Below, one piece after another: positions 1-64,000 of a stretch of DNA of 64,000 nucleotides (positions are counted from its first letter, which is position 1; each line of letters begins with the position of its first letter). Made by a program: the position numbers and the translations under genes. The notes below the pieces were generated by a model. That model was not told the DNA's origin. It saw only the letters and a program-made list of their open reading frames with translations, and did not search any database. Origin of the DNA: Mytilus galloprovincialis (lineage: Eukaryota; Mollusca; Bivalvia; Mytilida; Mytilidae); the NCBI RefSeq assembly GCF_965363235.1, contig NC_134844.1, forward strand, positions 56,230,872 through 56,294,871, given 5' to 3'.

Positions 1-1181
1 GCACTCCCTGTCAGATTTGCAGTCGGTTACATGTCATGTTTGATTAGGGTCCTGTACCCCAAAATGATTTAATCCCTTTAAAGAAGCTTTAATTGAATAA
101 TCCTCCCAGTGCTGACATTTTTTAAACCTTAATTGTAGCACATTTGTGCTGGGAGCAGCCATTTTGATTGTTTGGGCATAGTAAAATACGGATCTGGATC
201 GGACCGGAAATGAATTTTTCCGGACCGGAAACGATTTTTTTTCCGGATTTGAATAAAAAGATCTAGGGTCGGGGGTTTGAGTCAGGGTCGGTCGGGAAAC
301 AGGAAACAGACATATATTTTTTTTTGGCCTAACTACACGATATGGGTTTGGCTCAATGTTGAAGGCCTGGCGTTAATTTACACCTGTCGGTGCCTACAGT
401 CACGTACTTTGGTCCCAGATGACCGGATAGTTTTTTTTAATATCAAACATTTGATCTTTTCATGAAAACATGTTACTTCTCTGCCAAAGTAATCTTGAAT
501 TGTTTTAGTCGTTCTGACGTGTTCTGTTTTCGCCACTCTTTGATAACAGAGTGTAAATTTTAAAGATATCATAAAGTCCTTTATATTGAAAATAATATTT
601 AATTAAAAATACCTAACTTCTTTTTAATTGATATCGTGTCGAGAAAAATAGAGAGAATGAGAGTCGAACACAAGTAAGTTCAGCAACAATTATCACATTG
701 AAAATAAATATCGTAATTTCATTGAAATAAATCGTGAAATGTTTTACTATTAAGAGGGTGTGAAAAAGAGGAATCAAAACATTGGGTCCCGAGTACAGTT
801 TTATTATCTATATGAAGCAAATGTGAGAATCTAAAAAATTCAATTTAAGTACACTTTAAACTTAGTATTGACGTCATTAATTTTATCAAATTCTTCCCGA
901 ATTAGCATCTGCAGATATAATAATAAATATGATATCACAAATATTTGACACACATACTTTAAGAAATTATCTTCTTCCACTTTAATATAAACAATTCCTT
1001 ATTACAAAGGAATATAAATAGATATATAAAAGTGCATCATGGGTAACTTATGTTGCTGTCTGGCGATAAAAGGGCAGTCATAATAAAATACAGAATTGGA
1101 TATGTTTACACAGATGTACATGTACAAGTATACCAAATATAGACATGAAACAAAACATCATACACGATCGTTTTTCGAAAT
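1..1181. other. AT-rich non-coding stretch
   Basis: I see no gene here. Open frames are short and lack family character. Around 195-245 the word CGGACCGGAAA occurs twice in a short direct repeat, beside G-rich sequence up to about 300. The rest is plain AT-rich sequence. Confidence 0.5.
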
Positions 1182-1204
1182 AAAAAAAAAAAAAAAAAAA
1201 AAAA
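1182..1204 (+). repeat. poly-A run
   Basis: A run of 23 A residues. It could be the tail of an old retroposed sequence, but no target duplication or body was recognised upstream. Confidence 0.8.
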
Positions 1205-1939
1205 CAACAATGTTTAGTGTTTTTCGTTACCGTTGAAGAAACCCTTCCCGTTGAAACCTTCTTCAGAAAATCGTATTTTTTTAAATGTCTTAAATTAAAT
1301 TTGCGTCATTTTTCCATACCTGTTATCATATTTGATGAATGTTTTAAAAAAGTAAAAGTACAATTGTACTGAATTATAAGATACTTTATGTAATCTTTTA
1401 CAATCTAGCCATTCTCCTTTTTAAATTTGACTGTTTATGAGAAAGAACGAATATCATATGGAGGTCTTAATCTGTTTCTATCATAACTCATTTTGTAATT
1501 TGATAATTCGATTTCTAGACATTTATCTGGTTTATAGGAATACAACCAGCTTAGGCAAGAATCGCTTCAATAATCCATCTAAATTTACTATTACAAAATC
1601 GTTGTATTTAAAAAATCACAATTTCGCAAATAAGACATAAAAGCACCTAATAATAGACGTACTCTCTGACCAATACATCGGTTTATCAACAGATTGACAA
1701 AAATGAACCGGTACAGGATTATGCAGGATTTTTATGGACGATTTTTGAGACTATCCAGAAAAAATCTGGATATCACCACCGCTTAAAGCATAGCCGGCAC
1801 ATGTTTATATTGAATTATATATCCGTTCATTCGTCCGTCTGTCAATTCGTTTGTTTGATCCGTACATTATACCTGTATTTTCTTCCAAACCATGCACTTA
1901 TATTAAGCGCTATCAAACATTTTTCTCGTTGCTGAAGGC
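1205..1939. other. non-coding, nothing recognised
   Basis: AT-rich sequence with no supported gene. The longest frame (1,437-1,640) has no recognisable motif and ordinary AT-rich composition. Confidence 0.4.
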
Positions 1940-2370
1940 CGTACGGTTGCCAATAGATATAAGAATATGTGGTATAAGTGCAAAAGAGACAAATCTCCAT
2001 CAAAGTCACAATTTGTAAACGTAAACCATTATAGGTCAAAGTGCGGTGGTGTGATTTCGAGCCTTTTTTTTTATAGCTGACGGTGCGGTAGGGGCTTTGC
2101 TTATTGTTGATGGTCGTACCGTATGACTTAAAGACGTTAATTTCTGTGTCATTTGGTCTGTTGTGGATATTTGTCTCATTGGCAATCATACCACATCTTT
2201 TTATATTCAACACTGAGCCTTGGCTGACACCGATCGGTAAGCTATAAAGGGTCCCAAAAATGACTAGTGTAAAACCATTCAAATAGGAAAACCAACAATC
2301 TAAATTATTAAAAACAAACGAGAAACGAGAATCACGTATGGTCCACCTCAACAAACGAAAACTACTGACC
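1940..2370. repeat. dispersed mussel repeat, family B, two opposed fragments
   Basis: About 1,940-2,208 reads in reverse as the family that begins TGGTATGATTGCCAATGAGA and continues through ACGGTACG...TCAACAATAAGC. About 2,210-2,340 is a forward fragment with GAGCCTTGGCTGACACCGA and GCTATAAAGGGTCCC. The same words recur at 10,600, 11,455 and 20,310. A 189-residue minus-strand frame across this repeat is a by-product, not a gene. I recognise the family as very common in mussel DNA; its class is unknown to me. Confidence 0.75.
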
Positions 2371-3794
2371 AATAAAAATATTGTAACATCACAACATAGA
2401 AGACACACCATTAAATTGAAATAGCTTTAAGTTATCTCAATCAAAAAGACATATACACAAAAAACAATTAAGTGACCATACACTGAACGGATAAATTGAT
2501 CTATGACACAATGTAGCATGAAATCAATAAAGCAAGGGGGTTATGTGTAAAACAATATCAGAAAGACAACCATAACCTTGGACAAAATAACGCCAAATAA
2601 AATAACGTAAGTTTTCTTAAACGGTATTGATCGACAAAAGGAATGGAGAACGAAATAAGCGTTTATTTCTACTACATTTTGTACCTATACCAAGATAGAC
2701 CGTACTTCAAATAATATAGAGAGGACTTGTAAAATGGGCTTGACTTTAACCTGTTATTTGAAAAAATAAGATGTTATAGACATGGGCAGAAGTTCTAAAT
2801 AGTGTCGGACGAGGCTGCGTAATTATGCATCCCCGACAACAATAAGACCACCCCTTTTAGCATTGTATTTTCTATCTGATGGGAGAAGTCCAGGTGACCA
2901 CATTTTTATATTAGAATCAACCCTTGGAGTTTGACATTTTTCTTCTCGCAAAAAGTAGCGTAAATGAAACTCTCTTGATTTTATTTATTTTATAACCTTA
3001 TTTTTTTTTTACATATCTTTATTTTTTTTAAAACTGGTTATGTTGTGCTTTACCTCAGAGTGCTTTACTTGTCCATGTACTTTTTGTTGGAGATTTTTCA
3101 GATTATAGCACAAATTTCAAAGTTAACTTTTTTTCTCATCTGCTTTTAATATTTCAACTGAAATAGTGGATCCTACGGTTTGGTTTTATCACTGCACAAA
3201 TAGTACTTTCTTTTTCCTTTTTAAAAGGCTATAACTTAGGTTTAAATATGTATGAAGATAGCTATGAATGTCGCCCGTAAAACAACCACATACACACCCT
3301 TCTCACCATCGACTGTCGGGTCAACATTCAAACTGTGATCATACGTAGGCGTCTCGGTGTGTCCTACAATTTAAAGCAAAAGACATAAAAGAGAACCTGA
3401 GCACAGCAACACTAGAAAAACCACAAATGACCATTTGTACTCGATAAACTGTTAATGGTTACGACCTATAGCGTAAGTAACTATCTTATAATTTATAGCA
3501 TAGTATACGTGCTCGTCGTAGTAAAATCTATACCCATTGATAGTCTAAATGTCATGGTCATTAAGGTCATATTTGTGGTCACTAGGTTTATAATTTGAAA
3601 TTACCGATTTAAATAAATAAAACAAGAGGTATATAACCAATTGACTATATCAGAACGATAAATCTGCTTTAACGCAAAAAATATAATTTCGCACTAAATA
3701 AGTTAAAAAGACGTGATGTCCACTTTTGCCTTGTCATAGAGGTGTGAGTGTCTTTTAAATTATTTGTATTTTGTTTCTTCTTTGTTATTTTCTA
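2371..3794. other. non-coding, nothing recognised
   Basis: AT-rich intergenic sequence with T-rich tracts near 3,000-3,030 and no supported gene or clear repeat family. Confidence 0.4.
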
Positions 3795-3895
3795 GTGTCT
3801 AAAAAATGCTTTTACATATATGTTGTCTGCTCTATGGTCGGGTTGTTGTCTCTTTGACACATTCCCCATTTCCATTCTAAATTTTATTTAAGAAC
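3795..3895 (+). repeat. dispersed repeat, family C
   Basis: Contains TATGGTCGGGTTGTTGTCTC and then GACACATTCCCCATTTCCAT. The same sequence occurs in reverse at 20,675-20,765 and 61,825-61,965. From memory this is the extreme 3' end of the bivalve reverse-transcriptase element whose body is seen at 58.6-61.1 kb (inference). Confidence 0.75.
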
Positions 3896-5287
3896 CAGTG
3901 GAATATACTCTATGAGCTCGAGGCTCTGGTAAGTTTTCTTTAGAGACCCACCAGAGTTCATATGGAGGCAATATATAAAATAAGCAGATGTCGTATTAAT
4001 TGAATTTGTCTACAACTATATACCACAGACCAAAATGACGTATATATAAGCAACTATATACAACATTGAGAGTTCTATCTTCTATAACCACAGTGGTGGA
4101 CTGCCAAAAACTGACAATTCACTGGATCTCTGCAATATAAAAAAAGGTCATACCGTCTACCGGTTGCAAGAGTAACCAAATTGAGCTCGGAACTCGGATA
4201 CTGGTAGTGTTAATCTTCAATATACTAGGACAGCGCAAACCATAAAAAAGTACCACTAACTTGAACAAAGGCAACTTTGATCTTTCTTTATACGGCTTCT
4301 TATAAATGCATAGACATGGGTCAACTTAACTTCGCTGTTTGTAACATATATCACTATTAAAATTGTTTAGGGAATTATTGGACATCAAATGCATTCTTAC
4401 ATTTATGTACATGTATCATACTATTAGAATAGATTCAATTAAAACTATATTATACTTGAAATTTTCACCTGTCTACCAATAAGTATATAAGTAGGTATTC
4501 AGGTACAACGATTGGAAACAAGTTTAAACTCCTGATGTGGTAATCGAACTTTGATCTTATGATTTTAATAACCACAATAAATAGATAAATTTGTCAAATG
4601 TCTGTGAAAAGGTGAATTATTATCAATTGTAAACCGCACATGACGACAAATGTTGATCTCTCGCCATTAATGGAATCAATTTGTGTTTGATGCGCATCGG
4701 CCAGCGCAAAATTGCTTTATTACAATACTTTAATAAATATTTATGGTCAAATTTTGGGAAGGGAGGGGTCGAGGTCACATTAATTGCAGCTGTGGATTAA
4801 AACGTGTTGGTGATCATAAGATGTTTCATTGTCAAAATTATTTGAACAGACTGAATAATTTCATTAAAAAATGTTAAAGTTTTAGTTTTTGTTATCTTGG
4901 TTTGTGATTCACTATTGTTTGATCATCGCACCTCAAACTGCGTCGTTTCTTTTTCATTTTGTACACAGTCACTTACGTTTTGCACTCGATCGTGCTTCAT
5001 GTGATACTACCTTCTTTGACCCAAATGGTTCATTCTATGATAGGGGATCGGGGTCCTGAATTTCTTTAAATTTTGATCGATTCTAGTAAGTGTATTTATA
5101 AGGAAATTTTAGAGATGCAAGCTAACACGTGCGTTATTTAGACTATTTTATACTGGTGACGAATGCATGTATGCTACCCTATAGATTACTATCAGAATCA
5201 TCATATACGATCACATATCCGATGGGCACATCCAAGAAACCACTTCATAATTAGTGAAAATGTGTAGTAGGGGAAAACTTAACCCAA
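3896..5287. other. non-coding, nothing recognised
   Basis: AT-rich intergenic DNA; no gene, RNA or repeat family supported. Confidence 0.4.
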
Positions 5288-5294
5288 ATGATTG

Positions 5295-5460
5295 ACTTGG
5301 GCAGTGGCGGATCCAGAAATTTTCATAAGTGGGGGCCCACTGACTGCCTAAACAGGGGCCCGCTCCAGTCACGCTTCAGTGATTCCCTATATAAGCAACC
5401 AATTTTTTTCCCAAAAAGGGGGGGCCGGGCCCCCTGCCCCCCCCTAAATTCTCCTCTGTT
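5295..5460 (+). repeat. GC-rich dispersed repeat, family D (GGCGGATCCAG type)
   Basis: Begins GGCAGTGGCGGATCCAGAAA and ends in a C/G-rich block (GGGGCCGGGCCCCC) in an otherwise AT-rich region. The 'AGTGGCGGATCCAG' start is a widespread end of short non-autonomous elements in invertebrates. A related short element is at 23,806-23,900. The small frame across it is not a gene. Confidence 0.6.
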
Positions 5461-7790
5461 GGGGTATTTACGATTTATATTATTTCAAAATACAATAATA
5501 TAAACCAAATAAATCGACTTTAATCGACTCAATAATTAACGAAAGTTTTACGAGTGAAAAATAAATTTGAAATGTCAAACTCTAACAGTTGACTGGATTT
5601 ATAGAAATAAGATCTCCATAGACAACCGGCCGTAAAACAATTGTAAAATAAGGGCGTCTCATTGTTGTATTGCATACTAATATATAATTCAATATGTAGC
5701 AGCGTCCTGTCTGAATGGTGACGCTAAATCTTATCTCGTCACGGTAGGGAAAGCGCCGCGCCACTCTATGTGCTCATTATAGAACCGTGGCAGATACTCG
5801 CAGATGGGTTTATAGGTCAATTTTTACACGGCAATTTATTTTCCCCTTTATACACTAATTTTCAGTGGCAGTCCATGTTTCCTCAGCTTAATCACTTTTG
5901 CAGAAACTTAAGTAATCTATTCTAGTCCTGAATATGCATACATATTTGCCACTGGATGTTAAGCAAGCAACAATCTATCAATCGAAAATATTTATTAGTT
6001 CTTGAATGTTACCCTGTATAGTAAAAATGCAAAGACACCATGCATTAATTATTTTTTCTTATTTTCGCGAAACCGTAAATGATATACATCATCTCATAAT
6101 CTAAATTATTATTTTTTGAAAACTTGTTTATCGCTATGTTCTGAGAATGTTTTATTCTTTATTTTTCGGTGCAAAAAACAGCTTTACTCCCATTCTCCTT
6201 TATCATATTATAAGCTTATTCAACACAGATACAAGTATCATTGCTAATATGCAAGATACCAAATATTAAATTGTGGGTGACTGTGTTGAATATGGGTAGG
6301 CGGATTGATGAATTGGTGTTTAGTCTCTAGCGTGCAAATAAAACACGAATTTCAGGACAAAATCATGGAAATATTATGATAAATTTATATGAGATATTAG
6401 TTTTGTACTAGACTAACTTGTTCATGATCGGCTGGATTTTTATGAGCTAGTTCACAAGAAAGATATGTCCCACTATTCCTGTGCACGTTACTTAGACTCA
6501 GAGCCGATCAGTCTGTCTTATTTCCTCATTTCTGCTTATACTAGGAGCAGCTGAAGCAACATATGCAAAAATTTAAGTCTTTTATTTAACCCTTCCGGGG
6601 ATTGAATACACGACTTCCCAAACCACCCACCCCACCCTGGAATCCAGGCGAGTATGGCAGAACGAGACTACCGAGGAGGTTGGCGGTTATGTAAATGAAC
6701 AGTTTAATAACTATACTCCAAAATCAAATATTTTTGTCTTCCTTCCATAATCGGATTTCAATACCGTACTTTTAAAGGTTAAAAATCAAATATACAAATC
6801 TTTTGTTTTTGTCGATGCATGTCGTTATTTTTAAATTCTAAATTGAAAATAGATTGTAAATCATAGTAAAATTTGCAATGCTTTTTTGTTAAATGAGGTT
6901 AAAACGAAACGTATATTTGCTATGGGCCTTTGCGTAAAATTGGTATACTTTAGTGCGTATGTCAGTACATGTAAAGTAAAGGTATTGGAATTCATCAGGA
7001 AATACCATCGATTATCTTCTGCTCTACATACCGAATTGTTGTCCGATTCAATTAACTCTTTGAATTTGTTAAATTTAGGAAATGACGCCCCTTTCAGGTG
7101 TTTATTTCATTACTTAAAATTCGATAACAATACATTTAAATTGCATTCAGAATTGACACGTGCAAATATCAAGGTCGAAATGATATTTGACTTAAAAAGT
7201 AATTTTATCTTTCTGTGATATGATTATTATTGCCAGTGAATCACTGATAAACTATTACTATTTATATACGATTAAAAATCTTCCTTTTCTTTTTCGGAAA
7301 ATCGTAAAATCTACCGATAATTGGAAGATGTTTACATATTTAAAAAAAAACAGAAAATGAAAGGACAGGCAGATGTAAATCAATTAGTACTTGTATAATT
7401 TCACGGGTAGATGCATGCACTTACATCTTACATCAGCAGCCATCCCTGGGGCTAAAAATGGGGCGTCTCCTAACATGGTTTTAAATTACCAGTAGTCCAT
7501 AGCAATGTAAATAAATACAGGTCATTGAAACCCCAAAAATACGTCAAAATGAATATAATCAAAGATTTTGGTTATATAAGTATTTGCTTAAACTCAAGTA
7601 CTCCACTGACCACAATACGGCTACCCCGTACAATAACCTAATTATCAAGATGACTCAAGGGGGTCGTGTGACAACAGAACTAGGGTCAATGGGTATACGA
7701 GATGGATAGCCATAAATAAACTATCGTATTATCATAACAAACGAGAGAAAATATTTACATCGAGTAAATTGAGATTTAAGCGGGAAACCC
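5461..7790. other. non-coding; possible decayed tRNA-like fragment near 6,600-6,690
   Basis: No supported gene. On the minus strand about 6,690-6,595 has a B-box-like word (ATTCAATCCCC) and a roughly 90-bp GC-richer block that may be an old tRNA-derived SINE head; this is weak. The rest is AT-rich. Confidence 0.3.
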
Positions 7791-7801
7791 CGACCACTAA
7801 A

Positions 7802-7809
7802 TATATAAA
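7802..7809 (+). promoter_or_regulatory. TATA box of the 447-residue protein gene
   Basis: TATATAAA lies about 25-30 bp before a plausible transcription start near 7,830-7,835. It precedes a non-coding first exon that ends at a good donor (CAG then GTAAGA) near 7,912. A clear TATA box and short 5' exon suggest a regulated, possibly inducible gene (inference). Confidence 0.55.
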
Positions 7810-7829
7810 CCTTTGAAGTTCATTCATAC

Positions 7830-7912
7830 AGTTTATTCTGGTTCAAGAAGTTGACACCGTAACATCAAACTTACTACGAACGATTGTAAAGGGTTTACCT
7901 TATATCATTTCA
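7830..7912 (+). other. putative non-coding first exon and donor site
   Basis: Sequence between the TATA box and TTTCAG/GTAAGAG. The matching acceptor is the pyrimidine-rich TTTTGTCTTCAG ending at about 8,370, one or two bases before the start codon. This gives an intron of about 455 bp. The start of the exon is inferred from TATA spacing only. Confidence 0.5.
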
Positions 7913-8371
7913 GGTAAGAGATTCTACAATTTATAACTTTTAAAACGAATATGACAATTTTAATTTTTAATTTATTTTAAAACATTTTATTTTATTTCAG
8001 ATAAAAGAATCAGATACATTTCATACCTTTTTAACGAAAATTGAAATGTTTTAACTTTTTTTTAACTTGAAAGTATTCTTCCTTGATAAAAATTTGTTTT
8101 TAATTTTTTGATTTTGTTTTTTAGTATTAGTTTGATTTAAATTAGACTATACATGGACAACCCATGAGACTTTGTTTATGCAACTATATACATGTACATG
8201 TATTGATATAGCATAAATAAATATACTTGTATCAAATGTTTTCGCTACGCTCGCATTCATGTTTCTGTGCACAATTCAACTTCCTCTCATTCAAGAATTA
8301 GATGTTGTTAAATTATGATATCAATTTGTTCTTATTCATTTTATTGATATTCATGTAATTTTGTCTTCAGG

Positions 8372-9715
8372 ATGACTATCGGAGAATCCTTAACAACATT
8401 TCTAAAAGTTTCGAAATGGAGAACGTCAAAAAGAAAAACACAGAAAAAGAGCCGACCACGGAGTATCTTGGATGTAACAGATATAATCAGAAACATCGAG
8501 GGTCTAGATTCCTCTTACCATTCTTTTGATGTTGATTTCACGTACGAAATTCCTTCCAATCTTCCGGAAATTCCCGTGAAATCTCGCAAAGCTGAAAAAT
8601 CAAGGAAATCCGAAAATCGAAAATCTTGGATGTCATTTATGTGTGGAAGGAATAATTTTGACTTTGATGATCCAAAGGAAGAAGTCCCAATGCTGGCGAA
8701 ATTGTCAAATAAACAGGAAGACAAAAGTACAAAGCGACTTCAACAAGAACAAGTTAAAGCAGAAGACAGCAAAACAAAACCATCAACACCGAGTCAAAAT
8801 GAGTTAGTTGACATTGAAATCATAACCCCCGAATCGCCGATTGAAAACATCGACTCGTCGATTAAAATCATAACCGAATCGCCGATTGTAAACATAACCG
8901 AGTCGCCGATTGAAAACATAACAGAATCTCCGATTTCTTCACAAAACAAACGACTGTCATGGATGTCTTTGATGTGCGGAAGCCAAAAAAATTTGGATTT
9001 CGAAAACCAGCATGTCGTTTCAATGAAACCTGATAAATCATCTCCAAAACAAAATAACAAAGAGGAAAATAGAAAATCGTGGATGTCACTCGTGTGTGGA
9101 AGTGGCCAAAAGGAAAATAACTTTAGAAAGTCTGTTTATAGAGATTCCGGAATCTCTCTCCTTTCGGAAGACAGCGAGGTTCACCCAATACAAGCACATT
9201 CCAAATTTCAAAGCAGATCATGTGATGACATTTTAGACAGTCTACGTCACAGTGACGATAAATGTGAGGTATTCAGTGACGAATCATTTGAATGTGGCTC
9301 TCCTTCAATGAACAATCTATTCAGAACTTCGAGCATCCAAGAAAATTCATTTCAGATAATGCGCAGACGACACAGAAATGTGAATAGAAGGCGTGGAAAG
9401 GACTTCGACTCGTGTTATAGCTCATGCGACTTTAAGATTTTAGCGCCGATTTTAGCGGGAAGTAAAAGTGAAGGAGACTTAACCAGGGTTGGCTCTTTCG
9501 TTGAAAGAGAAGTTCGATTTTCAGGAATTGAAGAAACATTTAAAGAAAAATCAGTTTCATCGATGGAAGTGTGTCGAATTAACAGCGTACACCTTAAATC
9601 ATGGCAAATCCGTCGCCAAAGACGAGACCAGAAAAACAAACTGAAACGAGCATCCAGAAATCTTGAACTTGTGTTAAGCAAGGACTTCGAATTCGAAGAA
9701 CGATTGATAATGTAA
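8372..9715 (+). CDS. unknown Ser/Lys-rich protein with three SWMS-CG motifs
   Basis: An open frame of 447 residues that starts directly after a splice acceptor, so the ATG is well placed. I do not recognise the protein. It has no signal peptide or membrane segment and is rich in Ser, Lys and Glu, so it is probably soluble and largely disordered. A motif of the form (K/R)(S/L)SWMSxxCG appears three times, with its Trp near residues 86, 196 and 237, each followed by Asn/Asp-Phe. Residues about 154-188 are short tandem repeats built on ITESPIxN. DSGISLLS near residue 255 resembles a loose phosphodegron. REVRF near residue 380 fits an RVxF-type PP1 docking motif, and the C-terminal 40 residues are very basic. 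These motif readings are suggestions only. The gene stands alone, with its own TATA box upstream and AATAAA downstream. Codon use is even, with no breaks, which supports a real gene. Confidence 0.8.
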   Translation: MTIGESLTTFLKVSKWRTSKRKTQKKSRPRSILDVTDIIRNIEGLDSSYHSFDVDFTYEIPSNLPEIPVKSRKAEKSRKSENRKSWMSFMCGRNNFDFDDPKEEVPMLAKLSNKQEDKSTKRLQQEQVKAEDSKTKPSTPSQNELVDIEIITPESPIENIDSSIKIITESPIVNITESPIENITESPISSQNKRLSWMSLMCGSQKNLDFENQHVVSMKPDKSSPKQNNKEENRKSWMSLVCGSGQKENNFRKSVYRDSGISLLSEDSEVHPIQAHSKFQSRSCDDILDSLRHSDDKCEVFSDESFECGSPSMNNLFRTSSIQENSFQIMRRRHRNVNRRRGKDFDSCYSSCDFKILAPILAGSKSEGDLTRVGSFVEREVRFSGIEETFKEKSVSSMEVCRINSVHLKSWQIRRQRRDQKNKLKRASRNLELVLSKDFEFEERLIM

Positions 9716-9918
9716 ATTTTTGATTCAAATATGTGTTGTAAATTTTATACATATGTAAGTTCATGTGAAAAAATATTAATCAATACTGTTTTAAGTATTG
9801 TAATATGGATATAAACGGGTTAAATTTTACCAAAATTTATGAATGTACCGAAATACTCTTAAATTCTGCCTTTTCATTGAAATCATCATTCATGATTGTA
9901 AATTCATAATGTTTTGAA

Positions 9919-9924
9919 AATAAA
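9919..9924 (+). terminator. polyadenylation signal AATAAA
   Basis: AATAAA 204 bp after the stop codon of the 447-residue gene, the first canonical signal downstream on the same strand. Confidence 0.55.
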
Positions 9925-10599
9925 AACTATGTATCAAATTTGACAATTCTCAGCTTGTTAATGCACAAAAAATAACGAGACATCAAGTTTTTGGGTATAC
10001 CACCTTCAACAGTAGACCAGTGTCTAAAATATGCCAAGACAAGAATTGTAAAGATTCTTGAAATAAGAAAAAAACCCAACATCCATGAATATTTGAACAC
10101 TCTTCTCCTTTCTATCCCTTTTCAGATCTCTGCCAGTGGAATAACAAAAGGATGTACAATAATTATCATTACAGAAAAAAAAACTTATTAGTTATAACAA
10201 ACTGGAACCTATCATACCACTGCATCGATAATACTCCTTCACTGGTTGATTTTGATGTTAAATTGTTTTTCATTCTATTGATTTTAGCACTTAATCAAAA
10301 AGAGACAAGAGACCACTGAAGGAATTTACTTCTGGTCCATTAATTTGGTAATTCACAGTATTGAAAACAAAAGAAAATCACTTTCCGCAAAATACTAAAG
10401 GTTGACCGTCAGGGACCTGTCAGATAACTAAAGATTAACTCATGTGCCTCGGAAGATCGGCTGTTCCACTTCACAAGCAAATGTATATATCAAGCCTGAA
10501 CTATTCAGCAAAACTACGTGGTTAAAGTCTATCTTTTTAATACATTTTAACAAGAAAGTTATGTATTTTCCCATAGTTTTCAGTGTTCTGGGTATACAA
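9925..10599. other. non-coding, nothing recognised
   Basis: AT-rich, with short frames only. Confidence 0.4.
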
Positions 10600-10890
10600 A
10601 TAAGATATGCTATGATTGCCAATGAGACAACTCTCTATCAGAGACCAAATAACATAGAAATTACCAATTATGTAGATATAGGAAGATGTGGTATGAGTAC
10701 CAATGAGACAACTCTCCATCCAAGACACAATTTATACAAGTAAACTATTATAGTTTAAGGTACGGCCTTCAACACGGAGCCTTGGCTCACACCGAGCAGC
10801 AAGCTATAAAGGGCCCAAAAATTACAAGTGTAAAACCATTGAAACGGGAAAACCAACGGTCTTATCTTTATAAAAACTTGAAGCGAGAAT
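10600..10890 (+). repeat. dispersed repeat, family B
   Basis: Two successive partial heads (ATGATTGCCAATGAGACAAC near 10,612 and GAAGATGTGGTATGAGTACC near 10,682) run into GGTACGGCCTTCAACACGGA and GCTATAAAGGGCCC. Same family as 1,940-2,370, 11,455 and 20,310. The duplicated head suggests one copy inserted in or next to another. Confidence 0.8.
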
Positions 10891-10934
10891 GATTTACTTT
10901 TGCTAATAAAACGGTATAATTTTGGTCACAAGAC

Positions 10935-11170
10935 ACAATATCTTTATTAACGGTGATTTTTGTCATACAAGTGAGAGGTTTAGCTAGCTATAAAACCAGG
11001 TTCAATCCACCATTTTCTACATTAGAAAATGCCTGTACCAAGTCAGGAATATGACAGTTGTTATCCATTCGTTTGATGTGTTTGGACTTTTGATTTTGCC
11101 ATTTGATTTTTGATTTTCCTTTTTGAATTTTCCTCGGAGTTCAGTATTTTTGTGTTTTTACTTTTTATGT
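10935..11170 (+). repeat. dispersed repeat, family A
   Basis: Contains ATAAAACCAGGTTCAATCCA, ATGACAGTTGTTATCCATTC and TTTGATGTGTTTGGACTTTT. The same block is found at 31,690-31,935 and 45,385-45,640, and in reverse near 19,565-19,735. Family class unknown; common in mussels from memory. Confidence 0.75.
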
Positions 11171-11454
11171 TGCTATAGAATTTTTGCTTCCTTTTCATCG
11201 AAAACTTACATCAATACCTTTTTAAAAACCTTAGAGAAAGTGCATAACTCGTGTGTCCTCAATCATTCGGGTAAACTATATAGTCATAAAATCATTTGGA
11301 AATCAAACAATTGAAATATTGGAGAGCACAAAAATTAACGGACACAAAGAGACCAATAATAAGCCATATAAGGTCAACTTATAATTCTGTTAGACATTGC
11401 TAATGTTCGACTATTATTCTAGTGGATATATCATTACGTATAAAAATAATAAAT

Positions 11455-11690
11455 ATGAGGTATGATTGACAATGAGACAACTCTAAAAAAAAGACCAAAT
11501 GACACAGACATTAACAACTGCATGTAGGTCACCGTACGGGCTTCAACAATGAGTAAAACCCATATCCCATAGCCAGCTATGAAAGGTAAAGAAATGTAAA
11601 ATGTAAAACAACAAAAAGGAGAAAACTAACGGTCTTATTTATGCAAAATAATAATGAACGAAAAACAAATATGTAACACAACAATAAACG
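11455..11690 (+). repeat. dispersed repeat, family B
   Basis: Starts TGAGGTATGATTGACAATGA and carries TAGGTCACCGTACGGGCTTC and a GCTATGAAAGG block in the order seen in the other family B copies. Confidence 0.8.
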
Positions 11691-12989
11691 CATCTTCGCT
11701 AGCCAAGGGTTACGATCCACTCCCGCTCTGTGGCCCTTTGAAACAGAACATTGCTTGAAAATATCAGTTTGCCAAACTATTTTTCTGCAAATTAGAGCTA
11801 TTTGGTTTATAGTCATGTCACAAGAAGTCACAGATGGAGAATGAGTTTCGTTCCGGTAGACGGACTTTGCTGATCATATCGCCCTTGGAATAGGAAAAAA
11901 ATAACAATAATAAAAAATCAGTGTTCCACACTTTTTTCTTTAAAGTACGAAACAATTGATTTTGATATTTGGTATATGGATATATCACCAGAAATTAATG
12001 ATTGATTCATATATGTGTAAAAGCATACATGAAAAGTAACCATAACAGAGAGAATGCTTACTATAAAAGAGACGTTCAAACCTGCGACATAAGTTTCGGA
12101 TGCGTTATATTTGAGTGTATGAAAAGACAGGATATGGCTTCATTTTCTTTTTTTTTTTTTAAATTGATACTGTCATTTTCTCTATTCTATATAACATTTT
12201 TCCTATTATATTCTATTCTGTATATTAAAACACCCAATTGTTCTGTGTTCTTTATTTTTTGTACATTTTGTTCTTATTTTTTTTATTACATGTTCAATTT
12301 AAAAATTGGTAATCATTTACCATGCCAGAAATAATTAACACGAAAGAAAAAATTACAAATTCGGTATACGTGGGTAATACAATAGAATGTTTTTGCCGAT
12401 GCAGATGAATTTGGTATTTAGAGTTTCTTTTACCATGTTTACTACTCCTGTACTCGCCACAGATGCATTTTTCAGGATAAATATTGTATCATATTTTTGT
12501 AGCCGGTTTCGTTTGTAAAGATATGTCCAGGCAGATTACAGAATCGAGAATTGTAAAAATTGTGTGATTTCCCATTTTGCCCCTGTTTTAGTTGTTTAAA
12601 GTGATATTAAGCATAAGAATATTCATTGTGCAAATTTATTATTGAAAAGAAATACTAATGTTCATATAGTTAGACACCTACATATATTTCTTCATCTTAT
12701 ATATTATAAATCATGTTCATTTTTTTTAAGGCAGGACCAGAACCACAAAATCGTTGTACAAAAATCATCTGTATTATAAATTCAAATTTCGTCTATCATT
12801 CACTAAGTATTTTTATTTATTCATCAAACAAAGCGGCATAACTCAGATCTATAATAGTAAAATTCGTATGTGTTTCTTCTGCTGGAATTTTGTTTTCTTT
12901 GTTACAGGCAACCAATAGAAAAAATAAACAAAAATTAAAATTCGATACCTTTATGATAACAAAAAATTGTGAAATAGAGAAAATGATAA
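11691..12989. other. non-coding; left edge of an old gene-unit copy
   Basis: No gene. From about 12,770 to 12,985 the sequence (AACAAAGCGGCATAACTCAG onward) is a diverged match to 23,945-24,125 upstream of TRIM-like gene 2. This indicates that the TRIM gene unit was present here as an older third copy. Confidence 0.45.
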
Positions 12990-13461
12990 AGGAAGTACAC
13001 CACTAATTCATGGTCCCATTGCTTTCTATGTTAAATTCCTCCGTTTCAAGTAGGCACACCTCTTTTGTTTTAAGTTCAAATAAAGTGGCAATCATTGCAT
13101 TTCAAAGCAACCCTTTATGGTGTCTTGTACTGAAAAAATCAACATACCTTTAATTGCATATAAGAAAGAACTGGTTCCCGAAACTTTGGATGTACCAAAA
13201 CAGGTACTTCAGATCTGACAAACAGACAAAATGTACCCTCTTTTTAAAATTTGGTGCATTTTTTTTAATATTCAAAATCAAAAGTCCAAAAGTGTTTTAC
13301 AATGATCACCAGTCCTTCAGCTTTCATTTGATACCAAAAATACCTAAATATTCTACATATTTTGAAAGTTACACTCATGCGTAGGAACTATTTTGTGTTA
13401 AATATGTACTACTTTCTGGTATGTGCTTTCTGGCCGGGCCTGAATTAGTGGTGTTACACCT
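12990..13461 (+). mobile_element. 472-bp inverted-repeat element, family E, copy 1
   Basis: Left end AGGAAGTACACCACTAATTC; right end, read in reverse, AGGTGTAACACCACTAATTC. The element is flanked by ATAA on both sides, a possible 4-bp target duplication. A 76-residue frame inside is identical in both full copies but has no recognisable domain. It is a non-autonomous DNA transposon (MITE-like). The sequence is identical by eye to the copy at 14,333. Confidence 0.75.
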
Positions 13462-14332
13462 ATAACAGAACCAAACTTGCTATATTGACTTGAGCATTAC
13501 TTTATTTCATTCTATGATCTATTTCAAGCAATAAAAAACATATAAAGCTTTAGCTCAAATACTATTTTACTAATTTTAAGCTCAAATTGGACTGGTAGTA
13601 ACATATGGGTTATTCAAAGAAAACTGCATATGGGTATTACCAATGGCCAATATACTTTTTTTAATCTCAATACCATTGTTTTATTTATTAATTTCTATTA
13701 GGAAAGCTATGTGCTTACCAATAGTCATATTTTAATCAGAGGTTCTTCATCAAATAAAAATATATTAGTCTAAACTTAAGACATGAATGAGAAAATTGTC
13801 CCCCCTTTTTTCTTTAAATTGGAAAAGGGCTTTTTTTTGTATAAACCATAATTCTGTGGTAAAACATACATTATTAAGAGCAATTTATATATCTCTCAGC
13901 TAGATAACTTGCTAAACTGGTTCAAAATTGCATGTACAGTGAGCTTTTAGAATTCTTATATTAGTGTATACCATTTGCATAGATTGTAAAAGGCTACCAT
14001 ATGAAACACAAAAAACTTGAAAAATCATAAGATTATTTTGACCAAGAGCTATTTTATACCATATACAAGTCATAAAATACATGTTTTATTGATTTCAATC
14101 ACAAAAAATGCAAAAATAAGAACTTGGAGTCAAGTCTTAACTGCATGCATGTTATATGACCATAAAAGGCTAAAATACTTGTGTATGCCAATTCAAGAGC
14201 TTAAATTTCCCATAAACAGGATGTTTCACCAAAAAAAGATGATTAAACATGATTACTAACATCAAATTTGACTTATTTTCATTGGAATAGGTACAACTTC
14301 TAAAAATTGGATTTCTGATGATTCTCTGTAAT
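13462..14332. other. spacer between two identical elements
   Basis: 871 bp of AT-rich sequence with no recognised gene. It has no primer-binding site or polypurine tract at its edges, so the flanking direct repeats do not look like LTRs. Confidence 0.5.
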
Positions 14333-14804
14333 AGGAAGTACACCACTAATTCATGGTCCCATTGCTTTCTATGTTAAATTCCTCCGTTTCAAGTAGGCAC
14401 ACCTCTTTTGTTTTAAGTTCAAATAAAGTGGCAATCATTGCATTTCAAAGCAACCCTTTATGGTGTCTTGTACTGAAAAAATCAACATACCTTTAATTGC
14501 ATATAAGAAAGAACTGGTTCCCGAAACTTTGGATGTACCAAAACAGGTACTTCAGATCTGACAAACAGACAAAATGTACCCTCTTTTTAAAATTTGGTGC
14601 ATTTTTTTTAATATTCAAAATCAAAAGTCCAAAAGTGTTTTACAATGATCACCAGTCCTTCAGCTTTCATTTGATACCAAAAATACCTAAATATTCTACA
14701 TATTTTGAAAGTTACACTCATGCGTAGGAACTATTTTGTGTTAAATATGTACTACTTTCTGGTATGTGCTTTCTGGCCGGGCCTGAATTAGTGGTGTTAC
14801 ACCT
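14333..14804 (+). mobile_element. 472-bp inverted-repeat element, family E, copy 2
   Basis: Same length, orientation and, by eye, the same sequence as 12,990-13,461, including an eight-T run. Flanks (GTAAT left, AAAGT right) show no clear target duplication, which favours local duplication or gene conversion over independent insertion. Confidence 0.75.
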
Positions 14805-14945
14805 AAAGTTGCTAAAGTTGTTATATGTCTTTAATGCTTTAATGATATTTATTAATAACATTTTGATTTTCGCATAAGAATACAAAACAAATGATGTTAA
14901 AGGCCGTTTTAGCACTTACGAGACATCGTGTGTCTTACAGAAAAC

Positions 14946-15049
14946 CAATCTAATTAAAATATTGATCTCTGATTACGTTATACTACATATTTACGTTATA
15001 CTACATATGTAGTATAACGTAATCAGATATCAATATAATAATTAGATTG
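14946..15049. mobile_element. 104-bp foldback element with 9-bp target duplication
   Basis: Two 45-bp arms starting CAATCTAATTA pair with only about three mismatches around a 14-bp loop. ACAGAAAAC stands directly on each side (14,937-14,945 and 15,050-15,058), a clean 9-bp target-site duplication. A near-perfect palindrome with a 9-bp duplication fits a Mutator-like non-autonomous element (inference). Confidence 0.8.
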
Positions 15050-15219
15050 ACAGAAAACGCATTGTAGAATGTGATACAGACTGTCATTTAGGCCAAAACT
15101 TCACCTTTATACACACAACACTGCGTATTTTATGTTTTTATTATTTTGGTGATAACGAAATGCAGTTCTTTATTTACTAGTTTTATTAGGTGTTATCAAA
15201 CATGTCAAATCAGCGAAAT

Positions 15220-15305
15220 AAATTATCATACAAGTACACATATCGATCTTACTTTGCTAACACAGGTACCCAGTGATAAACTTCCTGACCGCCATTTTGT
15301 TGGAG
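15220..15305 (+). promoter_or_regulatory. putative non-coding first exon of TRIM-like gene 1
   Basis: Homologous blocks lie upstream of all three TRIM-like genes (also 24,770-24,834 and 41,515-41,611). Each ends CCATTTTGTTG(A/G)AG followed by GTAT(T/G)A, a good 5' splice site. Here the exon contains CTTCCTGACCGCCATTTTG, an ETS-like core beside a YY1-like site (CAAAATGGCGG in reverse). The transcription start is not visible. Confidence 0.5.
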
Positions 15306-16571
15306 GTATGATTTTTTTTATAAATTATTCACAATTCTTTTACTTCAACGTCATTTCAAGTCTTAAAAATGAGCATCGAAGCACACACACTTTGGTATAA
15401 TTTAAAGAAGTTGAGGCCTATATTATCGACATGAGCATCATAGCTTTTTCAGCGGCTATATTAGTCTATTTAAATGTTTTGTTAACTTTTGATGTGAATG
15501 AGAACATGTTTGTGCTTTAATTTGTATAGAATTTATAAGTACTTTATTCCATACACAAACGAATCGAACAAGTTGAGCTATATGAACACCGTTAGATGCT
15601 ATCTGATGATGGAGATTCAACAATAGAAAATGAAAAATCATCTCTTTTATCTTAAATTTTGTTATTAAGCTCCACATAAGCAATATAGATATCAAGATCC
15701 AGGAAAGGGTTGTGTTCATTGTTGCTTTATTTCAGTTCAGGAGGATATATCTCTTTTTAGTGCATACAGAAGTCGTCAGTATTGAGAGCCAATATATATT
15801 AAAATATCTAAAAGTGTTATTAAACTTGGTAACTGTTGATTTGAATCATAAATTGTAATTCATAACAAGACAGAAAGAAACACACAATAAGTGCTGCACA
15901 GTTAGTTCCAACTGGAATGCAGATAACTAAACTATGTACGGAATCTCTACAGATTAACATCTTGTAAAACGTCAAGTGAAGTTATCGTGTCAAAGCAGAT
16001 CCACCCTTTTTCCGACATGTTGAAAAAAGGAGATTGATTTGTTAAAAAACATACTTGTATGTATAAACATGGATCAACATATTTATGGCTTGGAACAATT
16101 CATTTTAAGAACAAAACATTGGTTAAAGTAAGCCGAAGTAATATGATTTTTTTTTTTTATAATTCTTTATTTTGTATTTCTTCCTCTCATACAAGATCAA
16201 AACAAAACAAAACAAAAAGCACAAACAAACAAACAAACAAAAAATAAAATAAACCAAAAAAAAAAAAAAAAAAAAAAAAATCAAAAAATCATTGACTTAT
16301 ATTCATATACGATTAAATTCATATTAAACGATTATAATTATTATTAATGCAAGTTAATTATTCTATTCGAACAGGTACTCATAATAAAAAAAAAAGTAAT
16401 CTGATTGATAAAGAGAAAAATAAACTCCAGATACCAAAGGACAAATATGTAGCAGCCATATGTCACCGTACATCCTAATCAATGAAAACATCCATCCAGT
16501 ATAGGTAGCCATAAAAATAAATGGCATGACAAAGAGAAAACATGCAAACAATGTAGTTACTGAAAACATAA
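15306..16571 (+). other. intron of TRIM-like gene 1, left part
   Basis: Intron inferred from the donor at 15,306 and the acceptor at 17,354. It holds a poly-A run of 25 at 16,256-16,280 after CAAA/ACAAA repeats and no supported coding exon. An 86-residue hydrophobic minus frame overlaps the element at 16,572 and is not trusted. Confidence 0.45.
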
Positions 16572-17043
16572 AGGTGTCATACCACCAATTAAAAGTCCCT
16601 ATCTGTTCAACCAAATTTTGCAATTTTCACAGCTTTCTAAATATTTTACCTTAAGTTTAACTTCATAGAAACTAGGTATATCCTGAACTGTACAGGTGTC
16701 ACCTTTCTGCATGCCAATTTTCAACATACATTCAAAATCATATAAGAAAGCAGAGAGCTTCCGAAAGGAGGTACCACTAAAAATAACCCCTGGTTTTCTG
16801 GAAATCTTAAATTAGTATACTATGGAGCGCATTAATCCTCAATTTTTAATGCAAACTCATAGACAGGTAAATTTTGGCTCAAAATGGTCTTAATATATTT
16901 CTCTTTCAACAAAACTTTCATTTCTGCAAATTTGTTGGTTAGTTTAGGTGAACAATGACATCAAATGCACTATTTTTTGTCCGAGTAGGCCTACTTTCAC
17001 AGACGTTCTAAATTTGAGGGAGTAATTGGTGGTATGACACCTA
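16572..17043 (+). mobile_element. 472-bp inverted-repeat element, family E, diverged copy 3
   Basis: Perfect 20-bp terminal inverted repeats, AGGTGTCATACCACCAATTA at the left and its reverse complement at the right. Internal words (TCAACATAC, CATATAAGAAAG, TTCCGAAA) align in order with copies 1 and 2, and the length is the same 472 bp. It lies inside the intron of TRIM-like gene 1. Confidence 0.8.
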
Positions 17044-17362
17044 AAACCCACCTAGTATTGTATTCATTTAATAAGTTTTCCCAGACAGTTAAATGTATCT
17101 AAACTCAATAACTTCGACAAAGGGATTATCACGTTGACTCCACCATTTTATTTTGTTTTTCGTAGCAGTGTTTTTAATTCAAAGTTTTACGTAAGAGCTT
17201 GATAATCCATACACACAGAGTTTGTAACTCAATCTTAAATTGCAACTTCACTTTTTCTGCAGATGACACAATCTTTGTTTGTAAAAAAAATATCGTTTAG
17301 AAAATAGTAAGTGTTATAAATATAAATTTTCAGATGGTCTTATTTTTCTTGTAGAACTATCG

Positions 17363-18469
17363 ATGGCAGCTAAATATTGCGAACCTTGCACTGCACGTGG
17401 TAAGACCCTAAAAGCTTTCCAATGGTGTACCGAATGTGAAGAAGCGCTGTGTTCCGAATGTACAGAAGCTCACAAAGTTCAAAAAATGTCTCGAAGTCAC
17501 CATTTGGTTGACATGGGTAAAATACCGAACAAAATTAATTTATCGTATAATTGTTCAAAACATCAACATTTGCCTTTTGATTATTTTTGTGTTGATCATG
17601 ATGTTATTTGTTGTAAGGAATGTTTGCCAAAAGATCATCGAGCATGTAAGAACGTCACATCAATTGATATAGCCTCAAAGAGTTCTAAGCAATCACAGTC
17701 ATTCCTGGATTATGACGAACAGTTGAGCTTTATTTCAGAAGCATTAGAAAAATTGAAAAAAAATCGGAAGGAAAATAGTAGTCGAGTAGAACAAGAAGAG
17801 ACACAAATTCGGAAACAAATAGCGAGAACAAAAGAAAATATCATCAAACAAATAGAATCTTTAGAAGAGCTGCTTCTTAAACAAATAACCGAACTCAAAG
17901 ACAAAAATATAACTGGTATAAAACGACAAGAGAAAGAAATAGGTGAATTAGTAACATCAACAAAAGACCAAAAGGAAGCTTTAGAATTAATTAGAGATCA
18001 TGGTTCTGAGAAACAAGCATTTATTACAATTCATTCTTCCAAACCAATCTTAGATGACATTGAAAACAAAGTTAAACAGCTGACAGAATCGTTTGTAGAT
18101 ACCAGCCTTATGTTTGTCGAAAGGGTATCAAAAGACTATTTAACGAGTATTGGGTCAATAAAATTGAAGGAAACGCCTTGTTCAGTTTCAATGGTCCCTT
18201 ACAAGCAGCTGCAGTCACAGGTGCCAGTTGTTTCGAAGGGGAAAATTACCTCCGTAACCTATCTAAACGACATCGACACGAAAGGAGAAAGGTTGAAGAC
18301 AGTATCTGGCATGACGATATCGGACAATAACAAATTGATTTTCTGTGATATAAATACGAGCAAGATTTATTTTTTTGATGAAAACCTTCCTATCATCTAT
18401 CAGCTCTCCACATCCACCGTGGGATATAGCAGCTATACCTGGAACATCCATTGCTGTTATGTCTTGTAG
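17363..18469 (+). CDS. TRIM-like gene 1, truncated by a frameshift
   Basis: 368 residues; start chosen because an acceptor (TTTCTTGTAG) ends 8 bp upstream, as in its two paralogues. There is no RING finger. B-box 1 uses Cys6, Cys9, Cys22, Cys25, Cys30, Cys33, His37 and His46. B-box 2 covers about 64-95 (CSKH, FCVDH, CCKEC, DH). Residues about 120-215 form a coiled coil. The NHL-like propeller begins near 290 but is cut. Compared with genes 2 and 3 the DNA is 5 bp shorter at about 18,378-18,390, so the last 26 or so residues are out of frame and the protein stops at 18,469. The remaining propeller frame stays open downstream. A B-box/coiled-coil protein without its ligand-binding propeller could still be made and could act on its paralogues (inference). 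Family members are usually cytoplasmic recognition or scaffold proteins; many are linked to innate immunity. Confidence 0.8.
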   Translation: MAAKYCEPCTARGKTLKAFQWCTECEEALCSECTEAHKVQKMSRSHHLVDMGKIPNKINLSYNCSKHQHLPFDYFCVDHDVICCKECLPKDHRACKNVTSIDIASKSSKQSQSFLDYDEQLSFISEALEKLKKNRKENSSRVEQEETQIRKQIARTKENIIKQIESLEELLLKQITELKDKNITGIKRQEKEIGELVTSTKDQKEALELIRDHGSEKQAFITIHSSKPILDDIENKVKQLTESFVDTSLMFVERVSKDYLTSIGSIKLKETPCSVSMVPYKQLQSQVPVVSKGKITSVTYLNDIDTKGERLKTVSGMTISDNNKLIFCDINTSKIYFFDENLPIIYQLSTSTVGYSSYTWNIHCCYVL

Positions 18470-19004
18470 ATATAGAGCGTACTTACATTTCATCGATATC
18501 GATATGCAACACATTTCGAAGCAGGTGAAAGTGAACCAAAGTGAAAGTTGTGGTGTTGATGCAACAAAAGATAACATCTATGTCGGATGTAAAGGTAATA
18601 TACATGTCCTAGACTTACGTGGAAATTTTAAGAGAACAATAAGTGTAAAAGAAGCAGATCGTTTCATTGACTACATTGCCGTTTGCTCAAATGGAAACAT
18701 TTGTTATTCGACCATCAACGAAGTCTACTGCATTACGGCAGAGGGATATCCTGTTTTTTCTTATACCTCTCCTGACCTAGTTCAATCCCGAGATATTCAA
18801 ATAGATGTTGAAGATAACATATACGTCCTTGGACGTGATCCACGAACCATTGACATTTTCACATCTGCTGGAATCTTAGTAGACATTTTATCGACAGATA
18901 ATTTATCGGAACCTCTTTCATTCTGTTACAACAAGAAACTATCTAAAGTTTACATTGCAAATAATCGCGGAGAAACGATTTCGGTTTTCAAGGCAAAAAA
19001 GTAA
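18375..19004 (+). pseudogene. displaced propeller portion of TRIM-like gene 1
   Basis: A 209-residue frame that continues the NHL-like propeller of gene 1 after the 5-bp shortening. It aligns without further breaks to the C-terminal half of genes 2 and 3 (SSISSPHPPWDIAAIPGT, YIAVCSNGNICYST, DIQIDVEDNIYVLG). Its Met is internal to the domain, so it is not an independent gene. The absence of other damage means the break is recent, polymorphic, or an assembly error. The change is not in a homopolymer, which makes an assembly error less likely. Confidence 0.8.
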
Positions 19005-20300
19005 CATTTTAAATGAATATGAAGTTTTTTGTGTACGTGTCAAAACTGCAAAACATTGCATAAAATGAAATTAACATTAGGTTCCTGGTTAAAAGTTTGT
19101 TTGATGAAACAATTTATTTCGTTTCAAGTTTTGTATGCCACATCCTATCTTATAAGTCCTTAAATGCAAAGTCGAAAGAGACAGCAGAGTAGAACCTATT
19201 TACTGAATAACAGTCCAATACCAACAAATGAAATCCCTTAATAAATCTTTCATCTTTTAAAAGGGAAATTTTACCAATAGGAATATTATTAAACGAAGCT
19301 TTAGTATATCTAAAAGGTATTCATTTAATTTCCAACTCAATCTGAAATTGTAAGTGATTCTGCAATGCATAGGGTAGACGATTGTCTGAGACAATGGTCT
19401 CAATTTTGTTTTCGATTTTAACAAGGAAGTTCATAAAATTACCCTATTAAGGTTCATGTGGACCCTTTGGCTAAAATGGCTGCATTTTCACCTAAACATT
19501 TACTCAATAATTTACTTCTTGGGTAACAAACAAAAACAGTGTGAAACACATCAGCTATATGACGGAAACAACAGAAGCACTAAAACTAAAACAAAAACAA
19601 GCCCCGACATACACAGAAACGGTCCGTAGATCACAACTGCCAAATTCCTGACTTGTTAATGGACATTTTAAGACAAAATGGTGTGTTGAACCTGGTTTTA
19701 TGTCATTGTTTTACTTGTAATGCCTATAAGTAACTATTGTTTTGATATTTGTTGTGAACATAAAAATTAAAAGAATAGCTTTTATTAGACTTTTTTTTTA
19801 CTAGATTATAGTGACAAATGAGAACAGACATAAACAAAAAAAAAAAAAACAAAAAAAAAAAAACTGATCAGAATTTTTTCTCTTATTTTTTAGAAGTAAA
19901 GATAACAGGTTGAATATGAGGGATTTTGAGGGATTTTGTGCACATTGCCACCCTGCATCGCGGTAGAGCGAAATAACTGAAATAACAACAATCGAAAACT
20001 ATCAAAACCGTCAAATGCTCTCCTTTAGAAACCCCAATTTTAGTTTTAGTACAAAATATATGTATAAAAAACAAAGAAAGCACATTCTCGGCAGTAGCAA
20101 ATTAACAATCTATACAATATGTAGAGCCAACAAGGAGGTTAATAGACCTAGCATAATTGTGAGGAGAATGGACTACCGAAACAAAAAGAGGATATGATGT
20201 ATAGAGACAGACAACGTGTCATATAACAAGCCATAAACATCAAACAAAAGTTTCTATTTGGTGCCTATTTTGTAAACATATCCTTATTAACTTTTTAGTT
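19005..20300. other. non-coding with a reversed family A fragment and A-rich tracts
   Basis: About 19,565-19,735 is a decayed reverse copy of family A (TTCCTGACTTG, GTGTTGAACCTGGTTTTATG). At 19,836-19,863 are interrupted poly-A tracts. No supported gene. Confidence 0.5.
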
Positions 20301-20309
20301 ATACTAAAT

Positions 20310-20490
20310 ATAAAAAAGAAGGTGTCGTATGATTGCCAATGAGACATCTCTTCAAAAGAGACTAAAATGACACAGAAATTAAAAACTATAGGTCACCGTA
20401 CGGCCATTAACAACGAGCAAATCCCATACCGCATAGTCAGCTATAAAAGGCCCCGAAATGACAATTTAAAACAATTCAAACGGCCTTATC
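20310..20490 (+). repeat. dispersed repeat, family B
   Basis: A well-preserved copy: GTATGATTGCCAATGAGACA, then TAGGTCACCGTACGGCC, then CATAGTCAGCTATAAAAGGC, in the family order. Confidence 0.85.
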
Positions 20491-20674
20491 CTATTTTGAA
20501 TCCGCATTTAATCAGAAAAATGGGTTTGTGCCGACCTATACACGATCAATGAGTCTGTGAAGAATTGTACCCAAATTGCATCCATGCTTAAATTCACATT
20601 CTTAACAATCGAATAACAGATGTTTTGTCTTATTTCTTTAAATATTTAGAACAATTGACATTAGTCTATAAAAT

Positions 20675-20765
20675 TGAGAATGGAAATGGAGAATGTGCCA
20701 AAGAGACAACAACCCGACCATAGAAAAAAAACAACAGCAAAAGGTCACTAACAGGTATGCTTACT
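20675..20765 (-). repeat. dispersed repeat, family C
   Basis: GAGAATGGAAATGGAGAATG then AAGAGACAACAACCCGACCA and an A-rich stretch, the reverse of the copy at 3,795. Confidence 0.8.
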
Positions 20766-21236
20766 ATTGATTTTTCGAGAAATGGATGGTTGGAAAATAT
20801 TTTATTTGTTCATTTTTTAAAGATGACTTTTTATGAACATCGCATAGCGACGTTTCCATAAATTTTACTTTTCCATTTAATGTTTCTCTTCTGTTGATAC
20901 ATACTGTGAACGTGTTTTGTATATTTACATACATTTTCCTATGTTGTATTATATCAATTCATTAAAATCCAAATTGTTTAGTCTCAAAGAAAAAAATGTT
21001 AGATTTACGCATCTATTTTTGTTGAATAGGTGCAATTTGGGTAAGAGATGCTACTTGGTTACTGTCATGTTAAACGTTGATTAGAGTGTTGTTAAAAGGA
21101 TACATATTTGGAGTTAATGGCACAATATATAACGATTTCAATATTTTTTGAAAGAACGTTTAAAGCGGACATATTGTCACATTTACCGATAATTTTGTTT
21201 TCCTACGAGCACTCCGTACTTGTTTACTCTAATTTA
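20766..21236. other. non-coding, nothing recognised
   Basis: AT-rich; no gene or repeat family supported. Confidence 0.4.
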
Positions 21237-21342
21237 ATAGTTATCCCATAAGGACGCGGTGTGTCAGTGTAAGATCACCCCGATGGCCGGAGGCCAGAGG
21301 GTGATCTAACACTGACACACCAAGTCCGAATAGGATAACTAT
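21237..21342. repeat. imperfect 52-bp-arm hairpin
   Basis: Left arm ATAGTTATCCC...GTGTGTCAGTGT(A)AGATCACCC pairs with the right arm GGGTGATCTAACACTGACAC...GGATAACTAT around a GGCCGGAGGCC-type core. It is a foldback element or one end of a larger one; GATCACCC recurs in the hairpin at 21,976. Confidence 0.7.
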
Positions 21343-21469
21343 TTTACATCCCAGCTGTTTTAGATTAAACGGAAAACCATTTACAATTCATAAAATCTAG
21401 TTTATAATGCCACACAACCATTATAATATACTTTATATATTACTATATGATGTATACCCTTAATGACCC

Positions 21470-21715
21470 TCAAACACGATGAGCAGATATCAAATAATGT
21501 AAACTCGCCCCACTTGCCAATCGGCCCACACTATATCGCCACTTTATAAAAGAATCTCCCCACTCCTGTTTACCGACTCACCCCACTTTTGAAAAAGTTT
21601 AAAATCAAATTGAACAATCAGTCGGAAAACTCACTTATTCATGTTATTCACGAAAAAGGTTTAAACCCCACTGAATAAATGTTTGACAACTCGCCGCACT
21701 TATAAAAAGATCTTG
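21470..21715. repeat. low-complexity C-rich repeat
   Basis: The word ACTC(G)CCCCACTT and close variants recur several times (near 21,506, 21,533, 21,556, 21,580, 21,690), giving a loose tandem pattern with an irregular 20-50 bp step. No function suggested. Confidence 0.4.
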
Positions 21716-21755
21716 CTTCCTTTACGTATGTCAAATTACTATTAATTCGTATCCA

Positions 21756-21821
21756 GTCGTCCTGGTGTAGTGGTATGTGTCGTGGCTTGATATTCTAAAG
21801 GTCTTGAGTTCGAATCCCAGC
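21756..21821 (+). repeat. tRNA-derived SINE head or tRNA relic
   Basis: Has an A-box-like TGGTGTAGTGGTATG and a near-perfect B box (GAGTTCGAATCCC) at tRNA spacing. The 5' acceptor strand GTCGTCC has no matching 3' strand, so it is not a functional tRNA gene. Confidence 0.5.
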
Positions 21822-21975
21822 ATATTCACTGTATTTTTTCTACGTGAATTTTGATAGAGAGTCTTTTCCGTATAATTAATTATAAGTTTTATAGTGGATT
21901 TGACATTCCCGCCAAAATGTTACAGAACAAAGGAAAGCATGCAAAACAAAGAAACTCAAACTGGGGTGATCTGGT

Positions 21976-22002
21976 AGGGGTGATCCGGCTCAGATCACCC
22001 CT
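21976..22002. repeat. short perfect hairpin AGGGGTGATC / GATCACCCCT
   Basis: 10-bp arms with a 7-bp loop, sharing GATCACCC with the larger hairpin at 21,237. The two may mark the ends of one decayed element of about 770 bp. Confidence 0.6.
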
Positions 22003-23400
22003 GTTAGAACAAAGGAGCTGGAATGTAATATATAAGGTCTTTATCAATTATATGTATAAAATTAAATACCTGACACTGATCACAGGTAAGTTGTATTTTT
22101 CAGAATAATTATTTGTAATGTTTAAAACAGCTTTTAAACTTTACTCGATGAAAAAGGTTCGAAGGCTTCATAAATGAAGATTTTAAACTTTTGTATCAGT
22201 TATTTAAAAATCTTATAAGGAAAGGTTCCAACTTACCACTTATGGAATAATTTATTTTCTGTTAGGAAAATAGGAAGAAAGGGATGGGGGTGTTAAAGAA
22301 GACTTTTCGACACTGATATATATTATAATGGAAACTCGACAACATCTATGAGGAATGACTAATAATTGAGGAAAAATCTGCGTATATGTTCTAGTTTACA
22401 ACTAGAAATATATTGATATACAGCCATCTATCTATATATACGGGATCGAACGTTCATCACGGCAACCAATTCCTCCTTTAACCTTTAATACAGCTCGGAA
22501 ATATAAATGGTCTTTTAGATAAGGTCATGGACAAACCCAAAGCATCCATTACCTCGAAAAAGTACCAAAAAATACATAAATCCAACTGAACATGAAAAAC
22601 GATTGAACGTGAAAGCAATATTCCTCAGGCTCTATTTATCTTGAGTATAATAATGATGGAGATGGGATGAGATGTTGAACTTTAAATAGGCATAAAACTA
22701 ATTAACTGAATATTAAATTTATTTGGCGATAGGAATGTGAAGTCAATAAGTTTTTCTATCATTAAAATTTAATATTGTATATGTATATATTTTTTTTGCC
22801 CGCAGTTAACTCAATAATGACCTTTTTTTGCAGGGAGTTTCTATTTCAATGGATAGAAACATGTCTCTAAGTAGATCTTGAAGGTATTGTTTGGGTCATC
22901 ATGTTATAGAACTGATGAATAAATTGAAGGTGTATATTCCTAGAGTTATCTCTCCTTCATAGTTACTCTGTCACACAAAGTTTTGTTATGTTAGTTTGAG
23001 CAAGAAGGTATTACATCAGAAGTAGGGTAAGATATAACAGTTCAAGTTATATTTGGTATATAGGTCACAAGTCTTAAATCTATGAAAAATACATTAAATT
23101 ATTATTGATTAAGAGAACTACAAGCACAATGTTTTAAAACAAGAAGGTTACAAACATATGGTTTGATAGAATCACACGGAACCCCAGGAGATAATATCTG
23201 CAACAACTTGGTTTAAAAAATCATTAGGACCACGTAAATTTGAATCAGCTATAACAGGGCACACTTATCGTTCTGGTATAACATAGGAGAATATAATAAA
23301 TGTATCGCAATGTGTTGCTACATCCTTTGTATCGTCCAACAGTGGGTATAGCTCGTGCACAATAGACATAGTAGGTTTTAGTCATATGATCTACCTTACA
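22003..23400. other. non-coding, nothing recognised
   Basis: AT-rich intergenic sequence up to the left edge of duplication unit A. Confidence 0.4.
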
Positions 23401-23577
23401 AGTGGTCACTACAACTTTACATTACATCCCTTTTAAAAGTCATTGGAGCCGAGAATGAATAAGAGCCTATTTTATGTTGTAATTCAAGACATATTAAAAC
23501 AATGTTTGTCATATTGTATTCATCAAAATTGATAGAATTAACACGTGAAATATAACTTACAAAGGTAAAGTTTTAAG

Positions 23578-23650
23578 CCATTTGATAAGAACACATGAAA
23601 CCAAATCAGGGACTATAAACACATTGAACAATGAAGGGGAGTCATTCCCA
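23578..23650 (+). repeat. short dispersed repeat, family I (also at 24,457, 41,150 and 58,487)
   Basis: ATTTGAT(A/C)AGAACACA...AAACCAAATCAGGGACTA..., then a GGGGAG word and often ATCTCTGTTTTCG. Four copies in the window: 23,578-23,650, 24,457-24,560, 41,150-41,235 and 58,487-58,560. Confidence 0.6.
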
Positions 23651-23805
23651 ATCTAATAGAATTTTATTATGCTCACATAACAAGCGCGCGAGTTCGGATA
23701 TATAAATGTTCATATACTAATAGTTAAAAACCTACTAATCTGCATCTAATAAAATTCATATACATTTTATTCCAGGCAGAACCAGATTCACTAAAACACA
23801 AAAGC

Positions 23806-23900
23806 AGAGGCGGTTCCAGTCATTCCCAAACGGTTGGGGGATCCCCAACCCAGGATAAAGGGGAAAAGGGATAACCTCCTTCCCTGGATCTGCCATTGAA
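23806..23900. mobile_element. short inverted-repeat element related to family D
   Basis: Starts CAGAGGCGGTTCCAG and ends CTGGATCTGCCATTG, imperfect 15-bp inverted termini, with a GGGGATCCCC core. About 95 bp; MITE-like. Confidence 0.55.
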
Positions 23901-24769
23901 AAGTCATCTTTATTAATTCACATTTTGACTATACTTCTAAACATTTGATATTTGTTAAACAAAGCGGAATAACTCAAATCTATATTGGTAAAAGTTGTAT
24001 GAGTTTTATTTCTTGTATCGTTGACCAATTCTCTTGGTTACTTAAAACAAATCGACAAACAAACAAAAACAAAAATGAAAATTACATACCTGTATGATCT
24101 GTAAAAAAGAGCAAAAGGAATGGTGTGTTTTGATTCAATATCATATTAATTGACACTTTTCCTTTTATGGAAACTTATGAATACCTTGTATATGTATGTG
24201 AGATAGGTCCTATGTATTACATATACATTTTTGATTCTTGAATAATTCGGTGACAATGATGATGTTGAACAGCAATGATTGATACTCTAAGAATTTTACA
24301 AGATATATCATACCCTAATGATGTTCATGATCGCTCTGTCATATTAAATACAAACGGAATGACAGGTGTTTATAATAACAAAAAATGTCAATTGACTCAT
24401 TAAACTTGGTGGAAAAACGCATGAGATATAACTAACAGTGGTATATTTTAAACCATTTTAATCAGAACACAAAAAACAAATCAGGGACCAAAAAGATGTA
24501 AGCAATAAGGGGAGTAATTACCATTCTAATTAAAACATAAATCTCTGTTTTCGTTAAGCTCATATGACGAGCGGGCAAGATTTGATAGATCTGATTTTTG
24601 AACGGAGCGAAGCGATTCCATGTTTACAGTGTATGGGTTAAGAGAAAAGAGAGGTAACTCTTGCAGTCTTAGATATGAAGTTATGTTTACTTTAATAAGT
24701 TCAGCATTCTTTGTAAGAGATATTTTTAAAATCTAATAATTGTTTACCTTTAAATACAAAATTATGCTA

Positions 24770-24834
24770 GTACATATATCGATCGCACCTTGACTAAACA
24801 GGTAAAAAGCTTCCTGGTAGCCATTTTGTTGAAG
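24770..24834 (+). promoter_or_regulatory. putative non-coding first exon of TRIM-like gene 2
   Basis: AAGCTTCCTGGTAGCCATTT...TTGAAG then GTATTA. It matches the corresponding blocks of genes 1 and 3. The intron would run to the acceptor at 29,713, about 4.9 kb, of which about 3.2 kb is the inserted palindromic element. Confidence 0.5.
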
Positions 24835-24923
24835 GTATTATTTCTGCTGGTTAATTCAATATTCTTCAAATTGGACGTTAATTCAAGTCTTAAAATTGAG
24901 AATGATGCACACATTTAAGAATC

Positions 24924-25000
24924 GAATGCTTATTTTTGTAAATTTATTGATTTTAACATTGACCAAAGTATATTTTGTATGAATGGCGACAGCGCTTCAT
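24924..25000 (+). repeat. half-copy of foldback family L in the intron of gene 2
   Basis: GAATGCTTATTTTTGTAA...ATTTTGTATGAATGGCG...GCTTCAT matches one arm of the complete foldback element at 61,219-61,366; the equivalent in gene 3 is 41,701-41,778. Confidence 0.6.
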
Positions 25001-25235
25001 TTTAAAAATATCCATGAAAGTTCAATTGAAGTAAATGTAAGCAATTATAGGAAGCCGTATTGTCGTCAACTATTAGGAAACCCAATATCTTATAGCCGTC
25101 TATATAGTCCGGCGGCTACAAGCATATTTCAAACGAATTGTGCACATCCTGCTACAAGCATGAAATTTGGCATAAATCTTCCTCAACTATTATTCTTTCA
25201 TTTCAGATAGGGAAGCATTTGAAAAAAAATGTCTC

Positions 25236-25760
25236 ACTTCCGGTAAAATCCAAAATGGCGGACATCATACTTAAATCAGCCCTATATCGAAGGCTATTAA
25301 GTGAAAAGGTGTTATTATATGCTACTAACATAATATTTGGTATCAACCTTTGTTTTGTACTACTTTTGGATATATAAGATGTCTTCAAAAACCCTACTTC
25401 CGGTAAAATCCAACATGGCAGATATAGTACTAGAATAAGCATTTTTTTTAGGGAGGGTAATTGAAATGTGTTTTAATGTATTGCTACTATCATTACACTG
25501 GGCAGGAACATTTCTTTTGTGCCTCTCATGGATACAATGTATAAGCATATATCTTTAAAACCTTACTTCCGGTAAATTTTAGAATGGCGGACATAGAAAT
25601 ATCAATTTTCTATTTTAATATTCAACTTTTTTCGAAATGTAAAGAAAATGTTTTTTGTTGATTTTTTTTTTGCTTGTCATTAAACTATTGGCTTCTAGTT
25701 ATAAATTTTTTCTAATGTAAATTTTTAAATCACACTTCCGGTATTAAAAAAAACAATATG
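25236..25760 (+). repeat. ETS/YY1-like composite words, left arm (four)
   Basis: ACTTCCGGTA followed within about 15-20 bp by ATGGCGG or a variant, starting at 25,236, 25,396, 25,565 and 25,734: spacing 160, 169 and 169 bp. Mirror words (ACCGGAAGT) are at 27,661, 27,843, 28,012 and 28,161 (as ACCAGAAGT) in the right arm. Confidence 0.75.
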
Positions 25761-25968
25761 GTGGAAATTTCAAAAATGAGTCCTCATTGTAGGCATAGGT
25801 ACGGGTTATGCTTGACTTGTTGTAGAATGTGTCCATTTAAACTGTAGATTTTATGGCTTTTGTTTCTGATGCTTAGGATGTAGCATGTTTTGGCATTGAA
25901 CCGCATTCCCAAGTACATCCACAATGTACAAGCTTCTGACAAAATGATGAGACTTTAGAAAGAGTTAT

Positions 25969-26520
25969 TTAAAAGTTATCCTCTATGTCCCTTCGCCATT
26001 CATAAGCGCTTGAACTGGGTATCATAAGAGTCAATTCCAAGCTCGTCCCCCTAAACACCTGCCTTAGTATATTGCACGTTTTACCCTCAATTAGTCTTCC
26101 CTTTTGCGCAAATAGGTATTTTCTTGATTCGTTAACCATGTTTACCCCATCTGATAAGTTTTGTGTGATCTTACAGTTAAGCCACGGTGATTTAGGCTGA
26201 TCAATCATCATTATTTATGTCAAAGTCACATCTTCAAATGCCATCAATGTCTCCCACGCAGTCTTATTTTCCTTTTCAAGCAATCAGAGAACCATATCAC
26301 AACTGGTAAATACATGGAGCACAATAAGTGTGTGTTATGCACTTGTACATATATTTATCCAAAGCTTTTTGCCCTCCCAAACACAATCCATAGTTCGTCT
26401 AGCCCTGTCACGGAATAGCGAAGAATAACGACTACTCGAATCATGACTCGTGCAAGTTCGTGGTTCATTGCATCAAACACATGCACCATGATTATATTGT
26501 CAGCCTCTTAATGTGAACAT
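25969..26520 (-). pseudogene. decayed nuclease-like coding relic, left arm
   Basis: Read on the minus strand from about 26,510: ADN...HVFDAMNHELARVM, then LDELWIVFG, then MMIDQPKSP and NLSDGVN...NESRK. It matches the plus-strand relic in the right arm. Several stops and frame changes; not expressed as a full protein. The opposite directions of the two relics show the element is a head-to-head inverted duplication. Confidence 0.6.
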
Positions 26521-26797
26521 GGTGATAAACTTGAAATACATCTCGAGGTAGATAAGATAGAATATCCTGAGCATTTGTTATAAGAAGCAAGAGCTACATT
26601 TAGGGGAAAGGGAATACACTGACGAATCAAGATTCAAAACAAGATTACGACAATAAGAAAGAACTTTTAAGTTTTCATTCGCAACAGCTTGCTCAATAGA
26701 TTTTGAGGGAAAGGTAGTTGTAGCAACAATTACTCAGGATGTTCTGTGCTATCCATCACATGGTGATGTTTCAAGCTTAGCATCATGTTCACGTAAA

Positions 26798-27320
26798 GAG
26801 GCTGACACTTGAATCAAGATGAATGTGTCTGATGCAGTGAAACACAGACTTAACTGAGTCATGACTCGAACATTCGATACTGATGTTGCTGTCATTGCGG
26901 TTTCGCTTTTCAGTGATATAGGGGCAGACAAACTTTAGCTTGCATTTGGAAGTGGGAAAAGCTTCAGATATATATCTATCCATGACCTTTCAAATACACT
27001 AGGCATTGGGATATTACACGTTTGCTGGAAAAGGAACTGCGTTGGTGACATGGATGGTGTTTAAAGATGTGACTCTATCATTTAGAATGATGATTGATCA
27101 GCCAACATCACCAGATATAGCTTTTACAAAATCATTGATAGAACGATACGTGGTTTTGTTGTACGATCGAACAAACTTATCAGATGGGGTTAACGAAGCA
27201 AGAAAAAATGTGTTTTTGGAAGAGGAAATAGTTATTGAGGCTATTCCCACGACTCGGTCTAGTCTTTTTCAGCAAGTAAAACGTGCAATATACCATGGCG
27301 GATGTGAATGAGTAACAAGC
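26798..27320 (+). pseudogene. decayed nuclease-like coding relic, right arm
   Basis: Starts with Glu-Ala-Asp (EADT), continues DTDVAVIAVSLFSDIGA, LAFGSGKSFRYISIHDLSNT and then, in another frame, an open stretch at 27,006-27,311 with FAGKGTALVTW, MMIDQPTSP, YDRTNLSDGVNEARK and QQVKRAIYHGG. In the family the region between LG and GKG carries a Gly-Cys-Asp motif; here it is missing, so the catalytic core is incomplete. Stops interrupt the frame. Confidence 0.6.
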
Positions 27321-28299
27321 TTGGTATTGGTTCCTTTTCTAACCAGTCCATCCCTTATGAATGGCGAAGGGGAAAATATTATCCATGACACCCTTTTCAA
27401 CAACTCTATTGTGAGGCCTCTTAATCTTATCAGGAGCTTGTACACTATAGATGTAGGAAACAACACCACGATCTTTGTAAATTTGGAAAATAAGCTCTCC
27501 GATTGTGAGTAAACATGTATATGTGGCCATAAATAAGTCATTCTAAAGATGTTTAACAACTTTAGTGATTTTATTTTGTTTTAATCAATCTATCCAAAAC
27601 TCTACATCGAATATATGGATTGAGGACTCATCTTTGTAATTTTCGCCATATTGATTTTTTACCGGAAGTGTTAATTTTGTATTGAATCATATGCAATTGA
27701 ATAGAATTAGTGGTTTTGAGGATGACTAAAAGCCAAAAGTTTAATGACAACCCCAAAAAATTCATTTTATTTACAGTTTGAAAAAAGTTGAATATAAAAA
27801 TGAAAACTTATCAATATTTCTATGTCCGCCATATTGGATATTACCGGAAGTAAGGGTTTGAAGACACATGTCTTATACATTGTATCCATGAGAAGCACCA
27901 AAGAAAGGTTCCTGTACAATATAATGATAGTAGCAATACTTTAAAACACATTTCAATTATCCTCCCTAAAAATAAGCTTATTGAAGTACTATATCCGCCA
28001 TGTTTGATTTTACCGGAAGTAGGGTTTTTGAAGACAAAAAGTAGTACAAAACAAAGGTTTGTACCAAATATTATGATAGTAGGATGTTAATAACACCTTT
28101 TCACATACTAGCCTTCGATATTGGACTAATTTAAGTATGATGTCCGCCATTTTGGATTTTACCAGAAGTGAGGCATTTTTTTCAAATGCCTCCCTATCTG
28201 AAATGAAAGAGAAATAGTTGAGGAAGGTCTATGCCAAATTTCATGCTTGTAGCAGGATGCGCACAATTTTTCACAAAGCCGCCGTACTAATAACAGGCA

Positions 28300-28480
28300 C
28301 CACAATGAAATGTATTACACAATTTAAACAATAAAAACTCACGGCCTGATTTATAACTAAACAATTTATGAAAAACACAAATGAATGACATAAAACTACG
28401 AAAACCACTGAACTACCGGTTCCTGGCTTGGGACAGGCATATATGTATTTTGACGGGATGAAACATGTCTGCAAGCGCTC
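28300..28480 (-). repeat. dispersed repeat, family G (3' tail of a reverse-transcriptase element)
   Basis: CCACTGAACTACCGGTTCCT, CTTGGGACAGGC, and GACGGGATGAAACATGT are the reverse of ACATGTTAACCCCGCC...GCCTGTCCCAAG...AGGAGCCTCTGG at 60,950-61,010. The partner copy in unit B is 41,815-42,000. Confidence 0.65.
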
Positions 28481-29713
28481 TATCCTCTCCTAAGATGAGG
28501 CAGTGGTGTAACAGCACAACATAAGAACAAACTATAAACATCAGTTGGCATTGGCTCATCTTAAAATGTATGTTTGAGGCACAAAACCAAGTAGAATAAA
28601 AACACTAGCACAGAGCACCGCATAAACAGTTCCTTTTACTAAAGGATTGTACAAAGCCAATACCCACTATCAATAAATTAAGTTCTCCCGGACTAAACTA
28701 TCAAGCAATACCAATCCGTGGATTAAGTATGAAGACGTTTAAATCATTCTAAGAAACGCCTGACCTAGTGCCACTATTCGGTGTGTGCCAAGGCACTGTG
28801 ATGAAGGCTGTACTTAAATTTGAAAACTGAAAAAAAACTGTGACTTGCATTAAGAGTTGTTTAATTGACACATTTACCACATCTCCTTATTCATTTGTAC
28901 TCCAATTAATCAATCCCCGTTATTGGTGTGAACGGCTTATTTTCTTTTCCTTATCGCAAGCTGTGTGAATTGTCGGCTTTTTATATTAAAATAAACCGAT
29001 TTTGCATGATCCATTTTGAAACAAAAATTTACAAGTTGGCAAAGAACATAGATGTCATTAACTAAATGTCACCCTACACCCTTCAACAATGAAAAACACG
29101 TATCGTATAGAAATTGATAAACTGTCAAATAAAACAGCCATTTAAATGTGAAAGCTATAAAAAAGGAAAAACAATGAACTCATTTATATTCAAACATCAA
29201 CGGAAAACAAATAAAGCAGACCTCTATCAATTGAACCACATAATCAATATTTGTCATATAATGAAACCAAATTTGTTTTCCAAACAATTCTATCATCTCT
29301 ATTTCACAGACAAACTGTAGTTAAACAAGTTCGTGTCCCATAAAATACCGCATAGTATCATGAAAATTTAATAAATTTGAACACTCTGTGCTTTCAGACA
29401 GCTGAATTCGTCTCAACTCAACCACGGTGTGGGATTATCACGATGTTCAATTGCATCATCAAAGCACATTAAAGGCAATTTGGTCATATCGTCTCAAATC
29501 CCTATCAACACATTCAATAGAGCAGAAAAGTTCCATACGAATAAAGAAAATCTTTATGTGTAAAATTTTGTATCCACTTCTTTGAAATTCAGTTGAAAAA
29601 GTAACCATAGTATGGTCATTTTATATGAAGATGACACACTATTTTTTTTAAGATAAAGCTTTTAAGAAGTTAAAAGTCACAATAGCACATTTTTAAAATT
29701 ATTTTTATTTTAG
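28481..29713 (+). other. rest of the intron of TRIM-like gene 2
   Basis: No exon recognised. About 29,045-29,175 is a decayed family B fragment (CCCTTCAACAATGAAAAACA); the counterpart in unit B is 42,600-42,690. It ends with the T-rich acceptor TTTTTATTTTAG at 29,713. Confidence 0.5.
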
Positions 29714-29717
29714 AAAT

Positions 29718-31358
29718 ATGACAGCCAAATATTGCGAACCGTGCACTGCACGTGGTAAGACTCCAACAACCTTTCAGTGGTGTACCGAATGTGAAGAGGC
29801 ACTGTGTTCCGAATGTACAGAAGTTCACAAAGTTAAAAAAATGTCTCGAAGTCACCATTTGGTTGAGATAGGTAAAATACCGAACAAAATTAATTTATCG
29901 TATAATTGTTCAAAACATCAACATTTGCCTTTTGATTATTTTTGTGTTGATCATGATGTTATTTGTTGTAAGGAATGTTTGCCAAAAGATCATCGAGCAT
30001 GCAAGAACGTCACATCAATTGATATTGCGTCAAAGAATTCTAAACAGTCACAGTCATTCCTGGACTATAACGAACAGTTGAGCTTTCTTTCAGATGCATT
30101 AGAAAAATTGAAAAAAAATCGGAAGGAAAAAAGTAGTCGAATAGAACTAGAAGAAAGTAAAATAAAGAAAGAAATAACGAAAGCAAAAGAAAATGTCATC
30201 AAACGTTTGGAATCTTTAGAAAAGTCGCTTCTTACACAACTAACTGAATTGAAGGACAAAGATATGATTGGTATACAACGACAAGAGAAAGATATAGGTG
30301 AATTGGTAACAACAACAAAAGCCCTTAAGGAAGCTTTAGAATTTATAAGAGATCATGGTTCTGAGAAACAAGCATTTATTTCAATTCATTCATCTAAATC
30401 AATCTTAGGTGACATTGAAAACAAGGTTAAACAACTGAAAGAATCGTTTGTAGACATCAGTCTAATGTTCGTCGAAAGTTTATCAAAAGACAATTTAACG
30501 GATCTTGGATCAATAGAGTTAAAGGAAACGCCTTGCTCCGTTTTAATGGTTCCGTACAAGCAGCGGCAATCTCAAGTTCCAGTCGTTTCGAAGCGCCATA
30601 TTACTTCTTTTACACATCTCTACGATATCGATATGAAAGAAAAGTTGAGTGTAGTAACTGGTATCACAGTATCGGACAATAACACATTGATTATATGCGA
30701 TGTTGGTACCGACAAAGTTTATTTTTGTGATAAGAATGATGCATACCTATCATCTATCAGCTCTCCACATAAACCTTGGGATATAGCAGCGATACCAGGA
30801 ACAACCACAGCTGTAATGTCTTGTAAATGGAAACCGTACATACAGTTGATCGATATAGATAGACAGCAAATATTAAAGCAGTTAAAAATAAAACAAGGTG
30901 GATGTTTGGGTGTTGCTGCAACAAAAGAAAACATATATATCGGAACTAAAGGGAAAATATGTGTCCTAGACCTACGTGGAAATTTTGTTAGAACAATACA
31001 TTTGAAAAACATAGATCACCACGTTAATTACATTTCCGTTTGCTCAAATGGAAACATCTGTTATTCAACTAACAATGAAGTCCAATGCATTACGACAGAT
31101 GGAAAACCTGTTTTCTCTTATACTTCTCCCGATCTTCGGGATGCACGAGATATTCAAATTGATGATGCCAGTAACATCTATGTCCTTGGACAGGATTCAC
31201 AAAACATTCATAAACTCACGTCTTCTGGAATCGTAGAAGACATTTTATTAAAACATAATTTGTCCGAACCTCTTGCATTCTGTTTCAGTAAGGATCTTGC
31301 TAAATGTTACATTGCAAATGACAGTGGATCAAAAGTATCCGTATTCAAGACTGGGTAA
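29718..31358 (+). CDS. TRIM-like gene 2 (two B-boxes, coiled coil, NHL-like propeller)
   Basis: An intact 546-residue protein; the ATG follows an acceptor by 4 bp. B-box 1: Cys6, Cys9, Cys22, Cys25, Cys30, Cys33, His37, His46. B-box 2: Cys64, His67, Cys76, His79, Cys84, Cys87, His92. A coiled coil of charged heptads spans about 120-215. Residues about 305-546 give six propeller blades, each with a 'sNNTLIICD', 'KENIYIGTK' or 'SNGNICYST' type strand pair. There is no RING, so no E3 ligase activity is predicted by itself. Family members work by oligomerising through the coiled coil and binding RNA or protein with the propeller; a role in innate defence is common in bivalves but is inference here. 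It is the unit A paralogue of gene 3, about 84 percent identical in protein by my count. Its B-box 2 DNA is nearly identical to gene 1, suggesting gene conversion. Confidence 0.9.
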   Translation: MTAKYCEPCTARGKTPTTFQWCTECEEALCSECTEVHKVKKMSRSHHLVEIGKIPNKINLSYNCSKHQHLPFDYFCVDHDVICCKECLPKDHRACKNVTSIDIASKNSKQSQSFLDYNEQLSFLSDALEKLKKNRKEKSSRIELEESKIKKEITKAKENVIKRLESLEKSLLTQLTELKDKDMIGIQRQEKDIGELVTTTKALKEALEFIRDHGSEKQAFISIHSSKSILGDIENKVKQLKESFVDISLMFVESLSKDNLTDLGSIELKETPCSVLMVPYKQRQSQVPVVSKRHITSFTHLYDIDMKEKLSVVTGITVSDNNTLIICDVGTDKVYFCDKNDAYLSSISSPHKPWDIAAIPGTTTAVMSCKWKPYIQLIDIDRQQILKQLKIKQGGCLGVAATKENIYIGTKGKICVLDLRGNFVRTIHLKNIDHHVNYISVCSNGNICYSTNNEVQCITTDGKPVFSYTSPDLRDARDIQIDDASNIYVLGQDSQNIHKLTSSGIVEDILLKHNLSEPLAFCFSKDLAKCYIANDSGSKVSVFKTG

Positions 31359-31410
31359 CATTTAGAATGAGTTGTGAAAATAAGTTTTTTTTAAAATTGT
31401 CAATACATTG

Positions 31411-31416
31411 AATAAA
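31411..31416 (+). terminator. polyadenylation signal of TRIM-like gene 2
   Basis: AATAAA 53 bp after the stop. The equivalent position in gene 3 (45,116) reads CATAAA, a weaker variant, and gene 1 also has GCATAAAA. Confidence 0.5.
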
Positions 31417-31689
31417 CGTACTAAAACAGGTTTTGATTGAAAGTAAAACATTACGCTTAAAGGAAAAAACACGATATCTGATTTCAAGTTTTGAAGATAT
31501 TGCAGTATTATCATTTGTGATGTTACAAGTGAAATTATAACAGACGTTTTCAATTCGTTTAATGTGTTTGATTTTTTTCGAGTTAGGTAGTTTTGTTATT
31601 CTGCTTTTTATATATAAAGTAGAGTGTTTTTTGGCAATTTATGACATATAACCCACATATTTGTCCTGACTGTTTGTTTTGTTCACACA

Positions 31690-31935
31690 TCGTTGTCAAT
31701 ATAATGGAATGTTATGCGACTATCATATAAGTGAGAGAATAAGCTACAGATAAAACCCGGTTTAATCCATCATTTTCTTCATTGAATCATGTATATATAT
31801 ATATCAAGTCACGAACATGACAGTTGTTTTCCATTTGTTTGATGTGTTTAAGCTTTTGATTTTGTCATTTAATAAGTGACTTTCCGTTTTGTATTTTTTC
31901 GGAGTTTAGTATTTTTGTAATTTTACTTTTCATAA
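31690..31935 (+). repeat. dispersed repeat, family A
   Basis: ATAAAACCCGGTTTAATCCA, ATGACAGTTG, TTTGATGTGTTTAAGC, GGAGTTTAGTATTTTTG; duplicated with the unit at 45,385-45,640. Confidence 0.75.
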
Positions 31936-33288
31936 ATTTTTACCGTCGAAGCCCAAACGGACTGACGGACATCATCTCATGTGTCTGTTCTTTTGTATGT
32001 CCTTTCGGTAAGCATTCTGCAGTGTTTTGTATTTTTTTTTATCGATTATGAAGAACCGTTAATTTTAAAAGCATGAGGATAATTGAAAATACCTCAGAGG
32101 GAAAATTGTAGTCGTATAGGACAATAAAAACACCAATCTGACAAGAAGACAAAGTTGTCACGAGAAGAACGTCAGACGAAGATGTTTTTGCATGCTACAG
32201 TAATGAACTATCTTAAGTACTATGCAAATAATTCTAGCAAACAATATCAGTATTTAAGATAAATTAGTAACAGTTTCAAGACTATATTTTTTGGAGAATA
32301 CCTTGTATAAACTGGTATTACAACAGTAGTTTTTAAAAGTAAAGCTAGATTGAGCAAACGGAAAAAGTTTCATTTAAGTTTTGAACATTACTCTGTCATA
32401 CTTATTGGTTATTTTTCATATATACATACTCAAATATCTTTTTAATTATGAATGTTGAACGGCGGTTGTCTCGTTGACTTATTCTCGACATCCCATTTAT
32501 TAGTCCTTCCTGACGTAGTCGGGTTAGACTGTAGGCATGAGAGTTATCCGTACTTCCAATAGAATATTCATGGGTTTGATTGGAAGTATATTTGTGCAAT
32601 GTTTATATTCATAATTGTTTATATTTAGAACATAATTTTTTGGCAATTTAACTCTTCCTGGTCCTGTTTCTTTAAACAAGTAATCAACTTGTGGTTGTCA
32701 ATGATTTTAGTAATTATTCGATACAGTGACATAACCTTTACCTTCTGTCCAGATAAATCAAATGGGCCTACATTACTGGTTTTGACAAGTTTATAAAATC
32801 TTGCACGCTACATAATTTCGATCTTTCGACACAATTGTTCAAATTGTTTCTTTTAAATACGGAAAAATATTTTCTTAAATACAATGTTCTAGATTAACAA
32901 TTATATTAAATTAATAGTTGCTTCCGTTTAGGTCCAGAGATGCAGACATAGGGTTTTGTTATTTAATTCCGTAAATGTATGACGTAAAAATCATAAATGT
33001 GGAAGGCACTCGAAGTGGATTCGATTATAAAAATTAAATATTTATTTGAAAATCATAAAATATACGAGCTCTTACTTAGAACTCTCAGTTCATCGGATTT
33101 ATCCAATCTGGTTAGTGTAATTCTTTAATCATAACGTATCAATTGATTCAATCACATTTATCATCTAGTAATAATGTATTAATCTATATATATATATATA
33201 ATAAGAAATTTCAGATCATTTTTGACTTTTGTTCAAATCGGGCAATTGTCGCAGAAATTTTGACCGTTGCAAATTTGCATTTAAAATT
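31936..33288. other. unit A intergenic sequence
   Basis: No gene. About 32,622-32,858 is absent from unit B (junction near 46,327), an indel of roughly 240 bp without recognised ends. A short TA microsatellite sits near 33,187-33,200. Confidence 0.45.
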
Positions 33289-33540
33289 TTAGTTAGCTGC
33301 CTTTTTCTGTAATGCTTTATTCATAAGATTGATATTTGGTAGACAATTATAAATATTATGAAAAGTGACAAACCTTGTTTGAGTTTTGTTCAGGCTTATA
33401 TATTTGTTTGCCCTGTTATGTTTGCATGTTATGCTTTTATCTATTAACGTGACATTTTGTGGGGGATCATTGCCATTGAGAAATTGCTTGAAGTCATAGT
33501 TTTCTGCACTGTTTTCTATAAAGAAGGAAGCAATTGACAA
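33289..33540 (-). pseudogene. possible exon relic, duplicated in unit B
   Basis: An 83-residue minus frame (ENSAENYDFKQFLNGNDPP...) with an acceptor-like CTTCTTTATAG at its start and AATAAAG inside its end. Its counterpart at 46,750-47,002 has a changed frame after about 45 residues, so no selection is evident. I do not recognise the protein; it may be repeat sequence. Confidence 0.25.
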
Positions 33541-33834
33541 TAGTTTGACTATATATCTAGAGCAGAGACGTTACAACTGAAGTTTGGGTGATTATTTCTT
33601 TTACCAGTAACAACGTACTGCTTGTCCCAGCATTAGTGTAAATGCCTCCAAATGAATCTAAATATATCAGGCTATAAAAGATATGTTGTATTGGAGCTAT
33701 AGAGCTGTTCAAACTTAAAGTAGATCGCATTTGAAATGAGTGAAATAACATGGTTCAAATCATGTTTTTACCAATAAACAAAATCTTCAATTGAATCAAC
33801 AAATGCATCATATGTATATGAGAGATGCCAATAA

Positions 33835-33930
33835 AAGGCACTAGTCGTATACCGCAGTTAAAAAAGGTAACACACTAAAGCCGAGGGAAAACATCAATTA
33901 TAAGAAGAAAACAACGGAACGACAGAATCA
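33835..33930 (+). repeat. dispersed repeat, family K
   Basis: AGTCGTATACCGC(A/T)GTT...AAAGCCGAGGGAAAACATCA...TAAGAAGAAAACAACGGAAC. Also in unit B (47,300-47,400) and at 56,765-56,880. Confidence 0.65.
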
Positions 33931-34024
33931 ATGAACCGAGTCAAATACTTAATTGAAATATTTGTAATTTTAAATTTAATTAAGGAAATCTTCAATCGTT
34001 ACAAATAGTAAACATATTGATATA

Positions 34025-34060
34025 TCGATGGGTTAATGCAACAATCTCGTATCTAGAAAG
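34025..34060 (+). repeat. left terminal inverted repeat of the 4.2-kb element
   Basis: Pairs with 38,190-38,224; the core GGGTTAATGCA is identical in both. Confidence 0.8.
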
Positions 34061-35170
34061 TTGTGACTTTTAAGAAACCGACATACAAAGTTTGACTGTA
34101 AATGTAAATTCTATTTTACTACAGAAATGTACCAAATTAACATAGATTGCAAAAATAGACACAGTTACTATCCTTTTATAATTTGATGCTAATTGGTTGT
34201 CAGATAAAAGATATAATTGCACTTGAAATGTTTAACGGATATAGGTATTCCATAATGATTAAAATGTAATGCAGATGTTTGTGTCACAAGGTCATTACTA
34301 GTGATAACATATTTACGCCTGTGTGGTATATCATATTCTAAATGTTGTTTAATAAGCATCATTGCATTTGCAAGCAATAAGAGATTGTGGAATTTGAAAA
34401 ACGAATAAATATAACTAATTTTTTTTTATTTGTTTTGAATGATATACTGTGATAAATGCAAAATAACACTTGATATAATTAAACGTTGTTAAGTGAAAGA
34501 AAACAATACATAAGGTGATGTATTTACAGGGAAAACTATACACAAAGTAATCACGGAATGTGAATTTTAAAATATATATTATTATTCACGAACAAAATTT
34601 AAATTGTTATTTTTTACCAATTATTTCCCAATCATTCTGTTTTTTGGTTGTTTTAAAAAATTACATTGTTTTAAAGAATTTATGGTAATGGATGATCTTT
34701 ATTATATTTATAAGAAATACTATTATTTTCTAAAACACATGATGAAATTAAATACACATAAAAAATTATTAATATATTGTGTGGAGTAGTTTTCACTGAA
34801 TTTTAAAGAAGAAAAGACAAAAGTTCCAATAGAAAAAGATTGGATGTTGTTAATAAAACAAAATAAAGTAATTCTAAAATTGAAATAATAATAGAGGAAT
34901 AACGACTTATTTAAACTTTCCCTTAAGAATATTCCTTTTCTTTCAAAATTAAAAACTTTCTTATGTTTCCTTCGACATTTGTGGCAATTAGACTTTAAAA
35001 AAAACAATGTACTTGATTACAAGAAAATATAACACAGCAAAAATCAATGAATTTCCTAAGACTACGTGAATTCACTATTTCAGTTTATGTTATATATTAT
35101 AACTGATAAACCAAGATTGTTATATTGTTTTTGCTTTGAAGACAACTGATGCAGTTTTCAGTCTTAATCA

Positions 35171-35416
35171 TTATTCTTTTTCGGAGTCAATTTCATCTTC
35201 CTCAAAATCCGGATCTGGAAGTATATCTGGTGTTTTGCTGTCAGATTGTAATCCTTTGTAGAAACGACGGTACTCGCTTGGAATAACACCAGTTTTACAA
35301 AGATTCAGTAAATCTTTCTTTTTAGCAGCAGATACTGTCTGTCTAGCTGTATATCTCTTAGGTATCTCCATTAAATTTACGGGACGACCTTTTCTAGTCT
35401 TTTCTGTAACTCTCAT
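35171..35416 (-). pseudogene. last part of the transposase-like tail, out of frame
   Basis: 81 residues: TEKTRKGRPVNL, then a basic stretch and LLNLCKTGVIPSEYRRFYKGL, then an acidic end DPDFEEDEIDSEKE. The 'LC...IP..Y..FY..L' ending matches the C-terminus of the same invertebrate protein family as the preceding frame. It is separated from it by 62 bp in which a third frame also looks coding (DPDHISFKHKF). The region therefore has at least two frame changes, either real decay or sequencing error. Confidence 0.6.
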
Positions 35417-35478
35417 TTTATGGAATATCCAAATTCATGAATTTATGTTTAAAGGATATATGATCTGGATCCTTCTTT

Positions 35479-36981
35479 TCAAATTTCAACCATCTCATTT
35501 TCAGCCATTTGATTTTTTTTCCCATTGATGTCTTCTTTTCTGTACCGAAAAATCTGTTTTTGGAGTCCTTTGAAATCGTATATATTTTCAAATGTGAGCG
35601 GAACTATCAAATATGGATCATTCCTCCTGGCCATGCGGATTACTGTCGACCATTGCTGTGGAACATAAATCTCGGTCTTTTTTTTTTCAAATTCAATGGC
35701 AGAATGCATACTGTCACATTCCATCTGAGTGTGTCCACTTTCTAGGAATTTGTGGTCAATTGTTTCGATATTAGGAAGTGTTGTAACAGCATGCATTAGG
35801 CAAGTAGCGATGAACTGTTGGATAGTTGGTTCCGTATCAGGGTTTACAGTGACATCTTCCTGTTGGATAGTTGATTCCGAATCAGGTTTTACAGTGAAAT
35901 CTTCCTGTTGGATAGTTGATTCCGTATCAGGGTTTACAGTAAAATCAGTCTGTTGGATAGTTGATTCCGTATCAGGGTTTTCAGTGACATCAGCATGTTG
36001 AATTGTTGATTCCGTATCAGGGTTTACAGTGACATCAACCTGTTGGATAGTTGATTCCGTATTAGGGTTCACAGTGACATCAGCATGTTGAATTGTTGAT
36101 TCCGTATCAGGGTTTACAGTGACATCAGCCTGTTGGATAGTTGATTCCGTATCAGGGTTTTCTGTGACATCAGCCTGTTGGATGGTTGATTCCGTATCAG
36201 GGTTTTCAGTGACATCAGCCTGTTGGATAGTTGGTTCTGTATCAGGGTTTACAGTGACATCAGCCTGTTGGATAGTTGATTCCGTATCAGGGTTCACAGT
36301 GACATCAGCATGTTGAATTGTTGATTCCGTATAAGGGTTTACAGTGACATCAGCCTGTTGGATAGTTGATTCCGTATCAGGGTTCACAGTGACATCAGCA
36401 TGTTGAATTGTTGATTCCGTATCAGGGTTTTCAGTGACATCAGCCTGTTGGATAGTTGATTCCGTATCAGGGTTTTCAGTGACATCAGCCTGTTGGATAG
36501 TTGGTTCTGTATCAGGGTTTACAGTGACATCAGCCTGTTGGATAGTTGATTCCGTATCAAGATTTACAGTGACATCAGTATCAGGGTTTTCAGTGACATC
36601 AGCCTGTTGGATAGTTGATTCCGTATCAGGGTTTTCAGTGACATCCGCCTGTTGGATAGTTGATTCCGTATCAGGGTTTTCAGTGACATCAGCCTGTTGG
36701 ATAGTTGGTTCCGTATCAGTGTTTACAGTGACATCAGCCTGTTGGATAGTTGATTCCGTATCAAGGTTTACAGCGACATCAGCCTGTTGGATAGTTGATT
36801 CCGAATCAGGTTTTACAGTGACATCAGACTGTTCCGTATCAGTCTGTCCAGTTCTGTTAACACTACTAGTATTATCAATACTCACAGCTTCTACTTTTTG
36901 GTCACTACTTGTTTCATCAAGTTCAATTGCATTCAAAATTTCCTCCAAGTCATCATCTGAGGACCACTGTATGTCTGCCAT
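35479..36981 (-). CDS. chimeric protein: acidic start, 15-residue repeats, transposase-like tail
   Basis: A 500-residue minus frame. Residues 1-51 are acidic (WSSDDDLEEILNAIELDE). Residues 52-389 are about 22 copies of a 15-residue unit, ADVTVNPDTESTIQQ with V/E, S/P and Q/H variants. Residues 390-490 are unlike the rest: HKFLESGHTQMECDSMHSAI near 410-430, VPQQWSTVIRMARRNDPY and YDFKGLQKQ. I recall the GHT-D-H-IE signature as the last acidic part of an RNase H-like (DDE-type) transposase family of invertebrates, whose earlier part (an SDNC-GQN motif) is absent here. The minisatellite sits where that part should be. A splice acceptor (TCTGTTGTAG) ends about 12 bp before the ATG, so an upstream exon is possible. 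The frame runs off its family alignment at an eight-A run near 35,512. Expression and function are unknown. Confidence 0.65.
   Translation of the reverse strand: MADIQWSSDDDLEEILNAIELDETSSDQKVEAVSIDNTSSVNRTGQTDTEQSDVTVKPDSESTIQQADVAVNLDTESTIQQADVTVNTDTEPTIQQADVTENPDTESTIQQADVTENPDTESTIQQADVTENPDTDVTVNLDTESTIQQADVTVNPDTEPTIQQADVTENPDTESTIQQADVTENPDTESTIQHADVTVNPDTESTIQQADVTVNPYTESTIQHADVTVNPDTESTIQQADVTVNPDTEPTIQQADVTENPDTESTIQQADVTENPDTESTIQQADVTVNPDTESTIQHADVTVNPNTESTIQQVDVTVNPDTESTIQHADVTENPDTESTIQQTDFTVNPDTESTIQQEDFTVKPDSESTIQQEDVTVNPDTEPTIQQFIATCLMHAVTTLPNIETIDHKFLESGHTQMECDSMHSAIEFEKKKTEIYVPQQWSTVIRMARRNDPYLIVPLTFENIYDFKGLQKQIFRYRKEDINGKKNQMAENEMVEI
35815..36828 (-). repeat. coding minisatellite, 45-bp unit, about 22.5 copies
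   Basis: The 45-bp unit (CTGTTGGATAGTTGATTCCG... on the plus strand) repeats through 1,014 bp, keeping the frame without stops. One unit is shortened in the middle (near 36,570-36,595) by a multiple of three. Variants recur in blocks of about six units (270 bp), indicating higher-order duplication. The antisense frames are also long and open, but only as a consequence of the repeat. Confidence 0.9.
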
Positions 36982-38189
36982 ATTTTGTATATCTACAACA
37001 GATACGAAATATCATTCAGATATTTTCATTCAAACATTTTCCCTATAAAACATCATCTAGTATTATTAGATTAATTATTAATTATTACATATTTTTTTTT
37101 ATTTATATGAGATAAGCGCGTACAAGTGTTTTGTATTCGAAATGCTTAAAAATAAAAAGTAAATAGATATATATTTTCTTACATACTGATTCAGCCTATT
37201 TATCTCTGAAAAAAAACTATGCTACGATTAATTTTTGCATTTAAAAAAAAATATACTTAATTTGTATGTTACATTAAAAAATTAATTCATTTTTCAATGT
37301 TATACTTTTTCCGTATTAACTTACCAAATGAAACCTTTAGGTATACATTTTAATTCCTTTTTCTTTTTCTCTTGTCTCAAATAATATAGATGCTACTGCA
37401 AAAAAAAAAACAAAAAAACATGCGCTTATTGATACTAATGAAATTAAGGAAGATACAAACATATTAAATTTAATATCTTTTTAAATATTTTTCTCTTAGG
37501 AAACAGGTATAATGAAAATAAATTGTACCGTAAATATGTTTTGTAATAATATAAATTTTAATTAAAAACGTATATCAAAATGTAAAAGTTAAGTATATAA
37601 TGGAATTAAAAATTAATTAATTATTTCAATAATATGCATTATTTTTTAACAAAATATACAAACCTTTTTTCTAATTTGCAGTTTTTTTGCTGAATATCAA
37701 AATTCCGTGTCAAAACCCGTCATCAGTCAAAACAATTACTTGGTTTAATCTCAGTTGATGTTTATATTATCTAATATGAGGTCATGCCAGTAACACTTAG
37801 TTGACCTTGCTTGTTTGATAACCTGCTGATAGGTGTTGAAATAAATAAATCAAAATGTCAATTGCAATATGAAGATAGTACTTGTTACAGTGTTGAGGCA
37901 TATGCATTTTCAAACATTTGTTTGTTTATAGGAATGCGACACACCTCATCGTTAGATATTTTGTTGGGGCGCTTGGTGCAAGCTATTTAATTATAAGAAT
38001 AAATCGTTCATTCTAATAGTAATACGAGATAAGTCCTTCATGTTGGCAAACTTTCGTTATCAAACTTATAATAGATTGATGAACATGTCAATTAAAAATT
38101 TATTTTATAACCAATTGCTCTAAAAAATTTAGGGAATATTATTTAATACTTTAGTGCTAAAAAAATCAATAAATCTCAAAACTGCAAAA
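36982..38189. other. AT-rich part of the 4.2-kb element
   Basis: Upstream of the minus-strand gene. Very AT-rich, with no recognisable exon; promoter not identifiable. Confidence 0.4.
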
Positions 38190-38224
38190 TTTTCAGTTAC
38201 GTGGTTGATGCATTAACCCCTCGA
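38190..38224 (-). repeat. right terminal inverted repeat of the 4.2-kb element
   Basis: GATGCATTAACCCCTCGA at the right edge; see the left repeat at 34,025. Confidence 0.8.
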
Positions 38225-39654
38225 ATTATTGTTACGAAAATAATGGAGTACCTGTATCATTAAAATCCCATCTTTTTATCAACAATATAAAGAAAAAGAA
38301 ATATTCATTTGACCAAGTAGGTCGAATTTTTCGAATTGTTCGAACCTGATACAGACGATTCGAACACCTTACATCCCTCAATTTGAGAATCGACTAAGCT
38401 CTCCATCAGAATATTTATTATATCTAATCATTAATTATCCATCAAGGTATTCATATTAAAAAAATATATTTACATTATGCTTTAAATAATGAAGGTCAGT
38501 CGCAATTGGTTATATCTCCAGTTCTGTAATCATTTTCGTAAATATCCTTTGACAATTGCAAAAATCTTTAACTAACGATACCAGGAATATCCTTAACAAG
38601 TTTACAATTTTAAGTGGACAAACCCAAGTAAAAAATGAACACCTCAAAGAAACATCAATACAAATACTACATGCTTGCTGGTCCTCGTATACCATATCGC
38701 ATATCAAAATCACATCATGCAGAAATGCACCTTATGTGATCTTCTCCTTGTTAGAGTTTTTGCTGCTATCCAAAATCATTCGCGATTGTTTGCGATTTTC
38801 TGTTTTTTTTTAAAAAAATAAATCAACCCAGGGTTGGAGCACACTCGGCTAGCTGTCTTCCATTAACGGATCATTTTTAAAAATGATCAATGTATTCAAT
38901 AAGAAGTTATTTCAAAGTTAAAATGCTGAAAGGAAATCCCCAATGGAACGTTGCACATGCACAAAATTTAATTACATGAACGTACATATTCATATACACG
39001 AAGCACTTAAAGCATGGTGTAGATTGAATATTAAAAGCAATGTTTAACTAAATAAAATCTATAAACGGTTGGCACTGCTTTAAATTGGTGTCTCCTCCTC
39101 AACATTCTTGAAAATTGAATAAAAGATCAACATAGCACCTAATACGAGAAAACCAGAGACCTCTTTATGTCAGAAAACACTATCAAACATCCAAACATAC
39201 TATCCACACTGATCTGTGTCCACACTTGTTACCTGTAAAAACAATAAAGAAATTGTGATTATTTGTAATTAAGGCTGCATTTACTGATAATCTTTTATCG
39301 AACGAGGGCACAGTACTTATGTACTTTTATAATACTGATAATGAAACATCTATATCAGTCCTTTATGTATATTGAATAACCGACATGATTAAAGGTAAGG
39401 TTTATTTGTCAGAACAGCTACTTTTTAAAGTCATATAAGCATTTAATGTTCAAAATGTATAGTAAAAATATATCGTAATAATAAGGGAATATTTCCTTTT
39501 TACCCGTTCCCGTCAAGGCCTATTCAGCTTTGGTTATCCAAGGGAGAATGTTTTTACTCTGAAACGAGCAGTCTTTGCTCTCATATCTACGTGTCGCTTG
39601 TTAAGCAAACAGACAGCACATATCAATTTTTAAGCCTTTTGTTTTATCTGACAG
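38225..39654. other. unit A intergenic sequence
   Basis: Matches 47,488-48,940 with about 95 percent identity by eye. No gene; the 85- and 66-residue frames in the two copies are not conserved. Unit B has 48 extra bp near 48,383-48,430, bounded by AGA on both sides. Confidence 0.5.
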
Positions 39655-39735
39655 GGGTACGAACCAAGAATATCGAGCTCTTGCACTCGAGTGTAAGGCG
39701 AGTGCGCGTCCTTTAGACTATTGAGACAGTAAATG
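39655..39735 (-). repeat. tRNA-like SINE head, unit A copy
   Basis: On the minus strand: TCTCAATAGTCTAAAGGACG, then a variable-arm-like GCACTCG...CGAGTGC, then the B-box-like GGTTCGTACCCC. Resembles a class II tRNA but without a paired acceptor stem. The unit B copy is at 48,940-49,015, where part of the arm is deleted. Confidence 0.5.
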
Positions 39736-40281
39736 GAGATTTTTGTTTACGTAAATGAGACAGCAATTTAACGAAACAAAAAACTAAATGTATCAATAGA
39801 TCGATATATAGCAGGTCTTTTATATTGATATCCACTTCAATGACTATCACGAAGCACGCTCGAGGTCAATATTATCCGATGCAAAATACCTAAAACCAAA
39901 GCACAAACGCTCATCCTGTTTTAACAGTACAGATAGTTTTCCGTTTACATGAAATGAGTTGGAGTTATCGTCCTTGGATGCTATTTGAGAGCTAACTGGT
40001 GGATTATGAAATTAAACTAAACTAAATAGAATATGACGTAGAACAATTGAGTCAGACAAAAGATATTTACTACATCGTATTGACAATTTGAATACACTCA
40101 AACAACAGCAAATTGTTCAGAAAACATTATCGAAACATTCAAGATAGTTGGTTTTTTTTTTAAGTTTTTGTGAACGTTGCCGTCATAGATTTTTCAAAGC
40201 CGTCCACAAACTCCGTCTGAACGAGCTGCATTCTGGATTAATTTAGTTAATGTCCAAAATTGCGATGATGGTTCTTTTGTT

Positions 40282-40318
<37 letters not shown>

Positions 40319-41040
40319 TTTTTGGTATATAAAATAAAATCAGACGGTCTTATACATGTTATATTCGACACAGTAAGACGGTCTAATCAATCATTGTTAT
40401 CAAAAAGCTCGAGAAATTAATTCAATCTTAAAACGAGAACGTACTTTATGCGTTTTTTAATGTTCAATTGTGGACTCACTTTGAAACACGAAAGTACAAA
40501 ACTTATACAAACACGCACCCAAATGTAAAATTTCCTAAACTCTGTCTATGTTTGTTTTAATTATAAAACAATAAAATCGAGTATATAAACCGGTTTATAT
40601 GATATAGGAAAGTACGATTAACTGAGAAACGGAATGATTAACTTTCGCTAACCTCCCCACTATAGAAATTGTAGTATTTTTCTTGATTTTCCTTTAGTCT
40701 TTATGTATGAGTGACAACTTTTTATTTCAATATTGTTTTGTATCAGCTGAGTAAAGTAGTCATACGAGTGACTTGATCTTGTCTGGAAAATACTAATTGA
40801 CATCCAGATACCGGTAATCTATGTCTACATCTAATCTCAAGGCTATGGACCGTTGCTGAGATTAAACGTTTTCCGAACCATAAATAATCTATCAATAGTA
40901 TACAAGAAAGTAAGTGTCTTTTATAACATCAGTGCATGGTGTATGGTACCAATCAGATTGAACGTATGATGACTATCAGTATAAAGTTTATCCAGTTCAC
41001 ATATACCAGTAGATTATCGATGATCTAATCTCGTATTTCC
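39736..41040. other. unit A right part; poly-T tract
   Basis: A T run of about 32 at 40,284-40,315 replaces unrelated sequence in unit B (51,478-51,950). No gene. Confidence 0.5.
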
Positions 41041-41514
41041 CGTTTAAAATGTATTAGTGGAGAATAAATAGGACCTTATATTATGTTGTTATTCAAGATG
41101 TATTAAAAACAATGTTTGTCAGATTGTATTCACAAAACTTGAAAAGTTTCATGCCATTTGATCAGAACACATAAAACCAAATCAGGAACTAAAATAGTGG
41201 GTAATAAAGGGGAGCATAGATCTCTGTTTTCGTTTACTTTTTTGGAAACTTTGGAAGACCTTGTATACTTATGTATTTGAGATGAGTCCTAAGTTTTACA
41301 TATACATTTTTGATACTTGAATGATTTGGTGACAATAATGATGTTGAAAAGTGATAATTGATTAAATTAAACAAGATATATCATATCCCAAGGGTTAATC
41401 TGAGGTCCCTGATCGTCGCTCTGTAACCTTTAAAACACACGGGATAAAAGCTTTTTATAGTACTAGTAACACACATTTTCAATTGTATTAAATAAACTTA
41501 AATACTACATTATT

Positions 41515-41611
41515 CTAGTATATATATCGGTCGCACATTGACTTCACAGATGTAATAACATTAACGGTACCAATTTTACTGAAAAGCTTCCTGGTAGTCA
41601 TTTTGTTGAAG
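41515..41611 (+). promoter_or_regulatory. putative non-coding first exon of TRIM-like gene 3
   Basis: AAGCTTCCTGGTAGTCATTT...TTGAAG/GTATTA, the counterpart of the exons of genes 1 and 2. The intron runs to the acceptor at 43,421, about 1.8 kb. Confidence 0.5.
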
Positions 41612-41700
41612 GTATTATTTCTGCTAGTTAATTCAATATTCTTCAAATTCAACTTCAATTCAAGTCTTAAAAAGGAAAATAAAGCACACACTTAAGAATG

Positions 41701-41778
41701 GAATGCTTTTTTTGTAAGTTTATTGATTGCAAAAACGTTGATCGAAGTATATTTTGTATGAATGGCGAATGCGTTCAT
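41701..41778 (+). repeat. half-copy of foldback family L in the intron of gene 3
   Basis: GAATGCTTTTTTTGTAAG...GTTGATCGAAGTATATTTTG...; see 61,219-61,366. Confidence 0.6.
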
Positions 41779-41814
41779 TTCTTAAAAAAAAAGTATTAAA
41801 CAATTTTAACAATT

Positions 41815-42000
41815 TAAACAATAAAAAAAATTACGAAAAATTCAAATGGATGACATAAACCTACGACAACCACTGAACTATCGGCTCCTGACTTTTGACA
41901 GGCATATATATATTTTGGCGGGATGAAACATGTCAGTTAGCGTTCTACCCTTTCCTAAAATGAGACAGTAGTGTAACAGCACAACATAAGAACAAACATT
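41815..42000 (-). repeat. dispersed repeat, family G, unit B copy
   Basis: CCACTGAACTATCGGCTCCT...GACAGGC...GGCGGGATGAAACATGT; see 28,300-28,480. Confidence 0.65.
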
Positions 42001-43421
42001 AAAAATCAGTTGCAATTGGCTCATCTTAAAATACAAAACAAAATAAAATAAAAACAATAGGCACAGAGCACCGCGAAACGAGTACCTGTTACTGTAGGTT
42101 TGTTTAAAAACCCAGATCCCACTAATACATAAATTATGTTCTTCCAGACTAAACTATCAATCCTCGGATTTAGCGCAAAGACGACATCAACAGCCTGAGA
42201 AACGCCTGACCGTGTTCCATTATTCGGTGTGCCTAGGCTCCGCGGTGAAGGCCAATTTGACTCTTTCTTGTTTACTTTTTACAAATTGTGACTTTGAAGG
42301 AGCTAGTGTAGTCTAATTGACATACATACCATATCTTCTTATTTATATTTACTCTCATTTATCAATGTAAGTCGGTTGTAAAGCAAACAACAATCAATAA
42401 ATCAATCAATCCCTGTTATTGGTCTGAACGGCTAAGGTTCTCCTCCATATCGCTATCTTTGTGTGTAGTCGACGTTTATATGAAAACAATTTACAATTTA
42501 GCGAAGGACAAATATGGCAATAAGCAATAAATGGAAGTTTTCAATGGCCTTGACTGGCTATACAGCCCTTGCACGGTCAGAGACTATGTCAATAAGTAAA
42601 GGTTACCGTACATCATTCAACAATGCAAACCACGTATCGTATAGTAAACTATAAAATGAAACCGCCATATAAATGTGAAGGCTACCAATGGAATAATATT
42701 TGCTTCAACAAGAACAAAAAACAAATAAATCATACATCAATTTTGAGGGCCTCAGGGAAGATTAGTTTATTGTAACTAACTGAGTTTACCCTCTTTAAAT
42801 AAATTAGTATTAATCAAAAGTAACCAAGTAATCGATGATTCTTATAATTAAACCATGTTTGTTTTCCTAATGATTTCATGATATCTATTGCATTAATAGA
42901 CTATAGTTTAAACAAGTCTGTGCCCTGAAAAATACTGCCTCGTATTATTTAACTTTAATAAATTTAAACACTCTGCGATGTTAAAGAGCTCAATTTATCT
43001 CAACGTTTACACCACGGTGGTTCAATTGCATCAATCTATTCTTTGTAGTTTTTAATTTTTACCCATGACCGAACTCGCAAGTAGTAATACAACTTTGACT
43101 TAAAAAGCGAAACTGGTTTAAGTGGGGTTTATCCATGAAGAGTTTATACGAATATGTACAAATGCACATTACAGGCAATTTGGTCCTGTCATATCATTAA
43201 GGACATAGGAATTAATGACAAACGTATTAGAATCCCAATCAACACAGTCAATAGAGAATAAAAGACCAATATGAAGAAAGAAAATCTTTTATATTAAAAT
43301 TCTGTATACATTTCTGTGTAATTCAATTTTAATTTTGACACGCTCATTGTTAAAGATAGAGTCCTTTTAGAAGTAAAAATAAAATAATGTCTTTTGTTAT
43401 GAATTAATATTTTTATTTTAG
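42001..43421 (+). other. rest of the intron of TRIM-like gene 3
   Basis: Includes a decayed family B fragment at 42,600-42,690 (TTACCGTACATCATTCAACA) and ends at the acceptor TTTTATTTTAG. No exon recognised. Confidence 0.5.
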
Positions 43422-43425
43422 AACT

Positions 43426-45066
43426 ATGGCAGCCAAATATTGCGAACCGTGCACTGCACGTGGTAAGACTCCAACAGCATTACAATGGTGTACCGAATGT
43501 GAAGAAGCCCTTTGTTCCGAATGTACAGAAGTCCACAAGGTTCAAAAATTTTCTCGATGTCACCATTTGGTTGAGATAAGTAAAATATCGAGCAAAATTC
43601 CTCTATTGCAAAGTTGTTCAAAACATCAACATTTGCCGTTTGATTATTTTTGTGTTAATCATGATGTTATTTGTTGTAAAGAATGTTTACCAAACGATCA
43701 TCGAGCATGCAAGAACGTCACACCAATTGATATAGCATCAAAGAGTTCTAAGCAATCACAGTCATTCCTTGATTATGAAGAACAGTTGAGCTTTCTTTTA
43801 GAAGCATTAGAAAAATTAAAAAACAATCGGAAGGAAAATAGTAGTCGAATAGAACTAGAAGAATCTAAAATTCGGAAAGAAATAGCGAAAGCAAAAGAGA
43901 ATGTCATCAAACGCCTGGAATCTTTAGAAAAATCACTTCTGAAACAACTAACCGAATGGAAGGACAAAGATATGACTGCTATAAAACGACAGGAGAAAGA
44001 AATAGGTGAATTGGTAACATTAACAAAAGCCCGAAAGGAAGCTTTAGAATTCATAAGAGATCATGGTTCTGAGAAACAAGCATTTATCTCAATTCGTTCA
44101 TCTAAACCAATCTTAGATGACATTGAAATCAACGTGAAACAGCTGAGAGAATCGGTGGTAGACACCAGCCTAAGGTTTTTGCAAAATCACTCGAAAGAAT
44201 ATTTAACGGATATCGGTTCAATAGAATTAAAGGAAACGCCTTGCTCCATTTCAATGATTCCATACAAGCAGCGGCAATCTCAAGTTCCAGTCGTTTCGAA
44301 GCGCCATATTACTTCCTTCACACATCTCTACGATATCAATATGAAAGAAAAGTTTAGTGTAGTAACTGGTATCACAGTATCGGACAATAACACATTGATT
44401 ATATGCGATGCTGGTAACAAAAAAGTTTATTTTTGTGATAAGAATGATGCATATCTATCATCTTTCAGCTTTCCACATCCACCATGGGATATAACAGTTA
44501 TACCAGGAACAACTACAGCTGTTATGTCTTGTAAATGGACACCGTACATACAGTTGATCGATATAGATAGACAGCAAATATTAAAAAAGGTAGAAATAAA
44601 ACAAGGTGGAGGTTGGGGTGTTGCTGCTACAAAAGAGAACATATACATCGGAACCAAAGGGAAAATATATGTCCTAGACTTACACGGCAATTTCGTTAGA
44701 ACAATACATTTGAAAAACGTAGATCATTACATTATTTACATTTCCGTTTGCTCAAATGGAAACATCTGTTATTCAACCGACAATGAAGTCCAATGCATTA
44801 CGTCAGTTGGAGAACCTCTTTTCTTTTATACTTCCCCCGATCTTTCTGATGCACGATCTATTCAAATTGATGATGCCGGCAACATTTATGTCATTGGACA
44901 GAATTCACAAAGTATTCATAAACTGACGTGTTCTGGAACCTTATTACACATCTTTTTGAAAGATAATTTGTCCCAACCTCTTGCATTCTGTTTCAGTAAG
45001 GATCTTGCTAAATGTTACATTGCAAATGACGGTGGATCAAAAGTCTCCGTATTTAAGACTGAGTAA
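43426..45066 (+). CDS. TRIM-like gene 3 (two B-boxes, coiled coil, NHL-like propeller)
   Basis: An intact 546-residue paralogue of gene 2 with the same domain positions and all zinc-binding Cys and His residues kept; ATG 4 bp after the acceptor. Changes cluster in the linker between the B-boxes (residues 45-63: CHHLVEISKISSKIPLLQS), in the coiled coil, and across the propeller faces. I count roughly 88 amino-acid differences from gene 2, far more than the surrounding non-coding DNA would predict. Like gene 2 it lacks a RING finger and would act as an adaptor or recognition protein. Polyadenylation may use CATAAA at 45,116-45,121. Confidence 0.9.
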   Translation: MAAKYCEPCTARGKTPTALQWCTECEEALCSECTEVHKVQKFSRCHHLVEISKISSKIPLLQSCSKHQHLPFDYFCVNHDVICCKECLPNDHRACKNVTPIDIASKSSKQSQSFLDYEEQLSFLLEALEKLKNNRKENSSRIELEESKIRKEIAKAKENVIKRLESLEKSLLKQLTEWKDKDMTAIKRQEKEIGELVTLTKARKEALEFIRDHGSEKQAFISIRSSKPILDDIEINVKQLRESVVDTSLRFLQNHSKEYLTDIGSIELKETPCSISMIPYKQRQSQVPVVSKRHITSFTHLYDINMKEKFSVVTGITVSDNNTLIICDAGNKKVYFCDKNDAYLSSFSFPHPPWDITVIPGTTTAVMSCKWTPYIQLIDIDRQQILKKVEIKQGGGWGVAATKENIYIGTKGKIYVLDLHGNFVRTIHLKNVDHYIIYISVCSNGNICYSTDNEVQCITSVGEPLFFYTSPDLSDARSIQIDDAGNIYVIGQNSQSIHKLTCSGTLLHIFLKDNLSQPLAFCFSKDLAKCYIANDGGSKVSVFKTE

Positions 45067-45384
45067 CATTTAGAATGAGTTGTTGAAATAAGTTTTATAA
45101 ATTGTCAATACATTGCATAAACGTACTACATCAGGTTTTGATTGAAAGTAAAACATTACGCTTAAAGGAAAAAACTCTATATATGATTTAAAGTTTGAAG
45201 GTATTGCAGTATTATCATTTGTGATGTTACAAGTGAAATTATAACAGACGTTTTCAATTCTTTTGATGTTTTTGATTTTTTTTTAGTTTGTTATTTTTGT
45301 TATTCTGCTTTTTATATATAGAGTATAGAGTGTTTTTTGGCAATTTATGACATATTTCCCACATATTTGTCCTAACTGTATGTT

Positions 45385-45640
45385 TTGTTCACACATCGTT
45401 GTCAATATAATGGAATTTTATGCGACTATAATACAAGTGAGAGAATAAACTACATATAAAACCCGGTTTAATCCATCATTTTTTTCATTAAAAAATGCCT
45501 ATATCAAGTCACGAACATGACAGTTGTTTCCATTCGTTTGATGTGTTTAAGCGTTTGATTTTGTCATTTAATTAGGGACTTTCGGTTTTGTATTTTTCTC
45601 GGAGTTTAGTATTTTTGTGATTCTACATTTTATAATTTTT
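45385..45640 (+). repeat. dispersed repeat, family A, unit B copy
   Basis: Counterpart of 31,690-31,935; both derive from one insertion before the duplication. Confidence 0.75.
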
Positions 45641-47299
45641 TACCGTCGAAGGAAGCCCAAAAGGACTGACGACGATCATCTCATGTGTCTGTTATTTTGT
45701 ATGTCCTTTCGGTAAGCATTGTGCATTTTTTTAAATCGATTATGAAGAACCATTGCACTTTATTTTAAAAGCATGAGGATAATTGAAAATACCTCAGAGA
45801 GAAAATTGTAGTAGTTTAGGACAATAAAAACACCAATCTGACAAGAAGACAAAATTGTAACGGGAAAAACGTCTGACGAAGATGTTTTTGCATCCTTCAC
45901 ATGCTACAGCAATGAACTATCTTATGTACTATGCAAATAATTTTAGCAAACAATATCAGTATTTAAGATAAATTAGTAACATTTTCAAAACTTGTTTTGG
46001 GAGAATACCTTGTATAAACTGGTATTACAACAGTAATTTTTTAAAAGTAAAGCTAGATGGAACAAACGAAAAAAGTTTCATTTAACTTTTGAACATTACT
46101 CTGTCATACTTATTGGTTATTTTTCATATATACATACTCAAATATTTGTTTTATAATGTATGTTGAACGGCTGTTGTCTCGTTGACTTATTCTCGACATC
46201 CCATTTATAAGTCCTTCATGACGTAGTCAAATTAGACTGTAAGCCTGAGAGTTATCCGTGCTTCCAATAGAATATTCATAGGTTTGATTGGAAGTATATT
46301 TGTGCAATGTTTATATTCATAATTGTTTAATACAGAAAAAATATTTTCTTAAATACAATGTTCTAGATTAACAATCATATTAAATTAATAGTTGCTTCCG
46401 TTTAGGTCCAGAGATGCAGACATTGGGTTTTGTGATTTAATTTCGTAAATGTATGACGTAAAAATCATAAATGTGGAAGGCACTCGAAGTGGATTCGATT
46501 TTAAAAATTAAATATTTATTTGAAATTCATAAAATATACGAGCTCTTACTTAGAACTCTCAGTTCATCTGATTTCTCCAATCTCGTTAGTGTAATTGTTA
46601 ATTATAACGTCTCAAATAATTCAATCACAATTATCATCTGGTAATAATGTAATATATATATTAAAAGAAATTTCAGATCAAATTTGACTTTTGTTCAGAT
46701 TGGGCAATTGTCGCAGAAATTTTGACAGTTGGAAACTTGCATTTAAAATTTTAGTTAGCTGCCTTTTTTTCTGTAATGCTTTATTCATAAGATTGATATT
46801 TGGTAGACAATTATAAATATTATGAAAAGTGACAGACTTTGTTTGAGTTTTCTTCAAGCTTATATACTGTTACCCTGTTGTGTTTGCATGTTATGCTTTT
46901 ATCTTTTAACGTGATATTTTGTGGGGGATCATTGCCATTGAGAAATTGCTTGAAATTATAGTTTTCTGCACTGCTTTCTATAAAGAAGGAAGCAATTGAC
47001 AATAGTTTGACTATATAGCTAGAGCAGAGACGTTACAACTGAAGTTTGGTTGATTATTTTTTTACCAGTAACAACGTACTGCTTGTCCCAGCATAAGTGT
47101 AAATGCCTCCAAATGAATATAAATATATCAGGCTATAAAAGATATGTTGTATTGGAGCTACAGAAGAGCTGTTCAAACTTAAAGTACGTCGCATTTGAAA
47201 TGAGTGAAATAACATCGTTAAAATCAGGTTTTTACCAATAAACAAAATCTTAAATTGAATCAACAAATGCCTCATATGTATATCAGAGATGCCAATAAA
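45641..47299. other. unit B intergenic sequence
   Basis: Matches 31,936-33,834 apart from the 240-bp indel. Contains the frame-changed copy of the possible exon relic at 46,750-47,002. No gene. Confidence 0.45.
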
Positions 47300-47400
47300 A
47301 GGCACTAGTCGTATACCGCTGTTAAAAAAGGTTACACACTAAAGCCGAGGGAAAACATCAATTATAAGAAGAAAACAACGGAACGACACAATCAATGAAC
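47300..47400 (+). repeat. dispersed repeat, family K, unit B copy
   Basis: See 33,835-33,930. Confidence 0.65.
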
Positions 47401-48939
47401 CGAGTTAAATACTTAATTGAAATATTTGTAATTTCAAATTTAATTAAGGAAATCTTCAATCGTTACAAATAGTAAACATATTGATATATTGTTACGAAAC
47501 TAATGGAGTACCTGTATCATTAAAATCCCATCTTTATATCAACAATATAGAGAAAAAGAAATATTCATTTGACCAAGTAGGTCGAATTTTTCGAATTGTT
47601 CGAACCTGATGCAGACGATTCGAACACCTTACATCCCTCAATTTGAGAATCGACTAAGCTCTCCATTAGGATATTTATTACATCTAATCATTAATTATCC
47701 ATCGGGGCATTCATATTAAAAAAATATATTAACACCATGCTTCAAATAATGAAGGTCAGTCGCAATTGGTTTTATCTCCAGTTCTGTAATAATTTTCGTA
47801 AATATCCTTTGACAATTGCAAAAATCTTTAACTAACGATACCAGGAATATCCTTAACAAGTTTACAATTTTAAGTGGACAAACCCAAGTAAAAAATGAAC
47901 ACCTCAAAGAAACATCAATAGAACCATACAAATACTACATGCTTGCAGGTATACCATATCTCATATCAAAATCACATCATGCAGAAATGCACCTATGTGA
48001 TCTTCTCCTTATTTGAGTTTTTGCTGCTATCCAAAATGATTCGCGATTGTTTGCGATTTTCTGTTTTTTTTAAAAATAAATTACCACAGGGTTGAGCACA
48101 CTCGGCTAGCTGTCTTCCATTAACGGTTCATTTTCAAAAATGATCAATGTATTCAATAAGAAGTTATTCCAAAGTTGAAATGCTGAAAGGAAATCCCCAA
48201 TGGAACGTTGCACATGCACAAAATTTAATTACATGAACGTACATATTTATATACACGAAGCACTTAAAGCATGTTGTAGATTGAATATTAAAAGCAATGT
48301 TTCACTAAATAAAATCTATAAACGGTTGGCACTGCTTTAAATTAGTGTCTCCTCCTCAACATTCTTGAAAATTGAATAAAAGACATGCTATTTTAGTGTT
48401 TGGTACAGATTTGCTGTCACTGTGCGACACAGATCAACATAGCACCTAATATGAGCAAACCAGAGACCTCTTTATGTCAGAAAACACTATCAAACATCCA
48501 AACATACTATCCACACTGATCTGTGTCCACACTTGTTACCTGTAAAAACAATAAAGAAATTAAGGCTGCATTTACTGATAACCCTTTATCGAACGAGGAC
48601 ACAGTACTTATTTACTTTTATAATACTGATAATGAAACATCTATATCAGTCCTTTATGTAAATTGAATAACCGACAAGATCAAAGGTAAGGTTTATTTGT
48701 CAGAATAGCTACTTTTTAAAGTCATATAAGCATTTAATGTTCAAAATGTATAGTAAAAATATATCGTAATAATAAGGGAATATTTCCTTTTTACCCGTTC
48801 CCGTCAAGGCCTATTCAGCTTTGTTTATCCAAGAGAGAATGTTTTTACTCTGAGACGAGCAGTCTTTGCTCTCATATCTTTATTTCGCTTGTTAAGCAAA
48901 CAGACAGCACATATCAATTTTTAAGCCTTTTGTTTTATC
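47401..48939. other. unit B intergenic sequence with the empty site of the 4.2-kb element
   Basis: GATATATTGTTACGAAAC at 47,483-47,500 is the uninterrupted site. The rest matches 38,225-39,650. No gene. Confidence 0.7.
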
Positions 48940-49015
48940 TGACCGGGGTACGAACCAAGAACCTCGAGCTCTTGCACTCGAGTGCGCGTCCTTTAGACTA
49001 TTGAGGCAGTAAATG
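48940..49015 (-). repeat. tRNA-like SINE head, unit B copy
   Basis: Counterpart of 39,655-39,735, missing about ten bases of the variable-arm region. Confidence 0.45.
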
Positions 49016-49228
49016 GAGATTTTGGTTTACGTAAATGTGACAGCAATCCAACGAAACATAAAACTAAATTGATCAATAGGTCGATATATAGCAGGTCTTT
49101 TATATTGATATCAACTTCAATGACTATCACGAAGCACGCTCGAGGTCAATATTTTCCGATGCAAAATACCTAAAACGAAAGCACAAACGCTTATCCTGTT
49201 TTAACAGTACAGATAGTTTTCCGTTTAC

Positions 49229-51184
49229 GTAAGTAAGTAAGTAAATTTTATTTAGAGTCGGCACATATATGCATAATAACAGACAAAACATGAGCCCTGG
49301 TGAGGTCTTTAACCGACTATCACATAGAAAATCATGCAGCATCATGCAAATACTATCAAATAAAAATGAAAAAAAAATTCAATATAATGAAAGCAAATCT
49401 ATTTGAGTTGTGAGTCTCCAGAGTCAAAGTTCATGTGGCAAGCGCCTCTATGTGCATTGAAACGGGGGAATCAGCAAATCACTTGAAGATAATAAAATAT
49501 AGCAGACTAAAAGCATAAAAACAATAAATAAATAAATATAAGCACTAGCATTTAATGGCAGATATATTCAGTAAATGCATAAAAGCAGAGCAAAAGGCCT
49601 TATAAAAAGAAGGAAAGACATTTCAGCTTTGAGACAGCACTGGATGGACAAGACATGAACTGCAGTAGCATTTTTGACCCCCACACCAGGAATATATATA
49701 ATTCCTAAACTAGTCAAAAGAAGTCATGAGTCTAGCCTCATTAGGAAGTGAGTTCGATACTTGTGCTGCCTCAAATCTAAAGGACCTTTTACCATAACTT
49801 GAGGTTCTAGGTCTAGGTACCTCAGCAGTGTTTACATACCTGAAATTATATGAATTGTTTTTATTACAACTAAATCTTGAATAAATAAAGGACATTTTTT
49901 ATTAATTATTTTAAAGGTCTCCAAGGCAATGGAGCGCATTCTACGAGTTTTTAATGATGGAAGGTTTGAAATCTGCAGGAGCATGAGGAGTGTTTCGTAT
50001 GAGCTATGATGGTCTTCATAAATAAATCGAAGCGCTCGTTCTTGTATTTTTTCTATTTTTCTGGTATTTTGTTCCCCAAAGAAGTGCAAAGTCAAAGGGC
50101 AGTAACTAAAATTAGACATAATAAAAGAGTAATAAATTGTAAGTTTACTCAGTTTGTTTAGATGTTTCCCAACTCCTTTCAAAACATTTAATTGCCTTGC
50201 AGCCTTTTTACAAATATTCGAAATATGTTAATTAAAGTTTAATTTAAAATCAATCGTAACTCCAAGTAGTTTAACTTCATCCTCACATGATATAGAAATA
50301 CTATTCAAATCAAAACACAATCTTTTTATCATGTGTTTTTTTGCCAAGAGAGATAGCTTGAAATTTCTCTGGGTTGGCCTGCATTTTATTGGAAGAAAAC
50401 CACTGTATTACATAATTGCTGTCTTCCTCAAGAGCAGAAATTACATCTTGTAAGGAATTTCCTGACTTTGACAAAGTATTGTCATCAGCATAATTATTTA
50501 AAGAACAATTTTTTATAAAAAAAGAACAAATCATTAATAAAAATGTTAAATAGGATGGGTCCAAGGATGGAACCTTGTGGTACCCCTTTAAATATGTCAA
50601 GCATACCACTTAAATTTTTGTTTACTTTCACACACTGTTTTCTTTTTGTTAAATACCTATATAACATATCAAGTGAGGATTTGGAGAGACCATAAGCTTT
50701 TAGTTTCAGTAGCAGTAAGTCATGGGGGAGACAGTCAAATGTTTTGACAAGTCCATAAGGATAGCTGCAAGGTATTTATTTTGATCTAAGGCTAATTTCC
50801 AATCTTCAATCACTCTTAATAAAGTTGGCTGACATCCAAAACCAGATCTAAAAGCTGCCAAAAAAGGACTGAAGATTTTATCAAAGTACTGTACTAATTG
50901 TACTTCTATGGCATTTTCAAAAATTTTAGAAATAGCCGGTAATACACTTACCGGTCTATAATTTCCCTTTTCTAATACACTATTTTTTTTTTGTGAAAAG
51001 CTGCAACTTGAGCTTCCTTAAGACGGTCAGGGAAGGTCGATGATGATAATGATAAATTAACAATATCTGTAAGGTTTTAAAAAATGCAGTAACTTAGGTG
51101 AGATACCATTTATACCAGTGGCTTTTTTAACATTAGTTTTACGTATACGTTTCTCAACAAAGTCTTGATTACATTTACATTAGA
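49229..51184 (-). mobile_element. 5'-truncated LINE (CR1/L2-like), inserted in unit B
   Basis: Flanked by GTTTAC on both sides (49,223-49,228 and 51,185-51,190); unit A (39,943-39,960) has the empty site. The 3' end on the minus strand is (TTAC)n, typical of LINEs that end in short tandem repeats. Reverse-transcriptase features on the minus strand in order: NYRPVSVLPAISKIFE near 50,970-50,920; FRSGFGCQPTLL near 50,850; YADD at 50,492-50,481 within NYADDNTLS; the thumb region FSYCPLTLHFFG and KIEKIQERALRFIYEDHHSS near 50,110-50,020; and the C-terminal PRTSSYGKRSFRFEAAQVSN near 49,810-49,750. The endonuclease half is missing and the frame is interrupted in several places. It inserted after the segmental duplication. 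Confidence 0.85.
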
Positions 51185-51190
51185 GTTTAC

Positions 51191-52379
51191 ATTAAATGAG
51201 TTGGAGTTATCGTCCTTGGTTGCTATTTCAGAGCTAACTGGTGGATTTTGAAATTAAAATAAACTAAATAGAATATGACGTAGAACAATTGAGTCAGACA
51301 AAAGATATTTACTGCATCGTATTGACAATTTGAATACAATCAAACAACAGCAAATTATTCAGAAAACATTATTGAAACATTCAAGATAGTTGTTTTTTTA
51401 AAGTTTTTGTGGACGTTGCCCTCATAGATTTTTCAAAGCCGTCCACAAACCCCGTCTGAACGAGCTGCATACTGGATTACTATGGCAACAGAATACGCTT
51501 GCTCGAAAATCCTTTCTGTGATTGGACAAAATGCTGTCATGGTGGGTGATTTGGTTGTGTTTGAAAAAACGTCTCGTTAATTATATCGTGACGCAAAGCA
51601 AGTGAAAAACTATAAATATTTGAACTAGATCTTACAAAGATTTATATTTTTATTAAAATAATTGTTTCTCCAATAGCTCTTTGCAACCATGACAGCTGTT
51701 TATTCGGGACAACTACATAATTTTTAATGTAAACTTTGTTGTACGAACGTACATGACTTTTAGAACGCACCTACGCATGTGATATTTCCGCGGGGTTTTG
51801 GTGAATGTAAACAGAATTTCTTGTAGTTTCATTCAGATGGAGATTTAAAATTTAAGTCATTGTGCTTCTGAAGGTTATCGAAATGATAGTTTTAAACATA
51901 TACTCAAATTTAAATACGTCGGATATCTTTTTTAAAGATAGTTCTTGTTTTTAATTATAAAACAATAAAATCGAGTATATAAACCGGATTATATGATATA
52001 GGAAAGGACGATTAACTGAGAAACGGAATGATAAACTTTTGCTAACCTCCCCATCATAGAAATTGTTGTATTTTTTTCTTGATTTTTCTTTACTCTTTAT
52101 GTATGAGTGACAATTTTTTATTTCAAAATTGATTGTTTTGTATCAGCTGAGTAAAGCAGTTATACGTGGGATTTGATCTTGTCTGGAAAATAGTAATTAA
52201 CATGCAGATACTGGTAATCTATGTCTACATCTAATCTCAAGCCTATGGACCTTTGCCGAGATTAAATGTTTTCCGAACCACAAATAATCTATCAATTATA
52301 TATACAAGAAAGTAAGAGTCTTTTATAATATCAGTGGTGTATGGTACCAATCAGATTGGACGTTCGGTGACTATCAATG
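51191..52379. other. unit B right part
   Basis: Matches 39,955-40,980 except for 51,478-51,950, which is unrelated to unit A. No gene. Confidence 0.45.
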
Positions 52380-52930
52380 TATTTTATTTCGTTTGAAATA
52401 GGGTTTTTCCCGTTTGCTATTTGTAGTATTATTTATAGATGGGAACTAGTATAACTAGTTCGGATACTGGTTTTGTAACAGTATGTACTATTTATAAGTT
52501 TGATGTTAGGTGCAGGAGGCACGAGGAAAGTTTTGGCGGTTTTTATGGGTGGGGTTTAAAGGTACTATATAAAGTTTGGGATTTAAATGTATTAGTATCG
52601 AAGGTGCTCGCAGTTACGTCGAATTGAAGTTGGTCACATAGGTATATGTGCAGTTGCTGCTATGTTTTGTACGTACAGGCGTTGGAGGTATTAGCCGGGG
52701 GAAAAGAAACGATGCGAAAGAGGAACAATGTTATATGTCATGTGTTTATATATTGTTTCAATCAAAGAAATATGTACAATAAAGTAAAATAAAATATTAT
52801 ATCGTAAGAGAAAATAATATGTTACTGCGAGCAACTAATCCTATATCTGTGTTTGTCTTGTTTATAGCCTATTGAATTTAGAGATTAAATGCTTTAAATT
52901 CGGACGAGCAGGGCGAGGGAGAATTTAAGT
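52380..52930 (+). mobile_element. unit-B-specific insertion of unknown type
   Basis: Unit A reads GACTATCAGTATAAAG without interruption (40,970-40,986); here about 550 bp lie between the two halves. The insert has a TATATAAAG near 52,565 and an AATAAAG near 52,780 and no gene; a 62-residue frame is not convincing. It could be a solitary LTR-like or MITE-like remnant, but I found no clear ends or target duplication. Confidence 0.4.
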
Positions 52931-53120
52931 ATAAAGTTTATCAGGTCACACATACCTGTATATTATCGATGATCTAATCTCGTATTTCCCGTTTAAAAGG
53001 TATAAGAGTGGATAATAAATAGACATGTTACGAAAAGGTATATTCACGACGCTGAGGTTGACAAATTACACTTTAAATGTGGGGACTTTGTCGAAACACA
53101 AAAGAGATTACCTGTGTATA

Positions 53121-53892
53121 CATATATTTATTTACAGTGATTGTATGCTTTTAAAAATAGATTAGCATCATGTAATTATACTGAAGAGATGAGTAGATGA
53201 TAATTTCTGAACACTGAAAATAAATACTTCGTGCATTGTATCAGAGATTCTTGTTTAATTCCTACAAGAATGTAACACCTCCCGAAACGTAAGAGTATTT
53301 TTATAAGCTAGAGTTAAAAGAGGGAATACGTTCTCTGCGCAATGCTAGGCGTTGTCGTAGAAGTAGAAAAAAGAAGTACAGGTTCCAGCCCCGGCGCCGG
53401 GGAGGAAGTTACGAATCAAATCTACTCTAACATCTTTAGGTTGACTTTCTAGGTATTTTATACATATTTTAAGGCCTGGTATTTCGTTATCATAAGAAAT
53501 CAAATGGACAAGGTATAATTTGCAGTTGTCAGTTCACACAGGCAGACATCTATACATATATTTATTAACAGTGATTGTATGCTTCTAAAAATAGATTAAC
53601 ATCCTATAATTATACTGAAGAGATGAGTAGATGATCATTCCTGTACACTAAAAATAAAAACTTCGTGTATTGAATCAGAGATCCTTGTTTAATTCCTACA
53701 AGAAGGTAACACCTCCCGAAACGAAATCTTATTTTTATAAGCTAGAGTTAGAGGAGGGGATAAGGTCTCTGCTCAATGCTAGGCCGTGTTGTCGTAGAAG
53801 TTAGAAAAGAAAATGTACAGGTTCCAGCCCCGGCGCCGGGGAGGAAGTTATGAATCAAATCTACTCTAACATCGTTAGGTTGATTTTCTAGG
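53121..53892 (+). repeat. direct repeat pair with a GC-rich palindrome
   Basis: About 335 bp at 53,121-53,455 recur at 53,555-53,892 with a 434-bp period and roughly 90 percent identity. Each copy contains CCCCGGCGCCGGGG (53,389-53,402 and 53,828-53,841), a perfect 14-bp palindrome that is striking in AT-rich DNA, followed by GAGGAAGTTA. Function unknown. Confidence 0.75.
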
Positions 53893-55261
53893 CACTAAAA
53901 TATTATAATTATTCTAACTGACAGTCTTTCAAATTGGATTATGAAAATACATATCTTCGAAAAATTATAATTTTTTGTGTGTGATAACTAGGGTTTATAG
54001 TCTTGAACCACTAAAAAATCTAGTCTGCCCTTCCACGAAATATTTAATTAGAATTTTTTCAAATGTTTATGAATTTTCGAAAATTCCACCTGACAACCGA
54101 TCGGACAATAGTTTTAAGTTGAATTAATACAGACAAGATCCTTAATTGATGCGCATTAGCTTGTTGATACATTTGTCTTTTAAAATACAACTGACATACA
54201 AGGATCGTCATGGTGCAATGTGGATAGATTTATCGGTTTCAAAGAGCACAATTGGCAGCGCGTCATCCCTACAATTGCTTCCCTTTCTACGATTGTGAAA
54301 ATGAACTGGCGTAATGGGGAGATAATTTTGACGAAGTGGAATCCTGACTGCAAAACTAGGTTCGGCAATAGGATGAATAATCATTTTCAGATTTCAGGAA
54401 ATAAGCTTAATGCATGAAAAATTCGAGCAATAACTTAATGCCTAGGCGTTAGCTTATTGCCTAGGATTTAAGCTTAATGCCGTATTTCACTTATTGCAGC
54501 TAACACATATATATATATATATATATATATACAAGTCTAAATTGAAAACTACGTTCAAATCTATGATTCCGTTAGATAAAAACCGCAATTGTTAAACGTG
54601 TGCATGTAAAACAAATTTTATTGTAGAAAGGTCTAAATACAGCACAAACAACATTTTCCAAAAAAAGTGAAAAAGTATATTTAAACAAAACGCATTTGAC
54701 TAACAGGTTGAACAACTGATGTTCTTTAACCCCGCTGACTGCCATTGGCGATTGCCAAATAAAATTGATCACGAGATGTAACAAAATATAAATTTAAAAC
54801 TAAACAGAAAACAATAAACTTGTGATCCAGATGGTATGCCACAAACAAAAGGTGTCAATATTTTTTTTTGTACACCAGATCTAGATTTCGACAATGTCTC
54901 TTCAGTGATGTTAGGGATCGAAACGGTATTTGGAAGGCCATATAATTTACCCTCAATTAAATAGACTTGAATTTTAAGAGTCAATATAGTATGAACGGAT
55001 CATATGAACCGGAGGGAAAATAGGATACAAGCCCAAACGAAAAGATATAAACAAGTCTAAATTGAAATATATATATTACATAGATTACTTATAAATCCAA
55101 CATTTCCGGTATGAATAGTTTTAAATCACTAGTCCTTTCATGTTTTATATAACAATCTTCAGGTGAAACTATACATGATTAACGTAACTATGTAACGGTA
55201 GGTATGTAACGTCATAGTTGTCGTTGAGTATACAAAAGGAGATAAATCGTATTACACTAAG
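53893..55261. other. non-coding; TA microsatellite
   Basis: No gene. A perfect (AT)n run is at 54,507-54,531. Near 54,400-54,475 the words TTAATGC and TGCCTAGG recur several times. The small frames nearby are not convincing. Confidence 0.5.
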
Positions 55262-56100
55262 GCCGTGTTCACACCAAACGCCGTTTAGAGTAAACATGTT
55301 TACATTTGGTTTAATGTAATGTACACTAGTTTCACATTAAATTTGTTCACATCTATACACCTTGTTTAGCTACCTGTACATAAGATTTGTTCACACTTGT
55401 AAACTATATGTCATTTAAATGTTCATTACGTAGAACCGAATTCAAATTTTCGAACAACTTTTCTAGCAGTTAGGGTACGACCATTTGAAAAAGGGGGATG
55501 GATTTTTCCACAATTTGATTAAAAAAAATCGGGTCACTCAGATGATAAGAATGAACAAATATTCTGAATCTAAAGTTTCCCCATACATTATAGTGTTAAA
55601 TATTGAATTGGTACCATCGAAAAAAAAACTAATTACAAACTTTCGCGCGAGAAAAATTTCTGACTCAGACCCCCGACCCCCTTTTTTTTAAGTAAAGTGG
55701 TTGCTCCTTTAAGAAAGTCATTTCGGATGATTTGCAGTAGTTTAAAGATGTCTCGATTACGCATTAAAAACGTAGGCTCGCCATGATCGTGCTTACAGAC
55801 GAAGAAAAAGAATTGCGATGTTAAGGATCACTACATTTCTATCTTTTCTGTTTGTTTCAAATGGTATTTTTTCTCCAAGAAGTATTTGGCAAAGGGAGGG
55901 GGTAATGTTTTTTTTAATTATTTCTAATTGTATTTTAACGGATCTGAGATACTACACAAACAAATAATTAACCTCGCCCTTTTTTCAGTAATGCATTTAT
56001 GAGTGAACCGTTGTTTGAGTATAAAGACCAGTGGCAATTGAAGATTTTAGACTGAAATAATGATTAAAATTTAATTATAAATTTGTTTTGCATTTGAATA

Positions 56101-56220
56101 GAGATAACTGTATTGTATTTGAAGCTTTGCGGACGTCCATCGGTAGTTTTACTGTCGCAAATTTAGTTTACCTGGCGACGCGTTGCGTCCGCAAAGCTTC
56201 AAATACAATACAGTTATCTC
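56101..56220. repeat. hairpin with perfect 35-bp arms
   Basis: Arms 56,101-56,135 and 56,186-56,220 (GAGATAACTGTATTGTATTT... and its exact complement) around a 50-bp loop. Likely a foldback element. Confidence 0.85.
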
Positions 56221-56326
56221 TTAAATTTAATTTTCCAGAAAGTTCTTTTTGTTGTTTTAAAATGCACTTACCTTTAGTAAAATGATTTAAAATTCACATT
56301 TCTTTATTTTTTGTAATACAAAATTT

Positions 56327-56657
56327 GGGACCCCTAAAGTAAAAGAGTGCTATAATGCTTTCATTTACTTTAGGGGTCCTACAACCTAAATACAAATAAT
56401 TCAATCGGGACCCTTAAAGTAGAAGAGTGCTATAATGCTTTCATTTACTTTAGGGGTCCGAAAACCTATATACAAGCCAAAAACCATATAAAGATAATTT
56501 AACAGGGACCCCTAAAGTAAAAGAGTGCTATAATGCCTTCATTCACTTTAGGGGTCCCACAACCTATATACAAGCCAAAAACGATATAAAGATATTTTAA
56601 CAGGGACCTCTAAAGTAAAAGAGTGCTATATTGCCTTCATTTACTTTAGGGGTCCCA
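56327..56657. repeat. array of four hairpin units
   Basis: Four units of about 53 bp (56,327-56,379; 56,407-56,459; 56,505-56,558; 56,603-56,656). Each has the palindromic ends GGGACCCCTAAAGTAAA and TTTACTTTAGGGGTCC and a conserved centre GAGTGCTATAATGC. Spacers are 27-46 bp and include the shared words CCTATATACAAGCC and ATATAAAGATA. Half-units persist at about 56,683 and 57,002. Confidence 0.85.
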
Positions 56658-56764
56658 AAACCTATATTAATATAATTTAATTGGGACCCTTACAATCCAT
56701 AACCATATAAACAGTTTAAATACAACAGACATATACAAGCCAATATTATACAAACAATCAATAC

Positions 56765-56880
56765 AACAGTAGTATACCGCTGTTCAAAACTCATAAATCC
56801 ATGGACAAAAAACAAAATCGGGATAACAAACCAAAACCGAGGGAAACGCATTAAATATAAGAGGAGAACAACGACATAAC
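56765..56880 (+). repeat. dispersed repeat, family K
   Basis: AGTAGTATACCGCTGTTCAA, ACCAAAACCGAGGGAAACGC, AGAGGAGAACAACGACATAA. Confidence 0.7.
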
Positions 56881-57418
56881 ACTAAAATGTAACACATATA
56901 GACAAAATCCCACGAGAACATAATATATAATATTACTATTATTACAAAATGTATTTAAATACACTATATATTGTGGGACCCTCCATTTTTGAACAGTAAT
57001 GTTGGGACCCCTAAAGTAAAGGAAGGCCTGAATTATGTGTTCGGCAATGATGATGGATGAGTCTTGATAAGGGGTTAATAAGGCCATGTAAAGTGTTTTA
57101 TAACAAATAAATATGTCAAGTTTTAGACAAATACTTCTGTAAAGAACTTTATTAATAAGCGTTATAAGTATCAATTTTATATAAAAATGGTTTCGTTTTT
57201 AAATATACATGGGAAAATGAAAGTTCTGAATGCCTAGTTTTGTGTACACTTAACCTACACAAGGCCCACATCGACTATCGACTACATGCAGACAAAACAT
57301 GATTTAAACTACATGTAAACACTGAGTTTATTCAATGGGAACGTAATTATGTTTAGTTTATGTGTAAGTTACACTAACACAACACCGAGTTTAGGTCAAT
57401 GTGAACTATAAGTCTATA

Positions 57419-57954
57419 TTTAGAAGTATGGAATGTCATGATTACACAATAGAAAATGCATAGTTTGCATTCAATCGTGATTTAAATTTTAAAATCAAAT
57501 ATTTTTCCTTGACTTCTCGTGTAACATCACAGCACACCCCATATTAATTTTATAAAATGGAAATATTTAAAAAAATCACCCTCCACATTCGTCTAAATGT
57601 TTGCTAAGGGGAATTTTTCTGTATTGTGGCTGCCGTATCTGTTGCTTATGAATGCGCACTCTTTCTGTTACACTGTTCCCGATATAAATTTCCTGAAAAC
57701 CATTACATTAAATGCAATAAATTAAATTCTCGGATTTACAGGTAATATCTTCGTTGGTGAAAAGTGATAGACCATTAGGTATGTCCATTCCCTTGCCGAC
57801 ATAGATATACGGAGACTATCTCGACATTTTATACACTGAATGTTCTTTGTTTTGTCAAATCTTGCTCGGGTCAATAGTCGTTTAAGGTTTTGTTGTGCCG
57901 TATACTTTGTAGAAGTGTTTCTGAATTTATTAAACGGCACATCTTTTCATACTG
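57419..57954. other. non-coding, nothing recognised
   Basis: No supported gene. Confidence 0.4.
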
Positions 57955-58360
57955 ACCAAGAATAGATAAAAGAGGAACGAAATATACCAAAGGGACAGTC
58001 AAACTCATAAATCTTAAATAAACTGAAAACGCCATGGCTAAAAATGAAAAAGACAAACAGACAAACAATAGTACACATGACACAACATAGAAAACTAAAG
58101 AATAAACAACACGAACCCCACAAAAAAACTAGGGGTGATCTCAGGTGCTCCGGAAGGGTAAGCAGATCCTGCTCGACATGTGGCACCCGTCGTGTTGCTT
58201 ATGTGATAACAAATCCGGTAAATAGTCTTATTCGGTAGGTCACATTCATGAAAGGATAGGGGATTGTAGTTAAGACGTAAGGAACATATCCGATATCAAT
58301 TGTGAAATGGTTATTCAATAACGGTCAACCAACTCGTGATGGCGTCCGTAAATTTGCTTT
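57955..58360 (+). repeat. dispersed mussel repeat, family J
   Basis: AAAGGGACAGTCAAACTCAT, ACGCCATGGCTAAAAATGAA, CAGGTGCTCCGGAAGGGTAA, ACCAACTCGTGATGGCGTCC. I know this as one of the most abundant mussel repeats, usually part of a retroelement untranslated region (from memory). Confidence 0.65.
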
Positions 58361-58559
58361 TGCAACGGGAATAATTTTAAAGTTACGGGGATTATGTGAA
58401 ATGACGAGCGGCATTTTATCGTTGTTATTATTCTGGTCCTCGCGATGGAGCGTAATTGGCTGAGTGGTATTAACAAGTCATTTGATCAGAAACCAAAACT
58501 TCAAATCAGGGACCATAAAAACAGTTAGCAATAAGAGGGAGTAAGATCTCTGTTTTTTT

Positions 58560-61115
58560 TTTTTTTTAACCATATTTCATTAACAATCACCTGTTACATG
58601 AACCCTCAGTTGCCCAGGGAAGCAACTAAGGGGACCCCAATTTTTACAGTCTCATTTGTCGGGGAAAAAAGCAAATGAGAAAAAACTCCCTCTATAAATT
58701 ATTAACATCAACCTTTATAAATATATTATATCCTTGTACAAATGTACATGTTAATATCAGTGAAAATACACCTACTTCATATAATTGTAGTACCTCCGAA
58801 TATATTTATGGACCCATTTCTCATGTTATAACAGGAGATCTTAACATCGTTCAAGACCGAGAGTTAAAATCATTCCTCAGTAAAGGACCTAAATATCGTC
58901 CCCCGTCAATTATTAATTGGAATGAGTGTCGTAATATCATCCACAACTCACTCCATACTTACTGTATGAAATGGATAAAACGGGAAAAAGCTGACAAAAA
59001 ATCTTTGGACTCTTTTTTTAATTCAGTAATGAAGATAGTTGATATACGTATTCAACATTTTAAAGAACATTTTACTATTAACAATAACCACAATAAACCT
59101 ATTTCTCGTATCAAACATAAACTAAAAGAACTAGCCAATAAATTTGTTTTTGTCCCGGCCGATAAAGCTGCTTATAATGTTATTATTGTTTGACGTAAAT
59201 TTTACATTGAGGTTCTGAAAAAAGAAATCACCAATTCACCAACATTCCAACTGATTCCATTTTCAGAAAACGAAATCTGTAACAAACATAAACTTTTAGC
59301 TACCGCTTTACAAGCAGAGCCAAATACAATGAAAGTCCCAACTATGTATTGGCTTCCGAAGCTACACAAAACACCTTACAAATATAGATTTATTTCGTCT
59401 TCGTCTTCGTCTTCAAGCCATTGTTCCACTACTAAATTGTCTATTCTTCTTACCAGCACACTTGGTACAATTAAAAACCTGATAATAAATTGTTCAAATA
59501 AGGCCTTCGAAAATAGTGGAATTAATTACTTCTGGAGTGTCAAGAACTCGTTGGAAGTACTAGATAAATTGCATGCTTATATTGGTGATTTTGAATCTGT
59601 TCAAAGTTTTGATTTTTCTACCCTGTATACCACATTGCCTCACATTCTCATTAAGAAAAAATTCACACACCTAATTAAATGGGCATTTAAAAAATCAGAA
59701 TGTGAATAAATATGTTCAAACTCTTTCAGGTCATTTTGTAGTAGCAATAAACAAAAAAACTATGTCAATTGGACATGCGTTGATACTATATATGCCCTTG
59801 AATTTTTACTAGATAACATTTTTGTTCGCTTTGGGGATTCCGAATATCGTCAGATTATCGGAATTCCTATGGGGACTAACTGTGCACCACTTATTGCGGA
59901 CCTGTTTTGTATTGCTATGAGTTACAATTTATGACAAAAATAAGCAAAGACCCATCGAAACAACATCTGATAAACAAATTTAATAATACTTTTAGATATT
60001 TGGATGATATTTTGGCTCTCAATAATGACGCCTTCAGTATGTATATTAAAGAAATTTATCCTGTTGAACTTACTTTGAATAAAGCTAATACTAACAATGA
60101 CCACTGCCCTTTCCTCGATCTTGATATCTATATCACTAACGGAAAGCTGAATACTAAAATTTATGATAAAAGAGATGATTTTTCATTTCCTATCGTTAAT
60201 TATCCATTTTTAGAAGGTGACGTTCCCTTGTCACCATCTTACGGTGTTTATATATCTCAACTTGTACGATTCGCTCGTGTATGTAACAATGTTTTAGATT
60301 TTAACGAGAGAAATTTATGTATTACTGAAAAATTATTACACCAGGGTTTTCGATATCACAAACTAGTCAAAAAATTTACGAAATTGCAGACTTCTTATAC
60401 GTTCAGGTATTTCACATCCAATTTTTTATGGAAATATTCTTTATAAAGCACAAAGATGTCAGTATCTACCTCAAAAACTAACAAAACCTTTGAATAGACT
60501 TATTAAGAAGGGATATAGTTACGATACTGTTGTCAGGTCATTAAAGATTGCATATTTTGGCGTTAATATTGATTCATTTATAGGGTCTTTGCATCGGAAC
60601 TAAACACATTTATTATTTAACCAGTTGTTGGCATGACACGGGTTATGTTCTTCTCATATATTTTATGATGGTATGATACTAAACCCCTAACGGGAAGGAT
60701 TGTGCCTGATGTTCATATGATGAAATCATAATCTTTCAGTCAGTTTAATTGAAGTCTGGAGCTGGCATGTCAGTTAACTGCTAGTAGTCTGTTGTTATTT
60801 ATGTATTATTGTCATTTTGTTTATTTTCTTTGGTTACATCTTCTGACATCAGACTCGGACTTCTCTTGAACTGAATTTTAATGTGCGTATTGTTATGCGT
60901 TTACTTTTCTACATTGGCTAGAGGTATAGGGGGAGGGTTGAGATCTCACAAACATGTTAACCCCGCCGCATTTTTGCGCCTGTCCCAAGTCAGGAGCCTC
61001 TGGCCTTTGTTAGTCTTGTATTATTTTAATTTTAGTTTCTTATGTACAATTCGGAAATTAGTATGGCGTTCATTATCACTGAACTAGTATATATTTGTTT
61101 AGGGGCCAGCTGATT
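58560..61115 (+). mobile_element. broken Penelope-like reverse-transcriptase element
   Basis: Plus-strand reverse-transcriptase-related segments in order: a N-terminal part with FVFVPADKAA (58,675-59,193), a part with YWLPKLHKTP and FSTLYTTLP (59,329-59,709), and a part with FRYLDDIL, CPFLDLDIYI, TKIYDKRDDFSFPIVNYPF and YGVYISQLVRFARVCN (59,907-60,446). The PKLHK, SLYTTLP, YLDD order fits Penelope-like elements; I see no GIY-YIG endonuclease. A tail from 60,450 to about 61,115 includes family G sequence (TTAACCCCGCCGCATTTTTG). The element is broken in several places and looks moderately old. Confidence 0.7.
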
Positions 61116-61218
61116 CATGATAACACGTGGTACCACAATAAAGTGCACAGGTGAATTAAATAAAACAATGACAAAATTCGTGTTTTCATGATCATAGCTA
61201 AAAAATGTAATTATAAGT

Positions 61219-61366
61219 ATTGAATGCTTCTTTTTGTAACTTCATAGGGTTATAAAAGCGTTGACCGTGCGCACATTTTTAGAATGAAGCGTTTCGCGCT
61301 TCATACAAAATGTACTTCGGTCAACGCTTTTACACCCCAGTGAAGTTCCAAAAAGAAGCATTCAAT
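61219..61366. mobile_element. complete foldback element, family L
   Basis: 148 bp; arms begin ATTGAATGCTTCTTTTTG and pair over about 65-70 bp, including AAAAGCGTTGACCG, with a GAAGCGTTTCGCGCTTC centre. Single arms occur in the first introns of TRIM-like genes 2 and 3. Confidence 0.75.
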
Positions 61367-61824
61367 TCTTAAATATATTTTGCGTGGTCAGGACAGTGTA
61401 GTGACCTCTTAGATACTGATTGAATAATAATATGTACACTGCTCTCAACTCCCTACATGTAATTTCTATTGTGTATGTAATTTATGTATATCATTCAATG
61501 GTAACAAGACAAGTTGTATCAACAGGTTCATATTATAAACAAATATTTACTCACCATATCTTTGAAATAAATCCTTTTTTGGAAACAAAATCATTAATCT
61601 ATTTTTTTTATGAATGAACTACACATCCCTTTATCAAATCGCACGTGGTAAATGATCACTCGACCACAAATTAAATGTAATTGAAATTAACATAAAAAAG
61701 ACTTGGTGTACGATAAAATTGAAACTGCTTAATAAATACAGGTAGCATTTGTAAGAAAGAAAATCATTATTTATGGTGAGAGGTATAGATATATAGATCG
61801 ATAATGATTGTAGGTACATCAAAT
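61367..61824. other. non-coding, nothing recognised
   Basis: AT-rich, no gene supported. Confidence 0.4.
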
Positions 61825-61965
61825 TGAGAATGGAAATGGGGAATGTGCCAAAGAGACAACAACCCGACCATAGAAAAAAAAAAAAAAAAAAAACAACAAC
61901 AACAGCAGAAGGTCACCAACAGGTCTTCAATGTAGCGAGAAATTCCCGCAACCGGAGGCGTCATG
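61825..61965 (-). repeat. dispersed repeat, family C
   Basis: GAGAATGGAAATGGGGAATG, AAGAGACAACAACCCGACCA, an A-run, AGAAGGTCACCAACAGGTCT and TGTAGCGAGAAATTCCCGCA. The longest family C copy here. Confidence 0.8.
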
Positions 61966-62064
61966 AAAAGTTTTATTGAGTAATGCAATTGCTTAAGGAA
62001 CAACACGTGATGTGCATTTAGCCAATCAGAATAAAGTATCAAATGAAACATACATTTAATGTAA

Positions 62065-63110
62065 TTATTTTGATATACAAAAAATGTCACATATAGTAGA
62101 AAAAGGGTTTGTTTTTCGTAAGTTGGGTTTAAGATTTTTGAGCAAAAATTGCATTTCATGTTTTATCATATTTAAAATCACCGATTTACTTATCCCTTTC
62201 TTTTGATATTTTGCGATATTTCTAGTTTTCCAGATAACCCATTTCGTGATTAGAAGCACCGTATCTAAAATTTGGGTATAAGATGCATCTGCATTAATGA
62301 CCCCAAAAATGATACTTGTTTCCGATTTTTGTAATTTTTCGATGATTAATTTTGACCCAAATATCCATATTTTCAAAAAAAATTCCAGCCAAACGTCTTC
62401 CACCAGTGTAAATTATATTATGTAGTAACTTCCATTGAAGTTGTTTAGTTTTCCTGTTAGCTAAATTCTTATTCAAAGTTTCCCAAATGTATTCCCATGG
62501 TAGTTCATTCCCAAAATATAAATTCCACTTAAACTGACTATTTGGAGCTGTTTTGTTAAAAGTATCTAATATCTTTCAGGCATAATTTTTTGGCAACAAC
62601 GACAACTCCATTTTTTATAAATTGACAAGAATTTATTATTTTTAAAGGTCTATCAAATGACTTTGTATGATAGAGTTTTTAAAACGTCAATTTGTTGAGG
62701 TGTTAACGACGATTTAATGCGACTATACTGTGCAATCCAATTCCTTTTATATTTAAGACTTTAATAATATCAAAAGAAGTTTTAAAGGATTTATTGTTTA
62801 AGTCCCATATATCTTTTATTATTTTTATTCCACTGAAGGCAAAATTTGCATAAGATAATGCATGTCCCTTAAACTTGAATTTACAATTGCCGAATATATT
62901 TTCTTCTAAAAGGTCCTCTTTTGTGACCGATTTTTTGATTTTCTGTAAGTCAGTCCAGGAAATTGAAAGTTCTTTATAATATTTGGACATTTGTATTTGC
63001 CTAAAACATGTAGTGTCCGAACAAGAACATATGAAAAAAGTCTGCATCATATGTTTCGTCTAGTGACGTTAACCAGTATTTTCCTATTGCATTCCATTTT
63101 TTTGTTTTTG
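62065..63110 (-). mobile_element. C-terminal fragment of an L1/Tx1-like LINE
   Basis: Read on the minus strand: YWLTSLDETYDADFF near 63,085, MSKYYKELSISWTDL near 62,985, LPWEYIWETLNKNLANRKTK then QLQWKLLHNIIYTGG near 62,500-62,400, and a C-terminal LLITKWVIWKTRNIAKYQKK near 62,260-62,200. This order is the region downstream of the reverse transcriptase in L1/Tx1-type ORF2 proteins. The frame changes at least three times, so it is dead. The reverse-transcriptase domain is not present. Confidence 0.7.
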
Positions 63111-63124
63111 AGTTGACAATACTG

Positions 63125-63490
63125 TACATATTTACACCACTGGGTCGATGCCTCTGTTGGTGGACGTTTCGTCCCCGAGGGTATCACCAGCCCAGTATTC
63201 AGCACTTCGGTGTTGACATGAATATCAATTATATGGTATTTTTTTTTTATAAATATCCTGTTTACAAAACATTGAATTTTTCGAAAAACTAAGGATTTTC
63301 TTATTCCAGGCATATATTACCTTAGCCGTATTTGACACAACTTTTTAGAATTTTGGATCCTCAATGCTCTTCAACTTTGTATTTGTTTGGTTTATAACTA
63401 TTGATATGAGCGTCACTGATGAGTCTTATGTAGACAAAACGCGCGTCTGGCGTACTAAATTATAATCCTGGTACCTTTGATAACTATTTC
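63125..63490 (+). repeat. dispersed mussel repeat, family F
   Basis: CACTGGGTCGATGCCTCTGT, GTTTCGTCCCCGAGGGTATC, TGAGCGTCACTGATGAGTCT, AACGCGCGTCTGGCGTACTA, ATCCTGGTACCTTTGATAAC. Abutting the LINE fragment. A well-known mussel repeat from memory; class unknown. Confidence 0.7.
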
Positions 63491-64000
63491 TAATAACAGA
63501 CAAACATGAACAACAGGGTTTTCTACGACGCCAATCATCGATTTCAAAACTTGAATGTGTACATGTGCAACAAAATTAACCATGTCAATTTCAGCATGCA
63601 TTTAATGGGAACGTCAAGTTCAGTTCAAAAATTCTGAAACGTAGGACGACTCATACACTTGTGTTTCAAATCGGACAAAGTTTTGTTATTTGTTTTTACT
63701 GTTTCAATTAGTTATCATGTTAGAATATATATTTATTCACTTTAAGCGATGTATTATTGCTGACCATTCGAGATTGTTTTTTTTGTGAACCTGTCTTCAG
63801 CTGAAAGTGTTATTTTATAAAATTACTACGCGGACCTCACTGTATTTTAAATCAATTACAAATGCCAAAAATGTGAGTTAATCTGTCTTTCAAAGCACGA
63901 ACAATTTCAAGAATTAATTCTAGGATAAAGACAATAACTGTTTTAGTGTTTAAAAATAAAATAAATCTTATCTTAGTTAATTTTCACAATAGCACAATTT
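63491..64000. other. non-coding, nothing recognised
   Basis: AT-rich right edge of the window. Confidence 0.4.

Follow-up and report, generated by a model that had tools for sequence, protein, structure and literature searches.

The 64,000-nucleotide stretch of Mytilus galloprovincialis DNA analysed here (the window) contains a transposon copy of 4198 bp (positions 34026–38223; genome contig C7), which is very probably a non-autonomous cut-and-paste copy, inserted in unit A of a duplicated stretch after the split of units A and B, and a deleted derivative of a 7.4-kb element. It belongs to a new family within a known kind of transposon, Sola2 having been compared by description.

Extent, termini and target-site duplication

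The left end of the copy reads CGATGGGTTAATGCA from position 34026, and its near-exact inverse closes the element at 38223. Both ends agree at 24 of their 31 outermost bases and, together with the further copies found in the genome, bear out the original prediction of an inverted-repeat transposon with both ends. The predicted location (34025–38224) was also right, although its limits were one base too wide at each end. The features of the copy and its surroundings are as follows.

34022–34025, unstranded: left target-site duplication ATAT; unbroken ATATAT here in the empty units B, L049 and L050
34026–38223, minus (coding) strand: transposon copy, non-autonomous; ends set by the termini and 4-bp duplications of 11 two-ended copies
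34026–34056, plus strand: left terminal inverted repeat, 15 bp with one mismatch and imperfect pairing further in, 24 of 31
38193–38223, minus strand: right terminal inverted repeat, from end comparison
38224–38227, unstranded: right target-site duplication, imperfect (AATT for ATAT), from flank comparison of copies
47484–47487, unstranded: unoccupied target ATAT in unit B, the sister duplicate, from comparison of units A and B

Similarity searches of the genome (G000, 1.38 Gb) located the left end at 18 places, with an identity of ≥90% at 15 (the window included), and the right end at 16 places, some of which are pieces of a single locus. Twenty loci were fetched, with an end called at ≤6 mismatches over 28 bases; 11 contained both ends, six contained one and three neither, so the further copies with these ends that had been sought are present. 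A perfect 4-bp target-site duplication flanks nine of the 11 two-ended copies, and none of the 11 has identical flanks at 3, 5 or 6 bp, which sets the duplication at 4 bp with ATAT as the preferred target. The left 4-mer is ATAT in nine of the 11 and AAAC or TATT in the others. The imperfect duplications are those of the window copy (ATAT/AATT) and of locus L027 (ATAT/ATGT). Since the flanking 4-mers of the window copy differ, its own flanks alone could not reveal the 4-bp duplication; the 3-bp TAT duplication proposed originally is contradicted by the two-ended copies. A second group, formed by L028 and L034, is ∼10% from the window copy. For L037 (both arms) and L036 (right arm), the values in the divergence table (up to 0.52) were excluded, as they probably reflect insertions and misalignment.

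When ≤1 mismatch was allowed, the end pattern CGANGGGTTAATGCA occurred 184 times in the genome compared with 52 times for the pattern reversed, an excess that exceeds chance. Without mismatches it occurred at 21 places, 18 of which are ends of copies known from the similarity searches. The other three exact matches fall outside known copies.

The duplication length is also fixed against an empty site. Loci L029 and L031, located on two different contigs, share their flanks but hold the element in opposite orientations. In-place inversion of one element was ruled out, because the common flank is a high-copy repeat, found at ≥40 near-full-length places at 98–100% identity, L029's own included (1017 candidates, 40 scored). 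The pair therefore represents two independent insertions at the same palindromic ATAT. In L063, an unoccupied copy of this repeat, the site reads GTTGAATATTAATCC, and in the occupied L031 it reads GTTGAATAT, then the element, then ATATTAATCC. Just outside the duplication, a single base distinguishes L029 from L063.

Order of events in the duplicated units

Unit B is uninterrupted at the insertion site, so the original reading that it runs through this point held. The duplicated stretch has two further units, L049 (C7:73.45 Mb) and L050 (just past the window), and in both the flanks match on either side and the element is absent. All three empty units carry an unbroken ATATAT at the site, with L050 more divergent in the bases that follow. 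As B, L049 and L050 are all empty, the insertion is derived in unit A, and a single gain there explains all four units. This supports the earlier suggestion that the insertion is younger than the duplication.

The window copy differs from L031 by 1.7–1.9% and from L030 and L032 by 2.0–2.4% (K2P, two 1.1-kb arms in each case), and the divergence between the flanks of units A and B is 4.6% (2832 sites). L049 is 16% from both A and B, a figure that a gapped alignment may inflate, and its local BLAST identities range from 85 to 96%. These divergences fit an insertion after the A/B duplication, although they could have been distorted by gene conversion between the two units. The alternative is an element ancestral to the duplicated units that was precisely excised from unit B. 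Precise excision is known in some transposon superfamilies, and the imperfect right duplicate of the window copy could suit an older insertion. However, the empty L049 and L050 would then call for several precise losses, each with removal of one duplicate, in place of one gain, and the copy is closer to L030, L031 and L032 than unit A is to unit B. Excision from unit B was therefore rejected as very improbable.

The long form and the internal deletion

The longer form, L029, is 7415 bp long and contains a single open frame of 1688 aa, which is composed of a start reading MADIQWSSDDD, tandem 15-aa repeats, an OTU-like region and a C-terminal DUF7869 region. The OTU match (PF02338; residues 814–949, E = 0.011, 16.7 bits) is below the Pfam cut-off of 23.3, and the DUF7869 match (PF25273; residues 1446–1560, E = 1.7e-5, 24.9 bits) is below the cut-off of 26; for the 600-aa C-terminal part alone, DUF7869 scored 26.5 bits. 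The corresponding 600-aa part is free of stops at C11:3029045 (in L027) and has two stops at C5:73309267 (in L033). For the L029 protein, no integrase family was matched in Pfam up to E = 1. Sequence searches of the PDB gave no match among the solved structures, and the lone NCBIfam match was far below its cut-off. A Pfam match of L029 to Fn3_Dep-1 was discounted as arising from low-complexity repeats.

In the window copy, the following parts of this frame were recognized.

36834–36981, minus strand: remnant frame start (MADIQWSSDDD...), from translation; a similar start, MSDYQWSSDEEW, heads the frame in the 63% relative L052
35815–36833, minus strand: in-frame 45-bp tandem repeats (15-aa units), ∼22 copies, from repeat detection (17.0 + 5.7 copies) and translation
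35815–35817, unstranded: internal-deletion junction with 3-bp microhomology CTG, from comparison with L029
35171–35814, minus strand: what is left of the C-terminal part (remaining DUF7869 region plus tail), in three frames, from translation and comparison

The window copy joins positions equivalent to ∼1783 and ∼4973 of L029 at the common CTG and is an internally deleted derivative of the 7.4-kb element, a relation that the original prediction did not include. Of the conserved acidic residues, the first two aspartates lie in the missing ∼3.2 kb, as does the OTU-like region. As this deletion took most of the transposase, the copy is non-autonomous; judged by its reading frames, it is unable to encode the whole protein. 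The DUF7869 match in its own frame reaches 15.4 bits (cut-off 26), and Pfam matches to Extensin_1, Fn3_Dep-1, IML1_N and 2C_adapt in that frame were discounted as low-complexity repeats. L030, L031 and L032 have one internal deletion in common and are 0.5–1.9% apart.

Relatives within the genome

The 600-aa C-terminal query yielded 75 matches in the genome, with pieces of one gene counted separately. Nine sequences were aligned, L029 and others that are 63 to 30% identical to it. DUF7869 was matched in all nine (borderline for L029) and is a Pfam label without an assigned function. Among other positions, D303, D379, E420, D422 and E429 are invariant in the nine sequences. DDE/D transposases have an RNase-H-like fold with an acidic triad; we read the DUF7869 region as a putative catalytic transposase of this RNase-H-like (DDE/D) type. 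The domain has at least 150 matches in this genome (150 of the 150 scored, from 300 candidates; all those listed are above cut-off) and none in the 14 control genomes.

Judged by sequence, the whole enzyme, fused to the protease-like domain, seems to be present in longer relatives at other places in the genome. In the 44% relative, L055, OTU is above cut-off (30.5 versus 23.3 bits), and in relative L051 it has no Pfam match. L029, L051 and L055 group together in the tree with a support of 93/96 (midpoint root, with a long-branch warning elsewhere in the tree), and L051 was put in the OTU clade by unscored resemblance. In L053, an F-box/LRR frame lies directly upstream of the transposase. The 63% relative has a different tandem motif of ∼16 aa, compared with the 15-aa units of the L029 family; because the repeats differ between families, their length and sequence look free, with the acidic start being kept. 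Three further domain matches were discounted: NCE101 (just over cut-off, with no single stretch passing, in low-complexity repeats), PulA_N1 (low-complexity repeats) and TraY (E = 0.047).

The 30% relative is present as copies on C4 and C7 that are 99.4% identical over 4678 aligned positions. Its ends start with CGTCGCTGTTATGCAAAAACCTCGTAT, and its duplications, read by eye, are ATAT/ATAT and ATAG/ATAG. The ends of the 63, 44 and 30% relatives match the window left end at 24, 18 and 21 of 31 bases, respectively. For comparison, among 63969 plus-strand 31-mers of the window, one reaches 20 matches (the end itself) and six reach 18 (the end included), which makes the likeness of the 44% relative weak when taken alone. 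The motif TATCT, picked post hoc, is located at approximately bases 25–29 of the window left end and of one end in the 63, 44 and 30% relatives alike; it is missing from the window right end and from the other end of the 30% relative. Outside this genome, pattern scans of viral_contigs and genome_contigs for relatives gave 6, 15 and 31 matches, none of which was confirmed.

Superfamily placement

Sola2 was reportedly first described by Bao et al. in 2009. By its ends and duplications, which are as described for Sola2, the family probably belongs to the Sola superfamily, as a member of group Sola2 or its sister, and this is the likeliest placement. According to the available extract of one source (PMC3627910), Sola2 elements have 4-bp AT-rich duplications, including ATAT, and terminal inverted repeats of 12–21 bp, and one described transposase has 888 aa; Sola (Sola2) elements are reported from bivalves in an extract of another (PMC10294476). 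The 4-bp AT-rich duplications found here (the one AAAC included) and the short inverted repeats (15 bp with one mismatch; 24 of 31) resemble those in the extract. In contrast, the frame of L029 is 1688 aa long compared with 888 aa for that one Sola2 transposase, and the OTU domain and N-terminal tandem repeats are unmentioned for Sola2 in the portion of PMC3627910 consulted. Among the libraries searched, no family was labelled Sola. The ends, which the original prediction had assigned to no named superfamily, fit the Sola2 features reported in these extracts, i.e. 4-bp AT-rich duplications and short inverted repeats.

A different reading, which we regard as unlikely but far from negligible, is that the element belongs to an undescribed superfamily, defined by DUF7869 transposases, that has only the 4-bp AT-rich duplications in common with Sola2. 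In the limited literature collection searched, no mention of DUF7869 was found and the search combining OTU, transposase and Sola led to Ginger instead, which would agree with such a reading. The same collection yielded no description of OTU in Sola, nothing on Sola with ATAT and neither a sequence nor an end of a Sola2 element. Against it, the ATAT duplication is combined here with short imperfect inverted repeats, as in the extract on Sola2 (PMC3627910), and Sola2 is among the elements reported from bivalves (PMC10294476, likewise in extract).

Ginger1 elements, as presented in the extract of PMC2836005, also combine 4-bp duplications with OTU or Ulp1 domains, and an OTU-like protease in the transposase protein is a likeness to the present family. 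However, they target CCGG or CCGT, start with TGTNR, have inverted repeats of ∼40–270 bp and encode a Gypsy-integrase-like transposase, whereas the targets here are mostly ATAT (also AAAC and TATT), the ends begin with CG, the repeats are ∼15–31 bp long and L029 lacks an integrase match in the Pfam search described above. Moreover, OTU is C-terminal in Ginger1 and upstream of the DUF7869 region here (PMC2836005, same extract). A Ginger1 identity thus has next to no probability and was rejected on duplication, termini and transposase class, as far as these are given in that extract. Kolobok and piggyBac elements, which have a TTAA duplication, were rejected because TTAA was found in none of the 11 two-ended copies. 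PIF/Harbinger elements, with a 3-bp duplication (TNA, or ANT in a subgroup, in the extract of PMC12477816), were rejected because none of the 11 copies is identical at 3 bp.

Proposed mechanism

In the preferred reading, the element would have entered unit A, part of a tandem gene array, once A and B had separated, giving the 4-bp ATAT duplication. The 7.4-kb form encodes one protein, in which an acidic start is followed by the tandem 15-aa repeats, then by a region resembling OTU-type cysteine proteases and, at the C-terminus, by the putative DUF7869 transposase. In the likeliest course of events, the transposase encoded by full copies recognizes the CG-starting inverted repeats and excises the element, which would then be joined to ATAT-like targets cut with a 4-bp stagger. 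Intact and deleted copies would have moved alike, the deleted ones presumably in trans; the common deletion and 0.5–1.9% spread of L030, L031 and L032 are as expected for such mobilization. The OTU-like region would act on ubiquitin and may shield the transposase (or the complex it forms) against removal via ubiquitin.

Implications

The empty sites, in three sister units and in an unoccupied copy of the twice-hit repeat, settle the ends, the duplication length and the order of events without an outgroup. It is conceivable, if rather doubtful, that DUF7869 defines a separate, large class of transposases, characterized by CG-starting ends, TATCT near one end, 4-bp AT-rich targets and lineages tied to the ubiquitin system (an OTU-like fusion in one clade and an F-box/LRR frame upstream in another, L053). 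The findings raise the question of why different kinds of transposon carry ubiquitin-system domains, and the OTU–DUF7869 architecture provides a lead to function for a Pfam domain that has none assigned.

Surroundings of the transposon

Three tandem frames similar to one another lie around the transposon:
17285-18466, first similar frame
29697-31355, second similar frame
43408-45063, third similar frame
All three look TRIM-like. The second, with the transposon ~2.7 kb downstream of it, has a B-box match of 23.1 bits, just under the Pfam cut-off of 24.1, and the other two (17285-18466 and 43408-45063) resemble it. The DNA that flanks the transposon has further copies in L049 and L050, two more units of the duplicated stretch located outside the window.

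Two other features were observed in the window:
12987-13462 and 14329-14805, 477-bp direct repeat
58630-60443 (+), adjacent reading frames
The copies of the direct repeat are 99.8% identical and spaced by ~0.9 kb. The adjacent frames look like a broken reverse transcriptase, presumably resembling Penelope-like elements; a Pfam search of 59194-59706 gave no match.

Insertion sites and related elements

Two copies, on different contigs of the same genome, share a target:
C1:131473058-131480473, L029, 7.4-kb copy
C5:58433472-58436899, L031, internally deleted copy
They are inserted into a high-copy repeat at an identical ATAT, in opposite orientations, and are therefore independent insertions into one target position.

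Two related elements contain additional frames or repeats:
L053:326-1084 and 1072-3147, F-box/LRR frame and DUF7869 frame
L052:4196-6313 (-), N-terminal tandem repeat array of the 63% relative (protein identity to L029)
In L053, the F-box/LRR frame directly precedes the DUF7869 frame, with a slight overlap between them. The L052 array is composed of units of ~16 aa. Because this relative has an array of its own, with a motif that differs from that of the transposon family, the N-terminal arrays would have arisen or undergone turnover independently.
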